From: Pleurocapsa sp. FMAR1
GTDB taxonomy: Bacteria > Cyanobacteriota > Cyanobacteriia > Cyanobacteriales > Xenococcaceae
DNA: 64,000 nt
Assembly: GCF_963665995.1 (NCBI RefSeq)
Contig: NZ_OY762512.1
Location: 4,588,001 to 4,652,000 of the forward strand
Direction of reading: 5' to 3'
Part shown: in pieces, positions 1-64,000 of the stretch
Layout of the letters: each line of letters starts with the position of its first letter
How positions within the stretch are numbered: position 1 is the stretch's first letter
Position numbers and translations under genes: made by a program
The notes under the pieces: generated by a model
The model's input: the letters and a program-made list of their open reading frames with translations, nothing else
Databases searched by the model: none
Told to the model about the DNA's origin: nothing

Positions 1-328
1 CAAAGTTACCGTATTGGCTAAAATCTGTGCCACCAAAGTCAACTTGAGTATTAGTAGTGGATGTAGTGTTGCTAGAATACCCTGTAGCCGCACTATGTTC
101 CCAATACTTGCCAAAGCGATCGTATTTGGCGCGTTTATCAGCATCAGAAAGCACTTCATAAGCTTCGCTGACTTCCTTGAATTTAGCTTCGGCTACTTTG
201 TTTCCTTGATTGCGATCGGGATGATATTTTAAAGCTAGCTTACGAAACTTTTTTTTGATTTCATCTGCACTTGCTGTTTTTTGGATTCCCAAAATAGCAT
301 AGTAATCTTTAAATTCAGTGGAAGACAT
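1..328 (-). CDS. J-domain (DnaJ/CbpA-like) co-chaperone, 3' part beyond window edge
   Basis: About 109 N-terminal residues are visible and the gene runs off the left edge. Residues 7-72 form a J domain with the invariant HPD tripeptide at 36-38 (context KYHPDRNQ), the part that stimulates DnaK ATPase activity. It is followed by a Gly/Ser/Thr/Asn-rich linker. The visible linker looks like that of CbpA-type proteins, but the C-terminal domains that separate DnaJ, CbpA and other J proteins lie outside, so the subtype is open. The ATG is preceded by AGGAGA at good spacing, which fixes the start. Confidence 0.9.
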
Positions 329-440
329 TAATGGCTATCTCCTGATAAAACTTTCTAGTCTGAATATCCTGGGCAATATATAGAAAAATAGTAATTTCAA
401 ATGATCTTACTTTAAAAGTTTAGCTTTATAATTACACATC

Positions 441-473
441 AAAAAAAGAGTGTAGCTAATATAACTACACCCT
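441..473 (-). terminator. Intrinsic terminator downstream of glgC
   Basis: Read on the minus strand, a stem GGGTGTAG / CTACACTC with a loop of about nine bases is followed directly by a run of seven T. It lies about 95 bases after the glgC stop and before the J-domain gene start, so it probably separates the two minus-strand genes. Confidence 0.65.
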
Positions 474-567
474 CGCCAATATTTTAAAATTTTGCTAGCA
501 GACTAATTACAGCAATTGTTGATTTCAAAACTAACTTTTCAAAAGTTGATGACTGCATTTTAAGTTC

Positions 568-1857
568 TTAGATAACCGTGTTATCTGCGATCGTTGCATT
601 TTTGAGAATGACAACAATACCGCTACGAATATAAAAGCCTTCATCTTCTTTTTGAGATTCTTCAACCCGATCTTTGTTGATAATCTGCACATTACGACCA
701 ATACGTGCGTTCTTATCGACGATCGCATGACGCACCGTTGTTCCTTCGCCAATTCCTACAGGAACTCCTCCGCTTTGCAAACCAGAATTTCTTTCTGCAA
801 AAGGCTCATAAAAATCAGCCCCCATAATCAGAGTATCTTCAATGGTGCAATTGCCCTCAATCCTAGTTCTCACACCAATTACAGAATGGTTAACATGACA
901 GTTTTTAAGGATACATCCTTCGCCAATCATGGATTCGCTAATTTGACAATCAAGGAGCTTAGTTGGTGGCAAATAGCGAGAACGGGTGTAGATAGGATAT
1001 TTCTCATCATAAAAGCTAAAATCAGGATGAGGCTGCTTGGTAAGAGCCAAATTAGCTTCGTAAAAAGATTCAATTGTTCCAATATCTTCCCAATATCCCT
1101 TAAATAAGTAAGCCTGAAGATTGTGGTCTTTAGCTGCACCAGGAATAATTTCGTTACCAAAGTCAGTTTGGTCTAAGTTACTTTCTAATAAATCGATTAA
1201 AACGTCTTTTTTGAAGACATAAATCCCCATAGAAGCAATATAAGGACTTTGTTTAGCTTTTTCAGATGTCAGACCTAATACGGTTGTATCTACCTGCATT
1301 TTTTTGAGGTCTTCCCCTTTGGGTTTCTCGGCAAAATCGATAATCCTACCCTGATCATCGATTTTCATCAAACCAAAACTAGAAGCTCTGCGATCGTCTA
1401 TTGGCACTACGGATAAGGTAATATCCGCTTTGGTTTGCCGATGATGCTGGATAAAATGGCTGTAGTCCATACGATAGAGATGATCGCCTGAAAGAATGAT
1501 TATTTCGTCAACATCCCAAGCCTTGATCGAATCAATATATTGACGAACAGCATCAGCAGTACCTTGAAACCAACCAGAATTGTCTTTGGTTTGTTGTGCT
1601 GATAATACCTCTACAAAGCCTTCTCTAAACCCAGAAACATTATAACTGCGGTTTAAATGTCGATTAAGAGAAGCTGAATTAAATTGAGTCAGAACATAAA
1701 TTTTGAGAATCTCTGAATTTATACAGTTACTGACGGGAATGTCGATTAAACGATATTTACTGGCTAGAGGTACTGCTGGTTTTGCCCTTAACTTGGTCAG
1801 GGGATATAAACGAGTACCTGCACCGCCTCCAAGAATAATACCTAATACTCTTTTCAC
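568..1857 (-). CDS. glgC: Glucose-1-phosphate adenylyltransferase (ADP-glucose pyrophosphorylase)
   Basis: This is the committed enzyme of glycogen synthesis: glucose-1-phosphate plus ATP gives ADP-glucose and pyrophosphate. The 429 residues match the usual cyanobacterial length. The N-terminal nucleotidyltransferase motif [12 protein letters not shown] (about residues 10-21) is followed by AKPAVP and [10 protein letters not shown]. The C-terminal third is a left-handed beta-helix ending in a conserved [13 protein letters not shown]-type tail. In cyanobacterial and plant enzymes this region carries allosteric control by 3-phosphoglycerate and phosphate. The start is GTG with a weak AAGAAG ahead of it, and it gives the family's normal [13 protein letters not shown] beginning. 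A terminator-like hairpin follows the gene, so it appears monocistronic. Confidence 0.97.
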
Positions 1858-2093
1858 TTCTTATAACCTCTTGACTGCCTGTGCCTATCCAAATAAAGTT
1901 TATCCGAATGGGGGACAAATTCGGCAAAATGAAGTGGAAAACGATCTGTTTTGCTAAAGTAATAAGTGAATGTAATATAAGCGATGCCGACAGTTAACTA
2001 CGTGACTTCAAGGCTAGGGTCGCTAATCCCCTGCCTTTGCAGCTAGAATTGTCAACTTATATTTTTATTTTTAAAAATATTTATTTACGAATA

Positions 2094-2543
2094 ATGTCAA
2101 TGTCATCAGCAGAAACATCATTACCTCCCAAGCTAGAGAAAATAGTTGAACGCTTTAAACGTCGCTCAAACCCCAAACAAAAATATGAGCAATTGCTTTG
2201 GTATGCTAAAAAGCTGCCAGCAATGCCTGAGGCAGCCAAAACAGATAACAATAAGGTCAAAGGGTGTGTATCACAGGTATATATCACTGCCAGCCTGGAA
2301 AATGGCAGGGTGTGTTATCAGGGTGATTCTGATGCTCAACTGGTTAAAGGTTTGGTAGCTTTCTTAATTGAAGGGCTAAATGATTTACCCCCCGAAGAGA
2401 TTATGCAGGTAGAACCTGATTTTATTGAAGATACAGGGTTAAAGGTCAGTCTTACCCCTTCTCGCGCTAATGGTTTCTTTAACATTTTTCAAATGATGAA
2501 GAAAAAAGCTCTTGGTTTTAGTTTAGGCACCCTCGAACATTAA
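2094..2543 (+). CDS. sufE: SufE-like cysteine desulfurase acceptor
   Basis: SufE proteins take persulfide sulfur from a cysteine desulfurase and pass it to the Suf machinery for iron-sulfur cluster assembly. The protein has 149 residues from the chosen start, and the acceptor cysteine sits in KGCVSQVY at residue 58, equivalent to Cys51 of E. coli SufE. The open frame extends upstream to 2037, but the extra residues are hydrophobic and not family-like. Two ATGs at 2094 and 2100 both give a normal N terminus, and neither has a clear Shine-Dalgarno sequence. No sufBCDS genes are nearby. Confidence 0.9.
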   Translation: MSMSSAETSLPPKLEKIVERFKRRSNPKQKYEQLLWYAKKLPAMPEAAKTDNNKVKGCVSQVYITASLENGRVCYQGDSDAQLVKGLVAFLIEGLNDLPPEEIMQVEPDFIEDTGLKVSLTPSRANGFFNIFQMMKKKALGFSLGTLEH

Positions 2544-2578
2544 ATTAAACAGTAGCTAAGAATATTCAGGGTGGCTAA

Positions 2579-3112
2579 CTACTGAGTTAACTTTCTTGTC
2601 TCTTCTTTAGCTTCTCTTTCAGAAATTACACGAGTACAGCACCAGTCTGTAGGCAAAGCAGATGGCCATCCTTTGCGAATAGCTTCTGGGCAAATAGTCA
2701 TCACCGTTAACTGACAATCAATAAGTTGAAATCCTTCTTTCTTACACTGCTTTAAACTGTGTTTTAAAATCGTATCGTCTCTAAATTCAATAGTGTTATT
2801 ACATTGGATGCAGACAACGTGATGGTGATGATGAGGATAAGGTTGATTCAGTTCATAATGTTTGTGTCCTTCTGCTAGTTCTAATTCTCGCAGAATACCC
2901 ATGCGCGCCATTAGCTTTACGCTGCGATAAATTGTAGATAAGCTAATAGACTCACTTCGCTGTTCTAGAAGAGCGTGTAACTCTTCTGCGCTCAAGTGAT
3001 CGCCTTTAGGAAGATTTTGAAACAGATGGAGAATTTTTTCCCTTTGTGGAGTCATGCGCCAGCCTTTAGAGTTGAGTTCTGCTTTTAGGGAATCTGCCGT
3101 GTAGTAAGCCAT
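2579..3112 (-). CDS. Fur-family metalloregulator, PerR-like
   Basis: The 177 residues carry an N-terminal winged helix (about residues 10-85, with SLSTIYRSVKLMARMGIL) and a metal-binding dimerisation domain starting with the histidine run PHHHHHVVC and a CIQC pair. The second CxxC of the FurA type is replaced by an ICPEAIRKGWP segment followed by WCC. From memory that arrangement belongs to the cyanobacterial PerR (slr1738-type) branch and not FurA. A PerR role would be peroxide-responsive repression with Fe or Mn as cofactor. FurA cannot be excluded without alignment. No peroxiredoxin gene is adjacent. Confidence 0.85.
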   Translation of the reverse strand: MAYYTADSLKAELNSKGWRMTPQREKILHLFQNLPKGDHLSAEELHALLEQRSESISLSTIYRSVKLMARMGILRELELAEGHKHYELNQPYPHHHHHVVCIQCNNTIEFRDDTILKHSLKQCKKEGFQLIDCQLTVMTICPEAIRKGWPSALPTDWCCTRVISEREAKEETRKLTQ

Positions 3113-3138
3113 ACCAATCTTTTATCATTTATTTGTTG

Positions 3139-3160
3139 CTTATTGACAATGATAATGTTC
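3139..3160. promoter_or_regulatory. Candidate Fur/PerR operator upstream of the regulator gene
   Basis: The stretch CTTATTGACAATGATAATG, 27-45 bases upstream of the regulator start, contains TTAT / ATAA arms and a TGATAATG half-site resembling Fur and PerR boxes. Autoregulation is common in this family. The symmetry is imperfect, so this is only a candidate. Confidence 0.3.
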
Positions 3161-3280
3161 TCACGCAAGCTTTGCAATAAAGTTTAGTTACAGTGATTTT
3201 CCTGAGAAAAGTTAGCAATTCAACCAAAATAAAAACGATTATTAGTATTTACCTCAGTCTTTGGCATTTGATCATCAACG

Positions 3281-4588
3281 CTAAAGACTTGATTGATTGT
3301 TCCATTCCTCAGCAGCATCTTTAACTGCTTGTTCTACAGTTTTGTCTTCGAGCATTGCTGCTTGAAGGTTTTCGTAAATTGTTTTTTGTAATATTTGAAT
3401 ATTTTTTCTCACGGGAATCAGCACTTCTGCATTTTTAAGTTGGGCTGCACTGACCTTTTTTGCCTGTTCTATTAAGGTGGTCTTTTGCTGTTCGATGTCA
3501 TTTATATATTGATCAACGCCCTCAACTGTAGAGGGAAGAGTATTAGATGCCTGAGCAAAAGCTAACTGATTTTTGGTATTAGTTACAAACAAAGCATATT
3601 TAAGTGCCTGAGCAGATTTTTCGCTGTCGCGAGGAATGACCAAATTCATAATCGCAACACTTTTTTTGCCAGTTTTACCAGTAATTTGAGAGGTAGCTTG
3701 AGAAACTTCAGCAATACTAGGTGCATTATTAGTAATGCTTTCAATAAATTCGGCACCAGAAGATAATAAGGCTATTTCTCCCGCTTGATATAGCTCAATT
3801 CCGTAACGATGACCTTGAGTTAGTACTTCTGGAGGTAATAATTTTTGTTGATATAAATCTACCCAGTACTGAAAAGCAGCTTCCCCTGTGGGTGTATCAA
3901 AGGCTGCTTTGCCTGATTCATCAACCAACTCTACACCCATCTTGACAAAAGACTCTAATACGTCCCCTGAATCATTGGGTACAAAGCTGATAAAAAAAGC
4001 ATATTTGCCCGTTTTTTCTTTGATAGTTTTGGCTGCTTCAGCTAGCTCTTGATATGTTTGAGGCGGATTTTTAATCTTGGCTGCTGTCAAAAGTTGTTGA
4101 TTGTAGATGGTAATTGTAGTTGTCAGATACCAAGGAATTCCAAAAGCCAGATCTTTACAGTTGTCTTGTTGGCAGACTTCAATTGTGCTTGCCTGCCAAA
4201 TTTTTGGTAAATAGGCTGCTTTAGCTTCAGGGGTAACTACTTCATTCAAATCTAACCAAGCGTTGCGAGTTGCTAATTGTGAAGCAAATTTAGGATTTAA
4301 ATTGACTAAATCTGGTGCTGTTTTAGCAGAAATAGATGTCAGAATTTTACTTTCCATAGCAGACCAAGGAATATCTACCCAATCTATCTCTACTGGATTG
4401 TTTTGAGCTTCAAAAGTGGTATTTAAATCTTCAAAGTATTGGGTAAAGTTTGGTTTAAGCTGCATTGTCCAAAATTCAAGCTGGGAAGAATCATTATTTG
4501 CACTAGGATTACATCCCCATAGCCAGCTTATAATCACTCCTGTTAATAACCATAGGCAAAATCTGGTAATAAAAGTAGCTTTTTTCAT
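3281..4588 (-). CDS. Extracellular solute-binding lipoprotein of a sugar-type ABC transporter
   Basis: The 435-residue protein begins with a lipoprotein signal (hydrophobic residues 5-25, lipobox LWGC with Cys26). The mature part fits family 1 solute-binding proteins (MalE/UgpB type): LEFWTMQLKP near the N terminus, an FGIPWY segment and alternating alpha/beta character. The usual substrates are sugars or glycerol-phosphate. No permease or ATPase gene is next to it, so it either partners with components elsewhere or is an orphan receptor. The substrate cannot be read from the sequence. Confidence 0.85.
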   Translation of the reverse strand: MKKATFITRFCLWLLTGVIISWLWGCNPSANNDSSQLEFWTMQLKPNFTQYFEDLNTTFEAQNNPVEIDWVDIPWSAMESKILTSISAKTAPDLVNLNPKFASQLATRNAWLDLNEVVTPEAKAAYLPKIWQASTIEVCQQDNCKDLAFGIPWYLTTTITIYNQQLLTAAKIKNPPQTYQELAEAAKTIKEKTGKYAFFISFVPNDSGDVLESFVKMGVELVDESGKAAFDTPTGEAAFQYWVDLYQQKLLPPEVLTQGHRYGIELYQAGEIALLSSGAEFIESITNNAPSIAEVSQATSQITGKTGKKSVAIMNLVIPRDSEKSAQALKYALFVTNTKNQLAFAQASNTLPSTVEGVDQYINDIEQQKTTLIEQAKKVSAAQLKNAEVLIPVRKNIQILQKTIYENLQAAMLEDKTVEQAVKDAAEEWNNQSSL

Positions 4589-4930
4589 TGTTTTGTCAAA
4601 AGTAAGGCAACAAAATAAACAATATTACTTATAAGTAAATATGGCAATGTTATGTACGTATTTATAACTATTTACTTATATATACATTCTGCTTTTTTCG
4701 GTAAAAGCACTTATCTATATATCTATTTATAGCAGCTACAATATCCAATGTGTCCAGCGTATTATAAAATCAAATCAAATATTTATTAACTGATACTTGG
4801 CTATTTGACAAGTTATTAATAAATGAAATGAAGGATAAATCTTAAAATGCTTTTGCTGGACAGCAATTAAATTATATCGTCATGTCCAAGAATGAGGTAC
4901 AAGTTTGGAAATACTACTTAGGAAAAGGGT
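4589..4930. other. Divergent intergenic region between the binding-protein gene and pilM
   Basis: These 342 AT-rich bases must hold promoters for both flanking operons. Repeated TTACTTATA / TATTTACTTATA runs occur at 4624-4681. No convincing operator, RNA gene or mobile element was recognised. A weak GGAAAAGG precedes the pilM ATG. Confidence 0.5.
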
Positions 4931-6031
4931 ATGCTGAACACTTTAACTAATATCTTTGCCAAGAATGGCGACAGTGTAGGAATTGAAATAAATACCCAAA
5001 AAATTAACATTGCTCAAATAGTCAAACAAGGACAGCAATACAAATTGATGAAAAATGTCTCAGCAGATATTCCTGAAGGAGTATTTGAAGAAGGACAAAT
5101 TGTTGATTCCTTGATTCTATCAGAACTAATTAAGGATACTCTTAAAGCCAATAAGATTAGTGCTACAAAAGTATTTACGGCAGTGCCGATGCGAGAGGCT
5201 ATTATTCGTGTTATTCCTGTTCCCGCAGAACTAGATGAAGCAGAATTAAAAGATATGGTAATGGTACATGAAGCTGGAATGTATCTGCCTTATCCGCGAG
5301 AAGAGGTAGATTTAGATTATGTCAAACTTGGCTATTTTATGGATGAAGATGGTATAGAAAAGGTTAACGTTTTATTGGTAGCAACTAAGAAAGAAGTAAC
5401 CGATCTTTATACTGAAGTTTTTGAGCAAGCACAACTAAAGTTAAGCGTTTTAGAAATTAATAGTTTTGCTTTAATTAGAACTATCAGGGAACAGCTACGA
5501 CAGTTTGGTTCAAAAGAAGCTGTGGTATTAGTAGATTTAGAGTTTGATAGTACTGAAATTGCGATCGTAGTTGAAGGAGTACCTCAGTTTTCGAGAACGG
5601 TACCTATCGGTACTTATCAAATGTATACAGCATTCTCCCAGGCTATGAGCTTACCAGCTACAGGGTCAGCAGAAATGCTCTATGACATAGATATATTAAG
5701 CAGTAGAGATTCAACGGGCGTAGATTCATCGCAAATTGAGTCGGGAAAAGCAGCGTTGATTAAGATTTTGGGGGAATTAAGTGATGAATTAAGTCGCTCA
5801 ATTAACTTTTATATTAATCAAAGTGAAGACTTAGAAATAGTTCAGTTATTATTAGCTGGTCCAGGAGCAGGTATTCGTCAATTGGATGAATTTTTTACTC
5901 AAAAACTAAATTTGCCCACCATAAAAGTCGATCCCATTGCAACTTTAGGACTCGATATAAATGAAGATATTGCGTCAGATAGTCGTCCAGGTTTAGGAAT
6001 TGTCTTGGGACTAGGAATGCGGGATCTTTAA
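4931..6031 (+). CDS. pilM: Type IV pilus assembly protein PilM
   Basis: PilM is a cytoplasmic actin-like ATPase that binds the N-terminal tail of PilN and links the inner-membrane alignment complex to the pilus motors. The 366 residues show the FtsA/PilM fold pattern: GIEINTQKINIAQI at the N terminus (phosphate-1 region), VLVDLEFDSTEIAIV in the middle, and LLAGPGAGIRQLDEFF near the C terminus. It is the first gene of pilMNOQ, with 88 bases to pilN. In cyanobacteria these genes are needed for motility and natural competence. Confidence 0.95.
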   Translation: MLNTLTNIFAKNGDSVGIEINTQKINIAQIVKQGQQYKLMKNVSADIPEGVFEEGQIVDSLILSELIKDTLKANKISATKVFTAVPMREAIIRVIPVPAELDEAELKDMVMVHEAGMYLPYPREEVDLDYVKLGYFMDEDGIEKVNVLLVATKKEVTDLYTEVFEQAQLKLSVLEINSFALIRTIREQLRQFGSKEAVVLVDLEFDSTEIAIVVEGVPQFSRTVPIGTYQMYTAFSQAMSLPATGSAEMLYDIDILSSRDSTGVDSSQIESGKAALIKILGELSDELSRSINFYINQSEDLEIVQLLLAGPGAGIRQLDEFFTQKLNLPTIKVDPIATLGLDINEDIASDSRPGLGIVLGLGMRDL

Positions 6032-6119
6032 GTTTGCTTGAATATTGTTTATTTGGTGTTTATTGAGTTAAATAACGATTGTTTAATCTATTAATTATTA
6101 TTGAAATTAGCGCGACTTT

Positions 6120-6950
6120 ATGTATAACTTAGATATTAATTTTCTTAGAGATAGAGAGGGAGAACAATCTACTGACATGAGCAGTAGTATTGCTCAAAAA
6201 AGAGAACCCGCCATTGAAGACAAAGTCCCCATTGTGGTGGGAATAGCCTTGGCACTGATAGCACCAGCAATTACCTTTGGCTATTTACAAAGTGTTAAGG
6301 CTAAAACCGCTACCGTAGAAGAGGAAGTCACACAAATTGAAAGCGAAATTGCCGATTTGGGCAACCAAAACAAAAAGATTGAGGCAGCAAACGCTGAAAT
6401 TCAGCAGACACAGCAAGAAACTGCTGCTTTGGTAGGTGTATTTGAGAAAATCAAGCCCTGGGCAGCGATTATGCAGGAAATTAGCGATCGCACTCCCCCA
6501 GGAGTTCAGGTAGATTCAATTCAGCAAACTAGTTCCGCTCCAGCAACTCCACCTGCGCCTCCACCAACTGAAGCCAAAGAAGGGGAAGCAGAAGCAACTC
6601 CACCACCTGTACCTAGTCCATCCATCGGGGTTAATTTAGCAGGGGTGGCACGTTCTTATGATGATGTGAATGACTTTGTTTTATTCTTACAGAGATCGCC
6701 ATTTTTTGATAGCAAACAGGTTAAATTAAATGGTGCTAGCACCAGTGATTTTCCAGTCGAAGTAGAAAACACTGAAGATTTGCCAGAAAACGCTTCTTTG
6801 GAAATTCCCAAAGGAGTTAAATACGCAATTTCGGCACAGCTAAATAATGCTCCTTCCTCGCAATTAATTCAGGAAATAGCCAAAAAAGGTTCGATTGGGT
6901 TAGCAACCAGACTAAAAACATTAGAACGTAAAGGAGCGGTATTGAAATGA
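6120..6950 (+). CDS. pilN: Type IV pilus assembly protein PilN
   Basis: This is an inner-membrane protein of the pilus alignment complex. The conserved N-terminal tail MYNLDINFLRDRE is the PilM-binding motif. It is followed by one membrane segment (about residues 36-58), a coiled coil (about 60-95), and a periplasmic ferredoxin-like domain. A low-complexity Pro/Ala/Glu linker at about 135-167 interrupts the periplasmic domain, making this PilN (276 residues) longer than proteobacterial ones. The last four bases (ATGA) overlap the pilO start, indicating translational coupling. Confidence 0.92.
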   Translation: MYNLDINFLRDREGEQSTDMSSSIAQKREPAIEDKVPIVVGIALALIAPAITFGYLQSVKAKTATVEEEVTQIESEIADLGNQNKKIEAANAEIQQTQQETAALVGVFEKIKPWAAIMQEISDRTPPGVQVDSIQQTSSAPATPPAPPPTEAKEGEAEATPPPVPSPSIGVNLAGVARSYDDVNDFVLFLQRSPFFDSKQVKLNGASTSDFPVEVENTEDLPENASLEIPKGVKYAISAQLNNAPSSQLIQEIAKKGSIGLATRLKTLERKGAVLK

Positions 6951-7768
6951 CCTTTGCTGATGATTTCGCCACGGAAAAAGGGTTAGCCGAAGATTATCCC
7001 GTTGCCTTTGGGATTACCTTTACGCCTATGGTTACGGGAATTGCGATCGCCGTTGCAGGGATTGCTTTAGCTGCTTATGGCTATATTAATTTTGTCAATC
7101 CTGCTCAAGCAAAGTACAAAGAGGCATTAACCAAAAAAGTTGAGCTTCAAGGACAGTTAGAGAAAATCCAGACAGGGGATCTGCAATTAAAACTGATTGA
7201 ATTAGAAGCAGACTTAGCTGACCAGAAAGTATTGAAAGCTCGTGTTCTAACGATGTTTACTAGCGAGGATGATCTCGAAACACTGCTAATTGACTTAAAT
7301 AATTTTGTTGCTTCCAATCAAGGGACTTTAATTGATTACCAGCCTGAAGGGGATATTAGTACGATTGAGGATGCTTCTTTGGGTGCTGAAGTACAGGGAA
7401 AACTGAAGCGGAAAACCATTTCTCTGAGTATTAAGGGAACTTTCACTGAAACTAAACAAATTTTGCAGGATCTAGAACGATTGCAACCTTTATTAATGGT
7501 ACAAACCATTAGCTCAACCGTAGAGGATAAACCCACAGCAATTTTGACTAGTAATAGAAGCGAGATTGTTCCTAAAGACCAAGCAGAGTTAAAAACTCAA
7601 ATCAAGCTAGACGCTATATTGCCTCCGAGTCAACAAGAGCTAGAACAAGCTCAAAAAACCGACGAGGAAGCAGAGCTTACTGAGAGAGAAAAACGCCAAA
7701 TCAGACGGGAAAGTAGAAAAAACAAAGATAGTGATAGTCAGTCACAACCTGATGCTACTAAAAAATAA
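6947..7768 (+). CDS. pilO: Type IV pilus assembly protein PilO
   Basis: PilO pairs with PilN in the periplasm to align the secretin with the inner-membrane motor. The 273 residues contain one membrane helix (about 28-48), a coiled coil (about 55-90), and a periplasmic ferredoxin-like domain with the typical LLIDLNNFVASNQGTLIDYQP stretch in its middle. The C-terminal 45 residues are highly charged (Glu/Lys/Arg/Asp) and look disordered. The start overlaps pilN by four bases. The 3' end reaches within 50 bases of the chosen pilQ start. Confidence 0.92.
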   Translation: MTFADDFATEKGLAEDYPVAFGITFTPMVTGIAIAVAGIALAAYGYINFVNPAQAKYKEALTKKVELQGQLEKIQTGDLQLKLIELEADLADQKVLKARVLTMFTSEDDLETLLIDLNNFVASNQGTLIDYQPEGDISTIEDASLGAEVQGKLKRKTISLSIKGTFTETKQILQDLERLQPLLMVQTISSTVEDKPTAILTSNRSEIVPKDQAELKTQIKLDAILPPSQQELEQAQKTDEEAELTEREKRQIRRESRKNKDSDSQSQPDATKK

Positions 7769-7817
7769 TAGTTCTACAAAAAATATATTTACTAATTATA
7801 GGTTGAGGATTAAAAGA

Positions 7818-10541
7818 GTGAAAAATTATTGCGATCGCCTGGGATTTTTGACAGCATTAACAGTTATGCTAATGGCTGCACCAGCTAATGCTGCGGAGCG
7901 AAACATTACCGATATTGAGCTTGATAAAGATAATAATCAACTAGAGTTAAAACTATCCGCAAATAAGAGGTCGTCTGAGAAGTCAAATTTACTACACAAA
8001 AGCCCCCTAAATTCCCCGCCCCTCCCTACCCCTCCCCAATTCTGGGGAGGGAACGATTGGTCTCCCCCAAGTTTGGGGGAGATTAGAGGGGGCTGGGACT
8101 TTAAATCACTCTCCCCCCAAGCTTGGGGGGCTGGGGGGGCAAAAGCTAGTGCGGATGCTTCTTTCTTCACGCTGCGTAAAGACAATCTTATTGAAGCAAA
8201 TCTACTCAACACAAACTTAGATTTGCCCGCAGGAAATTCTTTTAAACAAGATAATCCGATTGCGGGGATTAAATCAATAGATGTTCATCAGGTTGACCGC
8301 GAACATACTCAGATTCTCATCTCTACCGAGCCAGATGTGCCTATTGAGCATTTACTAGAGCAACAGGGAGATAATCTTGTTCTTAGCCTCAACCGCGTTA
8401 CCAAAGCTCAGTCTTTTCAAAGAGAGTTATCACAATTTGGCGATAAGACAGTTAAACAGATTAAGCAAACCTATAAATCTGCACTAGGTCAAAAGAAGAC
8501 GAAAGACAATGAAAAACCGACTCTAGTTGCTCAAAAAACTGACTTAAAAAAACCTGATGTTTTAATTCCCAATCCTGAAATTGATATTGAGAACAATGGT
8601 TCTAATAATACCAAAGAACGGGTATATAAAGCCCAGGATGATCCAAGTTCCGCAGCCGATGCAACCCTTCCCAGAGCCGTTGCGCCTCCCGTAGGCGATA
8701 TGGCGGTTTCCAATATTAATACTATGCCCGACATGGTAGATTTAGGCTCATCAGCCTCAGTTCCGCGCTTAGTGTTGCGGGATGCTCCAGTCAGAGAAGT
8801 ACTTTCTCTCCTGGCTAAATCTGCTAACTTAAGCCTAGTATTTGCTGACAGTAATGCACAGGCACAAGGCGATCAAGGAAATCAAGGTGGTAATGGCGAA
8901 GAAACAGGTCCGACTATTTCTTTAGATCTAGAAAATCAGCCTTTACAGGAAGCATTTAATTCAGTTCTGCTTGTTTCTGGTTTAGATGCCAACCGTCGAG
9001 GCAATATTATCTATGTCGGTGAGCAACTACCCGCCCAAGCTCGTAACTTAGTCAGCCGTACTATTCGCTTGAACCAGGTTACTGTTGAAAACGCAGCTTT
9101 GTATCTAGCCAGTCAGGGTGCAACAGGAAAGAGACTAACTAACGATGTAGAAGAAATCATCGATCCTGAAACTGGTAGAGTCGTTCAAAGAAAAGAGGCA
9201 AGTCCAACATTAACCGATTTAGATGGCGGTAACGAAAACGATACTGGTTCTAAAGCACTAATGCTTAAAGGTCTACAGGTTTCTACTGATGGCAGATTAA
9301 ACGCCATCACTCTTGTAGGTGAACCTCGCAAGGTAGAAGTTGCTACCACTTTTCTAACTCAGCTAGATGCCCGTCGTCGTCAGGTATCAGTCAACGTCAA
9401 GGTGATTGATGTGAACTTGCTTAATCAAGATGTCGTGAATAGTAGCTTTTCCTTTGGGATAAATGACAGTTTCTTTTCGCAAGATAATGGTTCTGCTAGC
9501 CTAAGATTTGGTGACTCTGCGCCACCAACAAGTGCTGAACTAAATAGTCCTACTGGTCGTTTGTCTAATCCGCCTATAGTCAATAATCCTTTTGCTGGTG
9601 CGAATACATTTCTTAATTTTGACGAAGGAACTATTGTTCCTGGTACTAGTAGTGGTATCGTTGATGCAGCAACTGGTTTTTTCGTTCCTGGACTTGAAAG
9701 AGGAGTAGGAATTTTTCCTGGTCGAGAAGCAGCTATTAGTTCTGACCCTTTTACGGCTGGTATAACTGATTTTACTCAAGCAACTGACGGTATAAGAACT
9801 GCAACTATAGATGGCAATAATGGTATTACAAATTTTACAACTACCCAGGGAACAGATGGTACAGCAACCTCGGCGCTGCCTAGTCTATTCCAATATCCTG
9901 ATAAGTTTCTCGCATTACTGGAAGCACGCGTAACTAGTGGTAACGCCAAAGTTCTCACCGATCCAACTTTAACAGTGCAAGAAGGGCAACAAGCAACTGT
10001 ACGCTTGGTACAAAAAATTGTAGAAAGTGTAAAAACCGAGATTGATGGGGAGTCGGGGACAAGAACTGTCACTCCAGAAATAGGTGAAGCTGGATTAGTA
10101 CTAACCGTTAATGTAGAAGGGATTGACGATAATGGCTTTGTTTCGATGTCCGTCAGTCCTTCCGTTAGCTCTGTTGGGGCAACGCAAGCGTTTGATAGTG
10201 GGAATGGTGCAACTAATACACTTAATTTATTAAGTACGCGACAAGTAAGTTCTGGTTTGGTACGGATGCGGGATGGTCAAACTTTAATTTTGTCAGGGAT
10301 TATTCAAGACCAAGAAAGAACTACTGTTTCTAAAGTACCTATTTTGGGTGATATTCCTTTGCTTGGTGCTTTATTTAGAAGTACCGACAAGACTAATGAA
10401 CGAGCAGAAGTAATAGTTTTGTTAACTCCTAATATCGTGGATGAGGATGCAGGGCTGGCAAGCAACTTTATGCCTAGTAAAGAAAGCCGTGAAATGATTG
10501 AAAAATCTGGGGTTGACCCACTTGGAGAACCAGGTAAGTAG
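7818..10541 (+). CDS. pilQ: Type IV pilus secretin PilQ with an in-frame repeat insertion
   Basis: PilQ is the outer-membrane secretin pore through which the pilus passes. I prefer the GTG at 7818: GAGGAT sits 7 bases upstream, and translation yields a clean signal peptide (about 26 residues ending APANAA). The open frame extends back to 7731 without a signal-like start. Domains in order: an AMIN domain (about 27-170), a linker, secretin N domains (about 300-480), and the secretin core with the diagnostic VPILGDIPLLGALFR motif near the C terminus. Codons about 50-110 come from a dispersed GC-rich repeat that splits the AMIN domain yet keeps the frame. The product has 907 residues. Confidence 0.95.
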   Translation: MKNYCDRLGFLTALTVMLMAAPANAAERNITDIELDKDNNQLELKLSANKRSSEKSNLLHKSPLNSPPLPTPPQFWGGNDWSPPSLGEIRGGWDFKSLSPQAWGAGGAKASADASFFTLRKDNLIEANLLNTNLDLPAGNSFKQDNPIAGIKSIDVHQVDREHTQILISTEPDVPIEHLLEQQGDNLVLSLNRVTKAQSFQRELSQFGDKTVKQIKQTYKSALGQKKTKDNEKPTLVAQKTDLKKPDVLIPNPEIDIENNGSNNTKERVYKAQDDPSSAADATLPRAVAPPVGDMAVSNINTMPDMVDLGSSASVPRLVLRDAPVREVLSLLAKSANLSLVFADSNAQAQGDQGNQGGNGEETGPTISLDLENQPLQEAFNSVLLVSGLDANRRGNIIYVGEQLPAQARNLVSRTIRLNQVTVENAALYLASQGATGKRLTNDVEEIIDPETGRVVQRKEASPTLTDLDGGNENDTGSKALMLKGLQVSTDGRLNAITLVGEPRKVEVATTFLTQLDARRRQVSVNVKVIDVNLLNQDVVNSSFSFGINDSFFSQDNGSASLRFGDSAPPTSAELNSPTGRLSNPPIVNNPFAGANTFLNFDEGTIVPGTSSGIVDAATGFFVPGLERGVGIFPGREAAISSDPFTAGITDFTQATDGIRTATIDGNNGITNFTTTQGTDGTATSALPSLFQYPDKFLALLEARVTSGNAKVLTDPTLTVQEGQQATVRLVQKIVESVKTEIDGESGTRTVTPEIGEAGLVLTVNVEGIDDNGFVSMSVSPSVSSVGATQAFDSGNGATNTLNLLSTRQVSSGLVRMRDGQTLILSGIIQDQERTTVSKVPILGDIPLLGALFRSTDKTNERAEVIVLLTPNIVDEDAGLASNFMPSKESREMIEKSGVDPLGEPGK
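7966..8144 (-). repeat. GC-rich double-hairpin repeat inserted inside pilQ
   Basis: About 179 bases within pilQ are the reverse complement of the two repeat copies that follow the gene. Shared blocks are the hairpins CCTCCCCAATTCTGGGGAGG and CTCCCCCAAGTTTGGGGGAG, the linker GGGGGCTGGGACTTTAAA, and one end reading GAGGTCGTCTGAGAAG. The encoded peptide is Pro/Gly/Trp-rich and unlike any AMIN domain sequence. End points are estimated from where similarity to the other copies stops. Confidence 0.85.
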
Positions 10542-10781
10542 CCTGTTTTGGGACTCGATTTCGGTGGTTAAAATGGAAAAAATTGTTGAAATCTATGTTA
10601 AATAACGCTTTCAACGATCCATATTTGTCTTGTAGAGCTTAGAATAAGGCAGTGAAAAAACTGTAGCCTATGAAATACTGTGAGTTTTTAGAACTCAGAT
10701 GCTATAAATTAGGCTGGTGAACTGTACTCCGTCTGATGAAGAGGATATCTAAAGACTAATATTGGCTAAATTTATAATGGT

Positions 10782-11008
10782 TTTTGCCCCCCTAGCCCCC
10801 CAACTCGCGCGTTCCTTGGCTGCTGAAACAGCAGCAGGGTCGCTCGTCAATTCTGGGGGGAAAAGATTTTAAAGTCCCAGCCCCCTCTAATCTCCCCCAA
10901 ACTTGGGGGAGACTAATCGTTCCCTCCCCAGAATTGGGGAGGGGTAGGGAGGGGCGAGGGATTTAGGGGGCTTTTATCAAACTAATTAGGCTTCTCAGAT
11001 AACCTTTT
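10782..11008 (+). repeat. GC-rich double-hairpin repeat, intergenic copy 1, carrying a nested repeat
   Basis: It runs from TTTTGCCCCCCTAGCCCCCC to CTTCTCAGATAACCTTTT and matches the pilQ copy in reverse orientation. Its first CCCCCCAA-TTGGGGGG hairpin has been split by a second, unrelated short repeat (about 10803-10848). Confidence 0.85.
10803..10848 (+). repeat. Nested short repeat with a variable hairpin
   Basis: This insert of about 46 bases has conserved flanks CTCGCGCGTTCC and GGGTCGCTCGTCAA around a small hairpin, CTGCTG-AAA-CAGCAG. A second copy at 12933-12979 keeps the flanks but has a different hairpin stem. Confidence 0.7.
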
Positions 11009-11101
11009 CAAACGACAGGACTTATGTTCACTTTATGTTGATTCATTTTCTAACTCTAAGAGGACATTTAAAAGGTTAATTCCTGCTATGTCTTTCCTGA
11101 C

Positions 11102-11282
11102 TTTTGCCCCCCTAGCCCCCCAAAATTGGGGGGAAGAAGATTTTAAAGTCCCAGCCCCCTCTAATCTCCCCCAAACTTGGGGGAGACTAATCGTTCCCTC
11201 CCCAATTCTGGGGAGGGGTAGGGAGGGGCGGGGGATTATAGGGGGCTTCGATATAGCAAATTAAACTTTGAAGATAACCTCT
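11102..11282 (+). repeat. GC-rich double-hairpin repeat, intergenic copy 2
   Basis: This copy lacks the nested insert and shows the element in its simple form: a CCCCCCAAAATTGGGGGG hairpin, AGATTTTAAAGTCCCAG, two further hairpins, then GAAGATAACCT. It ends about 70 bases before the HU gene and may lie in its leader. Bases 10542-10781 between pilQ and copy 1 hold nothing I recognise. Confidence 0.85.
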
Positions 11283-11350
11283 AAGTTCTTAGATACCGAG
11301 AACTACATGACACACAAACCACAAATTCATATAAGAAGGAGACCACTAAA

Positions 11351-11635
11351 ATGAATAAAGGTGAACTAGTCGATCGCATTTCGCAAAAAGCGACTGTAAC
11401 TAAAAAACAGGCTGACGCTGTATTGTCCGCAGCCGTCGAAACTATTATGGAAGCTGTATCTGATGGAGATAAAGTAACCCTAGTTGGTTTTGGTTCTTTT
11501 GAGCGTCGCGATCGCAAGGAAAGAGAAGGACGTAACCCCAAAACTGGAGAAAAAATGTCCATTCCTGCTACTAAAGTTCCTGCTTTTTCGGCTGGTAAGC
11601 TATTCAAAGAAAAAGTAGCCCCTGCTAAAAAGTAG
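11351..11635 (+). CDS. hup: HU-type DNA-binding histone-like protein
   Basis: This small basic dimeric protein bends DNA and organises the nucleoid. The 94 residues carry the full HU pattern: MNKGELVDRISQKA at the N terminus, the GFGSFERRDRKEREGRNPKTGE arm region (about residues 46-67), and a short Lys/Ala tail. AGAAGGAG lies just ahead of the ATG, so translation should be strong. It is followed after only 21 bases by cobD. Confidence 0.97.
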   Translation: MNKGELVDRISQKATVTKKQADAVLSAAVETIMEAVSDGDKVTLVGFGSFERRDRKEREGRNPKTGEKMSIPATKVPAFSAGKLFKEKVAPAKK

Positions 11636-11656
11636 TTTTAAGATAGTTAATTTATC

Positions 11657-12796
11657 TTGAACAGACCACAACACGGTGGAAATTTGAATTGGGCAGCCAG
11701 CATTGCTGGTTGTCCAGTTTCTGCTTTAATCGATTTTTCCGCCAGCATTAACCCCCTAGGAACTCCCCCCAGCGCGATCGCTGCCATAGTTAATAGTACC
11801 AGTCAGTTAAATGCCTATCCCGACCCTGAATATCCAGAATTGCGATCGCATTTAGCCGAACATCATCAGATTGACCCTAAATTTATCCTGCCTGGAAATG
11901 GTTCGGCTGAGTTATTGACCTGGGCAGGCAGAGAACTAGCGCAACAAAATTTTACATATTTAATTACCCCCGCCTTTAGCGATTATGCCAGGGCTTTAAA
12001 TGCTTTTGGTGGGAAAATATTATCCTGTCCTTTATCTTTAATAAGACTGACGCAGTGTGATAGAACTAGCCCCCCAAGCCCCCCAAATCTGGGGGGAAGA
12101 AGAATTAAAAGTCCCCCACTTGCACCAAGACACGCCCCTACGTTGCCAATTCCTGTAGATGTTCATCCCCAATCTGGACTCTTGCTCAACAATCCCCACA
12201 ATCCAACGGGCAAATTATGGACGAGAGAGGAGATATTGCCCTATCTTGAGCAATTTAGCCTAGTGGTGATTGATGAAGCCTTTATGGACTTTTTAACGCC
12301 CTCTCAGGAGCAAAGCTTAATTCCACTAATTGAGGATTATCCCAATCTAGTTATTTTGCGTTCCTTAACTAAATTTTACTGTCTACCTGGATTAAGAATC
12401 GGCTATGCGATCGCCCATCCTGAAAGATTACAAAAATGGCAAAAGTGGCGCGATCCTTGGTCAGTCAATACCCTAGCAGCAGCAGCAACCGCAGCAGCAC
12501 TACAGGATAAAAAGTTTCAGCAACAGACTTGGAACTGGTTGCAACCAGCGCGATCGCAATTATTTGAACAGCTAGAAGCCATACCAGGCATCCAGCCTTT
12601 AGCCAGCGCGGTTAATTATCTGCTGGTTAAAACAGAGTCGGCGACGGAATTACAGCAGAAGTTGCTAGTCAATTATCAAATTGTAATTCGAGACTGTATC
12701 AGCTTTCCTGAGTTGGGCGATCGCTATTTTCGCATTGCGGTACGTTTACCCGCAGAGAATGATCGCTTAGTCCAAGCCATTGCTGCTATGGTTTAA
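11657..12796 (+). CDS. cobD: L-threonine-O-3-phosphate decarboxylase (CobD/CobC-type PLP enzyme) with in-frame repeat insertion
   Basis: The enzyme makes aminopropanol phosphate for the cobalamin nucleotide loop and belongs to the class I aminotransferase fold. The start is TTG, the only one giving the family opening HGGNLNWAASIAGCP. Other marks are FSASINPLG, GNGSAELL, NNPHNPTGKLWT (about residues 178-189) and the PLP lysine at about 239 in SLTKFYCLPGLRIGY. Residues about 135-168 are Pro/Arg-rich and derive from repeat DNA inserted at 12066-12165, between two normally contiguous blocks. The catalytic motifs are all present, so activity may be retained. A HisC-type aminotransferase is a less likely alternative. 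Confidence 0.88.
   Translation: MNRPQHGGNLNWAASIAGCPVSALIDFSASINPLGTPPSAIAAIVNSTSQLNAYPDPEYPELRSHLAEHHQIDPKFILPGNGSAELLTWAGRELAQQNFTYLITPAFSDYARALNAFGGKILSCPLSLIRLTQCDRTSPPSPPNLGGRRIKSPPLAPRHAPTLPIPVDVHPQSGLLLNNPHNPTGKLWTREEILPYLEQFSLVVIDEAFMDFLTPSQEQSLIPLIEDYPNLVILRSLTKFYCLPGLRIGYAIAHPERLQKWQKWRDPWSVNTLAAAATAAALQDKKFQQQTWNWLQPARSQLFEQLEAIPGIQPLASAVNYLLVKTESATELQQKLLVNYQIVIRDCISFPELGDRYFRIAVRLPAENDRLVQAIAAMV
12066..12165 (+). repeat. Fragment of GC-rich repeat inserted in frame within cobD
   Basis: The sequence TAGCCCCCCAAGCCCCCC and TCTGGGGGGAAGAAGA match the first hairpin of the repeats after pilQ. A second scrap, GCACCAAGACACGCCCCTA, resembles another common cyanobacterial interspersed repeat. 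The right boundary is uncertain. Confidence 0.65.
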
Positions 12797-12845
12797 TTTG
12801 GGTCATGACTTGTGACTTCCGATTCTTGTAAGGGCGATTTGTGAG

Positions 12846-13022
12846 GTAGCTATTTCATTCTTACTAGCCAGAGAATAAATTCTCTGTCTCATACCTTAAG
12901 TCCGTTTAAACGGACTTGACATCTTAGCCAAGCTCGCGCGTTCCCTAGATGAGTAAAACTCATCGGGGTCGCTCGCCAAATTGATTTCTTGGTGCATGAT
13001 AATTTAGCATGAAATAGCCCTG
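12846..13022. repeat. MITE-like palindromic element upstream of the FAD oxidoreductase gene
   Basis: The ends are imperfect inverted repeats (GCTATTTCATTC left, GCATGAAATAGC right). Inside are two palindromes, CCAGAGAATAAATTCTCTG (12868-12886) and AAGTCCGTTTAAACGGACTT (12898-12917), then a copy of the nested CTCGCGCGTTCC repeat (12933-12979). The first half recurs inverted at 60597-60676. Confidence 0.7.
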
Positions 13023-13038
13023 CTTCTAACTTGACAAC

Positions 13039-14487
13039 ATGGCAGTAGACTATGATTTGGTAATAATTGGTAGTAGTTGGGCGGGTATATATGCTGCCCA
13101 AATTGCTGTGCAGCTTCAGGCACGTGTTGCTTTGGTGACTCAGGGTGCTACAAATTATTTACCTAATGACACTTTAGTCAATCAAAATCTGAGTGAGGTA
13201 GGACGTTTAAACTATCAACTGGCTAATAATCCCTTTGCCACGGCATCAGAAACGCAATTCCCTTATGTTTCTCTCGCTGAAGCTAGTAACTGGGCAAAAG
13301 GAATTAATCAAGTCCAAACCAGCAATTCGCTATCTAGCCTGTCTGCTTTAGGAGTTGATGTAATCCAAGGCAAAGGGGAATTTTGCCGTTTACCAAATTT
13401 GGCGTTTAATGTGGGTAAGAGAAAATTGCGATCGCGTAATTTTTTACTGGCTACAGGTTCTAATTTTGTCCCTCAATCCTCAGAAGCTAACATTATTAAT
13501 GACTGTTTGACTCTACGAGACTTAGGCAATCAGGATTTATCTGAATTACCTGACAAGATAATTATTATTGGTAGCGATCCGACTGCTTTAGAGTTGACTC
13601 AAGCTTTAGCCCGATTTAAAAAGCAGATTACTTTAGTTGTTCAGCAGCCAAGAATATTACCTCAAGAAGATTTAGATATTGCCATCTTGATTCAGGCGCA
13701 GTTAGAAGCCGAAGGAGTTGAGATCTATACTAATTCTAAAATTAGCCAGATTAAGGTAATTAATGGGCAAAAATGGATACAGGCAGGCGATCGCGCTTTG
13801 TCAGCCAATGAGATAATTATGGCTGATTACCGTCAGCCTAATATTGCAGGTTTGAATCTAGCGGGAGTAAATGTTAAATATGATTTACAAAAGGTTTATG
13901 TCAATCAGAAGCTACAAACTACTAATCCCCATATTTATGCCTGTGGTGATTTAATTGGTGGTTATAGTTTACCTAATGTTGCCCAATATGAAGTTAATTT
14001 AGTTCTCAAAAATACTTTATTTTTTCCTTGGTATAAAACCAATTACAACTCTGTTCCTTGGGCTGTTTTAACCCAGCCTAATTTGGCTAGGGTGGGCTTG
14101 AACGAAAGTCAGGCAAAACAAGAATACGGAGAAGATATTTATGTAGTCAGAGAATATTTCAATAACCTGACTCAGGCGCAAATATTAGATAAGACCACAG
14201 GATTGTGTAAACTACTCGTAAGAGCCAATGGAGAAATATTAGGCTGTAGTTTAGTTGGCGATCGCGCTGCCGAATTGATTGCGATCGTTGCCTTAATGAT
14301 CCAAAACAAAATAAGACTAGACTGTAATCCGATGCGAGGATTGACTTCAGTATCTATTCCCACTATTTATCCAACTATGTCTGAAATATTACATCAGGCA
14401 AGTAACAATTTTTATCTGCAAAAGTTACAGCGTCATCCTAAACTATTAAATCGTCTACGAACTTGGTTTTCTATCCGTAAACAGTAG
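13039..14487 (+). CDS. FAD/NAD(P)-dependent oxidoreductase of the mercuric-reductase/lipoamide-dehydrogenase family lacking the redox disulfide
   Basis: The 482-residue protein has the two-dinucleotide-fold layout: an FAD-binding VIIGSSWAGIYAA near residue 8, a second Rossmann segment IIIIGSDPTALELTQAL (about residues 174-190), an IYACGDLIGG FAD motif (about 293-302), and the C-terminal dimerisation domain. The CxxxxC active-site pair normally found at about residues 40-50 is absent; that region reads ATNYLPNDTLVNQN. It is therefore unlikely to reduce lipoamide, glutathione or mercury by the usual thiol route, and the substrate is unknown. The stop codon TAG lies in the left inverted repeat of a small element. 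Confidence 0.85.
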   Translation: MAVDYDLVIIGSSWAGIYAAQIAVQLQARVALVTQGATNYLPNDTLVNQNLSEVGRLNYQLANNPFATASETQFPYVSLAEASNWAKGINQVQTSNSLSSLSALGVDVIQGKGEFCRLPNLAFNVGKRKLRSRNFLLATGSNFVPQSSEANIINDCLTLRDLGNQDLSELPDKIIIIGSDPTALELTQALARFKKQITLVVQQPRILPQEDLDIAILIQAQLEAEGVEIYTNSKISQIKVINGQKWIQAGDRALSANEIIMADYRQPNIAGLNLAGVNVKYDLQKVYVNQKLQTTNPHIYACGDLIGGYSLPNVAQYEVNLVLKNTLFFPWYKTNYNSVPWAVLTQPNLARVGLNESQAKQEYGEDIYVVREYFNNLTQAQILDKTTGLCKLLVRANGEILGCSLVGDRAAELIAIVALMIQNKIRLDCNPMRGLTSVSIPTIYPTMSEILHQASNNFYLQKLQRHPKLLNRLRTWFSIRKQ

Positions 14488-14609
14488 ACCTCTTGCACGA
14501 ATCAGAAATTATCGGTTGACAATGAGGTCAGAGGTCAGAGGTCAGAGGTCAGAGGTCAGGAATTTAAAACCAGTATTGAATGAAAAAATACATTTATGCA
14601 AGAGGTCTA
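14485..14609. repeat. 125-bp MITE-like element with perfect 13-bp terminal inverted repeats
   Basis: TAGACCTCTTGCA at 14485-14497 is matched by TGCAAGAGGTCTA at 14597-14609. The outermost TA pairs may be a TA target duplication, as made by IS630/Tc1-type transposases; that assignment is inference. It encodes no protein and contains a tandem 7-bp repeat. Confidence 0.8.
14524..14559. repeat. Tandem 7-bp repeat (AGGTCAG, five copies)
   Basis: Five consecutive GAGGTCA units lie inside the small inverted-repeat element. Copy number is likely to vary between strains by slippage. Confidence 0.9.
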
Positions 14610-14637
14610 TTAGGGGCGATTCGCGAATCGCCCCTAA
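14610..14637. repeat. Perfect 28-bp palindrome just before the dTMP-kinase-like gene
   Basis: The arms TTAGGGGCGATTCG and CGAATCGCCCCTAA form a perfect inverted repeat that ends 11 bases before the ATG. The same GGGCGATTCGCGAATCGCCC core recurs at 35481-35500, so it is a dispersed repeat. It could still act as a terminator or mask translation of the next gene. Confidence 0.75.
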
Positions 14638-14648
14638 ATTAATTAATA

Positions 14649-15275
14649 ATGAATAAAAGGCTTTTTATTGTTTTTGAGGGAATCGATAGTTCGGGTAAAT
14701 CTACTCAAGCCCAAATGTTGAAGAGTTATTTTTTAGCTACAGAAGAAAAAGCTGAAATTAGTTCTGAACCTTCTAATGGCATTATTGGAAATATGATTCG
14801 CCAAGCATTAAAACAAAGAATTGTCTTTAATCGCGATCGCAATTTATTTGATGAACAAATGGCTTATCTCTTTGCTGCCGATCGCCACGATCATTTATAT
14901 AATGAAATCGACGGCGTATTTAAGTTAATTCAAGATAACTATCACGTTATTAGTACTAGATACTATTTTTCTTCTTTGGCATATAATTGTGAAACTGTAG
15001 ACAAGTTTAACTTTATCCAACAACTTAATGCTCGTTTTCCTAATCCCGATTTAACTATATATATTGATATTCCTATCGAAATTTCGGTAAAAAGATTGCA
15101 AGAACGTTCTCTAAAAGAAATATATGAAACTAAAAATAAATTAACTAAAGTTCGCTCACAATATCAGCAGATATTTTCTAAATATAAGGGAAGAGCGATC
15201 GCTGTTGATGGAACCAAAGAACCTGAGCAAATTTATCAACAAATAGTGGAGTTTATCCAGGCTAATTTTAATTAG
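14649..15275 (+). CDS. Thymidylate kinase-like P-loop protein
   Basis: The protein resembles dTMP kinase, which makes dTDP from dTMP. The P-loop EGIDSSGKST occupies residues 10-19, the length of 208 residues is typical, and SSLAYN follows the position of the usual DRY motif. That motif reads STRYYFSS here, so the Asp of DRY is replaced by Thr. Since the DR pair contacts the acceptor nucleotide, substrate preference may differ from a housekeeping Tmk. No clear Shine-Dalgarno is seen because a palindromic repeat abuts the start. Confidence 0.8.
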   Translation: MNKRLFIVFEGIDSSGKSTQAQMLKSYFLATEEKAEISSEPSNGIIGNMIRQALKQRIVFNRDRNLFDEQMAYLFAADRHDHLYNEIDGVFKLIQDNYHVISTRYYFSSLAYNCETVDKFNFIQQLNARFPNPDLTIYIDIPIEISVKRLQERSLKEIYETKNKLTKVRSQYQQIFSKYKGRAIAVDGTKEPEQIYQQIVEFIQANFN

Positions 15276-15348
15276 TTAATGTTAGTTATTAATACTTATA
15301 TTAGTATAAAAAGCAATTTTAGCGACTACAAACTGTTTAGATTCTGAA

Positions 15349-15567
15349 TTATTCAATTTCAATCAGCTTTCGCTTGCTGAATAAACCAGATTTAATTGCA
15401 ACTTGTGATTGAGTAACCTGATATTTTTTTGCCAGAACTTTAATTAGCTCTTGGTTAGCCTTGCCTTTTACTGGGGAAGATTTAAGGTGAACTACTAAAC
15501 TACCGTCTTCTAACTGCTCTATTTCTTGCTTGCCAGAATTAGGTTTTACTTTGACCTTAATTTTCAT
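15349..15567 (-). CDS. DUF167 (YggU-like) family protein
   Basis: This 72-residue protein has the DUF167 signature: [11 protein letters not shown] at the N terminus, [17 protein letters not shown] in the middle, and [13 protein letters not shown] at the C terminus. Members are small mixed alpha/beta proteins of unknown function found in bacteria, archaea and eukaryotes. It is convergent with the dTMP-kinase-like gene and divergent from the TamB-like gene, with no evident operon partner. Confidence 0.88.
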
Positions 15568-15785
15568 TTTTATAAGCTTTAATTAGAAAAGTAATTGTAT
15601 TGCCAAAAAAACAATATGATTTAAGGTTGGCTATACTTGTTCTTATTAAAAAAACTAATATTGTGCAACTAATTAGGAAGATTCATTTTCTATATTCATA
15701 GATTTAAAAAACCAACCTCACGGCATATTTATTCAAAATATAGCTTTCGCTATTGGCATCTTCAGCCAGAGAATATAACCATAAA

Positions 15786-18700
15786 ATGAAGCAAAATTCA
15801 GATAAACCAGTCAATCTGAGCAATGGTACAGCAAACTCTCCTAATCGGTGGCGTAAAATAGTTATAATTACAGCTATTTTGCTTTTAGGTGGTGCAGGTG
15901 GTGGCTTAGTTTATGGTTGGTATTTTGTGCAGCGCAAGCTAATACCTTTAGTAGAAAAAGAAACAGGAAATTATCTTCATCGTCCCCTCGAACTAGGAAA
16001 TCTAAAAAGCATATCCTTTGTAGGTGCCAATTTTGGCAATAGCGCACTTCCTGCAACAGAGGATAATCCTGATTTTGTCACGGTCAAAACAGTAAAGGTT
16101 AATCTTGCGCCACTTTATTTTTTACGTAAGCGCAAGCTAAAGCTAGACATTATTTTACAAAAGCCTAATGTCTATATTGAGCAGGATAAATCAAAACTAT
16201 GGACTCCTACAGATTTTGGTTCAGATGACAATTCAAACAAGCAAATTGTTGAAGTACAGTCTATTCAACTTCAAGGTGGTCAACTTTCTTTAGCTGCTTA
16301 CAATACAGAAAAAGCAGCCTTAAATCCAACTGTTACTGCCGACATAGATAATATTACCGTTCGCCCTATTAATGAGGTAATTCAGTTTAATGCTGTGGCG
16401 CAGTTGGTAAAAGGGGGAAGGTTTACTGTTGATGGTCAAGGAAATAATCAAACAGGAATTATTAATCTATCTGTATTAGCGCAGCACCTAAATGCTTCTG
16501 AAGCAAGCAATTTATTGGCTTTACCGATTGAATTAAATCAAGGAAATATTGACGGTAAAATTGACGTAACATTATCTAAAGCTCCTATTCCTGAATTACA
16601 AGGAAAGCTAGATTTAAATAATGTAAGTCTGCAAATCCCTAATTTGGTTAAACCTTTTAGTCATAGTAACGGTCAGGTTTCTTTTGCAGGTACAAAAATT
16701 GAATTAGATAATATTGCCACTAAGTTTGGTCAAGTATCAGGGAAAGCTTCTGGTTCACTCGATTTAGCAGATAAGGGAAATTATCAAATTAATACCAAGA
16801 TCGAACCTGTAAAAGCCAAAAAGGTAATTGATGCTTTAGAGTTAGATACACCAGTACCAATCAAAGGCAAAATAAAAGGCAACGCTAGGGTTAGAGGAAC
16901 ATTAGACAACCCTGTAGTGCAGTTTGATATCGCTACTGCTAGTCCTAGTCGTATCGACAAAGTAGATTTTAAAAAGATTGATGCCAATCTAGAAATAGTC
17001 GGTACAACCCTATCAGTAAAGCAATTTACTAGCTTACCCAAAACTGGAGGCAAAATTGAGGGCAATGGCAATTTACAGCTAGACGGCTTACAAAACCTAG
17101 CTTTTAATATTTCGGCAAAAAACGTTTCAGGTAAAGCGATCGCCAAAGCCTATAATAATAAACTACCTGTAGATATTGGCTTAATTTCAGGTACAACCAA
17201 AATATCTGCTCAAGCAGGATTATCCACTCTGCAATTTCGAGATGGCAAGACTAATTTTACTTTGGGTAATGGTGTAGTTCAAGTAGATAACTTAGATTAT
17301 GACCAGGGTAAGTGGACATCTAAGCTAAGAACATTGGGGGTAGAATTTGGCAGCTTACCGTTCGGTAAAGGTAGCGCAACTACGATTGCTAAAGGAAAGA
17401 TTGATGGCGTGTTTGAAGTTTCAGGCACAAAGGATCTGGGTAATTTGAGTCAAGTTAAAGCCCAAGGTAAGGCTAATTTAACTACCGTTGGTGGTACGGT
17501 TGCTCTACCTAAAATTGCGATCGCTGATAATAGTTGGCAAGCAGACGCTAAAACTAAGAATTTAAAACTACGGCGTTTATTTCCTGATTTGCCCAACGAG
17601 TTTAATGACAATCTTAGCGGTGACTTTTCTCTGACAGGCAATATACCCGATCGCTCTCAACCTCAGACCTTAATCAATGGCTTTGGCGATTTAGCTTTAG
17701 CTAAAGGTCAAGTCAAGGTGGATGCCTTAAAAATAGTCGATCGAGATTGGACAGCCAACGTTCGAGGAATTGACCTCAAGCTTAAACAGTTGAGTTCTAC
17801 TACCCCAGATCAGTTTGCCGGCTTAGTTAATGGCAAGCTTAAGTTAGCAGGGACTACGGATAATATTACTCCAGAAGGAATTAGAGCCAACGGCAAAGGT
17901 AGTTTAACCCTGCCTCAAGGAGTTTTTGAGGCGGACAAACTAGCGATCGCCAATGGTAAATTCAAAGCCTCTGTACTGCCCCTGGGAGTAGATCTAAGCC
18001 TTTTTGCCGATCCAAAGTCGGATGATTTAAAGCTCACTGGACAACTGGGAGGACAGCTAGTAGTAACGGGCAAAGTAGATAATCTCAGTCCTACCGCCGT
18101 CGCAGCCAAAGGAAATTTGACCTTTAGCCAAGGAATCGATTTTTTAGAACAACCTTTGGGGGCAGATATAGCTTGGGATGGCAAACGGTTAGACGTGCTA
18201 CAGGCAAAAGGAGATGGTTTAGATGCCAAAGGGTATATCGTACTAGACAAGTCATTTTTTAGCGATATTGCCGATAAATTGGCAGCAGTAAATTATTTTG
18301 AATTTAAAATTCCCCAAGCGCGATGGATTAACATCAAAAAGTTACGCTTGCCCCTGCCTAGCTGGGCAGCTAATTTAGACTACTCAGGAAGGGGTGAGTT
18401 TTCAGGACAAATTAGCGGGACTCCCACCGCTATAAATATTGCTGGTGATTTGGGTTTAAGAAACTTTAAAGTAGAAAATGTAGAGTTCGATCCTTTTTTA
18501 GCAGGAAATATTCAGGTATCTCCTAAAACAGGAGTCAACTTAAAGCTAGATGAAGTTTTAACTACACCTTTATTGCCGAGTGGAGAAGACTTTGGTTCTG
18601 AACCTCAGGCTTTAGATAAGATTGAGCTAGTTCTAGATCGCAATTTTTCGCCTCAAGCTTTTGCGATCGCCCATGACGGCATATCCGTTAAAGGAGAAGG

Positions 18701-21374
18701 TAACCAAGAAACCTTAAAATTTACCACCCAAAATATTCCTTTAAAACTGCTTAAAGCCGCAGCCCTTAAAAGCAAAGATTTTAAAATCCCAGACAGTATA
18801 GCGACTCAACCTGTAGATGGCAAATTATCAGGAGATTTTAGCTTAAATCTTGCTACCCTGGCGACTTCAGGCAAAAATGTCGTCATCGATAACCCCGCTT
18901 TAGCAAGTATCAGAGGCGATCGCCTTCAGGGAAATTTTCAATATGCAGATAATTATTTTGCCATCCAAGATGCTGAATTTCAGCAAAGAAACAGCGTCTA
19001 TAAGCTCAAAGGCAATCTGATTCAAAAGCCTGATGATATTGATGTTGATGGTCAAGTCTCAATTGACGGGGGACAGATTCAGGATATTCTAGTGGCACTG
19101 CAAATTTTTGAATTAACAGATTTTAGCCGTATTTTTAGCGATCGCCTTTATGGCGACGCAGCAGATTTATACCAGCCTACTATGCCACCTAATCAGCAAC
19201 CAATATTTGACGTTGGCTTAAAAGATGCGTCTGTATTTGAACAGCTACAGTTACTATCAGCCATTCAAGCTTGGCTGGCTGATTTACAAAAACAACAGCA
19301 AAGTGCTTTGATTCCTCCCATTAGAAATCTCAAAGGGACTTTCGATGGCAAGATTAATGTGTCAGGCTCTTTAAGTAATGGCTTAGATTCTCAGTTTGAA
19401 TTTTTAGGTGAAAAATGGCGATGGGGTAATTTAGTTGGTGAAAAAGTTATTGCCAAGGGTAACCTTAAACAAGGAATATTGACCCTACTACCGATTTCAA
19501 TTCAGCTTGAAGACAATATCGTCAAAGACAAAGCTAAAAACAAAAATAGAACATCCACCCCTACTCTCTTATTCACAGGTACGTTTGGGGGAAAAACTCA
19601 ATCAGGACAGTTTAAACTAGTAGAAGTTCCCGTTAAATTAATCGAGCAGTTATTTTCCTTACCTCCAGAATTAGAATTTAACGGCTTAATCAACGCCAGT
19701 GCCAGTATCGCCGGGACTACCGATGACCCTCAAGCAAGGGGTGAAATCACCATTGATAATGCTTCTTTGAAAGACACTTCAATTCAAACTACCAAAGGCA
19801 GTTTTAACTATCAAAATGCTCGTTTAAACTTTTTTGCCAGCAGTATTATTGCCGAAGATGCCGATCCTGTAACCGTTAAAGGAAACATTCCTTATAAGCT
19901 ACCGTTTGCCAAAACTGAACCAGATAGCGATCGCCTTGAACTACAGTTAAACGTCAAAGACAAAGGTTTGGCTTTATTAGATATATTTTCTGGGGGAGAA
20001 TTAAAGTGGATTGATGGTCAGGGAGAAATTGCCCTAGACATTTCGGGAATTCTCGATGCCCAACAAAACCTGCCCAGAAAATTAGTCGCTCAAGGCACGG
20101 CTACTATTAATAATGCTACTGTTGCTGCCAAAAGCTTACCTAAAAACTTAATTACTAATATTAATAGTAAAATCTTTTTTGATTTAGATAATATTCGCGT
20201 TAATAGTTTTGAAGGAGATTTTGGTGGAGGCGAAATTCTCGCTGCGGGAACAATTCCTTTTAACAAGGATGTTTCCAAAAATCCGCTCACCATTGATTTT
20301 AACAATATCAAAATAGATGTACCTAAGCTATACAACGGAGGAGTGAAGGGAAAACTACAAATATTGGGTAAAGCTACAGAACCAAATATTGCTGGCGATG
20401 TAACTTTATTTGACGGTACGATTTTTTTAGGTGGTGAAGATGAGCAAAACAAGACGGTAGATAATATAGAAAATATAAATAATCTCGATCAAAAACTTAA
20501 TGCCATCAATCAACGTGCAGCAGCTGCGCAAAGTATGGCAGCCGTAACTCAATACAAGAATCTCAAGCTACAATTAGGAGAAGATATTCAAATTAGCCAA
20601 CCGCCAATCTTTACTTTTCTTGTCACAGGAAATCTGAATATTAACGGCACTTTTCTAGAGCCTAGTCCCGAAGGCACGATTAATTTAAAACGTGGTCAGG
20701 TTAATTTATTTACGACTCAACTCAACCTTTCTAGAGACTATCAAAACACGGCTCGTTTTTCTAATAACAATGGTCTCGATCCTTTTGTAGATGTATTACT
20801 TATTGGTTCAGCCCTAGAAACCAGACAAAGACAAGTTCCTAGCGAAGTATTGCCGACAGAAATTCCTGAAGCTTTTAATGTGGGAACGCTAGAAACCGTA
20901 AGAATTTCTGCCCAGGTCAAAGGGCTTGCTAGTCAAATCAGCAATAATAAAATTGAACTTACTAGTAGTCCTCCCCGTAGCCAAGCAGAAATTGCTGCTT
21001 TGTTAGGCGGTGGAGTTGTCGAAGCTTTGGGAAATAGCAACGGTACTTTAGGGTTAGCTACCTTGGCTGGTTCAGCCCTTTTTGGTAGCCTCAATGGAGA
21101 ATTTAACAATATTTTTCCCATTGGCGAATTGCGTCTTTTTCCCACTCAAATTATTGATGAAAATAGAGATAACGATCGCAATGATGCCCTAGCAGGAGAA
21201 CTTGCTTTTGACTTAATTGATAATTTTTCCTTTTCTGTACTAAAAGTTCTCAATACCGATATTCGCGCTCAGTATGGTTTTCGCTATCGCCTTGACAATA
21301 ATTTTGTGCTTCGGGGTTCGAGTAATTTCCAAGATAATAGTAGGGTCTTAATTGAATTTGAATCTCGTTTTTAG
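15786..21374 (+). CDS. tamB: TamB-like (DUF490) translocation/assembly module protein
   Basis: At 1862 residues this is the largest gene in the window. One membrane anchor (about residues 20-45, IVIITAILLLGGAGGG) is followed by a very long run of repetitive beta-rich segments of the AsmA/TamB type (repeated GKL-L-G, GNI and VDG patterns), then a C-terminal DUF490 domain. The end reads RVLIEFESRF with a terminal aromatic residue. Such proteins form a hydrophobic groove bridging inner and outer membranes, with roles proposed in lipid transport and outer-membrane protein assembly. The frame opens at 15753 with TTG; the ATG at 15786 gives a more normal cytoplasmic tail. Confidence 0.92.
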   Translation: MKQNSDKPVNLSNGTANSPNRWRKIVIITAILLLGGAGGGLVYGWYFVQRKLIPLVEKETGNYLHRPLELGNLKSISFVGANFGNSALPATEDNPDFVTVKTVKVNLAPLYFLRKRKLKLDIILQKPNVYIEQDKSKLWTPTDFGSDDNSNKQIVEVQSIQLQGGQLSLAAYNTEKAALNPTVTADIDNITVRPINEVIQFNAVAQLVKGGRFTVDGQGNNQTGIINLSVLAQHLNASEASNLLALPIELNQGNIDGKIDVTLSKAPIPELQGKLDLNNVSLQIPNLVKPFSHSNGQVSFAGTKIELDNIATKFGQVSGKASGSLDLADKGNYQINTKIEPVKAKKVIDALELDTPVPIKGKIKGNARVRGTLDNPVVQFDIATASPSRIDKVDFKKIDANLEIVGTTLSVKQFTSLPKTGGKIEGNGNLQLDGLQNLAFNISAKNVSGKAIAKAYNNKLPVDIGLISGTTKISAQAGLSTLQFRDGKTNFTLGNGVVQVDNLDYDQGKWTSKLRTLGVEFGSLPFGKGSATTIAKGKIDGVFEVSGTKDLGNLSQVKAQGKANLTTVGGTVALPKIAIADNSWQADAKTKNLKLRRLFPDLPNEFNDNLSGDFSLTGNIPDRSQPQTLINGFGDLALAKGQVKVDALKIVDRDWTANVRGIDLKLKQLSSTTPDQFAGLVNGKLKLAGTTDNITPEGIRANGKGSLTLPQGVFEADKLAIANGKFKASVLPLGVDLSLFADPKSDDLKLTGQLGGQLVVTGKVDNLSPTAVAAKGNLTFSQGIDFLEQPLGADIAWDGKRLDVLQAKGDGLDAKGYIVLDKSFFSDIADKLAAVNYFEFKIPQARWINIKKLRLPLPSWAANLDYSGRGEFSGQISGTPTAINIAGDLGLRNFKVENVEFDPFLAGNIQVSPKTGVNLKLDEVLTTPLLPSGEDFGSEPQALDKIELVLDRNFSPQAFAIAHDGISVKGEGNQETLKFTTQNIPLKLLKAAALKSKDFKIPDSIATQPVDGKLSGDFSLNLATLATSGKNVVIDNPALASIRGDRLQGNFQYADNYFAIQDAEFQQRNSVYKLKGNLIQKPDDIDVDGQVSIDGGQIQDILVALQIFELTDFSRIFSDRLYGDAADLYQPTMPPNQQPIFDVGLKDASVFEQLQLLSAIQAWLADLQKQQQSALIPPIRNLKGTFDGKINVSGSLSNGLDSQFEFLGEKWRWGNLVGEKVIAKGNLKQGILTLLPISIQLEDNIVKDKAKNKNRTSTPTLLFTGTFGGKTQSGQFKLVEVPVKLIEQLFSLPPELEFNGLINASASIAGTTDDPQARGEITIDNASLKDTSIQTTKGSFNYQNARLNFFASSIIAEDADPVTVKGNIPYKLPFAKTEPDSDRLELQLNVKDKGLALLDIFSGGELKWIDGQGEIALDISGILDAQQNLPRKLVAQGTATINNATVAAKSLPKNLITNINSKIFFDLDNIRVNSFEGDFGGGEILAAGTIPFNKDVSKNPLTIDFNNIKIDVPKLYNGGVKGKLQILGKATEPNIAGDVTLFDGTIFLGGEDEQNKTVDNIENINNLDQKLNAINQRAAAAQSMAAVTQYKNLKLQLGEDIQISQPPIFTFLVTGNLNINGTFLEPSPEGTINLKRGQVNLFTTQLNLSRDYQNTARFSNNNGLDPFVDVLLIGSALETRQRQVPSEVLPTEIPEAFNVGTLETVRISAQVKGLASQISNNKIELTSSPPRSQAEIAALLGGGVVEALGNSNGTLGLATLAGSALFGSLNGEFNNIFPIGELRLFPTQIIDENRDNDRNDALAGELAFDLIDNFSFSVLKVLNTDIRAQYGFRYRLDNNFVLRGSSNFQDNSRVLIEFESRF

Positions 21375-21506
21375 GCGTTGTTGATTTTATGTGTGACTTA
21401 CAAAAGAAGGCGTTGCTGAAAAATAATGATAAATCTTGCAAGATAAAGTTGAAGTTATCTGCGCCGAAGCAACACTAAAATTGAAAAGAAAATTTAACAA
21501 TAAATT

Positions 21507-21842
21507 CTAAGTAGGAACCTTTTGCCATTTCTGAGCAACTTTATCTATCAGCATTACCACTTGGGTAAGATCTTTTCCTTTATCTGCCAAACCATAGGTT
21601 ACTTGTGGAGGAATAGTTGCTTTGTAGTCTCGATAAATAATCTCCTCTCCTTCTAACTTCCGCAATCGTTCCGTTAAAACTTTCGCCGATATACCATCAA
21701 TTCTGCGTCTCAACTTTCCAAAGCGAGTCGGACCGTTGTTACTCAAAACCCACAAAATTTTTAGTGTCCATTGACCCGCTAACAAGACGAGAAGTTTCTC
21801 TGATGGACACTCTAAACACTCTAAATGTTCTTCTAATAACAT
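21507..21842 (-). CDS. HxlR-family winged-helix transcriptional regulator
   Basis: The 111 residues match the HxlR domain: a Cys near the N terminus (LECLECPSEKLL), GQWTLKILWVLSNNGPTRFGKLRRRIDGISAKVLTERLR as the winged helix, and YGLADKGKDL near the end. Several HxlR proteins (YodB, HypR, QorR) sense quinones or electrophiles through an N-terminal cysteine, and Cys9 or Cys12 could serve here. The gene is divergent from a set containing GST, a PEBP protein and an old yellow enzyme, which supports an electrophile-response role by inference. Confidence 0.9.
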   Translation of the reverse strand: MLLEEHLECLECPSEKLLVLLAGQWTLKILWVLSNNGPTRFGKLRRRIDGISAKVLTERLRKLEGEEIIYRDYKATIPPQVTYGLADKGKDLTQVVMLIDKVAQKWQKVPT

Positions 21843-21863
21843 AGCTAGTTCATTGATAGTTAT

Positions 21864-21885
21864 CTAGTTACTTTAAAGTACCTAG
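21864..21885. promoter_or_regulatory. Candidate HxlR operator (near-perfect palindrome)
   Basis: TAGTTACTTTAAAGTACCTA, extended by C and G outside, has only one mismatched pair. It lies in the 108-base gap between the divergent HxlR gene and the CDGSH gene, where an autoregulating HxlR dimer would be expected to bind. Confidence 0.5.
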
Positions 21886-21950
21886 TTGACTTTTAATAGT
21901 AGTAACTTATAGTAAGTAGTGCAAGCATTTATCACTATAAAGAAAACACA

Positions 21951-22225
21951 ATGGCTGAAACTACAAAAATTACAACTTTAGATAACGGTCCATTTCTGGT
22001 TAATGGCTCAGTTGTCCTTACTGATGCTGAGGGAAATCAATTTGACTTAACAAACAAACCTGAAGCACCTGTAGCACTTTGTCGCTGTGGTGAAGCAGTG
22101 CGGTCTTGTTGGTTTCCAGCAAAGAGCAACTGCTGAACCCGAAGGGAGGTTCTGGCTCAAGTCCTTTTTGTGACGGCTCTCACGGGAAAATTGGCTTCTC
22201 CTCAGCAGAACGAGCAGGTCAGTAA
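21951..22225 (+). pseudogene. CDGSH iron-sulfur protein gene broken by a short repeat insertion
   Basis: The first part encodes a normal small CDGSH protein up to VALCRCG. The remainder, SGSSPFCDGSHGKIGFSS, follows in another frame and ends in TAA at 22223. Between them lies repeat DNA with an in-frame TGA at 22134. Removing 56 bases (22092-22147) restores the exact consensus CxCxxSxxxPxCDGSH. Intact relatives bind a 2Fe-2S cluster with three Cys and one His. The truncated product (61 residues) lacks the last Cys and His and cannot form the cluster. Confidence 0.85.
22092..22147 (-). repeat. 56-bp repeat inserted in the CDGSH gene
   Basis: The stretch GCGGTCTTGTTGGTTTCCA followed by CAAAGAGC and ACTGCTGA matches the reverse complement of 25020-25065 with only a few differences. 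The source is therefore the hairpin block inside the 409-bp element at 24967-25375. Confidence 0.8.
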
Positions 22226-22366
22226 CATCTAAAATTAACTTCAATTGCTAAAGTAGTTTGGTAATTAAACAAAGCAGTTGTCACAGCTAATTCAATACAG
22301 GATAAAACTTTGTAACCTGGATTTTGTATGAAGTATGTACAACCGCAACCAAGGAGAAAATAACCA

Positions 22367-22468
22367 ATGCAGTCAGCAAATGGAGAAAGGTTAGTCAAAC
22401 AACTTCATCGCATTCAACCTAGCGTAAGCCGTCATTGGGGAGGAGACAAAAATTTTAGCCAGCGTTAA
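22367..22468 (+). pseudogene. Chimeric gene remnant (pirin-like 5' end fused to duplicated GST tail)
   Basis: AAGGAG precedes an ATG that opens a 33-codon frame. Up to SRHW it resembles the start of pirin-family proteins (HWVGDGF in the family, recalled from memory). From base 22438 the DNA is identical over 41 bases to the 3' end of the GST gene (23172-23212), but in a different frame, and a stop follows. The most likely history is a recombination that removed most of a gene between HxlR and GST. Confidence 0.55.
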
Positions 22469-22582
22469 AAAGATTTGCTCATCAAAGCAACGTAGAAAAA
22501 TAGCAATATTTATTACTTATTTCTTAAAATAAATATGTTTTCTTGCTATTACTGACCCCACTACTTATAGATTTTATCAACT

Positions 22583-23218
22583 ATGCCCAGTCTAATTTTT
22601 TACGGTACGCCCCAAAGTACCTATGTCCGAACCGTGCGACTGTTGCTAGCAGAAGCTAATATCAATGACTATGAATTGAAAGATATTGGTATTTTTAATG
22701 GCGATAACAAAACAGAAGCATATCTGGCTAAACATCCCTTTGGCAAAGTGCCTACGGTAGAAATAGACGGTATAACAATCTACGAAACCACAGCGATTAC
22801 CTATTACATTAACCAAAAGCTAGCTAAAGGTAAGTTTGCGCCCCCCGACCTTTTGATGCAAACTAGAATGTTGCAAATTATGGCAATCATTGATAACTAT
22901 CTCTATACTCCTGCTGTTGGCACAATTGTAATTCAAAACCTGATTGTTCCTAGTCAGGGAGGTGAAACAGACCAAGAAGCAGTACAAAAAGCGATCGCGC
23001 CAACTCAAAAAGCTTTAGAGGCAATTGAAGACTTATGTGTCGGTAGTCCTTTCCTCGTAGGCAGCATGATTAGCATTGCTGATTTTTATTTAATTCCAAT
23101 TTTTGTTTATCTCGAACAAACACCACAGTTTGCAGCCGTTACAGTTAACACGCCCAAGTTAAAAGCCTGGTGGGAGGAGACAAAAATTTTAGCCAGCGTT
23201 AAAAAGATTTGCGCCTAG
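22583..23218 (+). CDS. Glutathione S-transferase family protein
   Basis: The 211 residues show the GST layout: an N-terminal thioredoxin-like domain (YGTPQSTYVRTVRLLLAEA, then GKVPTVEIDG with the cis-Pro, then ETTAITYYI for gamma-glutamyl binding, about residues 5-75) and an all-helical C-terminal domain with SIADFYLIPI. A Ser at about residue 12-13 may be catalytic. It would conjugate glutathione to electrophiles. It sits in the HxlR-linked cluster. Its last 41 bases are duplicated upstream at 22438-22478. Confidence 0.92.
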   Translation: MPSLIFYGTPQSTYVRTVRLLLAEANINDYELKDIGIFNGDNKTEAYLAKHPFGKVPTVEIDGITIYETTAITYYINQKLAKGKFAPPDLLMQTRMLQIMAIIDNYLYTPAVGTIVIQNLIVPSQGGETDQEAVQKAIAPTQKALEAIEDLCVGSPFLVGSMISIADFYLIPIFVYLEQTPQFAAVTVNTPKLKAWWEETKILASVKKICA

Positions 23219-23231
23219 AGTCAGTAAGTAG

Positions 23232-23299
23232 GGTGGGCAAACTAAAGTCGAACCCTTTAGGGGGTCTTCTCTCATTTTTGCCGACTAAATTTGCCCACC
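23232..23299. repeat. Inverted repeat GGTGGGCAAA ... TTTGCCCACC
   Basis: Ten-base arms flank a central 48 bases that contain a smaller CCCTTTAGGGGG hairpin. A related structure with the same arms is at 58225-58278. It lies between the GST and PEBP genes and may terminate or attenuate transcription. Confidence 0.6.
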
Positions 23300-23325
23300 G
23301 TATTAAGTAATCAGTAATCAGTAAA

Positions 23326-23790
23326 ATGAAATTAAGACTCAAAGATTTAGAGATCACCAGCCCTGTATTTTCGACTTTATCAGCTATCCCCAAACTTTAT
23401 ACCAGTGATGGAGAGAATGTTTCCCCTGCTTTGCAGTGGAGCAAAATACCGCCAGAAACTAAACAGCTTGCATTGATTTGTCACGATCCTGATGCACCTT
23501 TACCTTGGGGATTTACTCACTGGATTGTTTACAATATTCCCGCCGACATTACCGAAATAGAAGAAGCTGGGGGAGATCTATTTACCGCAGGGGTTAACAG
23601 TTCTGGCAGCAAAGGTTATACAGGGCCTGCACCTCCATCGGGACACGGTGTTCATCACTATTATTTCTGGCTTTATGCTTTGGATAAATCTTTAGACCTC
23701 AAGGCTGGATTAAATCGAGAAGAATTACTAGATGCGATCGCCGATTCAATAACAGCACAAGCCAGATTAGTCGGAATTTACGAACGTTAA
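23326..23790 (+). CDS. YbhB/YbcL family (PEBP, Raf kinase inhibitor-like) protein
   Basis: The 154-residue protein has the phosphatidylethanolamine-binding protein signature: TSDGENVSPALQW, then CHDPDAPLPWGFTHWIVYNIP (CBS1), and GPAPPSGHGVHHYYFWLYALD (CBS2). Bacterial members have no settled function. It is in the same orientation as the GST and old yellow enzyme genes, 43 bases before the latter. Confidence 0.93.
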   Translation: MKLRLKDLEITSPVFSTLSAIPKLYTSDGENVSPALQWSKIPPETKQLALICHDPDAPLPWGFTHWIVYNIPADITEIEEAGGDLFTAGVNSSGSKGYTGPAPPSGHGVHHYYFWLYALDKSLDLKAGLNREELLDAIADSITAQARLVGIYER

Positions 23791-23833
23791 ACTATTCAAT
23801 TTTGAAACCATTCACTAGACTTTATCGTTAATT

Positions 23834-24958
23834 ATGACTTCAACAATAAACATTACTAATCTTCTCAGTCCTCTAAATGTAAATAAAGGTCTATCCCTAA
23901 AAAATCGAGTGGTAATGGCTCCCATGACTCGCTCGCGTGCTGGTGCAGAAAGAATGCCTAATGCTTTAATGGCAGAATATTATGCTCAAAGAGCAGGTGC
24001 GGGTTTGATTGTTACTGAAGCTACCAGCATTTCCCCACAGGCAGAGGGTTGGCAACATAGCCCTGGTATCTATACAGCAGAGCAAACTGAAGCTTGGAAA
24101 CAAGTCGTCGATGCGGTACACGCTAAAGGTACGCCAATCTTTTTGCAGCTTTGGCATACAGGAAGATCCTCTCACAGCAGTTTCCAAGAAAATAACCAGC
24201 TTCCCGTAGCACCTTCGGCAATTAAAATTGAAGGGGATGGAACTCATACAGCAAAAGGCAAACAGCCTTATGAAACCCCTAGAGCTTTGGAGACTGGCGA
24301 AATTCCTCAAGTCGTAGAAGATTACCGCAAAGCAGCCGCTAATGCCAAAGAAGCTGGTTTTGATGGAGTAGAAATTCATAGTGCTAATGGCTATCTAATC
24401 GATGAGTTTTTGCAATCTAAAACCAATCATCGTACTGATAAATATGGTGGAAGTATAGCCAATCGCTATCAGTTTTTAAAAGAAATTGTGGAAGCTATTT
24501 TAACCGTATGGGATGCAGAACAAGTAGGAGTCAGACTTTCCCCCAATGGTGTCTATAACGATATGGGATCACCCGATTTCCGTGAGACTTTTACTTATGT
24601 TGCTCAACAATTAAACAGCTATGATTTGGCATATATACATTTATTAGATGGTTTAGCTTTTGGTTTCCACGAACTAGGAGAACCAATGACCCTAGCAGAA
24701 TTTAGAAAGGTATATGATGGGGTGCTAATGGGTAACTGTGGTTACGATCGCAACTCGGCAGAAAAAGCGATCGCTTCTGGCGATGCTGACTTGATTGCCT
24801 TTGGTAGACCATACATTAGCAATCCCGATTTGGTTGCTCGTTTTGCTAACAATTGGGAGCTTAATCCTGATGCAGAGATGGCTATCTGGTATTCTTTTGA
24901 TGCCGAAGGTTATACCGATTTTCCCACATATCAAGAGTCTAATTTTGTTTCAAGTTAA
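23834..24958 (+). CDS. Old yellow enzyme family FMN ene-reductase (NemA-like)
   Basis: This TIM-barrel flavoenzyme reduces activated C=C bonds of enones, maleimides or nitro compounds with NAD(P)H. In 374 residues it shows NRVVMAPMTRSRA near the N terminus, QLWHTGR (about 105-111), the substrate-binding His182/Asn185 with the following Tyr187 in IHSANGYLIDEFLQ, and AFGRPYISNPDL near the end. It is the last gene of the HxlR-linked group, followed at once by a 409-bp repetitive element. Confidence 0.95.
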   Translation: MTSTINITNLLSPLNVNKGLSLKNRVVMAPMTRSRAGAERMPNALMAEYYAQRAGAGLIVTEATSISPQAEGWQHSPGIYTAEQTEAWKQVVDAVHAKGTPIFLQLWHTGRSSHSSFQENNQLPVAPSAIKIEGDGTHTAKGKQPYETPRALETGEIPQVVEDYRKAAANAKEAGFDGVEIHSANGYLIDEFLQSKTNHRTDKYGGSIANRYQFLKEIVEAILTVWDAEQVGVRLSPNGVYNDMGSPDFRETFTYVAQQLNSYDLAYIHLLDGLAFGFHELGEPMTLAEFRKVYDGVLMGNCGYDRNSAEKAIASGDADLIAFGRPYISNPDLVARFANNWELNPDAEMAIWYSFDAEGYTDFPTYQESNFVSS

Positions 24959-24966
24959 TATAGGAA

Positions 24967-25375
24967 CGTCTAATGTGAATTAGCGGTCAGACCCCCTAAA
25001 GGGTTTAGCAGTTCCTTCGCCCTCAGCAGTCGCTCTTTGTTGGAAACCAACAAGACCGCGCTGCTTCGCAAGTCGGGAAACCCGCCCAACGGACTGCTTC
25101 ACCGCGTCGCCGTCAGAAGTCAGACCCCGCGTCGCTCGCCTGTTGGGGACGTGACGACCCTCCCCAAAGCCGAGGCAACGTGGGGCGAACCTCTTCGCCC
25201 CTTTAAGTGCCGTCTTCCGTAAACATTAATCATGATTTCACTCATCAGTTGATTTCTAATTATTTAGACGAAGAATTGAATCTGCTTGAGTTAAATTCTC
25301 AAAAAAATCTTTATTTCTCTTGAAATATTGGACTTTTTATAAGCTGATAGTCAAAAAGTCAATTCACATTAGGCG
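24967..25375. mobile_element. 409-bp non-coding MITE-like element (AATGTGAATT family), copy 1
   Basis: The terminal inverted repeats are CGTCTAATGTGAATT (left) and AATTCACATTAGGCG (right), differing at one of 15 positions. The interior holds a string of small hairpins (TGTTGGAAACCAACA; GCGGGTTTCCCGAC-like), GGTCAGACCCCCTAAAGGG, and GGGACGTGACGACCCTCCCC. An open frame of 61 codons inside is low-complexity repeat translation. A second copy of similar size is at 41747-42173. Confidence 0.8.
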
Positions 25376-25517
25376 TATAGCAAGAGTATTGAACCTACAT
25401 TCGGCTGTTTCTAGAACATCAGAAACAATTAAAAGTCTGGCGCAGGGATAAGATAGTAGCGACGGCAAGACTTGCTGAAAACTGCAAAATATGTCGTCCT
25501 AATTTATAGTTCGATTG

Positions 25518-26069
25518 CTATAAATAATTTACAGTAGAGTTTTCATTCGATTGTGTAGTGGGCTGTTCTTTGAGAATTTGTGCTTTTAACCATTCGATTT
25601 CAAAGCGGAGATTGGCTAGATGACGTTGTAAAGCGATCGCTTGATAGGGGTCTTCGGTATCTTGCTCAACCAATTGTGATTCGCGTTTTTCAAGCCGTAA
25701 TTTACAGGTCATTAAACGAAACTGCATCAACTTAATTCGCTCCTTTGGTTCTAGTTGACTAAAGAAAAAGAATTTGATGATAAAACGAGAACGACTGTTA
25801 ACCCAGCTTTCACGGGGATGCGCCAGCATTGCTTGTCGCCAGCGATCGCGTCCTGACTCAGTTATTTGATATACTTTACGATTTGAGTCACCATCTACCA
25901 ATTTTTGAGTTTGAATATATCCCTGTTTTTCCAGTCGCTTAAGCAGTGGATAAATAGCACCGTAATTGACGCTGATACAGCCACTCATAAATCTTTCTAA
26001 CTGTTGTTTTAAAAGATATCCGTGTAAAGGTTTTTTGAGTAATAGACCAAGCGCAGCTAATTCCAACAT
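25518..26069 (-). CDS. PadR-family transcriptional regulator
   Basis: The 183 residues comprise a PadR winged helix (LELAALGLLLKKPLHGYLLKQQLE, then NYGAIYPLLKRLEKQGYI, about residues 2-85) and a C-terminal coiled-coil dimerisation domain. PadR proteins are mostly repressors released by a small ligand. The gene is divergent from an RND efflux operon with a 132-base shared regulatory region, so it is likely the operon's local regulator. The start ATG is the one that gives the family N terminus MLELAAL. Confidence 0.92.
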   Translation of the reverse strand: MLELAALGLLLKKPLHGYLLKQQLERFMSGCISVNYGAIYPLLKRLEKQGYIQTQKLVDGDSNRKVYQITESGRDRWRQAMLAHPRESWVNSRSRFIIKFFFFSQLEPKERIKLMQFRLMTCKLRLEKRESQLVEQDTEDPYQAIALQRHLANLRFEIEWLKAQILKEQPTTQSNENSTVNYL

Positions 26070-26126
26070 TTTTGGTTACTGTCAATACAAACAATACTTA
26101 ATATAAAATTGATATAATTGCTAAGA

Positions 26127-26141
26127 ATATCACTTTGATAT
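26127..26141. promoter_or_regulatory. Candidate PadR operator (ATATCA-CTT-TGATAT)
   Basis: A perfect 6-bp inverted repeat with a 3-bp spacer lies between the divergent PadR and efflux genes, with further GATATAA half-sites just upstream. Position and symmetry suit a repressor site; the protein link is inference. Confidence 0.45.
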
Positions 26142-26201
26142 AGTTTGATTCAACGATAACGAAATTGAATCGCTACTGCCTGCTTCAGTTTCGTAAAATT
26201 T

Positions 26202-27587
26202 ATGTCTCTCAGATTTTCCGCAATTAAATATACTTATCAATTGCCATATTGGTCGATCTTGATACCTGGAATACTATTATTGCCTTCAAGTTGTGGTTTA
26301 TTACCTCCTGGAGATGCCCAAATTGAATCTTCTAGTCCTCAAGAAAAATCTGCATCTGTTGATGTGGCGGTAGCTCGTCAAGGCTCATTAGAAAAAGATA
26401 CCGAGTATGTGGGTACGACTTTTCCAGTACGAGAAGTTTCCTTGCGATCGCGCATTGAAGGACAAATATTAGATATGACAGCAGACGTAGGCGATCGAGT
26501 AGAGCAAGGTCAAGTAATGGTACGAATCGACGATTCAATTTCAGCATCTACGGTAGTGGAGGCAGAAGCCCAGGTTGCTGCCCTCCAGTCGGAAGTAGCC
26601 AGTTTAGAAGCAAATGTAAACGATGCCCGCGCCCAGGTCGAACAAGCACGACTAGAGCTAAAACAGACGCAGTCTGATGCTGCTAGAACCAGCCAGCTTT
26701 TTCAACAAGGGGCGATTTCCGAGCAAGAAGCAGAACTAGATAGAACAGCGGTAGGTACGGCAGAACAAGCATTACGCTCTGTCCAACAGCAAGTAGCCAA
26801 TCGCTCATCTGCCGTAGTAGCTGCTCAACGTCGCGTGGCGGCACAGGAGGCATTAGTTGCCCAGGAGCAAAAAAGACAGTCATTTACCGTGTTGACTTCT
26901 CCTGTAACTGGTTCGGTATTGGAAAGAGTTTTAGAACCAGGAGATTTGGCACAGATAGGTGATGAAATACTGAGATTAGGAGACTTTAGCCAGATTCAGG
27001 TACAGGTACAGATTTCCGAATTAGAATTAGCAGAGATTCGGGCGGGACAGACGGCGCAGGTACAGTTAGATGCCTTTCCCAAACAATCGTTTAAGGGAAA
27101 AGTGACGCAGATTTCTTTGGCTGCCGATGCTACTGCCCGTTTGATTCCTGTGGAAGTGACTATCCCCAACAGCGATCGCCGTATTGGTAGGGGGTTACTG
27201 GCGCGGGTTAATTTTGGTCAACAGAGCGATAAAAGGGTAGTTGTTCCCGAAACAGCAGTTGCGAGACAGTCCGTTGCGGTGAAGCAGTTCGTTGGCGGGG
27301 TTTCCCCGCTTAAAGAAACTGTCGAGGGTCAGGTAGCCTCAGAAAAGGTAAAACAAAATAATTCCGACTCAGATACTGCAACCATGTTTATTCTCCAGCG
27401 AGAGGGAGAAAAAGCTATAGTTACAGCCCGCAAGGTAAAACTAGGCGATCGCGCTAATTCACGGATAGAAATTCTCTCTGGACTAGAACCAGGAGAAGAA
27501 TTTGTTGTCCGTAGCAGTGGCGATTTACAGAATGGCGATCGGGTTCGTCTTAGCTTTATATCCGAATCACCACAATCTGAATTATAA
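26202..27587 (+). CDS. RND efflux periplasmic adaptor (membrane fusion protein)
   Basis: This 461-residue MFP carries an N-terminal hydrophobic segment and Cys at about 31 (LLPSSCGL, a possible but non-canonical lipobox). A split biotinyl-lipoyl domain follows (RSRIEGQILDMTADVGDRVEQGQVMVRIDD and LTSPVTGSVLERVLEPGD regions) around a long alpha-helical hairpin (about 110-220), then beta-barrel and membrane-proximal domains. It links an RND permease to an outer-membrane channel. Codons at about 356-373 come from an inserted repeat (27268-27318) just after PETAVARQ. The permease gene follows 52 bases later. Confidence 0.92.
   Translation: MSLRFSAIKYTYQLPYWSILIPGILLLPSSCGLLPPGDAQIESSSPQEKSASVDVAVARQGSLEKDTEYVGTTFPVREVSLRSRIEGQILDMTADVGDRVEQGQVMVRIDDSISASTVVEAEAQVAALQSEVASLEANVNDARAQVEQARLELKQTQSDAARTSQLFQQGAISEQEAELDRTAVGTAEQALRSVQQQVANRSSAVVAAQRRVAAQEALVAQEQKRQSFTVLTSPVTGSVLERVLEPGDLAQIGDEILRLGDFSQIQVQVQISELELAEIRAGQTAQVQLDAFPKQSFKGKVTQISLAADATARLIPVEVTIPNSDRRIGRGLLARVNFGQQSDKRVVVPETAVARQSVAVKQFVGGVSPLKETVEGQVASEKVKQNNSDSDTATMFILQREGEKAIVTARKVKLGDRANSRIEILSGLEPGEEFVVRSSGDLQNGDRVRLSFISESPQSEL
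27268..27318 (-). repeat. 51-bp repeat inserted in frame in the efflux adaptor gene
   Basis: GCGGTGAAGCAGTTCGTTGG and GGGTTTCCCCGCTT match the reverse complement of the hairpin block at about 25065-25105 in the 409-bp element. The length is a multiple of three, so the reading frame is kept and 17 residues are added. Confidence 0.65.
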
Positions 27588-27612
27588 GATTCCAGCTTCT
27601 AATTTTATGTAC

Positions 27613-27632
27613 GGGCGAACGGTCGTTCGCCC
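27613..27632. repeat. Palindrome GGGCGAACGGTCGTTCGCCC
   Basis: A near-perfect 20-bp inverted repeat lies between the adaptor and permease genes. Related hairpins occur at 41712 and 53920. It ends 7 bases before the likely permease start and could modulate its translation. Confidence 0.6.
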
Positions 27633-27639
27633 CTTCGTT

Positions 27640-30600
27640 ATGAAAACTTCTCCTCCCTCCAATGTTAGTATCAGTGCCGTTGCCATTCGCCAACACATCG
27701 GCACTCTGATGTTAACTCTAGCGGTAATTGTGGTTGGCGTATTTTTTATATTTAATCTTCAAGTAGACTTACTACCGTCTATTACTTACCCACGCATTGG
27801 CTTGAGAGTTAATGTACCTGGGGTTTCTCCCGAAGTTGCAGTAGATGAAGTAACTCGACCTTTAGAAGAAGGACTAGCTGCTACTGAAGGTGTAGTACAA
27901 ATTTTTTCGCAAACTCGCGAAGGGCAGGTAAGTATAAACCTTTACTTTCAACCAGGGGGGAATATCGATCGCGCTTTAAACGATGCTACTGCTGCTTTTA
28001 ATCGGGCGCGATCTAACTTACCAGATACAGTTGAAGAACCAAGGCTGTATAAAGTCGATCCTTCTCAATTACCTGTTTACGAACTGGCATTGACCTCTAA
28101 ATCTTTAGATCCTTTACAATTACGTGTGTTTGCTGATGAAGAACTGGCGCGGGAACTGGGAGTCGTTGAGGGTGTAGCCGTGGTTGATGTCTCAGGAGGT
28201 GTAGAAGAAGAAGTAAGGGTTTTAATCGATCTCAGTCGGCTTCAGGCTTTGGGCGTAGGGTTAAATGATGTTCTCACCGAATTAGAAGAAACTAATCAAG
28301 ATATATCTGGCGGACGAATTCTGGGAGGGCTTAACGAACCTTTGACTCGTGTAGTGGGAAGGTTTGAGGATGCCCAGGAAATTCTCGATCTCTCTTTTGA
28401 AGTGGATGATTCGACAGCAGCAGAGACGGACAATAACTCAATCTCTCCCCAGCGCGTATATCTACGGGATTTTGCCCAGGTTATTGATGGTCAAGCCGAC
28501 CAGCGAATTTTTGTGTTTCTCAACGAACAGCCTGCCGTGAAACTCAGCATTCAAAAGCAGCCTGAAGCCAATACGATTCAGGTCGTAGAGGGAATCAAAC
28601 AGCGAATTGAACAGTTACGACAAACGGGGATAGTTCCCGAAGATATGGAATTGGTTGCTACCCTCGACGAATCGGTCTTTATTCGTAATGCCATTAGCAA
28701 TGTCGCAGGTGCTGGTTTGATTGGTGCGGGGCTAGCAGCGATCGCCGTTTTGCTGTTCCTCGGTTCACTCCGTCAAACGGTGATCGTCGTTTCGGCAATT
28801 CCTCTAGCAGCACTAGCAGCAATTATTTTGATGAAGCTGTTTGGCTTGTCTCTCAATGTGTTTAGCCTGGGCGGATTGGCAGTAGGAGTCGGTATTGTGG
28901 TCGATAACTCTATTGTCATGTTAGAAAACATCGCCGAGGGTGCGGGGATGACCCCAGGTAAAGATGCCAAGACGCGACTCAATTCTCAGCAGTTGATCGA
29001 GCAATCAATCTCTAGCAGTCAGGAGGTTGAATCGGCTTTGGTTGCTTCTACCAGTACTAACTTAGTTTCCGTTTTGCCTTTTTTGCTCATTGGTGGTTTT
29101 ATTTCCCTGCTGTTTAATGAATTGGTGCTTACCGTTAGTTTTGCAGTGGCTGCCTCAATTTTGGTAGCAATAACAGTAGTCCCAATGCTTGCTTCTCGTT
29201 TGCTGGGGATTCGCAAATCGAGTAAAATTGGGCGTTTTTGGTTACTACAAGCCTTTAATCGTCAATTTGAGGCTGCTACCAGACGCTACGGCATAATGCT
29301 TAAACAAGTTTTGCAACGGCGGTTGCTAGTAATTGGCTTAACTTTCTTACTGCTGGGTGGCAGTAGTTTTTTAATTATCGGTCAAGTTCCTCAAGAGATT
29401 TTGCCTCGGATCGATACGGGACAGGCGAGATTGTTTGCCCAATTTCCTCCAGGAACTCCCCTAGCCACAAATCGCCGAGTTATGGCAAAAGTAGATCGGA
29501 TTTTACTAGCGCAGCCAGAAACAGAATATGTCTTTACTACATCTGGGGGCTTTTTATTTGGTAGCAACACCAGCGAAAACTCCTTGCGCGGTTCTAGCAC
29601 CATTACTCTCAAACCCGATACAGATGTCGAAGCTTATGTCTCGCGGGTATCAGCCGAATTTGACAAGCTCAACTTAGTTGATATTCGCCTGCGGGTTAGT
29701 CCTGGTGAAGTACGGGGCTTGATTTTAAGCAACTCTCCAGTTCGGGGTGATGTCGATATTATCCTTCAAGGAGACAATACTCAAGTTCTTGAAGGGGCAG
29801 GACAGCAGGTATTAAATACCTTAGAACAACGAGCAACCTTATCTAGCTTTCGTCCCGATGCCGATCCCCGCCAGCCCGAAATTCAAATTCGCCTAAATCG
29901 CGATCGCGCTGCCGAGCTTAACTTAAATGTTCAAGACATTGGTAATACTTTAGAAACGGCGATCGCTGGTTCTGTACCTACTCAACTGCAACGGGGTAAT
30001 CGTCTGGTAGACGTACGAGTCGAGCTTGAAGAGGTTTTTATTCGTCGCCCTTCTCAACTGGCGCAAATCCCTTTATTTATCGAGGATAGTAGTAGCTTAG
30101 TTCGTTTAGGAGATGTTGCCCGCATTGAATTTGGACAAGCCCCTGGAGAAATTCAGCGCATCAATCAACGACAGGTATATTTAATTACAGGTAGCCTTAA
30201 TGAAGATGCAGATTTGAGTCAAGCCCTGGCTGAACTAGAGCAAATTTTTCAAGCGATCGATCTACCAGAAGGAGTTAGTCGTCTGCCGAGTTCTGCTGCC
30301 CAAAGCAATCAAGAAATTCAGTCTTCTTTCGCTGTTTTAGGCGGACTGGCGGCATTTTTAGTGTTTGTAGTAATGGCAGTACTGTATAATTCCCTGGTCG
30401 ATCCTCTGGTAATTATGTTTACTCTTCCTCTAGCATTAGCGGGAGGAATTTGGGGACTGTTTCTTACCCAAACGGCAATCGGCATAACTGTAATTGTAGG
30501 TGCAGTTTTATTAGTCGGCATTGTGGTTAACAACGCAATTATCCTAGTAGAGTTAGCCAATCAAATTCGAGAACGAGAACAATGCGATCGCGCTACGGCA

Positions 30601-30852
30601 ATTTTACAAGCAGCACCACAAAGATTGCGCCCTATTCTGATGACGACTATCACCACTGTAGTCGGGATGTTTCCCTTGGCGTTAGGGCTGGGACAGGGAG
30701 GAGAATTTTTGCAACCATTAGGTATTGTGGTCTTTTCGGGATTGGCATTAGCAACCCTACTGACTTTGTTTATTATTCCCTGTTTTTATATACTGCTACA
30801 CGATTTGGTGGACAGAATTTCGGGTAAAAAGCGATCGCCTATCAAATTTTAA
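27640..30852 (+). CDS. RND-family efflux transporter permease
   Basis: This inner-membrane proton-driven pump of the AcrB/MdtB superfamily has about 1070 residues from the ATG at 27640. The frame is open from 27502, but the earlier part overlaps the adaptor gene and translates a palindromic repeat. Twelve membrane segments are expected in two halves, each followed by large periplasmic loops. Visible marks are the first helix with FNLQVDLLPSITYPRI, SLGGLAVGVGIVVDNSIVMLENI in TM4 with its paired acidic residue, and GIVVNNAIILVELANQIRE in the second half. Substrates (drugs, metals, lipids) are not evident. Confidence 0.94.
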   Translation: MKTSPPSNVSISAVAIRQHIGTLMLTLAVIVVGVFFIFNLQVDLLPSITYPRIGLRVNVPGVSPEVAVDEVTRPLEEGLAATEGVVQIFSQTREGQVSINLYFQPGGNIDRALNDATAAFNRARSNLPDTVEEPRLYKVDPSQLPVYELALTSKSLDPLQLRVFADEELARELGVVEGVAVVDVSGGVEEEVRVLIDLSRLQALGVGLNDVLTELEETNQDISGGRILGGLNEPLTRVVGRFEDAQEILDLSFEVDDSTAAETDNNSISPQRVYLRDFAQVIDGQADQRIFVFLNEQPAVKLSIQKQPEANTIQVVEGIKQRIEQLRQTGIVPEDMELVATLDESVFIRNAISNVAGAGLIGAGLAAIAVLLFLGSLRQTVIVVSAIPLAALAAIILMKLFGLSLNVFSLGGLAVGVGIVVDNSIVMLENIAEGAGMTPGKDAKTRLNSQQLIEQSISSSQEVESALVASTSTNLVSVLPFLLIGGFISLLFNELVLTVSFAVAASILVAITVVPMLASRLLGIRKSSKIGRFWLLQAFNRQFEAATRRYGIMLKQVLQRRLLVIGLTFLLLGGSSFLIIGQVPQEILPRIDTGQARLFAQFPPGTPLATNRRVMAKVDRILLAQPETEYVFTTSGGFLFGSNTSENSLRGSSTITLKPDTDVEAYVSRVSAEFDKLNLVDIRLRVSPGEVRGLILSNSPVRGDVDIILQGDNTQVLEGAGQQVLNTLEQRATLSSFRPDADPRQPEIQIRLNRDRAAELNLNVQDIGNTLETAIAGSVPTQLQRGNRLVDVRVELEEVFIRRPSQLAQIPLFIEDSSSLVRLGDVARIEFGQAPGEIQRINQRQVYLITGSLNEDADLSQALAELEQIFQAIDLPEGVSRLPSSAAQSNQEIQSSFAVLGGLAAFLVFVVMAVLYNSLVDPLVIMFTLPLALAGGIWGLFLTQTAIGITVIVGAVLLVGIVVNNAIILVELANQIREREQCDRATAILQAAPQRLRPILMTTITTVVGMFPLALGLGQGGEFLQPLGIVVFSGLALATLLTLFIIPCFYILLHDLVDRISGKKRSPIKF

Positions 30853-31178
30853 GCCAGTGAATGTAAATAACGCTACTTTCGGGTTATGAACATGAAATGG
30901 TTGGGCTGTAACCTATAATCTATAAGCTATAAGGGAAAAGACTTTGAAAGATTTGTTGATCTTCCTAACTTAAAATTTTATCATCGAAAAACGGTTTTTC
31001 AATTATCTCTGTTTGCAATAGCTCTACTCTTCCACGCGAACTCACGTTAAATATCAAAAGCCAGAAACTATCGCGCAAAAGAAGTTTCTAACTCGAAGAA
31101 ACCATTTATAGTTCTAGCAAAAGCGATCGCTTTTGGTAGTTACGACTTTTCCTTGTTCAACTTGTAAGAAATTCGAGA
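30853..31178. other. Intergenic region with palindromic and direct-repeat DNA
   Basis: Apart from the direct repeat copy at 31071-31150, there is only an imperfect tandem CTATAAGCTATAAG stretch near 30920. No RNA gene or convincing promoter was recognised. Confidence 0.4.
31071..31150 (+). repeat. 80-bp direct repeat, left copy, flanking a two-gene cassette
   Basis: This copy aligns without gaps with 31784-31863 at 73 of 80 positions. Shared blocks include TCGCGCAAAAGAAGTTTCTA and GTTCTAGCAAAAGCGATCGC. The pair brackets exactly the DUF6883 and DUF4926 genes. Confidence 0.85.
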
Positions 31179-31502
31179 ATGAAGATTCCTGTTGATGCCA
31201 TTATTCCCGAAGCAAAACTAACTAAATACTTGCTTGTATTTAAACCCAGAAACGATAAATCTCAATTTTTAGCTCAAGCTGGCTTTACCTTAGACAACTG
31301 GCAAACATTAAAAACAGCCCTTCAACAACTCAATCAATTTGTAGAAGCAATAGCAGATAGAAGTAGCGAATACGGAACTTTCTATAATGTGAGAGGAGAG
31401 ATACAGGGGGACAATGGGATTAATTTATCTGTAGTTACAATTTGGTTAGAACAAAAAAGCGATGGTAAATTTCAATTTATAACTTTGATACCAGGAGATT
31501 AA
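31179..31502 (+). CDS. DUF6883 family small protein
   Basis: The 107-residue protein opens with MKIPVDAIIPEAKLTKYLL, contains SQFLAQAGFTLDNW and EYGTFYNVRGEIQGDNG, and ends WLEQKSDGKFQFITLIP. This is the pattern of DUF6883 proteins, frequent in cyanobacteria and usually next to a DUF4926 gene. The biochemical role is unknown; the two-gene habit has suggested a toxin-antitoxin-like or conflict function, which is speculation. It is followed 7 bases later by its DUF4926 partner. Confidence 0.8.
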   Translation: MKIPVDAIIPEAKLTKYLLVFKPRNDKSQFLAQAGFTLDNWQTLKTALQQLNQFVEAIADRSSEYGTFYNVRGEIQGDNGINLSVVTIWLEQKSDGKFQFITLIPGD

Positions 31503-31509
31503 AATCGAG

Positions 31510-31758
31510 ATGACCCTAGAACTATACTCAGAAGTAGCCCTGACTCAAAACATAGCCGAACACAATCTAAAAATTGGAGATGTCGCTACTATAGTTGATT
31601 TTGTTCCCCATCCCCAAGGTGGCGAAGAAGGATGCGTATTAGAAATTTTTAACGCCGTAGGAGAATCGATTGCAGTGGTTACTGTTCCTATCTCTGCGAT
31701 TAAATCTTTGTCAGCCAGCGAAATATTAACTACTCGTCCATTGAAACAAGCCATTTGA
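31510..31758 (+). CDS. DUF4926 family small protein
   Basis: The protein has 82 residues with ELYSEVALTQNIAEHNLKIGDVATIVDF at the start, a small SH3-like beta-barrel pattern, and GCVLEIFNAVGESIAVVTVP. DUF4926 proteins are the usual partners of DUF6883. The gene lies 7 bases after DUF6883 and both are enclosed by an 80-bp direct repeat. Confidence 0.8.
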   Translation: MTLELYSEVALTQNIAEHNLKIGDVATIVDFVPHPQGGEEGCVLEIFNAVGESIAVVTVPISAIKSLSASEILTTRPLKQAI

Positions 31759-31783
31759 AAAAATTTTTGTACTTAACTGGCGA

Positions 31784-31863
31784 TCGCGCAAAAGAAGTTT
31801 CTAACGCAAATAAACCATCTACAGTTCTAGCAAAAGCGATCGCTTTTGGTAGTTATAACTTTT
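31784..31863 (+). repeat. 80-bp direct repeat, right copy
   Basis: This is the partner of 31071-31150, 713 bases downstream in the same orientation, starting 25 bases after the DUF4926 stop codon. Confidence 0.85.
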
Positions 31864-31943
31864 GCCTATTTTTATATACTGTTTCACTTAATGATATTTT
31901 ATAGGTAATTTGCCAATACTCAATTAATGTAGATCGAATAAAC

Positions 31944-32924
31944 ATGAAAAAATGCTTATCAGGGTTAGTTACGTTGGCAATTGCTATTTTCACCACCTCT
32001 GCCAGTTATGCTTCTGAGGTAAAGATTACACCAGTAGGTAGTCATGATGGAGAATTTTGCGCTCGCGATCGCGCCTTAATCTTTGAAGATCCTAATGGTA
32101 CGCGCCTCCTGTTCGATGCAGGGCAAACCGTTGCTGGAGGTCAGGATAAGCGTTTGGGCAATATAAATGTGGTTTTATTAAGTCACGTCCACGGAGATCA
32201 TTTAGGCGATCGCCGTATCTCAACAGTCAATGCAGGTAAATGTGCCAAACCAGAAGCCAATGAAGATGTCACCCCTAGTTCTAATACCGTCGATATTGCC
32301 GTAGCCAAGCAAGCTAAAATTGTCGTCGGTAGTGAGATGGCTAGTTTTTTGGCGCATAAAGTTGAAGCTTCAGGCGGAAACCCTGATTCTGTAAAGCTTG
32401 TCCGTTTTGGTGCTTCTGTAGATGTTGGCGGGGTAAAAATTACCACTGTCCCCGCAGTTCACTCGAATGGATTGAGTGGTGAATTTATTGAAGGCGAGTT
32501 GGGAGAAAATTTAGAAACTGCTGGTCTTACTGCCTATGTTGGACCACCGACTGGTTATATACTCACATTTAGTAATGGTCTAGTAGTGTATTTATCAGGC
32601 GATACTGGTGTTACCGCAGAGCAAGAAACAGTGGTGCGGAATCAATATAGTGCTTCGTTGGCAGTAATTAATATTGGTGATACGTATACCACAGGACCAA
32701 AAGAAGCGGCATATGTAATTAATGAATTGATTCAACCGACTTCTGCGATCGCTTCTCATGCCAATGAAGCTGCTACACAAGATGGAATAGTTGTTCCAGG
32801 TACAAAGACAGATTTGTTTATCCAAGCTACCGATGTGCCTGTCTATGTTCCTTTAAGCGGTAAAACAATGGAGTTTGATGAAGTAGGACAATGTATCGCT
32901 GGATGCCAGGAATTAGCAAAGTGA
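31944..32924 (+). CDS. Secreted MBL-fold metallo-hydrolase
   Basis: The 326-residue protein has a signal peptide (residues 1-23, ending ASYAS) and a metallo-beta-lactamase fold with the metal motif HVHGDHLGD (His81, His83, Asp85, His86), further His at about 173, and a GDTG segment around 220. Closest in style are UlaG/TrpC-like or L-ascorbate lactonase-like MBL proteins. The predicted site is the periplasm. Substrate is unknown, and no nearby gene suggests one. It is not a canonical beta-lactamase. Confidence 0.85.
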   Translation: MKKCLSGLVTLAIAIFTTSASYASEVKITPVGSHDGEFCARDRALIFEDPNGTRLLFDAGQTVAGGQDKRLGNINVVLLSHVHGDHLGDRRISTVNAGKCAKPEANEDVTPSSNTVDIAVAKQAKIVVGSEMASFLAHKVEASGGNPDSVKLVRFGASVDVGGVKITTVPAVHSNGLSGEFIEGELGENLETAGLTAYVGPPTGYILTFSNGLVVYLSGDTGVTAEQETVVRNQYSASLAVINIGDTYTTGPKEAAYVINELIQPTSAIASHANEAATQDGIVVPGTKTDLFIQATDVPVYVPLSGKTMEFDEVGQCIAGCQELAK

Positions 32925-33191
32925 GGAATTTACTACGCAAATATGCAATAAGCTATCAATTTTATCGGCAAAAACTGCTAGAAGTAAAACAGATATTATT
33001 CATGTTGTTTGAGATGATGGTAAGGATTGAGGGAAAAGGATATCTCTATTGAGTAAAATAATTACGGACAACTTTAAAGATGGCGATCGCCTCTGCGGAA
33101 CGATTCTTCTAAAATAAACAGGGGATGGGAGTACTGAATTAGATATATTTTCAGCTTACTACTCCCTCTTCTTATCCCCAACTCAGGTTAA

Positions 33192-34616
33192 TTACGAAGT
33201 AGTCTCAGCAACAGAAGGTATCTCTGACGAAGCTTCTACTGTCTCTTCATTCGACTTAAAGACAACCCGCAGCAAAGCAGGTGCTATAAAGGTAGTGGCA
33301 ATTACCATGACCACAATTCCCGCTTCTAAAGCTGGAGATAAAACACCGCTAGATGCACCAACCGCCACAAACACTAAACCCACTTCTCCTCTGGGAATCA
33401 TACCAACACCGATCGCCAACTTGTCTAAATCTGGCTGACCAAATACAGTAAATCCTGCCAAAACCTTACCAATAATAGCGACAGTAATTAGAAAAGCAGC
33501 GATAATTAAGCCTTCTCTATTCTCAGGGTTGATTGGATTCAACACGCCTAAGTTGGTTTTGGCACCCACCGCAATAAAAAAGATTGGCACGAGCATATCC
33601 GATACAGGCTCAACTAGACGCTGTAATTCTTTCCGTCTATCGGTTTCATCCAAAACCAGTCCCGCAGCAAATGCTCCCAAAATCGCTTCTAAATGAATTG
33701 CAGTTGCCAAGTATGCCATCACAAAAGCAAAGGTAATAGCAGGAACTATTAAACCTCCACGAGTTTTCAATAGCTCGACTATTTTGACAAAGCTTCTATT
33801 AAAGACATTACCTAATAAAATCGCCCCGACTAAAAATCCAGTGGCACTAATGATCAAATAAATAACGTTACCAACATCAACTTCTCCTGTTTTTGCTAAA
33901 CTTGCTGCTACGGCTAAAACAATTACCCCCAAGACATCATCAATTACCGCAGCACCTAAAATTATTTGCCCTTCTTTAGAAGTTAGCTGTCCCATTTCCG
34001 AGAGTACTCTAGAAGTAATGCCGATGCTAGTGGCTGTAAGGGCAGCACCCGCAAAAATTGCAGGAATAGCAGGAATGTTAAAAATAATCATCAATCCCGC
34101 AGTACCCGCAGCAAAAGGAGCAATTACGCCAATAATAGCTACTGTAAGAGCCTGAGTACCTACCTCCATCAACTCTTTGAGGTTGGATTCTAAACCAATT
34201 TCAAACAACAGCACAATAACTCCAATCTCAGCCAGCAAAGAAATCACTTCAGACTGGAGATGAAAAGTAACAGCCACGTTTTCTGGACTTAAGTCCGTGG
34301 TCATTTGCAAAAACTGCATAATTAGGGAATCACCCGCTTCAATTCCACCTTCGGGAAACACCAAAAAATGTAAAACAGAAACACCGACAATGACACCAGC
34401 GATTAGTTCTCCCAAAACGGAAGGAAAATCAAAAGCAGCGCAAATTTCCCCACCCAGTTTGGCAGCAAAATAGATAGTAACGGCACTAAGCAACACCCCC
34501 GCCAAGACAATTGAAGGATCGGCTTGGGCGATTTCAGTTGTTAGCAACAGATGAGAATTTGACAATTGAAATATATCGGTGAATGCTAGTAAATCAATCG
34601 AATTTAGCAAAATCAT
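33192..34616 (-). CDS. Cation:proton antiporter (CPA2/KefB-NapA type)
   Basis: The 474 residues form a membrane protein with about 12 hydrophobic segments matching the Na/H exchanger domain: LGELIAGVIVGVSVL near the start, EIGVIVLLFEIGLESNL, ALTATSIGITSRVL, AAVIDDVLGVIVLAV with the transport-type Asp pair, and GMIPRGEVGLVF near the end. No TrkA-N domain follows, so it is the transport core alone. It exchanges Na or K for protons, most likely in the plasma membrane or thylakoid. Confidence 0.92.
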   Translation of the reverse strand: MILLNSIDLLAFTDIFQLSNSHLLLTTEIAQADPSIVLAGVLLSAVTIYFAAKLGGEICAAFDFPSVLGELIAGVIVGVSVLHFLVFPEGGIEAGDSLIMQFLQMTTDLSPENVAVTFHLQSEVISLLAEIGVIVLLFEIGLESNLKELMEVGTQALTVAIIGVIAPFAAGTAGLMIIFNIPAIPAIFAGAALTATSIGITSRVLSEMGQLTSKEGQIILGAAVIDDVLGVIVLAVAASLAKTGEVDVGNVIYLIISATGFLVGAILLGNVFNRSFVKIVELLKTRGGLIVPAITFAFVMAYLATAIHLEAILGAFAAGLVLDETDRRKELQRLVEPVSDMLVPIFFIAVGAKTNLGVLNPINPENREGLIIAAFLITVAIIGKVLAGFTVFGQPDLDKLAIGVGMIPRGEVGLVFVAVGASSGVLSPALEAGIVVMVIATTFIAPALLRVVFKSNEETVEASSEIPSVAETTS

Positions 34617-34966
34617 CTGAATAGATTTGAACCGTAGTTAATATTTAATTAACTACAGGTTAATGAACCTGAAAAGACTATTTCAGTGTATTTAACTACC
34701 TTGTTGGTAATTAAAACAACATCAATATCAATAATAAATTAGTATTGACGACAATTCTAATTTATTATTTGGCGATCGCCACAGGTAGTTAACTTATAGC
34801 TTATAGCTTTTTAGCAAATGCCGACAAACCATACTGAGTAACCTTTAAACACTTAACAATATCTTGTACGGATGTTACCACCTTGGCTTTTAGATCTAGC
34901 TCAAGCTATTATTTAAATATATACAAAAGGTATATTTAGCTACAGAAAACAAAAAGGAGATCAGTT
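34617..34966. other. Intergenic region with two adjacent inverted repeats
   Basis: GTAGTTAA-7-TTAACTAC (34634-34656) is immediately followed by AGGTT-AATG-AACCT (34657-34670). Both are just upstream of the antiporter gene and could be its operator or a riboregulatory hairpin. The rest is AT-rich and contains the promoter of the small gene at 34967. Confidence 0.4.
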
Positions 34967-35167
34967 ATGACTATCAACCGCAACGCAACATCTAACAATC
35001 AAGCTTGGAACAGCAAAAAATTGATCGAGCTTAGTGATAACCTAGGCAAAGCCTATAATCCAGGGCTAAATTCCGCCAAATCTGACAAAAAAGCAGATGT
35101 TTGGACTACAGAAAAATTCATCAACATGAGTAGACATTTAAGTTCTGCTTATGGTGTAGACTTCTAA
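34967..35167 (+). CDS. Uncharacterised 66-residue protein with an internal 17-residue repeat
   Basis: A strong AAAGGAG lies 9-10 bases before the ATG, supporting a real gene. I do not recognise the family. The protein consists of two copies of one motif, W14-Y30 and W46-Y62, each 17 residues with pattern W-(N/T)-(S/T)-x-K-(L/F)-I-x-(L/M)-S-x-x-L-x-x-A-Y and seven identical positions. It is hydrophilic, with no signal or membrane segment. A second tiny gene with a strong ribosome site follows at 35340. Confidence 0.75.
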   Translation: MTINRNATSNNQAWNSKKLIELSDNLGKAYNPGLNSAKSDKKADVWTTEKFINMSRHLSSAYGVDF

Positions 35168-35339
35168 GACTGGTTCATAATTAAGGCAAAAAAAGCGATA
35201 GGTATTAATCTTATCGATTAGTTACAAAATACAGAAACTAAAACGTTCATCCTCAAATTAAGTCAAGTAAATTAGGACGGAAGTAAGGAATAGCCCGAAG
35301 GAACGCGCCTCAAATCATTTCAGCTAAGGAGGCAATACA

Positions 35340-35477
35340 ATGAGATTGTTTAAATCGTTTTCTAATCACAAAAATAAAACTGCTGCTGAGTCAGTTAATC
35401 CACAAACCGCAGCAATTCTAATGTCCTACGGATTTTCTGGCACTAAAAATTCCGCTCGACAAAAAAGCGCAAACTAG
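35340..35477 (+). CDS. Uncharacterised 45-residue protein
   Basis: This short frame has a near-perfect AAGGAGG (35326-35332) seven bases before the ATG. The product is basic at both ends with a central AAILMSYGFSGTKN segment and no membrane helix or known motif. It lies 172 bases after the 66-residue gene in the same orientation. I infer that it is translated from the ribosome site; function is unknown. The stretch 35281-35310 upstream contains a fragment similar to the GCGCGTTCC repeats. Confidence 0.6.
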   Translation: MRLFKSFSNHKNKTAAESVNPQTAAILMSYGFSGTKNSARQKSAN

Positions 35478-35480
35478 TTA

Positions 35481-35500
35481 GGGCGATTCGCGAATCGCCC
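35481..35500. repeat. Palindromic repeat GGGCGATTCGCGAATCGCCC
   Basis: This perfect 20-bp palindrome has the same core as the palindrome at 14610-14637. It sits 4 bases after the 45-residue gene and may act as its terminator stem. A MITE-like element has inserted into its right flank. Confidence 0.75.
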
Positions 35501-35501
35501 C

Positions 35502-35591
35502 CAATACCGTTCGTTTAAGCCCCCCATCCCCCAACTTTGGGGGATTTAGGGGGCGGATGAAATAACTTAAGAGACTAACCGAACAGTATTG
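35502..35591. mobile_element. 90-bp MITE-like element with target duplication
   Basis: The ends are CAATACCGTTCG and CGAACAGTATTG, inverted repeats with one mismatch in 12. The element is flanked on both sides by GAATCGCCCC (35492-35501 and 35592-35601), a 10-bp direct repeat best read as target-site duplication. The interior is a CCCCCAACTTTGGGGG hairpin like those near pilQ. Confidence 0.75.
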
Positions 35592-35603
35592 GAATCGCCC
35601 CTA

Positions 35604-36392
35604 CTAATGCAAAATTTGAGAGAGAAACTTTTGTAAACGTTCTTCCTTTGGATTATTAAAAAATTCATCGGGCGTGGTGTCAGCAACCAGAGTACCATCT
35701 GCTAGAAAGATAATGCGATCGGCTACTTCGCGGGCAAAGCCAACCTCATGAGTGACGCAAACCATAGTCATCCCCGATTCTGCCAGACTCCGCATAACAT
35801 CTAATACTTCTCTGACCATTTCTGGATCGAGTGCGCTGGTAGGTTCGTCAAACAGCATCACTTTAGGCTGCATGGCTAAAGCACGAGCGATCGCAACTCT
35901 TTGTTGTTGACCCCCAGAAAGTTGACCTGGATATTTATTGGCTTGATGGGCAATACCAACTTTTTCTAATAGTTCCATAGCACTTGCCTTGGCTTGGGAT
36001 TTGGATAAGCCTCGCAGGTGAATTGGTCCTAAAGTAATGTTATTAAGCACCGTCAAATGGGGAAACAAATTAAACTGTTGGAATACCATGCCCACTTCTC
36101 GGCGTAATAGTTCGATTCCTTTATTATTGTGAGCGATCGCAGTACCATCAATGGCGATACTGCCTTTTTGATAGGGTTCTAAACCGTTAAAGGTGCGAAT
36201 GAAGGTAGATTTACCCGAACCAGAAGGGCCCATTAGCACGACAACCTCACCTTGATTGATGGTTGTGCTTACGCCTTTGAGTACGTGAAAACCATTGTCA
36301 TACCATTTCTCTACGTCACGGGCGAGAATAATTGGTTTTGTTTCTAAGGTAGCCGTATTTGATAGGTTTGATTGCGGTTGAAAGTTAGTCAT
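35604..36392 (-). CDS. Polar amino acid ABC transporter ATP-binding protein (GlnQ-like)
   Basis: The 262 residues from the ATG at 36392 (frame open to 36455, which would overlap the next gene) contain Walker [10 protein letters not shown] (about 55-63), the Q loop [11 protein letters not shown], signature LSGGQQQR, Walker [15 protein letters not shown] and the switch His in [12 protein letters not shown]. It powers uptake together with the two permeases at 40269-41602 and the binding protein at 39355, although it is separated from them by two other transporter genes. Confidence 0.92.
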
Positions 36393-36433
36393 TTTTTTAC
36401 CTTCGATATTGAAAGTTATTTTTGAAATCTTGG

Positions 36434-37198
36434 TTAACGATAAAAATATTCCCACAGTAATTTGCCGACCAAAACTGTAGTAACGGTAATAAAAATCGGT
36501 TTAATAAACTTAGCTCCTTTTTTGGTAGCGAATGTCGAGCCAAAATAAGCACCAATAGCAACTCCAACCGCGCCAAAAATACCTTCGGGAAAACTAATTG
36601 CACCCAAAATCCAAAAAGATATGAGTGCAATAAGATTAGTCATAAGATTGATAACCTTAGCCGAACCAGTGCCACGCAGAAAATCTAATGACCAGATAGA
36701 CACTAAGGCAAAGACTAAAAAAGTACCTGCCCCTGGCCCAAAAAAACCATCATGAAAACCAATAATTAAGCCGAAGAACGCTAATTTTATAATCTGGATT
36801 GAATCATGGGTTTTGGCGATCGCCATATCGGCTTTTTCTAAGCCAAAGTTAGGTTTAAAGACAACAAATAAAGTAATTGCCACCATCAATAAAATTACGA
36901 TTGGTTCTGCCCAAGCTTTAGGTAAAAAACCAATCGAAAGACTACCAAACCAAGAACCAAAAACCGCAGGAATACCCATATAAATACAGGCTTGCCAATC
37001 AACCTGCTTGGCTTGAGCAAATTTAAAAGAGCTAGTCAGCACACCACAAGTTCCGCAGAGTTTGTTAGTGGCGATCGCCGTTGTTACAGGTAAGCCACTA
37101 AAGATTAAGCCTGGAATCATAATCATGCCTCCACCACCAGCGATCGCATCTACAAAGCCAGCTATAATTCCTGTGAAAAAGATAACGATTAGTATCAT
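36434..37198 (-). CDS. TSUP family (TauE/SafE) membrane permease
   Basis: The 254-residue protein has about eight hydrophobic segments. The TSUP signature [20 protein letters not shown] is near the N terminus and [18 protein letters not shown] in the second half is its internal repeat. Family members move sulfite, sulfoacetate, taurine-related or other organic anions. It stands between an amino acid ABC ATPase gene and a glutamate-type symporter gene on the same strand, so an organic sulfur or amino-acid-linked substrate is conceivable. Confidence 0.9.
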
Positions 37199-37293
37199 TT
37201 ATAGTTCTTGGCTTGTTTTTATCGAGAATAGGCTACTTAAATTGGCGTTGCATAGCTGCGAGATGATTATGAACAAAAAAGATTAATGATTCT

Positions 37294-37339
37294 CCCAGTC
37301 CCCTAGTCCCCTAGTCCCCTAGTCCCCCAGTCCCCAAGT
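37294..37339. repeat. Tandem 8-bp repeat (CCCCTAGT, about 5.7 copies)
   Basis: Imperfect CCCCTAGT units lie between the TSUP and symporter genes. It is a simple-sequence repeat prone to slippage. Confidence 0.85.
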
Positions 37340-37377
37340 CAGCCTCTACCATCCCATGAAGGTGCAACGCCCTTAAA

Positions 37378-38919
37378 TTAGATAGCAGTAGGGACTACTA
37401 CTGGCTCTTCTACAGTAGCTGGTGTGCCTTTGCCTTTCTCCAGGCGATCGACTACGCCAGCACCGACACAATCGCCCCAGACATTAACCGTCGTGCGACA
37501 GCGATCGAGAAACCAGTCAATTACTAAAATTAGAGAAACACCTTCAATGGGAATATTAACCGCCCGTAGCACGATTACCATCGTCACTAAGCCCGCTTCA
37601 GGAATTCCTGCTGCACCGATAGCTGCTAAAGTCGCTGTCAAGAAAATAACCACTATTTGACCAAAACTTAATTCAATGCCGTAAATTTGGGCGATAAATA
37701 CAGCAGCAACGGCTTCATAGAGAGCAGTTCCATCCATATTAATCGTCGCCCCCAAAGGCAAGACAAAATTAGCAATTCTAGAGGAAACATGGTTTTTTTC
37801 GATGACGCACTCCATCGATAAAGGCAGGGTGGCAGAACTAGAAGCGGTAGAAAAAGCCGTAGTTAAAGCGGGTAGCATCCTTTTGATATACGAAAAAGGA
37901 TTGCGTTTGCCAACGAATTTTAAGATTAAAGGTAAAACTACCAAACCGTGAATTAACAAAGCAATAATCACCGTAAAGGCATATTTACCCAAACTGGCAA
38001 ACTCGCTAGCAAAGCCAGTAAATCCCCCAGCTTCGCCCAAACGTCCTGCAATCAATGCACCGATGCCGAAAGGGGCGGTTAATAAAACCAAATCGATAAT
38101 TCTCATTATCGCTTCGTTTAGCCCTTCTACCAGACGAATCACTCGTTCACCCATTTCCCCCAAGGTAGTTAAAACACCGCCAAATAGTAGAGAGAAAATA
38201 ATTAATGGTAGTACATCATTATCGACCATTGCTCCAAAAAGATTTTGGGGTAATAAACCAACAATGACTTCTTTGAGAACTTCGCCAATAGAGCTTTGTT
38301 CTTTCCCTTTTACTTTGTCGGCAATTGCCAAATCTATTTGTATTCCCTGACCTGTAGCTTTTGGCGTTACTGTTTTTCCTGCTGGATTAGTCCAGCCAGT
38401 TACCGTTAGGCTATTGTTTTGAAATTTATCCTGGGGGGCAATTGTACCGCGAATATCGTTTTGATCTTTGAGAATCGCCATATAGCGATCGTCAAACGGT
38501 TTTTTGGCAGTTGCGCCATCAAGATTAATCGTGTTATTGCTTATGCTATAGTCAACATTTTCTAAAACTTGACCGCCTCTAAGAGCAATTCGATCTGCTT
38601 CAGTATTGGCAATTCCTGGCTGAATAATATTAACCAAAAGTAAACCTAATAAAACAGCTAACCCTGTGGTTATAGTGTAAAAAATGATTGTTTTACCGCC
38701 AATTCCTCCTATTTGACGAACATCTCCCAAACCTGTAATGCTAGTAATCATTGAGGTCATTACTAAAGGAATTACTAACATCAATAAGGCGTTAATAAAT
38801 AGTTCCCCAATAAAAGAAACAGAAGTTCCCACTGCGGGAATTAATCCACCAATTAAGATACCGACAATGATTCCAATCAATATCGGTATTAATAATGATT
38901 TTTGTTGTGTTTGAGTCAT
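37378..38919 (-). CDS. Dicarboxylate/amino acid:cation symporter (DAACS, GltP-like)
   Basis: The 513-residue protein carries the DAACS marks: the serine-rich STASSSATLPLSMECV reentrant loop, LPLGATINMDGTALYEAV with the NMDGT sodium/substrate motif, and AAIGAAGIPEAGLVTMVIV. About 110 hydrophilic residues (about 105-215) are inserted between the third and fourth membrane segments, making it longer than the usual 410-430. Typical substrates are glutamate, aspartate and C4-dicarboxylates with sodium or protons. It lies beside a polar amino acid ABC system. Confidence 0.93.
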   Translation of the reverse strand: MTQTQQKSLLIPILIGIIVGILIGGLIPAVGTSVSFIGELFINALLMLVIPLVMTSMITSITGLGDVRQIGGIGGKTIIFYTITTGLAVLLGLLLVNIIQPGIANTEADRIALRGGQVLENVDYSISNNTINLDGATAKKPFDDRYMAILKDQNDIRGTIAPQDKFQNNSLTVTGWTNPAGKTVTPKATGQGIQIDLAIADKVKGKEQSSIGEVLKEVIVGLLPQNLFGAMVDNDVLPLIIFSLLFGGVLTTLGEMGERVIRLVEGLNEAIMRIIDLVLLTAPFGIGALIAGRLGEAGGFTGFASEFASLGKYAFTVIIALLIHGLVVLPLILKFVGKRNPFSYIKRMLPALTTAFSTASSSATLPLSMECVIEKNHVSSRIANFVLPLGATINMDGTALYEAVAAVFIAQIYGIELSFGQIVVIFLTATLAAIGAAGIPEAGLVTMVIVLRAVNIPIEGVSLILVIDWFLDRCRTTVNVWGDCVGAGVVDRLEKGKGTPATVEEPVVVPTAI

Positions 38920-39354
38920 TTTATGTAGTCAGTCAAATATTTTATAAACTGATTATCTAAGCAAAATACAGACTATGCAGTAGCTTTTGTTGCAATTCAC
39001 CATAGATATAAATTATTGTTTATTATTTGTGTTCATTTAGTTTATGCACAGAAAAAAAACTTAACTGATTTAAACTGAAACAATTGATAATATAAAAACT
39101 TACTAACTGACGTTACGCAATACAACGAAAGATCGATACTTTCAACAAGCACGTGGAAGCAGAAAAATAAATACTACCTACTCTTCACAGATTAATTAGT
39201 GCGTAACATCAGCGACCGAAAAATTTTGATTCTTAACGTCAGAGAGAAACAATTTAATCTTTTCCCTTTTCCCCTTAACCCTTTCCCAGTCTCAACCGAT
39301 TAATTTGCTTCTTAGGAGTAGAAGTTACTACAATTTTTGTTTACTTATATTTTG
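38920..39354. other. Intergenic region between symporter and binding-protein genes
   Basis: These 435 bases hold a 106-bp inverted-repeat element (39107-39212) and otherwise AT-rich DNA. The symporter promoter must lie here because the gap is too long for simple read-through. No RNA gene was recognised. Confidence 0.45.
39107..39212. mobile_element. 106-bp MITE-like element (CTGAYGTTACGCA family), copy 1
   Basis: CTGACGTTACGCA on the left and TGCGTAACATCAG on the right are inverted repeats with one mismatch in 13. A second element with the same ends lies at 49628-49721. No target duplication was visible. Confidence 0.75.
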
Positions 39355-40257
39355 CTAAGTAGTAGCAGTAGCAAAATCTTTGGGCAGAGGTTCGCCAAAC
39401 CACTCTATAGACAATTGATTTAATTTCCCAGATTGTTTGAGATTGGCAATAATATTATTTACCTGCTGTAAAAGTTTTGTATCCCCTTTACGAATGCCAA
39501 CATAACAAGGAGAATTTTTGAGGATAAATTTATTCTCAATTTTTTGGTCGGGATTGTCTTGAATTAATTTGGCTGCTACTGCATTTGCTGTGGCAATCAA
39601 ATCTACCTGTCCCGATACCAATGCCGAAGCTGTCAAACTATTGTTGGCATAGCGTTTTATGTCTACCTTACCTGGAGGCAGCTTAGAGATTTCCAGATCT
39701 TCTAAAGAACCTTGCGCCACACCTATAGTCTGCCCTTTAAGATCGTCAAGAGAACTAATTTCAATATTAGGTCTGCCGTAAACCCCAGAGAAAAAAGGTG
39801 CATAGGGTTGGGAAAAGTCAATAATTGCTGCTCTTTCTTCGTTTTTGCCTAAACTAGAAATTACTAGATCGACCCGATCTGTTTGTAGAAAAGGAATGCG
39901 GTAATTTCCGACCACCGTGACAAGTTCTGCTTTTACCCCCAATCCTTTAGCAATTTGATTTGCTACGTCGATATCATATCCCTGAGGCTGCATATTGACT
40001 CCTACCCCCCCAAAGGGAGGAAAGTCAGCAGGTACGGCAATATTGATTTCTCCCGACTTTTGGATTTCTTCTAAAGTCTTTCCTGTCGATATCTGGGCAA
40101 TATTTTTGGGAGAGATATTTGCTTGGGATTTAACTGCATCTGAATCTCCTCCCGAACACGAAGCAATACCCACAGTCAGAAAAAAACTGGCAAAGAATAA
40201 TGCTAAAGCTCTTTTAAAGCCATTGGGAAATAGTGCTTTGAGAAAATCTAAGGTCAT
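39355..40257 (-). CDS. Polar amino acid ABC transporter substrate-binding lipoprotein
   Basis: The 300-residue protein has a lipoprotein signal (lipobox IASC, Cys at about 34) and a family 3 solute-binding domain: GEINIAVPADFPPFGG, GYDIDVANQIAKGLG, DLVISSLGKNEERAAIIDFSQPY, and the LKGQTIGVAQGS hinge region. Family 3 proteins bind polar, acidic or basic amino acids. The gene is 11 bases after the second permease gene and is certainly co-transcribed with it. The acidic amino acid symporter downstream hints at glutamate/aspartate, but specificity is not proven. Confidence 0.93.
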   Translation of the reverse strand: MTLDFLKALFPNGFKRALALFFASFFLTVGIASCSGGDSDAVKSQANISPKNIAQISTGKTLEEIQKSGEINIAVPADFPPFGGVGVNMQPQGYDIDVANQIAKGLGVKAELVTVVGNYRIPFLQTDRVDLVISSLGKNEERAAIIDFSQPYAPFFSGVYGRPNIEISSLDDLKGQTIGVAQGSLEDLEISKLPPGKVDIKRYANNSLTASALVSGQVDLIATANAVAAKLIQDNPDQKIENKFILKNSPCYVGIRKGDTKLLQQVNNIIANLKQSGKLNQLSIEWFGEPLPKDFATATT

Positions 40258-40268
40258 GGCGATCGCTC

Positions 40269-40922
40269 TTAAGCCTCATAAGATAATTTCTTTTCTAAAT
40301 GCTGACTCCAGATGGATAGGGGATAGCAGACTATAAAATAAATCAAACCTGCCAAACCAAATATCAGCAAAGATTGCAAAGTCACGTTATTAATCAAAGC
40401 TGCTGCCCTCGATAGTTCGGTAAAGCCAATAATTGAAGCTAGAGAAGTCCCTTTAATTACCTGCACTAAAAAGCCAACGGTAGGTGCGATCGCACTTCTT
40501 ACTGCTTGGGGTAGGATAATTAGCTGCATTTGTTTTACGTAGCCAAATCCAATTGCCGAACCCGCTTCCCACTGTCCTTGGGGTAAAGATTCAATCGAAC
40601 CACGCCAAATATCAGCCAAAAAGGCACTAGTAAATCCTGTCAAAGCCAAACTAGCTGCTGCTAAAGGAGATAAGTTGATGCCAAACACTACCGAAAGACC
40701 AAAGAACGCCAAAAATAGCTGTAGCAGTAAGGGTGTTCCCTGAAAGAACTCGACGTAGACAAAGCTAATACCTCTTAGCCATTTACTAGCAGAGATCCGC
40801 ATTAGCATAACGATAAAACCGACAATGCCACCCCCAATAAAGGCGATCGCGCTTAGAATTAGTGTCCACTTAGTAGCAATGACCAAGTTAATAAATATAC
40901 GCGAAAGTGTAAATCCGTCCAT
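40269..40922 (-). CDS. Polar amino acid ABC transporter permease (second subunit)
   Basis: The 217-residue inner-membrane protein has the HisM/GlnP permease domain, with the EAA loop ESLPQGQWEAGSAIGFGYVKQMQLIILPQAVR that docks on the ATPase, and about five membrane helices. It lies 5 bases after the first permease gene and 11 before the binding-protein gene. Confidence 0.93.
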   Translation of the reverse strand: MDGFTLSRIFINLVIATKWTLILSAIAFIGGGIVGFIVMLMRISASKWLRGISFVYVEFFQGTPLLLQLFLAFFGLSVVFGINLSPLAAASLALTGFTSAFLADIWRGSIESLPQGQWEAGSAIGFGYVKQMQLIILPQAVRSAIAPTVGFLVQVIKGTSLASIIGFTELSRAAALINNVTLQSLLIFGLAGLIYFIVCYPLSIWSQHLEKKLSYEA

Positions 40923-40927
40923 AGCAA

Positions 40928-41602
40928 TTAACGTCTATATTTAGCAAACTTAAATGCCCGATCTTCAATTAGAAAAGCCACCCCTTTTATCAGCCAGACA
41001 ATTACTAGATAAAGCAATGCCAGGGTAAAATAAATCTCAAAGCTGCGGAAGGTGCGAGAGTTTAAATAATCTCCTGCATAGGTTAAATCTTCGGCTGCAA
41101 TTTGTGAGACAACGCTGGTAAACAGTACAGCTAGAATTACTTGACCGATTAAGGCTCGATATATATTGGCTAAAGCTGGCGGAATAATGATGTAGCGAAA
41201 TATTGCCAGTTTCTTAAAGCCAATCGCCATCCCCGCTTCCCATTGTCCTTTGGGAATGCTTTCGACTCCAGCCCGCACTATTTCTGTAGAATATGCCCCA
41301 AAATTAACCGCCAAAGAAAGAATTGCCGCTTGTTCTGCCGATAGCTTGATGCCTAGATTGGGCAGACCAAAAAAGATAAAAAATAACTGAATTAAATAGG
41401 GTGTGTTGCGAATCACCTCTACATAAGCCAAAGCGATCGCATTAAGAATTTTATTGTCAGAAGTCCGACATAGTGAACCTAAAATACCAATAATCAGCCC
41501 AAAGGCGATCGCCAGGAACGAGATCTTTATAGTCAGCCAAGCTCCAGCCAGCAAGACATCGATATTTTCCCAGATTACGGAAAAATCAAATGTGTAGTTC
41601 AT
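40928..41602 (-). CDS. Polar amino acid ABC transporter permease (first subunit)
   Basis: The 224-residue protein of the same HisM/GlnP family has the EAA loop ESIPKGQWEAGMAIGFKKLAIFRYIIIPPAL. It is the first gene of the permease-permease-binding protein operon and would form a heterodimer with the following gene product. The upstream region contains a MITE-like element, so the promoter must lie within 41603-41746 or inside the element. Confidence 0.93.
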   Translation of the reverse strand: MNYTFDFSVIWENIDVLLAGAWLTIKISFLAIAFGLIIGILGSLCRTSDNKILNAIALAYVEVIRNTPYLIQLFFIFFGLPNLGIKLSAEQAAILSLAVNFGAYSTEIVRAGVESIPKGQWEAGMAIGFKKLAIFRYIIIPPALANIYRALIGQVILAVLFTSVVSQIAAEDLTYAGDYLNSRTFRSFEIYFTLALLYLVIVWLIKGVAFLIEDRAFKFAKYRR

Positions 41603-41746
41603 TTTTATGCCAAAAGATATAACTTCTGTTTGCCTGAATTACCTGTGTACCATATACATTAATTTGAATAAATACTGTATGGAAAAATACAAAGTGGCTG
41701 TAATCATTTGTAAGGGCGAACGGTGAGGTAGTAAAAACCATTTAAA

Positions 41747-42173
41747 GCCTAATGTGAATTAGCGGTCAGACCCCCTAAAGGGTTTAACAGTTTGCTCAAC
41801 GGGTCACAGACCCGCAACGCAACTGTCTCACCGCGTCGCCGTCAGAGGTCAGACCCCGCGTCGACGCAAGGCGCAAGGGAATGCTGACCTAGCAAGGGAA
41901 TGCTTATTCACGCTTTTAAATAAAATTGGTCTGTAAAGCCACAATTTGTTCCTGGGGGAACTTTCCCCCAGACCCCCAGCTGGGGACGTGACGACCCTCC
42001 CCAGACCCCTTCCGTAAACATTGACATCGATTCTTCCTATAATTTATTAGAGTCTAAATCAGCATAATACAGTTAAATTCGCCTCAGTTTAATTTAAACA
42101 AGAAATCTCTCTACTTACCGAGATATATAGGTTTTCTCTAAAATAAAAAAAGAAAGTTAATTCACATTAAACG
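41747..42173. mobile_element. About 427-bp MITE-like element (AATGTGAATT family), copy 2
   Basis: The ends GCCTAATGTGAATT and AATTCACATTAAACG correspond to the copy at 24967-25375. Shared internal blocks are AGCGGTCAGACCCCCTAAAG, CACCGCGTCGCCGTCAGA, GGGGACGTGACGACCCTCCC and TTCCGTAAACATT. Non-coding. It occupies most of the 607-base gap between the ABC permease and DMT transporter genes. Confidence 0.8.
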
Positions 42174-42209
42174 TATTTAATTTGTTATTAAATCCTAATT
42201 CTGGGAAAT

Positions 42210-43178
42210 CTATTTTTCGGCAATTAATTCTGAATTATTATTCTTTGCCGATACTGCTAAATAAATACCAAATAAAACTACGGCAAACGCCAACCAATTT
42301 AATAAGCTTAACTGTTCGGCAAAGATTACCATAGCTAAAATTGCTGCAATTAAAGGAATTGCTAACATTGATACTGCCACAAATCCTGAAGAAAATTTAG
42401 CCAAACTGTAGGTTAAAAGCCCTTGTCCCATCGCCTGAGAAATTAAACCCAAACCAACAATTGCTAACCAGCCAGTACTAGAAATCGGTAGTAATCGATC
42501 TTCTGTGAGCAACACCAGAGGTAACAGAAATAATCCCCCCGCCAAACTCGTCCACTGCATAATTATTGGGGTAGAAAACTGCACTCTTAATCGTTCTAAG
42601 CTCAAAATACTAATTGCAGAAAACATGGCTGCGGTTAAGGCTGCCCCATCTCCAATTAGACCACTATCTGCTACTTGCAAGTCCTCAATACCAATAGCTA
42701 CTGCGCCGACTATTGCAACTGCCATGCCGACTAAAAACCGTGGCGAAAATTGCTGACGCAAGATTAGCCAGCCAAATAAAGTAGTAAAAATTGGCATCAT
42801 GTTGTTGAGTAAAGTCGAATTAGCAATGCTAGTTTGACTTAAAGACCATGCCCAAAGTGAAAGCGAAATAGCAAAACTAATGCCTGCTATTAATAATAAA
42901 GAAATCGCCCTACTCGTATATACAGGTACAGGTTCAGACGGCAAATCTGGATCGAGATTGCTGGTTTTTTTTAAGTTATTCCAAGTTCCAAAGGCGATCG
43001 CAGCAATCAGCAAACGATCGCAAGTGATGGCATTGGGCTTAATTTCTGTAGAGGCGATCGCAATTAAAATAGAAGCAGAAGCAATTCCTAGTAGAGCGAT
43101 ACACAAAGCTATAGGTGCAATCCAATTCGCTCCTGATTCTAGTTCTTTGCCAATTTTACCGAGTCGAAATTGGTACAT
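42210..43178 (-). CDS. EamA/DMT-family membrane transporter
   Basis: The 322-residue protein has ten hydrophobic segments arranged as two EamA repeats (about residues 20-165 and 180-310), the layout of RhaT/YdcZ-like drug and metabolite exporters. A loop of about 25 residues (EPVPVYTSRA region) separates helices 2 and 3. Substrates range from amino acids to purines and drugs and cannot be assigned from the sequence. It is a lone gene, flanked by repeats on one side and a long AT-rich gap on the other. Confidence 0.88.
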   Translation of the reverse strand: MYQFRLGKIGKELESGANWIAPIALCIALLGIASASILIAIASTEIKPNAITCDRLLIAAIAFGTWNNLKKTSNLDPDLPSEPVPVYTSRAISLLLIAGISFAISLSLWAWSLSQTSIANSTLLNNMMPIFTTLFGWLILRQQFSPRFLVGMAVAIVGAVAIGIEDLQVADSGLIGDGAALTAAMFSAISILSLERLRVQFSTPIIMQWTSLAGGLFLLPLVLLTEDRLLPISSTGWLAIVGLGLISQAMGQGLLTYSLAKFSSGFVAVSMLAIPLIAAILAMVIFAEQLSLLNWLAFAVVLFGIYLAVSAKNNNSELIAEK

Positions 43179-43728
43179 TTCTTAAGGTGTTGAGGAATTT
43201 AAGCATACTGTATTTAGTTAAAAGTTAAATTCTTAAAATTGATGCGATCGATGATACATTTTCTGACTAGTTTTCTCCACGGCGGTAAGTAGTCAATTTA
43301 TTGATTCGATTATATTTGCGGCGAATGCGAGCGCAAGCCCTATAAGTCATTAAGTAAAATCTGTGATTAATAAGAGTTGTGTCTCAAGCTTATTTGTATC
43401 AAATTATACGTTATGCTATAAAAGTGTTAAGAAATATTTTCGGAATCTTGACTAAATTATAAAATTTCTCTCCGATTTTAAATCTTTATGCTCTTTCTCT
43501 CGAAGAGGTCTTATATTAATTTGTCTAAATAATATCTACGGATAGAAAATAATATTTACTGGCGTTGTAGCTACTCTTATCAAGAAATGCCAGCTTTTTA
43601 ACCGATTACTCAAAGTTCCATTAGAACCTTCTGGTGGTGGTTGCTTTGAACAAGCTCAACTTATTTTAAATATGCAAATATCTCTAAATTGAGCATAATT
43701 TCCAAATTAACTAAGAAAAATAATTTTA
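43179..43728. other. 550-base intergenic region upstream of the DUF1611 operon
   Basis: The region is long and AT-rich and separates divergent genes. I see no open frame with a ribosome site, no tRNA and no riboswitch I can name. It probably contains both promoters and a long leader for the racemase operon. Confidence 0.4.
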
Positions 43729-44847
43729 ATGTCGATTACAAAAAAAACAGCTTTGATTTACTGTGAAAAGCAATTTGGCTTAATGGACGGTAAAACCGCA
43801 GCAGGTTTAGTTAGACACTCCCAAACTTATAACATTGTGGGGGTGATTGATAGTTCCTTAGCAGGCAAAGATGCAGGAGAACAATTAGATAATAAGAAAA
43901 ACAATATTCCCATCTTTGCTAACCTAAAGTCAGCTTTAGATAAACTACCAAACATTCCCGATTGCTATATTTATGGCAAAGCACCCTTAGACGCTTCTAT
44001 ACCTATTGCTGAAAGAGTCTTAGTCTTGGAAGCAATGACTAAAGGGATGGATATCATTAATGGTCTTCATGAGTTCTTTTCTGAAGATCCTGAATTTAGC
44101 GAGATGGCTATTCGGTGCGGGGTTAAAATTCAAGACATTAGAAAACCGCCGAAATTAGAAGACCTCCATGTCTTTACGGGGCAAATTGCTAAAGTTAATA
44201 TTCCTGTGATTGCTGTCTTAGGTACTGACTGCGCCTGCGGAAAAATGACTACCGCAGTGGAATTAAATAAAGCCTTGAATAATTCAGGGATCAAATCAGT
44301 GTTGGTTGCCACAGGTCAAACAGGCTTAATGCAAGGAGCAACCTATGGTGTATCCATAGACGCGCTCGTGTCTCAATTTGTGGTTGGAGAAATAGAAAAT
44401 GCCGTTGTCCAGGCCTTTGAACAAGAAAATCCCGATATTATTCTCGTAGAAGGTCAAAGTGCCGTCTCTCATCCCGCCTTTATGAGTTCTGTAGGTATTT
44501 TAAAAGGATGTATGCCTGACGGGGTTATTTTGCAACATCCTCCTAGCAGGAAATTTCGCTGTGATTTTCCCCTGTTACCAATGCCCAGCATTGTTAGTGA
44601 AATTCGTCTAATTAAAGCAATTTGCCAAACTCAGGTAATTGCGATCGCTTTAAGCCATGAAAATTTAACTGATATAGAAGTTCTAGAAACTATTAAAAGC
44701 TATGAAGACCGTCTTTTGTTACCAACTACAGATGTCTTGACCTATGGCTGTGCAAAACTTATTCGCGCTTTATATAATCTTTTCCCCTCTCTCGTACGGC
44801 AAAACAAACAAAATTCTCAGATGCCTCCTTTATTAATAAAAGGGTAA
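43729..44847 (+). CDS. DUF1611 (DgcN-like) P-loop protein
   Basis: The 372 residues comprise an N-terminal Rossmann-like domain (to about 150) and a P-loop domain with Walker A GTDCACGKMT (about 165-174), ATGQTGLMQG and LVEGQSAVSHP. DUF1611 proteins include DgcN, reported in marine bacteria to act in D-glutamate metabolism together with DgcA. Here the next gene is a PLP-dependent amino acid racemase, which suits a D-amino-acid function. The exact reaction in this organism is unproven. It is the first gene of a three-gene operon. Confidence 0.85.
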   Translation: MSITKKTALIYCEKQFGLMDGKTAAGLVRHSQTYNIVGVIDSSLAGKDAGEQLDNKKNNIPIFANLKSALDKLPNIPDCYIYGKAPLDASIPIAERVLVLEAMTKGMDIINGLHEFFSEDPEFSEMAIRCGVKIQDIRKPPKLEDLHVFTGQIAKVNIPVIAVLGTDCACGKMTTAVELNKALNNSGIKSVLVATGQTGLMQGATYGVSIDALVSQFVVGEIENAVVQAFEQENPDIILVEGQSAVSHPAFMSSVGILKGCMPDGVILQHPPSRKFRCDFPLLPMPSIVSEIRLIKAICQTQVIAIALSHENLTDIEVLETIKSYEDRLLLPTTDVLTYGCAKLIRALYNLFPSLVRQNKQNSQMPPLLIKG

Positions 44848-44882
44848 ATGCTAAATGTTGCCCTAGATGTTGCCTTAAAAAT

Positions 44883-45947
44883 ATGAAAGCGTTTCTGCCA
44901 AGAATAGAAATTACTCTATCTAAAATAGAGCATAATGCTCGGATGTTATGCGAACTTTACGGACAAGGGGGTATTTCTTTGATGGGAGTCTCTAAAGCAG
45001 TATTGGGAGAACCTTTAATTGCCTCGGCGATGATTCGAGGAGGTGTCAAATTTATTGCCGACTCTCGTTTGGAAAATATTCAAAGGATGAGAAATGCCAG
45101 AATATCCGCTCAGTTTGTATTACTCCGCACTGCCCCAAGTCAAGCAGAATCGATTGTGGAAGATGTAGATATTAGCCTTAATACAGAAATTGAGACCCTT
45201 GAGAAGCTTAATTATTACGCATCCTTGCATAACAAAATTCACCAAATTATTTTAATGGTAGAAATGGGGGATTTGCGAGAAGGGATACTTGCCGACGATA
45301 TTTTCTTGTTTATAGAAAAGATTATTCCCTTAGATCATCTCAAAATTATCGGACTCGGCTGTAATTTGGCTTGTTATGGAGGTATTAAGCCTGACAATCA
45401 AAAAATGAATCAATTATCAGCACTAACCGACGCGGTGGAAAGGAAATTTCAAATTAAATTACCCTTAATCTCTGGGGGAAACTCGGCTAACTATGAATGG
45501 TATAAATCCACCAAAAACGTCGGGCGAATTAACAATCTGCGCGTGGGAGAATCGATTCTTTTGGGCTGTGGAACGGTTAACCGCAAAGCCATTCCTCAAT
45601 TACATACTAATGCTTTTAAATTGATTGGGGAAGTTATTGAATCGAAAATCAAACCTTCTCTGCCTTTTGGAGAAACTGGTCAGGATGCCTTTGGTAATAT
45701 TCCCGTATTTCGCGATCGCGGTAGGCACACAAGAGCAATTATTGCTTTGGGAAAACAGGACACCCTGATATCTGGCTTAAGTCCAGATCGAGATTTAGAA
45801 ATTTTAGGATCTAGTAGCGATCATCTGGTTCTCGACTGCAAAAACTCTTATTTAAAGGTGGGAGGGGGAGTAAATTTTAACCTGGATTATGGAAGTCTTT
45901 TGACAGCAATGACTTCGCCTTTTATCAAAAAGCAATTTATTAAATGA
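44883..45947 (+). CDS. PLP-dependent amino acid racemase (ornithine/alanine racemase-like, fold III)
   Basis: The 354-residue protein has the alanine racemase N-terminal TIM-barrel pattern, with PLP lysine at about 38 in LMGVSKAVLG, EMGDLREGI, and SGGNSANYEW for phosphate binding. The sequence style is closer to ornithine racemase (Orr) and YhfX than to biosynthetic Alr. It would interconvert L- and D-forms of an amino acid. The gene starts 35 bases after the DUF1611 stop, and its last bases overlap the next start (ATGA), showing translational coupling. Confidence 0.87.
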   Translation: MKAFLPRIEITLSKIEHNARMLCELYGQGGISLMGVSKAVLGEPLIASAMIRGGVKFIADSRLENIQRMRNARISAQFVLLRTAPSQAESIVEDVDISLNTEIETLEKLNYYASLHNKIHQIILMVEMGDLREGILADDIFLFIEKIIPLDHLKIIGLGCNLACYGGIKPDNQKMNQLSALTDAVERKFQIKLPLISGGNSANYEWYKSTKNVGRINNLRVGESILLGCGTVNRKAIPQLHTNAFKLIGEVIESKIKPSLPFGETGQDAFGNIPVFRDRGRHTRAIIALGKQDTLISGLSPDRDLEILGSSSDHLVLDCKNSYLKVGGGVNFNLDYGSLLTAMTSPFIKKQFIK

Positions 45948-46183
45948 AGCCTGAAGCAATAACCAAAATGACCAAAAAATACAAAAATCCTGCACTACAA
46001 GAAGAACCGATAGACGAACCAGCATCGATTATTGCCCCTAGAGAAAATGAATCTCTTTTTAGATGGATTAAAAGTACTGGTCGGTTTATGCCTTATCAAT
46101 CAGATAAATTTCACGATCATAAAAGAACGGATGAACTAGAAGATATCTTAAACGAAGATACACAAAAAGATGAAGAAGAATAG
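45944..46183 (+). CDS. DUF3134-like small acidic protein
   Basis: The 79-residue protein contains NPALQEEPIDEPASIIAP and ESLFRWIKSTGRFMP, matching the pattern of DUF3134 as I recall it, a cyanobacterial family of unknown role. The C terminus is strongly acidic (EDILNEDTQKDEEE). The start overlaps the racemase stop by four bases, so it is part of the same operon and may be an accessory subunit or regulator of the enzymes. No membrane segment. Confidence 0.75.
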   Translation: MKPEAITKMTKKYKNPALQEEPIDEPASIIAPRENESLFRWIKSTGRFMPYQSDKFHDHKRTDELEDILNEDTQKDEEE

Positions 46184-46613
46184 CTACTATCGCAATCTAT
46201 CAAAAGCGATCTCAGATGTAGCAAAGTTATATTTGCAGGCAATAGAAAATGCTTTTGCTGGTTCGTTTTTCTATTTTGTCAATACTTAGACTGTGGGGTT
46301 TTAAATAAACAGTCATTTATGAAGATAAATAGCAAGTAAATGTATTGCTAAAACTCTGTCCTTGGTGGCTACAAGATTGGGCAATAAAGAGTTAAAGCTA
46401 TAGGGAGATATGCGCGTTTTATTATCTTTGTCTCTAAGCGATCGCGCCAATACTAAATAAATGTTCATCTAGAACAAATTTTATATTTGACAAAGATCGA
46501 GAATAGATAGCAGGGATGTTTTCTTAGATATTCAACTTAGGTTATCTCAAGAAAGACACAACTTTTTCTATCCTCCGCTCTCAAAATAGTTTAACTAAGG
46601 CTTGTCTAAAATA
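46184..46613. other. Intergenic region before the ATP-grasp gene
   Basis: These 430 bases contain no recognisable gene or repeat family member. The length suggests the ATP-grasp gene has its own promoter and is not simply the fourth gene of the racemase operon. Confidence 0.4.
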
Positions 46614-48038
46614 ATGAAACTAAGTCAGTACGATACCAAGGATTGCTATGACGAATATATTCTTGCTTCTGGAGAGCCGCGATCGCAAGTAACTCCTATA
46701 GTAGAGTGGTTGCAAGGACTGGCTGATGGAGAACTTCAACATCTGCAAGAAACTGCCCAGGAGCTTCTTGCACAGAGAGATGTTACTTTTAGAGTGGGAG
46801 AGGAAGAGAGAGTGTTTCCCTTCGATCTGATTCCGCGCGTTATTCCCGCAGCCGAATGGCACAAACTTGAAAGAGGACTCAAGCAACGAGCAACAGCACT
46901 TAATCTATTCTGTGCTGATATTTACGATCGCCAGCTTATAGTTGAAGACGGTAAAATTCCCCGTGAAATTATTGATTCTGCCGTCAATTTTATTCCTGAA
47001 TGTCGGGGGATAAAACCACCAGGAGGAATCTGGTGTCACATCAGCGGGACGGATTTGGTACGCGATCGCTCTGGAGAATGGTATGTCTTAGAAGATAACC
47101 TGCGAGTTCCTTCTGGAGTATCCTATACGATGGAAAATCGTCAGATAATGCAAAAATTGCTGCCCCAACTCTTAGAAAAATTGGCGATCGCTCCTGTAGA
47201 TGATTACCCTCAGCAGTTTTTGAAAGCTTTACTAAATTCTGCACCTAATGGAGTGAGTAAGCCTAATATAGCCATTCTTACCCCAGGAGAAAAGTCTTCT
47301 GCCTATTTTGAACACGCTTATTTAGCTAAACAAATGGAAGTTTCTCTAGTAGAAGCTAAGGATCTTATGCTGGAAGATGGCTATTTGCAAATGCATACTG
47401 ACCAAGGACTAAAGAGAGTTGACGTTATTTACCGACGAGGAGATAAAGAACTGTTTGATTCTTTAGAATTGGGGGGAAACTATGCTTCTGGAACTGCGGC
47501 GATCGCCGATCTCTGTCAACAGGGAAAACTTGCCTTAGCTAATGCTCTTGGTACGGGAGTGGCAGACGACAAGGTCATCTATGCCTATGTTCCTGAGATG
47601 ATTAATTACTATTTAGGTGAAGAACCAGTTTTACCCAATGTGCCTACCTATTTATGTTGGCAAGAAAAAGATCGCAACTATGTCCTCGAACATTTGGATG
47701 AATTAGTAGTAAAAGCAGCTAGCGAAGAAGGTGGACATGGAATGTTGATCGGTACTAATTCTAGTAAATCAGAACGAGAAGCATTTGCCGAAAAAATTAA
47801 ATCCCAACCTCGCAGCTACATGGCGCAACCGACAATTTATCTTTCTACCATTCCTACTATATTTGGCGATCGCTTAGAAGGGCGACATACGGATTTACGT
47901 CCTTATATTGTTCATCAAGGGGAAGATATTTATGTCTATCCTGGTGGACTAACAAGAGTAGCAATGGAGGAAGGACAATTAGTAGTTAACTCTTCTCAAG
48001 GTGGTGGTAGCAAAGATACTTGGGTAGAAACTGAATAA
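46614..48038 (+). CDS. Circularly permuted type-2 ATP-grasp protein (DUF404/DUF407)
   Basis: The 474 residues from ATG 46614 (TTG at 46602 is possible) follow the family order: CYDEYILASGEPR, FPFDLIPRVIPAAEWHKLERGLKQRA, GGIWCHISGTDLVRDRSGEWYVLEDNLRVPSGVSY for nucleotide binding, KAASEEGGHGML, and the C-terminal RPYIVHQGEDIYVYPGGLTRVA. Such proteins are predicted to form an amide or peptide bond using ATP. Most relatives sit beside an alpha-E protein and a transglutaminase; here neither is present, and the neighbours are a racemase operon and a purine permease. Confidence 0.9.
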   Translation: MKLSQYDTKDCYDEYILASGEPRSQVTPIVEWLQGLADGELQHLQETAQELLAQRDVTFRVGEEERVFPFDLIPRVIPAAEWHKLERGLKQRATALNLFCADIYDRQLIVEDGKIPREIIDSAVNFIPECRGIKPPGGIWCHISGTDLVRDRSGEWYVLEDNLRVPSGVSYTMENRQIMQKLLPQLLEKLAIAPVDDYPQQFLKALLNSAPNGVSKPNIAILTPGEKSSAYFEHAYLAKQMEVSLVEAKDLMLEDGYLQMHTDQGLKRVDVIYRRGDKELFDSLELGGNYASGTAAIADLCQQGKLALANALGTGVADDKVIYAYVPEMINYYLGEEPVLPNVPTYLCWQEKDRNYVLEHLDELVVKAASEEGGHGMLIGTNSSKSEREAFAEKIKSQPRSYMAQPTIYLSTIPTIFGDRLEGRHTDLRPYIVHQGEDIYVYPGGLTRVAMEEGQLVVNSSQGGGSKDTWVETE

Positions 48039-48164
48039 TCGAGGCTGAGTAAAGATGAGGTATTAGATACTAAACCAACAATGTATATCTAGGTACAGTA
48101 ATTCGATCATCTTATTGAAATTATTGAAACAATAAACAGTATATTTTGATTGGGAAATAAAGTG

Positions 48165-49589
48165 ATGAGCAACACCGAACTCACCAATTCAAACCAAAGT
48201 AACTTGATTTTGGGATTAGAAGATAATCCACCGTTTCAAACCGCTTTTTTGGTTTCTCTACAGCACGTCTGCGTGGTTTTTGTCCCTAGTGTAACCCCAG
48301 CCATTTTGATCGGTCGCGCCCTAAACTTAGATGCTGCAAGTATTAGCTATATCATTGGCATGACTTTATTGGTGGCTGGATTTGCCACCTTTGTTCAAGC
48401 AAGACGCATCGGTCCAATTGGTTCGGGTTTACTGAGTATTCAAGGACCAAGCTTTGCTTTTTTGCCACCTATTTTTAGCATTATTGCAGCAGGTAACGCA
48501 GCAGGAAAAACACCAGAAGAAACTCTAGCATTGATTCTGGGTGTAGGATTTTTTGGTTCGTTTATCCAGATTATTTTGAGTCGCTTTCTGCAATTTGCTC
48601 AACTTATTTTTCCCCCACTTGTGACGGGAACAGCCGTAACTCTAATCGGTTTGACTTTGATTCGTTTTGGAATGTACGATATGGCGGGCGGAGATGCAGC
48701 CAAGGAACTGGGTGATTATGGCAGCCTTCGTTATTGGGCAATTTCGATTCCCGTGTTTTTTACGGTAGCTGTTTGTAGTGCAACTTCAAATCGTTATCTT
48801 AGAATGGGTTCAGTGATTATCGGTTTAATTGTTGGTTCTATTATCTCCGTCTTTATGGGTATGACTGACTTTAGCCAGTTAGGAAGTATACCTGCTTTTA
48901 ATATACCTATCCCGTTTCGGTTTGGTTTAGATTTTAATTTTGCTACCTTTATTCCCTTTGCGATTATCTACTTTGCTACATCTCTAGAAGTTATTGGCGA
49001 TATTACTGCAACTTCGATGGTAACGGGAGAGCCAATTAGTGGTTCAAAATATATTAGACGGCTTAAAGGTGGACTGTTGGGAGATGGCTTTAATTCCTTT
49101 ATTGCCTCTTGCTGTAGCACCTTACCTACAGTGACATTATCCCAAAATAATGGAATTATTCAGCTTACAGGGGTAGGCAGTCGCTATATCGGCTTTTATG
49201 TCGGGGGAATTTTGGCTTTTTTAGGATTATTTCCGATCATCGGCGGAATTTTAACCGCTATTCCTGCTCCTGTATTTGGTGCAGCGATCATGCTGATGTT
49301 TGGTACGGTTGCGGTGGCAGGGTTTAGTATTCTAGGTGAAATTGAGATGACCAATCGTTCTTTAATAATTGTCGGGGCATCATTAGCAGCAGGATTGGGA
49401 GTAACTTATGTCCCCGAAGCACTGGCGGGATTTCCCGAACAGCTACGTGGTGTCTTAGAATCAGGTATTTCTGTCGGTTCTCTTTGCGCCTTGATTCTCA
49501 ATCTTGTCTTGCCCAAGTCAGCAAAAGATCGGATGGTTGAAGAGCCAGCGTCTTTAGAACCAGAAACAAGTCTTACAAAAAATAGCTGA
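48165..49589 (+). CDS. NCS2 purine permease (uracil-xanthine/urate type), first of two
   Basis: The 474-residue membrane protein (frame open from TTG 48150; the ATG at 48165 is preferred) has 14 predicted hydrophobic segments and NCS2 motifs: FQTAFLVSLQHVCVVFVPSVTPAIL, GSGLLSIQGPSFAF, SLEVIGDITATSMVTGEPI, and SQNNGIIQLTGVGSRYIG, the NCS2 signature. The UapA/XanQ branch takes up xanthine or urate with protons. It opens the purine island. Confidence 0.92.
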   Translation: MSNTELTNSNQSNLILGLEDNPPFQTAFLVSLQHVCVVFVPSVTPAILIGRALNLDAASISYIIGMTLLVAGFATFVQARRIGPIGSGLLSIQGPSFAFLPPIFSIIAAGNAAGKTPEETLALILGVGFFGSFIQIILSRFLQFAQLIFPPLVTGTAVTLIGLTLIRFGMYDMAGGDAAKELGDYGSLRYWAISIPVFFTVAVCSATSNRYLRMGSVIIGLIVGSIISVFMGMTDFSQLGSIPAFNIPIPFRFGLDFNFATFIPFAIIYFATSLEVIGDITATSMVTGEPISGSKYIRRLKGGLLGDGFNSFIASCCSTLPTVTLSQNNGIIQLTGVGSRYIGFYVGGILAFLGLFPIIGGILTAIPAPVFGAAIMLMFGTVAVAGFSILGEIEMTNRSLIIVGASLAAGLGVTYVPEALAGFPEQLRGVLESGISVGSLCALILNLVLPKSAKDRMVEEPASLEPETSLTKNS

Positions 49590-49627
49590 TTTAGATAACA
49601 ATACAGAGCATTTGATGTAACTGGACG

Positions 49628-49721
49628 CTGATGTTACGCACTTGAGATCTGAAACTACTGGTATTTTGTTCTTAACCAACCAATGAAATTATTAAAATCT
49701 CTTTTAACTGCGTAACGTCAG
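49628..49721. mobile_element. 94-bp MITE-like element (CTGAYGTTACGCA family), copy 2
   Basis: CTGATGTTACGCA and TGCGTAACGTCAG are inverted repeats with one mismatch in 13, and the same ends as at 39107-39212. It lies between convergent genes. Confidence 0.75.
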
Positions 49722-49767
49722 TAATATATTTAAAGCATAACTACAATTCATCGAGCTTATTCGTACT

Positions 49768-50196
49768 CTATCTATATTCTTCGGCAACTGAGCTAAAAAT
49801 GTTTTTACAGCTATCAGTATCGTTTGTAGATTCTGCAATTGCAATATAGTAATCTAAAACTTCTAAAACCGAATAATCAAAATCAGCTTGTTTGTATTTT
49901 TCAGAAGAGGTAAGGGCTAAAATTGCGATTTCTTTGCGACCTTCAAAACATTCTTTTTCAAGTTCATCAAGTAACTTTGAAGAGGATTCCTGGTTATCTA
50001 AATTTCCGTTATCTCGAAAAGCCAACAATTCTTCAGGAGGATCGTCTCCAAAGGTTTCTTCAGCTACCTTTAGGATCTGAGATTGTTTGTTAGATATAGT
50101 GACAGCCTTAAGCCCAATAGTACACCCTTTTAGAAGTACGATAGCTACAAAAGCAACCATACAGTATTTTTGAAGAAAAACAGTAAACTTATTCAC
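49768..50196 (-). CDS. Uncharacterised putative lipoprotein
   Basis: The 142-residue protein starts with a hydrophobic segment ending in LLKGC (Cys25), which could be a lipobox. The rest is acidic and helical, with a DELEKECFEGRKEIAILAL stretch and conserved-looking Cys near the C terminus (TDSCKNIF). I do not recognise the family. It lies between the purine permease and peptidase genes without operon links. Confidence 0.6.
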   Translation of the reverse strand: MNKFTVFLQKYCMVAFVAIVLLKGCTIGLKAVTISNKQSQILKVAEETFGDDPPEELLAFRDNGNLDNQESSSKLLDELEKECFEGRKEIAILALTSSEKYKQADFDYSVLEVLDYYIAIAESTNDTDSCKNIFSSVAEEYR

Positions 50197-50339
50197 TATG
50201 GTTATTTAACAAAAATGACTTTTCTAAAATGTCACAGTGAAAGAATGACTGGTGTGATCTAAATTTTAAGAAGTGAAGTTTAATGATGACCAGGGACAAT
50301 AGAAACTGCTGTTTTGTCTTGAATAAAACTTATATCTCC

Positions 50340-51440
50340 TCAGACTACATAAGACATCAATAGCCTAATTACTGCATCTATCGATGACAAAGCAGCAGTT
50401 TCGTTAGGAGTATGGTATTCAGTGGAGGGAATTTGCAGAGTAGTGCCGTTGATCTTTCCTTCTGTTGCGGTGGCTAGTCGTCCTAACTCGGTTCTCCCCA
50501 AAGAATAGGATGTATTATTTATTTTGTTTTGAGCTTGGATGTAAGCATCTTTATAAGAATAAGAGATTCCCATTTCTTCGCACCTTTGCGCTAATTCGGC
50601 AGTTATTTCGTTAGCAAAAAAACCGCTGGCATCTTGATGACGCAATGTAATTTCTTGTGCTTCTGCTGCTTCGCGAGTTGGATAGGGACTGGTATCTAAA
50701 ATTATCAAACGCTGTGTAGTTAGCCGTTGGCGTTGAAACCAAGAAAGAGCATAACGCCAGCTTTTTCCTGCTTCCTCTTGGGCGGTAAACATTGCTGTGC
50801 CTTGGAAACCCTGTCTAAACAGGTAGATTATCATAGCTGCGCTGACTACATTATCTATTTGAGCAGAAATACAGCCATTGTCTACTCTAAGGCGATCGAG
50901 AAAAGATATTGGTGTACCTGGCTGCACAAAATCTAAGCCGTCTAACTCAAAAATAAGGTTGTTTCTGGTAGGACAAATATAAGAGTTGACAATAGATCCC
51001 TGACCTAAATACGTTCCCACATAAGGTAGATGCGCCTGTACCTGCTGTCCTTGAAAGCGATTTTCAATGGTGTGCATCATCTGTTCGGAAACAGAATCTC
51101 CTGTCAAATCGCTGCGATTGCTGGCAATAAAAGCAGCATACTGAAACTCATTAGCTCCAGTACACAATAAGCCGTGGCGATCGATATGTGCCGAGAGAAT
51201 CAAGTCATGAGGTTTGCTACCTTGTGCCACCAGAACACCATGATAGTATTCTACCTTAACCCCAATTTCTTCTAACTCTCGACTAAGTACCCGAAAAAAA
51301 GAGTCTTCGCAGCCAGTGACTGAAGGTTCGCGAATTAACAGGCGCAAGATATTTAAGAAACTATCTAGCTGAGGATAGGCTGGTGTAACTGGCTTGACCT
51401 GAGAAAGATCTTCTATAGCAGTTAGATTAGAAGCGTTCAT
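50340..51440 (-). CDS. M42/M20-like zinc metallopeptidase
   Basis: The 366 residues have the co-catalytic zinc aminopeptidase pattern: LIREPSVTGCEDSF, the first metal ligand and catalytic Asp in ILSAHIDRHGLL, VSAAMIIYLF, the bridging Glu pair in FTAQEEAGKSW, an Asp in LILDTSPYPT, and a final His in STEYHTPNETA. The layout fits M42 glutamyl/aminopeptidases. It is probably cytoplasmic, as no signal peptide is seen. The gene is solitary and divergent from the purine genes on the other strand. Confidence 0.85.
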   Translation of the reverse strand: MNASNLTAIEDLSQVKPVTPAYPQLDSFLNILRLLIREPSVTGCEDSFFRVLSRELEEIGVKVEYYHGVLVAQGSKPHDLILSAHIDRHGLLCTGANEFQYAAFIASNRSDLTGDSVSEQMMHTIENRFQGQQVQAHLPYVGTYLGQGSIVNSYICPTRNNLIFELDGLDFVQPGTPISFLDRLRVDNGCISAQIDNVVSAAMIIYLFRQGFQGTAMFTAQEEAGKSWRYALSWFQRQRLTTQRLIILDTSPYPTREAAEAQEITLRHQDASGFFANEITAELAQRCEEMGISYSYKDAYIQAQNKINNTSYSLGRTELGRLATATEGKINGTTLQIPSTEYHTPNETAALSSIDAVIRLLMSYVV

Positions 51441-51580
51441 AAGTTCAGACTTTGGCGCATCCTAAAGAACGAGATTAGATTGTGTCTTTAAGTATACAAT
51501 TTTAGTTATTTGCTTTTCAGTACCGTTTGATACCAGATTGATAAATTAAATTCTTTTTATAATCTTATGGGCTTGTAATA

Positions 51581-52117
51581 TTATAGGCGATCGCTTTGGT
51601 TCATGAAAGTCTGCGATCGCATCGCTTTTTTTTCCATTCTTTTGACAAACTCATTTTTGCCGTCCATGTAGCCTTCAATATTATATGGATGTTTTTGGGC
51701 TAATTCTTGCTTTAATTGACTGTATTGCTCTGCATTCTCAGGATGAGCAATCATGTAATCTCTAAACGCCAAATGACGTTTTATCTCTGGAGAATTGGTT
51801 TCGTATATGTGAACGTGATGAGTTCTAATTCCTGATGGATTTTCTTTACGGAAATAGCGACGACCACTAAGCCCAAACTCTCCCATTGCTTCGTAACCTA
51901 ATTTTTCTATTGCCGACGTTTGCTCTGTTATCAAATCAATATTTTTAACCTCTATTAAAAAATCAATAATAGGTTTAGCGTGAATATTTGGTATGGCAGT
52001 ACTACCAATATGGTGAATAAATACTAAGTTTTCAGCTAAAGCTGCTATTAATTTCTCAGACTCGGCATTAAATGCTTTTTTCCATTGTGGATTATAAGGA
52101 ACAACTTCTACAAACAT
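51581..52117 (-). CDS. GrpB/UPF0157 family protein (nucleotidyltransferase-like)
   Basis: The 178-residue protein matches GrpB: VVPYNPQWKKAFNAE, HHIGSTAIPNIHAKPIIDFLIEV, YRRYFRK-like RRYFRKENPSG, HHVHIYE, and LAFRDYMIAHPE. The fold resembles nucleotidyltransferases such as DUF1697/KNTase, but no reaction is established. It lies downstream of the ABM-domain gene on the same strand with 52 bases between them. Confidence 0.9.
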   Translation of the reverse strand: MFVEVVPYNPQWKKAFNAESEKLIAALAENLVFIHHIGSTAIPNIHAKPIIDFLIEVKNIDLITEQTSAIEKLGYEAMGEFGLSGRRYFRKENPSGIRTHHVHIYETNSPEIKRHLAFRDYMIAHPENAEQYSQLKQELAQKHPYNIEGYMDGKNEFVKRMEKKAMRSQTFMNQSDRL

Positions 52118-52169
52118 TGAATTATCAATTGAGGTTGAACTTAAGTATCTACTTCTTCTATACCAAATT

Positions 52170-52742
52170 TTATTTTCTTTTCGGATACAACCATCTTGAA
52201 AACAACCTAGTCATTCTGGGCATGGCTACATAGGTCATTAACAATACGAGTATAGCGGTAGTAATCAAACTTCGTAGCAATAAAGGTAAAGGAAATAATG
52301 CTAATAAACGTACAAGGGTTAAATTCGCCAGTTGGATTAAGGGAAAAAGAGTTAGCAAAGTTACCGTTGCCATCTTGTAGCGTGGCGGGGGAATGATTCG
52401 CCTGGGAAAAGGCAAGGTAAACCAAGTCTCTAAGCCTGTAATCATTTTAATTTTAGCTGGTTCTAGGCGCAAACTTTCTGCACGGGCTAACCACTGACGG
52501 CGACATTCTGATTCCTGCCAAATTTGCAAATTACTGACATGATCGAATTTAAAAATAATTTGATATTCGTTGTCTTCAGAACTACTCGGACGAAAAACAT
52601 TAGCACCTAAATGTCCTTCAAAAGTCATAGCGGTCGCGGTAATACCAGAGACAAACTTCTCAAATGCCTCTTCACATCCTGGTTTAACTCGTCGTGAAAT
52701 AACAACGGTGACTGGCGGATCGACTGAGTAATCGTGACTCAT
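52170..52742 (-). CDS. ABM-domain membrane protein
   Basis: In 190 residues, the N-terminal antibiotic biosynthesis monooxygenase domain (about 10-105: TVVISRRVKPGCEEAFEKFV, GHLGANVFRPSS, YQIIFKFDHVSNLQIW) is joined to two or three membrane helices (about 120-180). This architecture is common in cyanobacteria and has no assigned substrate. It is divergent from the Rieske oxygenase gene with a 179-base gap between them. Confidence 0.88.
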   Translation of the reverse strand: MSHDYSVDPPVTVVISRRVKPGCEEAFEKFVSGITATAMTFEGHLGANVFRPSSSEDNEYQIIFKFDHVSNLQIWQESECRRQWLARAESLRLEPAKIKMITGLETWFTLPFPRRIIPPPRYKMATVTLLTLFPLIQLANLTLVRLLALFPLPLLLRSLITTAILVLLMTYVAMPRMTRLFSRWLYPKRK

Positions 52743-52921
52743 TCCCTTGTTTTTAAACTTTTAGATTAAGTGAAATCGGGATCAAAATCGTAGTTGTATG
52801 ACCAATAGTAATTTTATGAAAAATAATTAATTAGTAGCTGAGGATACATCTTTATTGATTTTAACTGTATACAGTATGCAATATTAAGCAAAAAATTATT
52901 AATGACTAGGTTTTTACCTTT

Positions 52922-53914
52922 ATGCTAGTCACAAAAGAAGAAATATTCAAAAGGTTTTGGTATCCTGTGATGCCAACCTCACAAATGTCAGAGCAACCTC
53001 AAGGATTTGAGTTATTAGGTCAAAAAATTGTCTTGTGGTTAGATGATTTGGGTCAACCAGCAGTGGCAAGCGATCGCTGTTGTCATCGTTCGGCACAGCT
53101 ATCTAAAGGCAAAGTTATCGACGGCAATCTTGTCTGTCCCTATCACGGCTGGCGGTTTGACGGCTCGGGAGTCTGCGTTAAAGTTCCTCAGCTAGAAGAC
53201 AATAGCCAGATACCTAAAACATATCAAATAAATACCTTTTTGGCTCAAGAACGTTACGGATATGTGTGGGTATGCCTGGGTGAACCTCTAAATGGAATTC
53301 CTGAAATAGCTGAAGCCAAAGATCCTAGTTTTCGTTTGATTCCCGAATTTTATGAAACTTGGCACTGTGCAGGCTTAAGAGTGATGGAAAACGAATTCGA
53401 TCTAGCTCATCCTACCTTTGTCCACACTACGACTTTTGGGAGTGAAGCTCATCCTGTTCCTGACGCAATAGAAGTAAGGGAAACTGAATACGGTATTACT
53501 GGTACAGCTACTTTGGGGGTGGTTAACCCCGAACAGCAGCAGAAAAATCTCAAAATGGATGAAGGAATAACTACCAGAGTTTTAGATTTAGACTGGTATT
53601 TACCCTTTACCTGCAAGCTGAGGATCAATTATCTCAACGGCTTAGTCCATATCATAGTTAATACCACGACCCCAATTAACGATTCAGCTTCGCAAATTGT
53701 GCAGTTTTGTTTGCGAAATGATACCGAAGCTGACGTGAAAGCAAAAGACGTGGTGGCATTCGATCGGGCAGTAACCTTAGAAGACAAAGCTGTATTAGAG
53801 ACTACTGATTATGATGTGCCTCTGGATATAAAAATAGAACAACACATGATGACAGATAAGCCAGGGATTTTGATGCGACGAAAGTTGAGCAAGCTTTTGG
53901 CAAGTAACAAGTAA
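52922..53914 (+). CDS. Rieske-type ring-hydroxylating oxygenase, candidate (hypo)xanthine oxidase (HpxD-like)
   Basis: The 330-residue oxygenase has a Rieske 2Fe-2S centre, C53-x-H55 and C72-x2-H75 (RCCHRSAQL and CPYHGWRFDG). The mononuclear iron site is N157, D160, H163 and H168 in ENEFDLAHPTFVH. It contains no reductase domain. Position between NCS2 permeases and urate hydroxylase suggests oxidation of a purine. In Klebsiella, HpxD with reductase HpxE is implicated in hypoxanthine/xanthine oxidation, and NdmA-type Rieske enzymes demethylate methylxanthines. The purine substrate is inferred from context; a pheophorbide-type or other substrate remains possible. Confidence 0.85.
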   Translation: MLVTKEEIFKRFWYPVMPTSQMSEQPQGFELLGQKIVLWLDDLGQPAVASDRCCHRSAQLSKGKVIDGNLVCPYHGWRFDGSGVCVKVPQLEDNSQIPKTYQINTFLAQERYGYVWVCLGEPLNGIPEIAEAKDPSFRLIPEFYETWHCAGLRVMENEFDLAHPTFVHTTTFGSEAHPVPDAIEVRETEYGITGTATLGVVNPEQQQKNLKMDEGITTRVLDLDWYLPFTCKLRINYLNGLVHIIVNTTTPINDSASQIVQFCLRNDTEADVKAKDVVAFDRAVTLEDKAVLETTDYDVPLDIKIEQHMMTDKPGILMRRKLSKLLASNK

Positions 53915-53949
53915 AAGATAGGGGTGAACGAATGTTCGCCTGTACAGCA

Positions 53950-55389
53950 ATGAATATTGACCAAGATGTTATAGATCGCCAGGACATAAATCGACCTAAA
54001 GGTGAACCGCCTCGTGGGGGTTGGCAAGGTGCGATCGCCAATTATTTTGAATTCGATTACTATCGCACTAACTTTCGCACTGAGATCGTAGCTGGTGTGA
54101 CTACCTTTATGACCATGGCGTACATTTTGGTAGTTAACCCGTTGATCCTTTCTGATGCCATCTTTCTGAACGAACCAAAAGATTTATTTGCCGAGTTAGT
54201 AGTTGCCACAGCAGTATCGGCAGGTATTGGCACGCTGATTATGGGTTTATTAGCGAAATATCCCTTTGCCCTGGCACCAGGTATGGGAATCAATGCTTTT
54301 TTTGCCTATTCGGTGGTGCTGGGTTTGGGTATCGATTGGCGTCTAGCTTTGGCTTGTGTCTTTGTTGAAGGTTTAGTCTTTATTCTGCTCACTGTTACCG
54401 ATATTCGTCGCCATCTAATTACTGCCGTACCTACTTCAATCAAATCAGCAACGACGGTGGGAATTGGCTTATTTTTAGCTTATATCGGCTTAGGTGGGGC
54501 AACAGCCACAGGCGGTGCGGGGCTAATTGTGGCTAATGAAGTTACCAAAACCAATTTTGGTAGTTTGGCACAGCCCCAAAGCTTGATGGCAATATTTGGT
54601 ATTTTTCTGACGGCTTTTTTTATGGTGCGACGCATCAAAGGAGCATTACTTTGGGGAATTATCGGCACTGCTATTTTGGGCTGGGTATTTGGCGTAGCTA
54701 ACGCACCTCAGGGATTTGCCTCGATTCCTGCCTTTCCCAAAGATTTATTTGGGGCAGCATTTATCGGCTTAGGAGGAATTAACGGTAGTAACTGGATTGA
54801 CTTTCTGGCTGTACTGCTGGTATTTCTCTTTGTCGATATGTTCGATACCATCGGCACATTGGCTGGGGTGGGAATGCAGGCAGGATATATCGATGAGAAT
54901 GGCGAATTACCAAGGGCTAATCGAGCTTTAACCGCAGATGCGATCGCAACTACGGCGGGGGCAGTCATGGGAACATCTAGCGTTACCACCTTTGTGGAGT
55001 CGGCTTCAGGGGTAGCCGAGGGAGGACGTACTGGCTTTACATCGGTAATAGTTGCGGGGTTATTCTTTATTTCCTTAATATTTACACCGATTTTTGAAGC
55101 TATACCAGCCTTTGCCACTACTCCAGCCCTAACTATTGTCGGCGTATTGATGATGGCAAGTATTACCAGTATTAACTGGGAGGATTTAACCGAAGCTATA
55201 CCAGCGTTTCTGACTATCTTTTTTATTCCCTTTGCTTTTTCAATTGCAGCAGGCTTATCTATTGGCTTAATTGCCTATCCTCTATTAAAAACCTTTAAAG
55301 GTAAAGCTGAAGATGTTCCCATAGTCACCTGGATTCTGGCAGCTATATTTATCGCTCGCTTTATTTTTATGACCCTGCGCTTTGGATAA
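53950..55389 (+). CDS. AzgA-type hypoxanthine/guanine/adenine permease
   Basis: The 479-residue protein matches the AzgA branch of NCS2: an N-terminal FRTEIVAGVTTFMTMAYILVVNP, ALAPGMGINAFFAYSVV, FLFVDMFDTIGTLAGVG, and GAVMGTSSVTTFVESASGVAEGGRTGFTSV. These transport adenine, guanine and hypoxanthine with protons. The upstream ATG at 53932 lies in a GGTGAACGAATGTTCGCC hairpin repeat, so the ATG at 53950 is preferred. It follows the Rieske oxygenase gene by 35 bases, probably in one transcript. Confidence 0.93.
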   Translation: MNIDQDVIDRQDINRPKGEPPRGGWQGAIANYFEFDYYRTNFRTEIVAGVTTFMTMAYILVVNPLILSDAIFLNEPKDLFAELVVATAVSAGIGTLIMGLLAKYPFALAPGMGINAFFAYSVVLGLGIDWRLALACVFVEGLVFILLTVTDIRRHLITAVPTSIKSATTVGIGLFLAYIGLGGATATGGAGLIVANEVTKTNFGSLAQPQSLMAIFGIFLTAFFMVRRIKGALLWGIIGTAILGWVFGVANAPQGFASIPAFPKDLFGAAFIGLGGINGSNWIDFLAVLLVFLFVDMFDTIGTLAGVGMQAGYIDENGELPRANRALTADAIATTAGAVMGTSSVTTFVESASGVAEGGRTGFTSVIVAGLFFISLIFTPIFEAIPAFATTPALTIVGVLMMASITSINWEDLTEAIPAFLTIFFIPFAFSIAAGLSIGLIAYPLLKTFKGKAEDVPIVTWILAAIFIARFIFMTLRFG

Positions 55390-55475
55390 CTGTAAGGGCT
55401 GTTCGCAAACAACCCCCACAAATTAATGCTTTGGCGAAATGCCTCTTTTGATAACTAACAACTAATAACTAAATT

Positions 55476-56876
55476 ATGGTACAACCTACAAATCAAGAAT
55501 TAACTTTAGAAGAAGATATTAAAACACAAGCACCTGCTTCGATTGAGTCCGATTTAATTTATGGTCTAGAAGCGCGTCCACCGTTTGTGGAATCAATCTT
55601 TGTAGCGTTGCAGCACGTATTTGCCTGTTTTGTCGGTATCATTACCCCTGGGCTGATTATCTGCGGTGCGTTAGAAGTGCCTCCTGCCGATACTACCTTT
55701 ATTCTCAGTATGTCTTTGTTTGTCTCAGGTATTGCTACCTTTATCCAAGCCAAAAGATTTGGACCAGTAGGTTCAGGCTTATTAAGCATTCAGGGGACAA
55801 GCTTTGCTTTTCTCGGTCCAATTATCGGCGCGGGATTGGCAGTAAAAGGCTCTGGCGGTACTGTTGAAGATGCTTTAGGATTGATTTTTGGTCTTTGCTT
55901 TTTTGGTGCATTTATCGAAATATTTATCAGTCGCTTTTTACATTTAGCCAATAAAATTATTACGCCAATGGTGACAGGAGTAGTGGTCACTTTAATTGGT
56001 TTGACTCTGATTAAAGTCGGCATTACTTCCATGGGCGGTGGTGTAGTAGCCCAAAATAATGAAACTTTTGGTAATCCTGTTTATTTGGGAGTGTCACTCC
56101 TAGTCTTGGCGGTAATCGTTGGTTTAAACTGCACGACTAACAACTATCTACGGATGTCATCTATTGTCATTGGTTTAGTTGTCGGTTATGTAGTGTCAAT
56201 ACCTTTGGGACTAGTGGATTTTAGCAATTTAGCTGGCTTACCTGCAATTGCCTTGCCAATTCCATTTCGCTATGGCTTTAGCTTTAACTTCGGGGCATTT
56301 ATTCCTTTTGCCTTTTTGTATGTAATTACCTCTATCGAAACTATTGGCGATCTTACCGCAACCTCGGCTATTTCGGGAGAGCCAATAGAAGGACCTGTAT
56401 ACTTTCGCAGAATTAAAGGAGGAGTCTTAGGAGACGGGGTTAACTCAATTCTTGCTGCCTGCTTTAATACCTTTCCCAATACTAGCTTTAGCCAAAACAA
56501 CGGCGTAATTCAGCTTACGGGTGTAGGCAGTCGTTATGTAGGTTATTTTATCTCGGTAATTTTTGTCATTCTTGGTTTATTTCCGATTATTGCAGGAACT
56601 TTCCAAGCTTTACCCCAGCCAGTATTAGGCGGTGCAACTATTGTCATGTTTGGGACGGTAGCAGTAGCAGGAATTAAAATTATCTCCTGCGTTAATCTTA
56701 CTAAGCGTAACTCAATTATTCTTGCCACTGCTTTAGGTTTGGGCTTGGGCGTTACCTTTGTGCCTGAAATTTTAGATAAGTTGCCAGCCTTGATCAAAAG
56801 TCTTTTCGCTTCTGGGATCTCTACAGGCGGACTCACAGCGTTAGTTCTTAATTTGATTTTGCCAGGCAGAGAATAA
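55476..56876 (+). CDS. NCS2 purine permease (uracil-xanthine/urate type), second of two
   Basis: The 466 residues are clearly paralogous to the gene at 48165, sharing VGSGLLSIQG-SFAFL, IGDLTATSAISGEPI and SQNNGVIQLTGVGSRYVG. Both have 14 hydrophobic segments. One may favour xanthine and the other urate, but this cannot be read from the motif alone. It follows the AzgA-type gene by 86 bases and precedes the urate hydroxylase gene by 161 bases. Confidence 0.93.
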   Translation: MVQPTNQELTLEEDIKTQAPASIESDLIYGLEARPPFVESIFVALQHVFACFVGIITPGLIICGALEVPPADTTFILSMSLFVSGIATFIQAKRFGPVGSGLLSIQGTSFAFLGPIIGAGLAVKGSGGTVEDALGLIFGLCFFGAFIEIFISRFLHLANKIITPMVTGVVVTLIGLTLIKVGITSMGGGVVAQNNETFGNPVYLGVSLLVLAVIVGLNCTTNNYLRMSSIVIGLVVGYVVSIPLGLVDFSNLAGLPAIALPIPFRYGFSFNFGAFIPFAFLYVITSIETIGDLTATSAISGEPIEGPVYFRRIKGGVLGDGVNSILAACFNTFPNTSFSQNNGVIQLTGVGSRYVGYFISVIFVILGLFPIIAGTFQALPQPVLGGATIVMFGTVAVAGIKIISCVNLTKRNSIILATALGLGLGVTFVPEILDKLPALIKSLFASGISTGGLTALVLNLILPGRE

Positions 56877-57037
56877 TTTCATTGAGCATTAAACATTTAT
56901 CAGATTTAGAAGTAGGGTGGGTTAGAGAGCTAATTTAAGATATCTAGCCAAGTCTTGAAACCTATCGTAACCTACCATCAAAAACTACTTATTTGATTAA
57001 TTGACGATTAACTACTAGCAATCAAAAAATATTCAAA

Positions 57038-58201
57038 ATGTATCAATTAAAAGCAATTGTGATTGGCGCGGGAATGGCTGGATTAGCTACAGGTATTGCC
57101 TTACGTCAGGCGGGATACGAGGTAGAAATCTATGAGAAGACTACAAAACTTCGTCCTGCGGGGGCGGGAATTTCTCTGTGGTCGAATGGAATTAAAGTTC
57201 TAAATAAATTAGGACTGGGTAAGGAAGTTGCTGCCATTGGCGGACAGATGAACCGCATGGAATACCGTAATCTTCAAGGAGAGGTTCTAAATGATGTCAA
57301 CTTGATTCCTTTAATGGAACAGGTAGGACAAAGACCTTATCCTGTATCCCGTACTGATTTACAGCAGATGATGCTCGACGCCTTTGGCGAGTCTGATGTA
57401 AAAATGGGTATGCGCTGTGTAGAAGTTAAGCAAGATGTAGATAGTGCCACCGCTATCTTTGAAGATGGTAGTACTGCCACAGGAGATGTGGTTATTGGTG
57501 CTGATGGGATTCATTCAGTAGTGCGTACTTATCTTGCTGGTGGAAAAATAGAATCTCGCTATGCGGGTTATGTTAACTGGAATGGTTTGGTAGAAGCTAG
57601 TCCCGATTTAGCTGAAAATGATGTTTGGGTAATTTATGTTGGCGATGGCAAAAGGGCATCGATGATGCCTATAGGAGGCGGACGTTTTTACTATTTTATG
57701 GGTTGTCCAAAACCCCAAGGAACAAAAACCCCTCCTGAAGAAATTCGCGCTGAATTAAAAGAAACCTTTGCAGGATGGGCGCAACCAGTGCAAAACCTGA
57801 TTGAAAAGCTCGACCCCGAACAGGTTAACCGCCTTGAAATTAGCGATATCGATCCTCTTCCTAGCTTAGTTGAAGGTAGAATTGCCTTAGTAGGAGATTC
57901 TGCCCATGCTACCACACCGACTTTGGGACAAGGAGGCTGTCAGGCGATGGAGGATGCGGAAGTGCTATGTCGCTATTTGATAACAACTAACATCAGCGTC
58001 GAAGATGCCCTCAAGCGTTATCAAGCAGAACGAAAAGAACGGGTAGCTAAGTTGGTTTTAAAAGCCCGCAAGCGCACCGACACTATTTATAATAAAGAAC
58101 CAGATTTGACCAAGCAATGGTATGAGCAGTTAAAACAAGAACAAGCCGAGGATGTTACAGGTGCGATCGCCAAAATAATTCTTGGTGGACCATTGCATTA
58201 A
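57038..58201 (+). CDS. hpxO: FAD-dependent urate hydroxylase (HpxO-like)
   Basis: This 387-residue class A flavin monooxygenase converts urate to 5-hydroxyisourate using NADH and oxygen. Visible: VIGAGMAGLATGIALRQAG for FAD (about 8-26), IGADGIHSVVR with the DG motif (about 153-163), YAGYVNWNGLVE, and the FAD-pyrophosphate GDSAHATTPTLGQGGCQAMED (Asp287). Arg206 in GKRASMMP and Tyr218 in GRFYYF have the 12-residue spacing of the Klebsiella HpxO catalytic pair Arg204/Tyr216. The next gene hydrolyses the product. Without urate context it would be called a salicylate-hydroxylase-like enzyme. Confidence 0.9.
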   Translation: MYQLKAIVIGAGMAGLATGIALRQAGYEVEIYEKTTKLRPAGAGISLWSNGIKVLNKLGLGKEVAAIGGQMNRMEYRNLQGEVLNDVNLIPLMEQVGQRPYPVSRTDLQQMMLDAFGESDVKMGMRCVEVKQDVDSATAIFEDGSTATGDVVIGADGIHSVVRTYLAGGKIESRYAGYVNWNGLVEASPDLAENDVWVIYVGDGKRASMMPIGGGRFYYFMGCPKPQGTKTPPEEIRAELKETFAGWAQPVQNLIEKLDPEQVNRLEISDIDPLPSLVEGRIALVGDSAHATTPTLGQGGCQAMEDAEVLCRYLITTNISVEDALKRYQAERKERVAKLVLKARKRTDTIYNKEPDLTKQWYEQLKQEQAEDVTGAIAKIILGGPLH

Positions 58202-58224
58202 CGAGCAACCCCCTAAAGTAGTAT

Positions 58225-58278
58225 GGTGGGCAAAAAATAAATTTGTTAGTAATTGAAAATCAATTATTTTTGCCCACC
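58225..58278. repeat. Inverted repeat GGTGGGCAAAAAATAA ... TTATTTTTGCCCACC
   Basis: Arms of about 15 bases lie between the urate hydroxylase and 5-hydroxyisourate hydrolase genes, related to the structure at 23232-23299. It might attenuate transcription within the operon. Confidence 0.65.
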
Positions 58279-58328
58279 GCAATAACCAGTCTCATCTTCG
58301 CGGGATCTAAATAATTAGTAATCAATTT

Positions 58329-58688
58329 ATGTCAGGTAAATTAACAACTCACGTTTTAGATACGGCAAATGGTTGTCCTGGTTCGGGAATTGCGATCGCA
58401 CTTTGGAAGCTCGATCTAAACATAGATTCCAAAACCTTATTAAAAACCGTCAAAACCAATCATGACGGACGTACTGACGAACCGTTGTTAGTAGGGGATG
58501 AATTAGAAACTGGGGTATATGAGCTAATTTTCACTGTTGGTAACTATTTTGCACGCTATGGAGACTATCCTAATCCCTCTTTTTTAGATGAAATTCCCCT
58601 TCGTTTCGGCGTTAACGATATCAAGGCTCACTATCACGTTCCCTTGCTAGTTTCTCCTTGGTCTTATAGTACCTATCGTGGAAGTTAA
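58329..58688 (+). CDS. uraH: 5-hydroxyisourate hydrolase (transthyretin-like)
   Basis: The 119-residue enzyme opens the 5-hydroxyisourate ring to OHCU. It has the family N terminus KLTTHVLDTANGCPGSGIAIALWKL (His8 catalytic, Arg in GRTDEPL), HYHVPLLVSPWSYSTYRGS at the end, and the diagnostic C-terminal tetrapeptide YRGS. Length is normal for a cytoplasmic form with no signal peptide. It lies 127 bases after the urate hydroxylase gene. The following enzyme, OHCU decarboxylase, and allantoinase are not in the window. Confidence 0.96.
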   Translation: MSGKLTTHVLDTANGCPGSGIAIALWKLDLNIDSKTLLKTVKTNHDGRTDEPLLVGDELETGVYELIFTVGNYFARYGDYPNPSFLDEIPLRFGVNDIKAHYHVPLLVSPWSYSTYRGS

Positions 58689-58739
58689 ATAAAAATCAAG
58701 GAACAATAGGCGATCGCACATAGGTTACAAAACTAACCT

Positions 58740-59078
58740 TTAACCCAAAACTAAGTCCATTAATTCTTCAAGTTTGTTGCGATCGCTTTTTTTCAATTTA
58801 CCTAATTTTCTGATTATCAAGCTTTTCTCTGTAGTAGTGATTACAGGCTTGATAACAGAAGGTTTGAGCAAACCAGCACTCTTCCAATCAGCAATTATCA
58901 TTTCTCCGAAATTAATAGAGGTATTAAACTGACTGGTAATTGCCATAATAATTAAGTCAGGCTTCTGAATATTGTATTTATCCGAACTAATGATAACAGT
59001 AGGTCTTTTCTTTACTAAAGTTTGATCTGTGAACGGAAAAGGGACAAGTAAAATATCGCCAAAACTATAAATTGTCAT
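58740..59078 (-). CDS. PemK/MazF-family toxin (endoribonuclease)
   Basis: The 112-residue protein has the family's SH3-like barrel start YSFGDILLVPFPFTDQTLVKKRPTVIIS, SINFGEM, and SVIKPVITTTEKSLIIRKLGKL. MazF-type toxins cleave mRNA at short motifs. Its start overlaps the antitoxin stop region by 14 bases, the normal antitoxin-first arrangement. Confidence 0.88.
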   Translation of the reverse strand: MTIYSFGDILLVPFPFTDQTLVKKRPTVIISSDKYNIQKPDLIIMAITSQFNTSINFGEMIIADWKSAGLLKPSVIKPVITTTEKSLIIRKLGKLKKSDRNKLEELMDLVLG

Positions 59079-59274
59079 ATTCCGCGTCTTCAGGGTTGTT
59101 CCAAACTCGCTCGAATGAATATTCGGCTAACTTTGATGAAGCAAATACTAATCCGTCATCTAAATTATCTGCTTGTAGCGAATCAATAAATTGTTCTACC
59201 TGCTGAATTTGCTCTACAGATAATTGATTTACCTTTTTGATAACCCTGTTTTCTAAATTACTTTTTACTTCCAT
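59065..59274 (-). CDS. Antitoxin partner of the PemK/MazF-type toxin
   Basis: The 69-residue protein is acidic and helical, with VNQLSVEQIQQVEQFIDSL in the N-terminal half and the C-terminal tail LAEYSFERVWNNPEDAEYDNL, which is common in cyanobacterial antitoxins and probably wraps the toxin. It precedes and overlaps the toxin gene on the minus strand. Autoregulation is expected but no operator was identified. Confidence 0.82.
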   Translation of the reverse strand: MEVKSNLENRVIKKVNQLSVEQIQQVEQFIDSLQADNLDDGLVFASSKLAEYSFERVWNNPEDAEYDNL

Positions 59275-59337
59275 TGAGATAAACGCATTGTTTAATTTTT
59301 TCTATAGCAATCGAGAGACTTATTATCTTATATATTA

Positions 59338-59400
59338 CGCTTAGTGTGAATTAGCGGTGAGAAAAGGGTACTAGATGCGGACAAGTCCTTTCTCGCATCT
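59338..59400 (+). repeat. Isolated end of the AATGTGAATT element family
   Basis: CGCTTAGTGTGAATTAGCGGTGAG matches the left end of the 409-bp element at 24967, but no right end follows nearby. It is probably a solo end or decayed copy in the gap between antitoxin and threonine aldolase genes. Confidence 0.6.
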
Positions 59401-59420
59401 GCCCCTAAAGAATTCAAAAT

Positions 59421-60458
59421 TCATGAAAAATTAGCGATCGCATCTTTGATATCGCCGACTAATTCATCAATTCGAGATTTGGTAGTATCCCAAGCACAGA
59501 CAAAACGAACTCCTTCAACACCAATAAAGGTGTAAAAATTCCAGCCTTTAGCTCTTAAGGCTTTAATCACTGTTTCAGGCATTTTAAGAAAAACACTATT
59601 TACTTCCCTAGGAAACATAAGCTCAAGTTGCGGTATTACGGATAATCTTTGTGACAAATACTCGGCGCATTCATTGGCATGACGAGCATTTCTTAGCCAA
59701 GCGCCTGTCTCTAATAAACCTAAAAAAGGTGCAGCAATAAAGCGCATCTTAGAGGCTAGTTGTCCAGCTTGCTTACAACGATAGGCAAAATCTTCGGCTA
59801 ATTCTTTATTAAAGAAAATAATCGCTTCACCTAATGCCATGCCGTTTTTAGTGCCACAAAAACACAATACATCTACGCCACATTTCCAGGTTATTTCTGC
59901 TGGAGTTTTGTTCATCGCTACCAGCGCATTAGCAAACCTCGCACCATCCAAATGAATTTTTAATTGATATTTTTGGGCAACTTCCTTAATTGCCATTAAT
60001 TCTTCAATTGTGTACAAAGTTCCTAATTCTGTTGCCTGAGTTAGGCTGATAACTTTAGGTTTGGGATAGTGAATATCCGTTCTTTTATTAATAATTGAAA
60101 TAATAGCTTCGGTGGTTAATTTGCCATTTATTCCTTGACCCAACAATAATTTAGAACCATTGGAAGCAAATTCTGGCGCACCACATTCATCAGTTTCAAT
60201 ATGAGCTAATTCATGACAAATCACACTATGATAGGACTGGCAAAGAGCAGCCAAGGATAAAGAATTGGCGGCTGTACCGTTAAAGACAAAAAAGACTTCA
60301 CACTCAGTTTCAAAAACATTGCGAAAATAATCGGTTGCTTTTTGAGTCCATTCGTCGTTACCGTAAGCCAAGGCACTTCCTTGGTTTGCCCTAATCATAT
60401 ACTCCATTGCTTCTGGGCAAATGCCAGAGTAATTATCACTGGTAAATTGTTCTAACAT
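59421..60458 (-). CDS. ltaE: Low-specificity L-threonine aldolase (beta-eliminating lyase family)
   Basis: The 345-residue PLP enzyme cleaves L-threonine or allo-threonine to glycine and acetaldehyde. Marks are FTSDNYSGICPEAMEYM at the start, VFNGTAANSLSLAAL, HIETDECGAPE, KIHLDGARFANALVAM, and the PLP lysine near residue 209 in CFCGTKNGMALGEA. It appears monocistronic. A repeat copy lies just upstream (60597-60676). Confidence 0.92.
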   Translation of the reverse strand: MLEQFTSDNYSGICPEAMEYMIRANQGSALAYGNDEWTQKATDYFRNVFETECEVFFVFNGTAANSLSLAALCQSYHSVICHELAHIETDECGAPEFASNGSKLLLGQGINGKLTTEAIISIINKRTDIHYPKPKVISLTQATELGTLYTIEELMAIKEVAQKYQLKIHLDGARFANALVAMNKTPAEITWKCGVDVLCFCGTKNGMALGEAIIFFNKELAEDFAYRCKQAGQLASKMRFIAAPFLGLLETGAWLRNARHANECAEYLSQRLSVIPQLELMFPREVNSVFLKMPETVIKALRAKGWNFYTFIGVEGVRFVCAWDTTKSRIDELVGDIKDAIANFS

Positions 60459-60596
60459 TGGCTAATAAGTCTCGGTATTTGATTAAAGGCAATGACTCTA
60501 GGCTAAGTTAAACATTCCTGAAAATATTCATTTGATTTAATTCCCCAAACCCTTCATAGTCCTAAACTTAAACTAGTTGAACATTTGTGGGATTGG

Positions 60597-60676
60597 TATC
60601 AAGTCCGTTTAAACGGACTTTGTTTGTTAGACAGAGAATTTATTCTCTGGAAGGGCGAGAATGAAACAGCCCTGCC
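60597..60676 (-). repeat. Second copy of the AAGTCCGTTTAAACGGACTT palindromic element
   Basis: It holds AAGTCCGTTTAAACGGACTT (60601-60620) and CAGAGAATTTATTCTCTGG (60632-60650), then GAATGAAACAGCCCTGC. Read in reverse complement it aligns with 12846-12919. It lies between the threonine aldolase and Ycf39-like genes. Confidence 0.7.
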
Positions 60677-60701
60677 CAACGAAAGTGTTTCTTTGTTCTG
60701 C

Positions 60702-61682
60702 TTAAAACTGATTACGATAAGGTATTTTGCCTTTCTTTTTCTTACCTTTATTTTTCTCGTAATCAATCTCTTTGAGCTTCTTCATGATGCGAGCGAAGTA
60801 CTCTTTCATATATTCTTCTAAAGTAGTTGTTTCTTTTTCGTCTAAACCAAAGGTAGCGTAAACTTCTTCCATTGGTGCATTTAAAGGTTCTCCATTTGCT
60901 AATACTTCAGCAAAGGTTAAGCGGTCTGCGGTGTTTTGTCCCCATTCGCAAAAGCGCGTAATACGACGCATTAAACTTAATACACCTAAAGATACACGGG
61001 ATATTTTTGACCTTTTATCACCCAGATTTTCACACAGGTTCATAATTTCCAAAGCAGTCCAGGCTTTAGATCCCACCACTGGAAAAGTCTTGTTTTCTGT
61101 GGCAGGTACGGATAAAGCGCGAACAGCAAACTTAGCAATATCTTGAGTATTCATATAGGCAATAGGAGTACTTTCTCCTGTAACCCAAACAACCTGATCT
61201 TCTAAAATCGGAATTGCATATTGACTAATTAAACCCTGCATAAAACCAGCAAGCTTTAAAACTGTATAGTCTAAGCCAGATTCAGCTAAAAAAAGTTCCG
61301 TACAGTGCTTAATGTTCATCAAAGGAACTTCAGGGTGCTTTTGGGCATTAATAATAGAGAAAAAGATATATCTATTAACACCAGCAGCTTTAGTTGCCTG
61401 GATTAAATTAACTTTGCCTTGCCAGTCAACTTCTTTCACGCTGAGATTATCGGTAATTCTGGCGGTAGCAGCATCGATAACAGCATCTACCCCTTCCAAA
61501 GCTGGAATCAGAGTCGATTTATCACATAGATTGCCTTTAACTAATTCTGCTCCCCATTCTTTGAGGAAAATCGCTTTGTTGGGGTTACGTACTAAACAGC
61601 GTACCTCATGATCTTCATCTAAAGCCTGACGAGCCACCTGTCTGCCCAAAGTGCCTGTCGCGCCAACTACCAATAATTTCAT
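60702..61682 (-). CDS. ycf39: Ycf39-like NAD(P)-binding atypical short-chain dehydrogenase
   Basis: The 326 residues start with the nucleotide motif VVGATGTLGRQVARQALDEDHEV (about 4-26). INAQKHPEVPLMNIKHCTELFL follows in the position of the YxxxK region, and the C terminus is Lys-rich (KNKGKKKKGKIP). In Synechocystis, Ycf39 joins chlorophyll synthase and the high-light protein HliD, delivering chlorophyll to photosystem II subunits. No other photosystem assembly genes are next to it. Confidence 0.9.
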   Translation of the reverse strand: MKLLVVGATGTLGRQVARQALDEDHEVRCLVRNPNKAIFLKEWGAELVKGNLCDKSTLIPALEGVDAVIDAATARITDNLSVKEVDWQGKVNLIQATKAAGVNRYIFFSIINAQKHPEVPLMNIKHCTELFLAESGLDYTVLKLAGFMQGLISQYAIPILEDQVVWVTGESTPIAYMNTQDIAKFAVRALSVPATENKTFPVVGSKAWTALEIMNLCENLGDKRSKISRVSLGVLSLMRRITRFCEWGQNTADRLTFAEVLANGEPLNAPMEEVYATFGLDEKETTTLEEYMKEYFARIMKKLKEIDYEKNKGKKKKGKIPYRNQF

Positions 61683-61782
61683 TTAAGGAATTTTGTAATA
61701 TTATTTAATGTTTCTCTAATGATTTTATCAAAGAGTCCCTTATTTGTTTATTTTGATTAGGAAAATGCGTATTCTTTAAAGA

Positions 61783-62445
61783 TTACAGTAGACTGTCTAA
61801 TACTGCTCCCACTACCCGATGATCCCGATCCTGCTTGAGCTTATTTAAAGTCGTGATGGCTGTTTGAGCCTCAAATTGCTTCAAAGAAGTGGCTACCTGA
61901 AGCCGAATCCGCCAGGACTCATCGTCGGCTAATGATAAAAGTAATTTTAATGCTTCTGTTTGTTGTTCGGTTTTGGCTAAAAGACCTAAACCGCTAATAC
62001 AAGATGACCTTACAGGTTCATCATCTCCTGATAAACCAATGGCACAGATTTCTAATAGCTCTTGGGGAGAATTTAAATCGGCGATCGCTGCAATGATACT
62101 TCGGCGTACTAGCCAATGATCGTCCTCTTCATACATTTTTCTTAAATGAGTTACTGCGCGATCGCCGTAAAATGATAAAGAATTGGCTGCTTCGGCTCTT
62201 ACATTAGGATCTTTGTCTGATTTCATCATTTTTAATAAGGCGGTAAAAGCATCATCGCTTTTTTTTCTGCCTAATCCCATAGCTACAGAAGAGCGCACCA
62301 AAAATTCTTGATCGCCAACATGAGCCAAAAGTAAAGGAGCAGCAATGTCTGCTTCATAGTTGCGTAACTCTCTAATCCCTTTCATTCTTTGCTGAGGATT
62401 GGAGTCGTCTAAAGCGTCCTTAATTTGTTCTATATCCATAAACAA
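61783..62445 (-). CDS. HEAT-repeat protein
   Basis: The 220-residue protein is made of about six HEAT/PBS-lyase repeats (for example LLAHVGDQEFLVRSSVAMGLGRK, SDKDPNVRAEAANSLSFYGD and EDDHWLVRRSIIAAIADL). This repeat occurs in phycobilin lyases such as CpcE/CpcF and in NblB and IaiH. It is divergent from a phycobilisome-family gene with an 88-100-base gap, so a lyase or chaperone role is plausible. It could equally be a general scaffold. Start may be the ATG two codons later (62439). Confidence 0.85.
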   Translation of the reverse strand: MFMDIEQIKDALDDSNPQQRMKGIRELRNYEADIAAPLLLAHVGDQEFLVRSSVAMGLGRKKSDDAFTALLKMMKSDKDPNVRAEAANSLSFYGDRAVTHLRKMYEEDDHWLVRRSIIAAIADLNSPQELLEICAIGLSGDDEPVRSSCISGLGLLAKTEQQTEALKLLLSLADDESWRIRLQVATSLKQFEAQTAITTLNKLKQDRDHRVVGAVLDSLL

Positions 62446-62545
62446 AAATCTAAATTACATCTTAACTTTACTTTACATTATGTTTAATAGTTGGCTATCA
62501 AAAGAAAGATATATATAGGTAAGTTATTATCCCTTGAATTTAAAA

Positions 62546-63121
62546 ATGCTCAGTGACAAAGTAAAAGAACTAATCAAAAAATCTCGCATCGTTAACTTCG
62601 ATAGTTGGCAAAATTATCCTACCGAAGTAGTTGAGATTTTTAAACAGGCGGATGATGAAGGGCGATATTTGACGGATGAAGACATAAAGCAGGTTCAAAA
62701 GGTACTACCAAACTTATCTACAAGTTTGGCACAGGGAAAACTATTACGGGACAATGTTGAAGAAATAGTTTCTCAAGCCAGAGGCGTGGTTTTGGCAGCA
62801 AATCCCCAAATTACTGAGCCTGGAGGTGGTTTGTATCCCCCTATGCGTGCTGAGGCTTGCTGGCGGGATTTTTGGCACTTTCTACGCTGCATTACCTATG
62901 GCATTAGTGGTCAATCAGTAGATTATACAAGCGATCGCGGTTTGAAATACATGGAGCAACTTTATCAAGAATTAGAAGTTCCTTTAGATGCCATGATTTT
63001 AGGCTTAGAGCAGTTAAAATTGTTTAGTCTGCAAAAAATTGCACCACCACAGCAAAATGAGCTTGAACCCTATTTTGATCGTCTGATTAATTCCATGAGT
63101 CAGTTTTCTCCTGTAGGTTAA
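62546..63121 (+). CDS. Phycobilisome-family (globin-like) protein
   Basis: The 191-residue protein has the phycobiliprotein globin fold, with helical segments through residues 1-60, RDNVEEIVSQARGVVLAANPQI, and PMRAEACWRDFWHFLRCITYGI, where Cys in EACWRD is at the bilin-attachment (Cys84-type) position. It diverges from phycocyanin and allophycocyanin subunits and lacks an alpha/beta partner gene. Such orphan proteins may be core variants or stress phycobiliproteins. The frame opens at TTG 62534, but the ATG at 62546 fits better. It is divergent from the HEAT-repeat gene. Confidence 0.85.
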   Translation: MLSDKVKELIKKSRIVNFDSWQNYPTEVVEIFKQADDEGRYLTDEDIKQVQKVLPNLSTSLAQGKLLRDNVEEIVSQARGVVLAANPQITEPGGGLYPPMRAEACWRDFWHFLRCITYGISGQSVDYTSDRGLKYMEQLYQELEVPLDAMILGLEQLKLFSLQKIAPPQQNELEPYFDRLINSMSQFSPVG

Positions 63122-63151
63122 TTTTGATGTTATGAGTATTAGAATTAAATA

Positions 63152-63474
63152 ACGTTCAATGTGAATTAAAAAATCTTAAAATCCATTACATTACGTTCTT
63201 TCTTATTAGATTTTTCTGTCTATCTAGCTAAAAAACTTAAATTTCTGAGTTTTCTTAAAAGCGACACAAAGCGAAGCAGCGCGGTCTTTGCAAGCGGAAA
63301 TGCCCTGAGTTAAAGGGCATATTCCACGCTTGCGGTGAAGGTTTCCTTCTTAGAGCGACTGCTTCAAGAAGCGGTCTTGAGGGTTTCCCTCATAGAGCTA
63401 TTGTGTCAAGAAGCTAAAAGCTAAGAGCTAAAAGCTAGTAAACTAGAACGAAGCTTATCCACATCAGGCGTAAA
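63152..63474. repeat. Degenerate copy of the AATGTGAATT element family
   Basis: GTTCAATGTGAATTA at the left and CCACATCAGGCGTAA at the right resemble the ends of 24967-25375. The interior has GCAGCGCGGTCTT and several small hairpins of the same block type, then AGCTAAAAGCTAAGAGCT tandem units. It fills most of the 376-base gap upstream of queF, whose promoter must lie nearby. Confidence 0.55.
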
Positions 63475-63497
63475 TAAGATTTACTTAACAGTTTTTT

Positions 63498-63899
63498 ATG
63501 ACAACTTCTCCAGAATCAATCACCGTAGACGAAATGAAATATGGGGAAAGAGCGATCGCCGAAGGCGAATTAATTACTTTTCCCAACCCTAGAATCGGTC
63601 GTAAATACGATATAAATATTACTTTGCCAGAATTTACCTGTAAGTGTCCTTTTTCTGGCTATCCTGATTTTGCGACGATTCATCTTACCTACTCCCCCGA
63701 TCAAACAGTAGTAGAACTAAAGGGCTTAAAGCTTTATATCAACAGCTATCGCGATCGCTATATTCCCCATGAGGAAGTAGTAAATCAAATTTTGGATGAT
63801 TTTGTGGCTGCTTGCGATCCCTTAGAAGCAACTGTTAAAGGAGACTTTACTCCCAGAGGCAATGTCCATACTGTAATTGAAGTGCATCACCAAAAATAG
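63498..63899 (+). CDS. queF: NADPH-dependent 7-cyano-7-deazaguanine reductase (preQ0 reductase)
   Basis: This enzyme reduces preQ0 to preQ1 in queuosine tRNA-modification synthesis. The 133 residues match the short, unimodular QueF: FTCKCPFSGYPDFATI with the catalytic Cys50 and Asp57, then VELKGLKLYINSYRDRYIPHEEVVNQILDDF (the E-loop QueF motif), and GDFTPRGNVHTVIEV at the end. No preQ1 riboswitch was recognised in the leader, which is largely repeat DNA. Confidence 0.96.
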   Translation: MTTSPESITVDEMKYGERAIAEGELITFPNPRIGRKYDINITLPEFTCKCPFSGYPDFATIHLTYSPDQTVVELKGLKLYINSYRDRYIPHEEVVNQILDDFVAACDPLEATVKGDFTPRGNVHTVIEVHHQK

Positions 63900-64000
63900 C
63901 AAAAAGCTTGATGTAAATTAACCTTTGTACTGTAAATTAACTGAAGCTACTGATATTTTAGTGAATAAAAAGATTTTTTTTACAAGTTGAATTTGGGCAG

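What the first reader, a model, noticed from the sequence alone, without database searches (positions are those of the whole stretch)
52922..58688. Purine catabolism island with a Rieske oxygenase as candidate molybdenum-free xanthine oxidase
A Rieske oxygenase, AzgA-type permease, xanthine/urate permease, FAD urate hydroxylase and 5-hydroxyisourate hydrolase lie in a row on one strand, with another NCS2 permease at 48165. Uptake, urate hydroxylation and 5-hydroxyisourate hydrolysis are clear from family motifs. What is missing between hypoxanthine/xanthine and urate is a xanthine dehydrogenase, and the Rieske enzyme fills that slot by position. Klebsiella HpxD/HpxE sets a precedent. A cyanobacterial version without an adjacent reductase would be new to me. 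Purine nitrogen scavenging is the likely purpose.
Basis: partly seen in the sequence, partly recalled or inferred. Interest (0 to 1): 0.72.

Follow-up and report, generated by a model that had tools for sequence, protein, structure and literature searches.

The report
Molybdenum-free xanthine hydroxylase candidate in cyanobacteria
A cyanobacterial nitrogen-scavenging operon carries an iron-based oxygenase that, in most related genomes examined, stands where the usual molybdenum enzyme for turning xanthine into uric acid is absent, so it is probably a second, molybdenum-free way to break down purines.

Summary
The cluster is real: Rieske oxygenase, two NCS2-family permeases, urate hydroxylase HpxO and 5-hydroxyisourate hydrolase on one strand, behind an NtcA-type promoter motif. 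The Rieske protein belongs to one clade (100/98), neither pheophorbide-oxygenase-like nor inside the Klebsiella HpxD clade. Of 15 carriers among 292 cyanobacteria, 13 have HpxO (22 of 292 overall). Among these 22, genomes with the window's subclade lack xanthine dehydrogenase and HpxD in 7 of 8; the 14 without it all have one or the other (p 5e-5; pattern seen before it was tested). In a second set, 1 of 10 HpxO genomes with the subclade has an XDH-range protein. The closest relative, Pleurocapsa CCALA 161, has the operon and no Mo hydroxylase. A Variovorax relative has a xanthine riboswitch directly upstream. Best reading: a Mo-free xanthine (perhaps hypoxanthine) hydroxylase, probably ferredoxin-fed. 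HpxDE is a functional precedent; separate origin is likely, but an AU test does not exclude a sister relation. No activity was measured.

The parts
52834..52847 (+). NtcA-type site GTAGCTGAGGATAC
   Evidence: GTAN8TAC at -88 of the Rieske start; same place, different spacer, in L107 and L050
52870..52875 (+). -10 element TACAGT, 22 bp after the NtcA-type site, inside the palindrome ACTGTATACAGT (52864-52875)
   Evidence: extended pattern in 6 of 20 upstream regions, 0.14 expected, 0 of 500 shuffles; palindrome
52922..53914 (+). Rieske oxygenase (330 aa), candidate Mo-free xanthine hydroxylase; Rieske ligands C53/H55/C72/H75, iron site N157-D160-H163-H168
53932..55389 (+). Xan_ur_permease-family transporter (AzgA-like by recall)
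   Evidence: kept next to Rieske in L107, L114
55476..56876 (+). NCS2 permease, PbuX type
   Evidence: TIGR03173 430.5 bits over cut-off
57038..58201 (+). FAD-dependent urate hydroxylase HpxO
   Evidence: NF033623 609.5 bits, cut-off 500
58329..58688 (+). 5-hydroxyisourate hydrolase
   Evidence: TIGR02962 125.8 bits, cut-off 87.45
48150..49589 (+). second NCS2 permease, with GTAN8TAC at -67 (48083-48096, no matching -10)

Best explanation
The operon takes up purines and oxidises them for nitrogen. The Rieske protein is the Mo-free step: a Rieske/mononuclear-iron monooxygenase (trimeric, by family) that hydroxylates xanthine at C8 to urate, and perhaps hypoxanthine at C2 and C8, using O2 and electrons from the cell's plant-type ferredoxin instead of a dedicated HpxE reductase. 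HpxO then makes 5-hydroxyisourate, the hydrolase makes OHCU, and an OHCU decarboxylase elsewhere in the genome makes allantoin. NtcA would switch the operon on under nitrogen shortage. In most relatives examined this enzyme replaces xanthine dehydrogenase; in this genome it coexists with a fused XdhA-type Mo hydroxylase, probably as an alternative for low molybdenum or another metabolic state. Shown here: gene content, clade, intact ligands, co-occurrence, complementary distribution, promoter motif, riboswitch upstream of a relative. Inferred: substrate, reaction, electron donor, NtcA control, reason for two enzymes.
For: Co-occurrence: orthologs (56% identity or more) in 15 of 292 genomes, 13 of these with HpxO, which only 22 of 292 have (Fisher 3.6e-15). 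Distribution: of 22 HpxO genomes, those with the window's subclade (8) have XDH or HpxD in 1 (the window's own); those without it (14) have XDH or HpxD in 14 (p 4.7e-5, one count per family 9e-4). Second set of 14 genomes: 10 with HpxO; of these 7 have no PF02738 protein, 2 only a PaoC-range one, 1 an XDH-range one. Three close relatives show three states: G292 Rieske without Mo hydroxylase, G070 XdhA-type without the Rieske ortholog, window both. Neighbours of the Rieske gene include HpxO, HIUase, OHCU decarboxylase, PuuE allantoinase, guanine or 8-oxoguanine deaminase. A 42.6% relative in Variovorax has an RF03054 xanthine riboswitch 35 bp upstream (48.1 bits, cut-off 36), a class that binds xanthine and uric acid (PMC7373994, section 5 and passages read). 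Profile search of solved structures: best NdmA, a purine N-demethylase (1.1e-48). Electron donor: an HpxE-like match beyond the ferredoxin domain in 5 of 15 carriers (G000, G060, G005, G091, G193); in the other 10 only short ferredoxin-type matches.
Against: No activity data. This genome has a probable XDH, so the enzyme is not needed here by logic. Two carriers of the group (G091, G177) and 4 of the 14 second-set genomes lack HpxO over the cut-off (two Calothrix, two MAGs). In 3 of 9 discovery and 6 of 14 second-set genomes the Rieske gene is not beside purine genes in the stretch held. Group members outside the subclade sit in genomes that have XDH (5) or lack HpxO (1). The subclade was drawn from the tree, but I chose it for the test after seeing the pattern, and its support is moderate (96; 92/90). 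Genomes without XDH could import urate. Position 281, a purine contact in NdmA by recall, is Asp in the group and Asn in HpxD, so the pocket differs. A single-sequence search of solved structures and Foldseek both rank saxitoxin-pathway Rieske enzymes above NdmA. The riboswitch was found in 1 of 27 related loci scanned, and not in the window region.
Confidence: 0.7

Rival explanations
1. The Rieske enzyme hydroxylates guanine at C8 to 8-oxoguanine, which 8-oxoguanine deaminase turns into urate, so xanthine is bypassed.
For: 8-oxoguanine deaminase (NF006055 674 bits, cut-off 532, for the G129 copy) stands near the Rieske gene in G172, G129 and Pleurocapsa L107. 5 of 18 subclade genomes with HpxO have a hit in that deaminase's score range and no guanine deaminase over cut-off. 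Invariant Asp281 could pair with the guanine N1-H/NH2 edge (inference).
Against: 10 of 18 subclade genomes do have guanine deaminase, in some near the Rieske gene (G286, L114, L116), which points to xanthine as substrate. Two genomes with XDH also lack guanine deaminase and have a hit of the 8-oxoguanine range (G060, G070), so that pattern is not specific to the Rieske gene.
Confidence: 0.1
2. It is an N-demethylase for methylated purines (NdmA/NdmB-like) that feeds xanthine into the ordinary pathway.
For: NdmA is the best profile match among solved structures and NdmB is high; an AU test does not reject a common clade with NdmA/NdmB (p 0.141).
Against: Xanthine would then need an oxidase: 7 of 8 discovery HpxO genomes of the subclade have neither a PF02738 protein nor HpxD, and 7 of 10 in the second set have no PF02738 protein (HpxD not checked there). 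The NdmA pair Asn/Phe (or NdmB Gln/Leu) is Asp/Thr here. The best tree puts NdmA/NdmB with HpxD, not with the window clade.
Confidence: 0.08
3. Here the Mo enzyme does the xanthine step and the Rieske protein has drifted to another substrate or is a recent redundant acquisition.
For: The XdhA-type enzyme is present and purine-linked in relatives; the same-genus genome G070 keeps the permease-HpxO operon and its promoter motif without the Rieske gene.
Against: The Rieske gene is intact, first in the operon behind the conserved promoter motif, and 86% identical to that of Pleurocapsa CCALA 161, in which no PF02738 protein was found. The XdhA-type motif GGGFGNKQ lacks the canonical Glu, so its own purine activity is unproven.
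Confidence: 0.12

Closest known systems
HpxD/HpxE, Mo-independent xanthine hydroxylase of Klebsiella (record NZ_CP091979.1)
   Same: VanA-type Rieske oxygenase; cluster with HpxO, NCS2 permease, OHCU decarboxylase, HIUase; proposed to stand in for XDH.
   Different: 31% identity; separate clades (100/98 and 100/99); Asn/Phe against Asp/Thr in the pocket and Gly against Asn157; no adjacent HpxE. HpxD orthologs proper occur in 5 of 292 cyanobacteria, not in this one.
NdmA/NdmB methylxanthine N-demethylases
   Same: Best profile match among solved structures (1.1e-48), Foldseek TM 0.81-0.84; purine-binding Rieske enzymes.
   Different: 25-27% identity; different pocket pair; no reductase next door; another clade in the best tree.
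Genes under the xanthine (NMT1) riboswitch
   Same: A 42.6% relative in Variovorax has RF03054 directly upstream, and a second copy facing a divergent gene that looks like an NMT1-type binding protein (by eye).
   Different: No RF03054 in the window region or in the other 26 related loci scanned; some cyanobacterial operons carry an NtcA-type promoter motif instead.
Xanthine dehydrogenase (TIGR02963/TIGR02965; XdhA type NF043082)
   Same: Proposed to fill the same step.
   Different: Unrelated Mo enzyme; nearly exclusive with the window subclade among HpxO genomes, but co-resident (XdhA type) in this genome.

Membership tests
HpxD | falls in one clade with Klebsiella HpxD | tested here: not met
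   Own clade 100/98, HpxD clade 100/99; but holding both together is not rejected (AU p 0.257)
HpxD | best match of Klebsiella HpxD in the genome | tested here: not met
   among the genome's 12 Rieske proteins found, HpxD hits L005:1520-2503 with 169 bits, the window protein with 134
HpxD | partner reductase HpxE adjacent | tested here: not met
   none in the operon; best genome match 36% at 4176429, far away
HpxD | cluster with HpxO and urate-pathway genes, Rieske and VanA_C domains | tested here: met
HpxD | oxidises hypoxanthine/xanthine without Mo | not testable with these tools
   needs assay or mutants
Pheophorbide a oxygenase (PaO) | PaO C-terminal domain PF08417 | tested here: not met
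   VanA_C instead; three other Rieske proteins of the genome have PaO
NdmA/NdmB | substrate-pocket pair N/F (NdmA) or Q/L (NdmB), swapped in the crystallised NdmA QL mutant | tested here: not met
   Asp281 and Thr285
Rieske oxygenase, VanA type | C-X-H..C-X2-H cluster and N-x2-D-x2-H-x4-H iron site | tested here: met
   invariant in alignments of 18 and 35 sequences
Xanthine dehydrogenase (the genome's fused enzyme) | canonical XdhB model TIGR02965 over cut-off, GGGFGGKE motif | tested here: not met
   292 bits against 849.5; best NF043082 651 (cut-off 780); GGGFGNKQ as in E. coli XdhA

The most novel reading that the evidence does not exclude
Cyanobacteria evolved, apart from HpxD, a second lineage of Rieske oxygenase that hydroxylates xanthine without molybdenum and without its own reductase, fed by photosynthetic ferredoxin under NtcA control. 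It has displaced xanthine dehydrogenase in many lineages, while HpxD did so in others, and close relatives of this strain show Rieske only, Mo enzyme only, or both.
Probability: 0.45. Interest if true: 0.75.

Novelty: new variant of a known kind. Interest (0 to 1): 0.6.

Why it matters
Xanthine to urate is usually taken to need molybdenum. If true, part of the phylum does it with iron, O2 and probably light-driven ferredoxin, which would change how purine nitrogen use is predicted from cyanobacterial genomes (absence of XDH would no longer mean absence of the pathway). It would also give a second family beside HpxD for which the chemistry of Rieske C8 hydroxylation of purines could be studied, and a natural set of close relatives with either or both enzymes.

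Tried and rejected
PaO/chlorophyll breakdown: rejected (VanA_C domain, tree). HpxD orthology: not supported. Gap argument for this genome: rejected. A strict link of the Rieske subclade with 8-oxoguanine deaminase: not specific. Xanthine riboswitch in cyanobacterial clusters: none in the window region or in the cyanobacterial loci scanned. Palindrome ACTGTATACAGT at the -10 as a shared operator: exact only in the window, L107 and L088 (G070) of the 18 loci scanned, absent at the OHCU and XdhA-type loci, left open. The deeper branching of window clade, HpxD and Ndm is not resolved. Row L131 was misread over a frame break in the tree; for I dropped it and 24 other rows, as long, distant or redundant ones. 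For one search I kept 20 of the 24 upstream regions (dropped: three inner genes of the window operon and an ABC gene in L050, none with an exact site; with all 24: 8 sites, 2.35 expected, 0 of 300 simple shuffles). Papers: the listings of searches (most of them capped) showed none on a Rieske xanthine enzyme in cyanobacteria; the original Klebsiella papers are recalled or known through PMC7373994, I saw none of them.
Full report
Observation. Pfam and NCBIfam confirm the Rieske/VanA_C protein, the permeases, HpxO (609.5 bits, cut-off 500) and 5-hydroxyisourate hydrolase. The AzgA label is recalled. The window is G000:C1:4588001-4652000 in a one-contig genome of 5.43 Mb; the nearest named relative seen is Pleurocapsa sp. 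CCALA 161.

The rest of the pathway in this genome. OHCU decarboxylase is at 735999-736457, beside a gene that looks like a GntR-type regulator (recall), guanine deaminase at 2737228-2738445. Four PF02738 Mo-hydroxylase loci exist. Three are nearest the PaoC aldehyde oxidoreductase model, below its cut-off. The fourth, 912 aa with fused FeS part, has a FAD-type subunit and genes that look like XdhC and MobA (by recall) beside it; it scores best with XdhA (NF043082 651, cut-off 780) and carries the E. coli XdhA motif GGGFGNKQ, not the canonical GGGFGGKE. In G005 its ortholog is in a row with OHCU decarboxylase; in G070 it is divergent from a permease and an adenosine-deaminase-family gene. I take it as a probable, unproven, purine hydroxylase. 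The premise that XDH is missing is therefore wrong, or at least unsafe, for this genome.

The Rieske group. Of 292 cyanobacterial genomes 15 carry 19 proteins with 56% identity or more over at least 275 residues; the next match is 37%. The Rieske and iron ligands are invariant in alignments of 18 and 35 sequences. The 80-row tree and the 55-row careful tree (25 rows dropped) give the group as one clade (100/98), apart from a clade of Klebsiella HpxD, an Acinetobacter protein and two cyanobacterial proteins (100/99), and from NdmA/NdmB. Holding the window clade with HpxD, or with NdmA/NdmB, is not rejected (AU p 0.257 and 0.141), so separate origin is likely but not shown. HpxD's best match in this genome is another Rieske protein. 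Positions of the NdmA pair are Asp281/Thr285 (Val in a few) in the group and Asn/Phe in the HpxD clade; that they touch the substrate is recalled and hinted at by the crystallised NdmA QL mutant.

Distribution. HpxO over cut-off is in 22 of 292 genomes. 13 of the 15 carriers have it (Fisher 3.6e-15). HpxD orthologs are in 5 of 292, all 5 with HpxO. PF02738 is in 50 of 292; among the HpxO genomes ten proteins lie in the XDH score range: they fall in one blastp cluster, and the three I ran are canonical XdhB, over 1000 bits. Among the 22 HpxO genomes: window subclade without PF02738 or HpxD in G039, G116, G121, G129, G172, G215, G286 (7); subclade with XdhA-type in G000 (1); no subclade but XDH or HpxD in 14 of 14 (XdhA-type in G070, G005; canonical range in G008, G133, G157, G213, G255, G262, G011, G060, G170, G193; HpxD only in G185, G289). 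Fisher 4.7e-5, one count per family 9e-4; for XDH alone 0.0015. I saw the pattern before testing it, so I took a second set: 14 genomes reached through loci taken as subclade members (12 placed in it in the tree; L115 was not in the tree and L131 not placed reliably). 10 have HpxO; of these 7 have no PF02738 protein, G297 and G304 only one in the PaoC score range, G299 one in the XDH range. Completeness of these genomes is not told and HpxD was not searched in them. G292 (Pleurocapsa CCALA 161) has Rieske, two permeases, HpxO, OHCU decarboxylase and 8-oxoguanine deaminase in a row and no PF02738 match.

Neighbourhood. In the subclade the Rieske gene is near HpxO, HIUase, OHCU decarboxylase, PuuE, or guanine or 8-oxoguanine deaminase in 6 of 9 discovery genomes, the window's included, and at 8 of 14 second-set loci; some loci are short. 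Of the 45 more distant Rieske loci L142-L186 none had an HpxO, HIUase or OHCU decarboxylase hit (tblastn 1e-12, less sensitive in other phyla).

Regulation. GTAN8TAC-N20..24-TAN3T, the NtcA-activated promoter form (consensus recalled), stands at -88 of the Rieske gene in the window, Pleurocapsa and G121, and before the operons of G070, G172 and Tychonema (spacing 22 in five, 20 in one): 6 of 20 regions, 0.14 expected, 0 of 500 shuffles (20 of the 24 regions). In G070 a promoter with the same -10 palindrome stands before the permease operon, without the Rieske gene. The Variovorax relative (42.6%) has RF03054 at 8899-8965 of L100, 35 bp before the Rieske gene, and a second copy facing a divergent gene that looks like an NMT1-type binding protein (by eye); the class binds xanthine and uric acid (PMC7373994, section 5 and three passages read). 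It was found in 1 of 27 related loci scanned, and a laxer rescan of six gave none.

Electron supply. Klebsiella HpxE matches beyond its ferredoxin domain in 5 of 15 carriers (G000 36%, G060, G005, G091, and a split match in G193); the other 10 show only short ferredoxin-type matches. NdmA docks a plant-type ferredoxin domain (PMC12445004, passage read). Photosynthetic ferredoxin as donor is inference.

Structure. AlphaFold2 on 35 sequences: pLDDT 94.9, pTM 0.91. Foldseek: saxitoxin-pathway Rieske enzymes first, then NdmA, a guaiacol O-demethylase, dicamba monooxygenase and NdmB. In sequence, the single protein finds saxitoxin-pathway enzymes first and NdmA next, the profile NdmA first. The fold says Rieske monooxygenase, not the substrate.

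Verdict. A Mo-free xanthine hydroxylase is the best reading of the Rieske subclade (0.7). It would work like HpxD; it is not shown to be HpxD. In this genome it is a second route beside a probable Mo enzyme.

Noticed in passing
L066 (G185) 9447-10379, L065 (G170); also G289, G011, G193: HpxD orthologs in 5 of 292 cyanobacteria, all with HpxO; next to guanine deaminase in G185 and G289, and near a permease in G185.
   Followed up: partly
L125, L127-L129, L133-L135, L061, L063, L064: Tandem pairs of the same Rieske group, in several loci with a binding protein that looks NMT1-type (recall; no NCBIfam hit) and an amidohydrolase; substrate unknown.
   Followed up: no
L112:10693-10769, L052:12897-12965: Glutamine riboswitches near two purine clusters; in L052 just before a small ORF that looks like a glutamine synthetase inactivating factor (recalled).
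   Followed up: no
window 35604-41602: Amino-acid-type ABC transporter genes whose homologs lie next to the Rieske/HpxO clusters of G121 and G129; possible purine-related uptake.
   Followed up: no
window 52864-52875: Perfect palindrome ACTGTATACAGT over the -10 of the operon, exact also in Pleurocapsa L107 and in G070; possible operator.
   Followed up: partly
L005:1520-6864: Another VanA-type Rieske gene of this genome with genes that look like an ABC transporter and a permease, about 8.5 kb from the XdhA-type locus; HpxD's best match here.
   Followed up: partly
window 43729-45947: Two adjacent ORFs that look like a DUF1611 protein and an alanine-racemase-like protein (recalled, not searched).
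   Followed up: no
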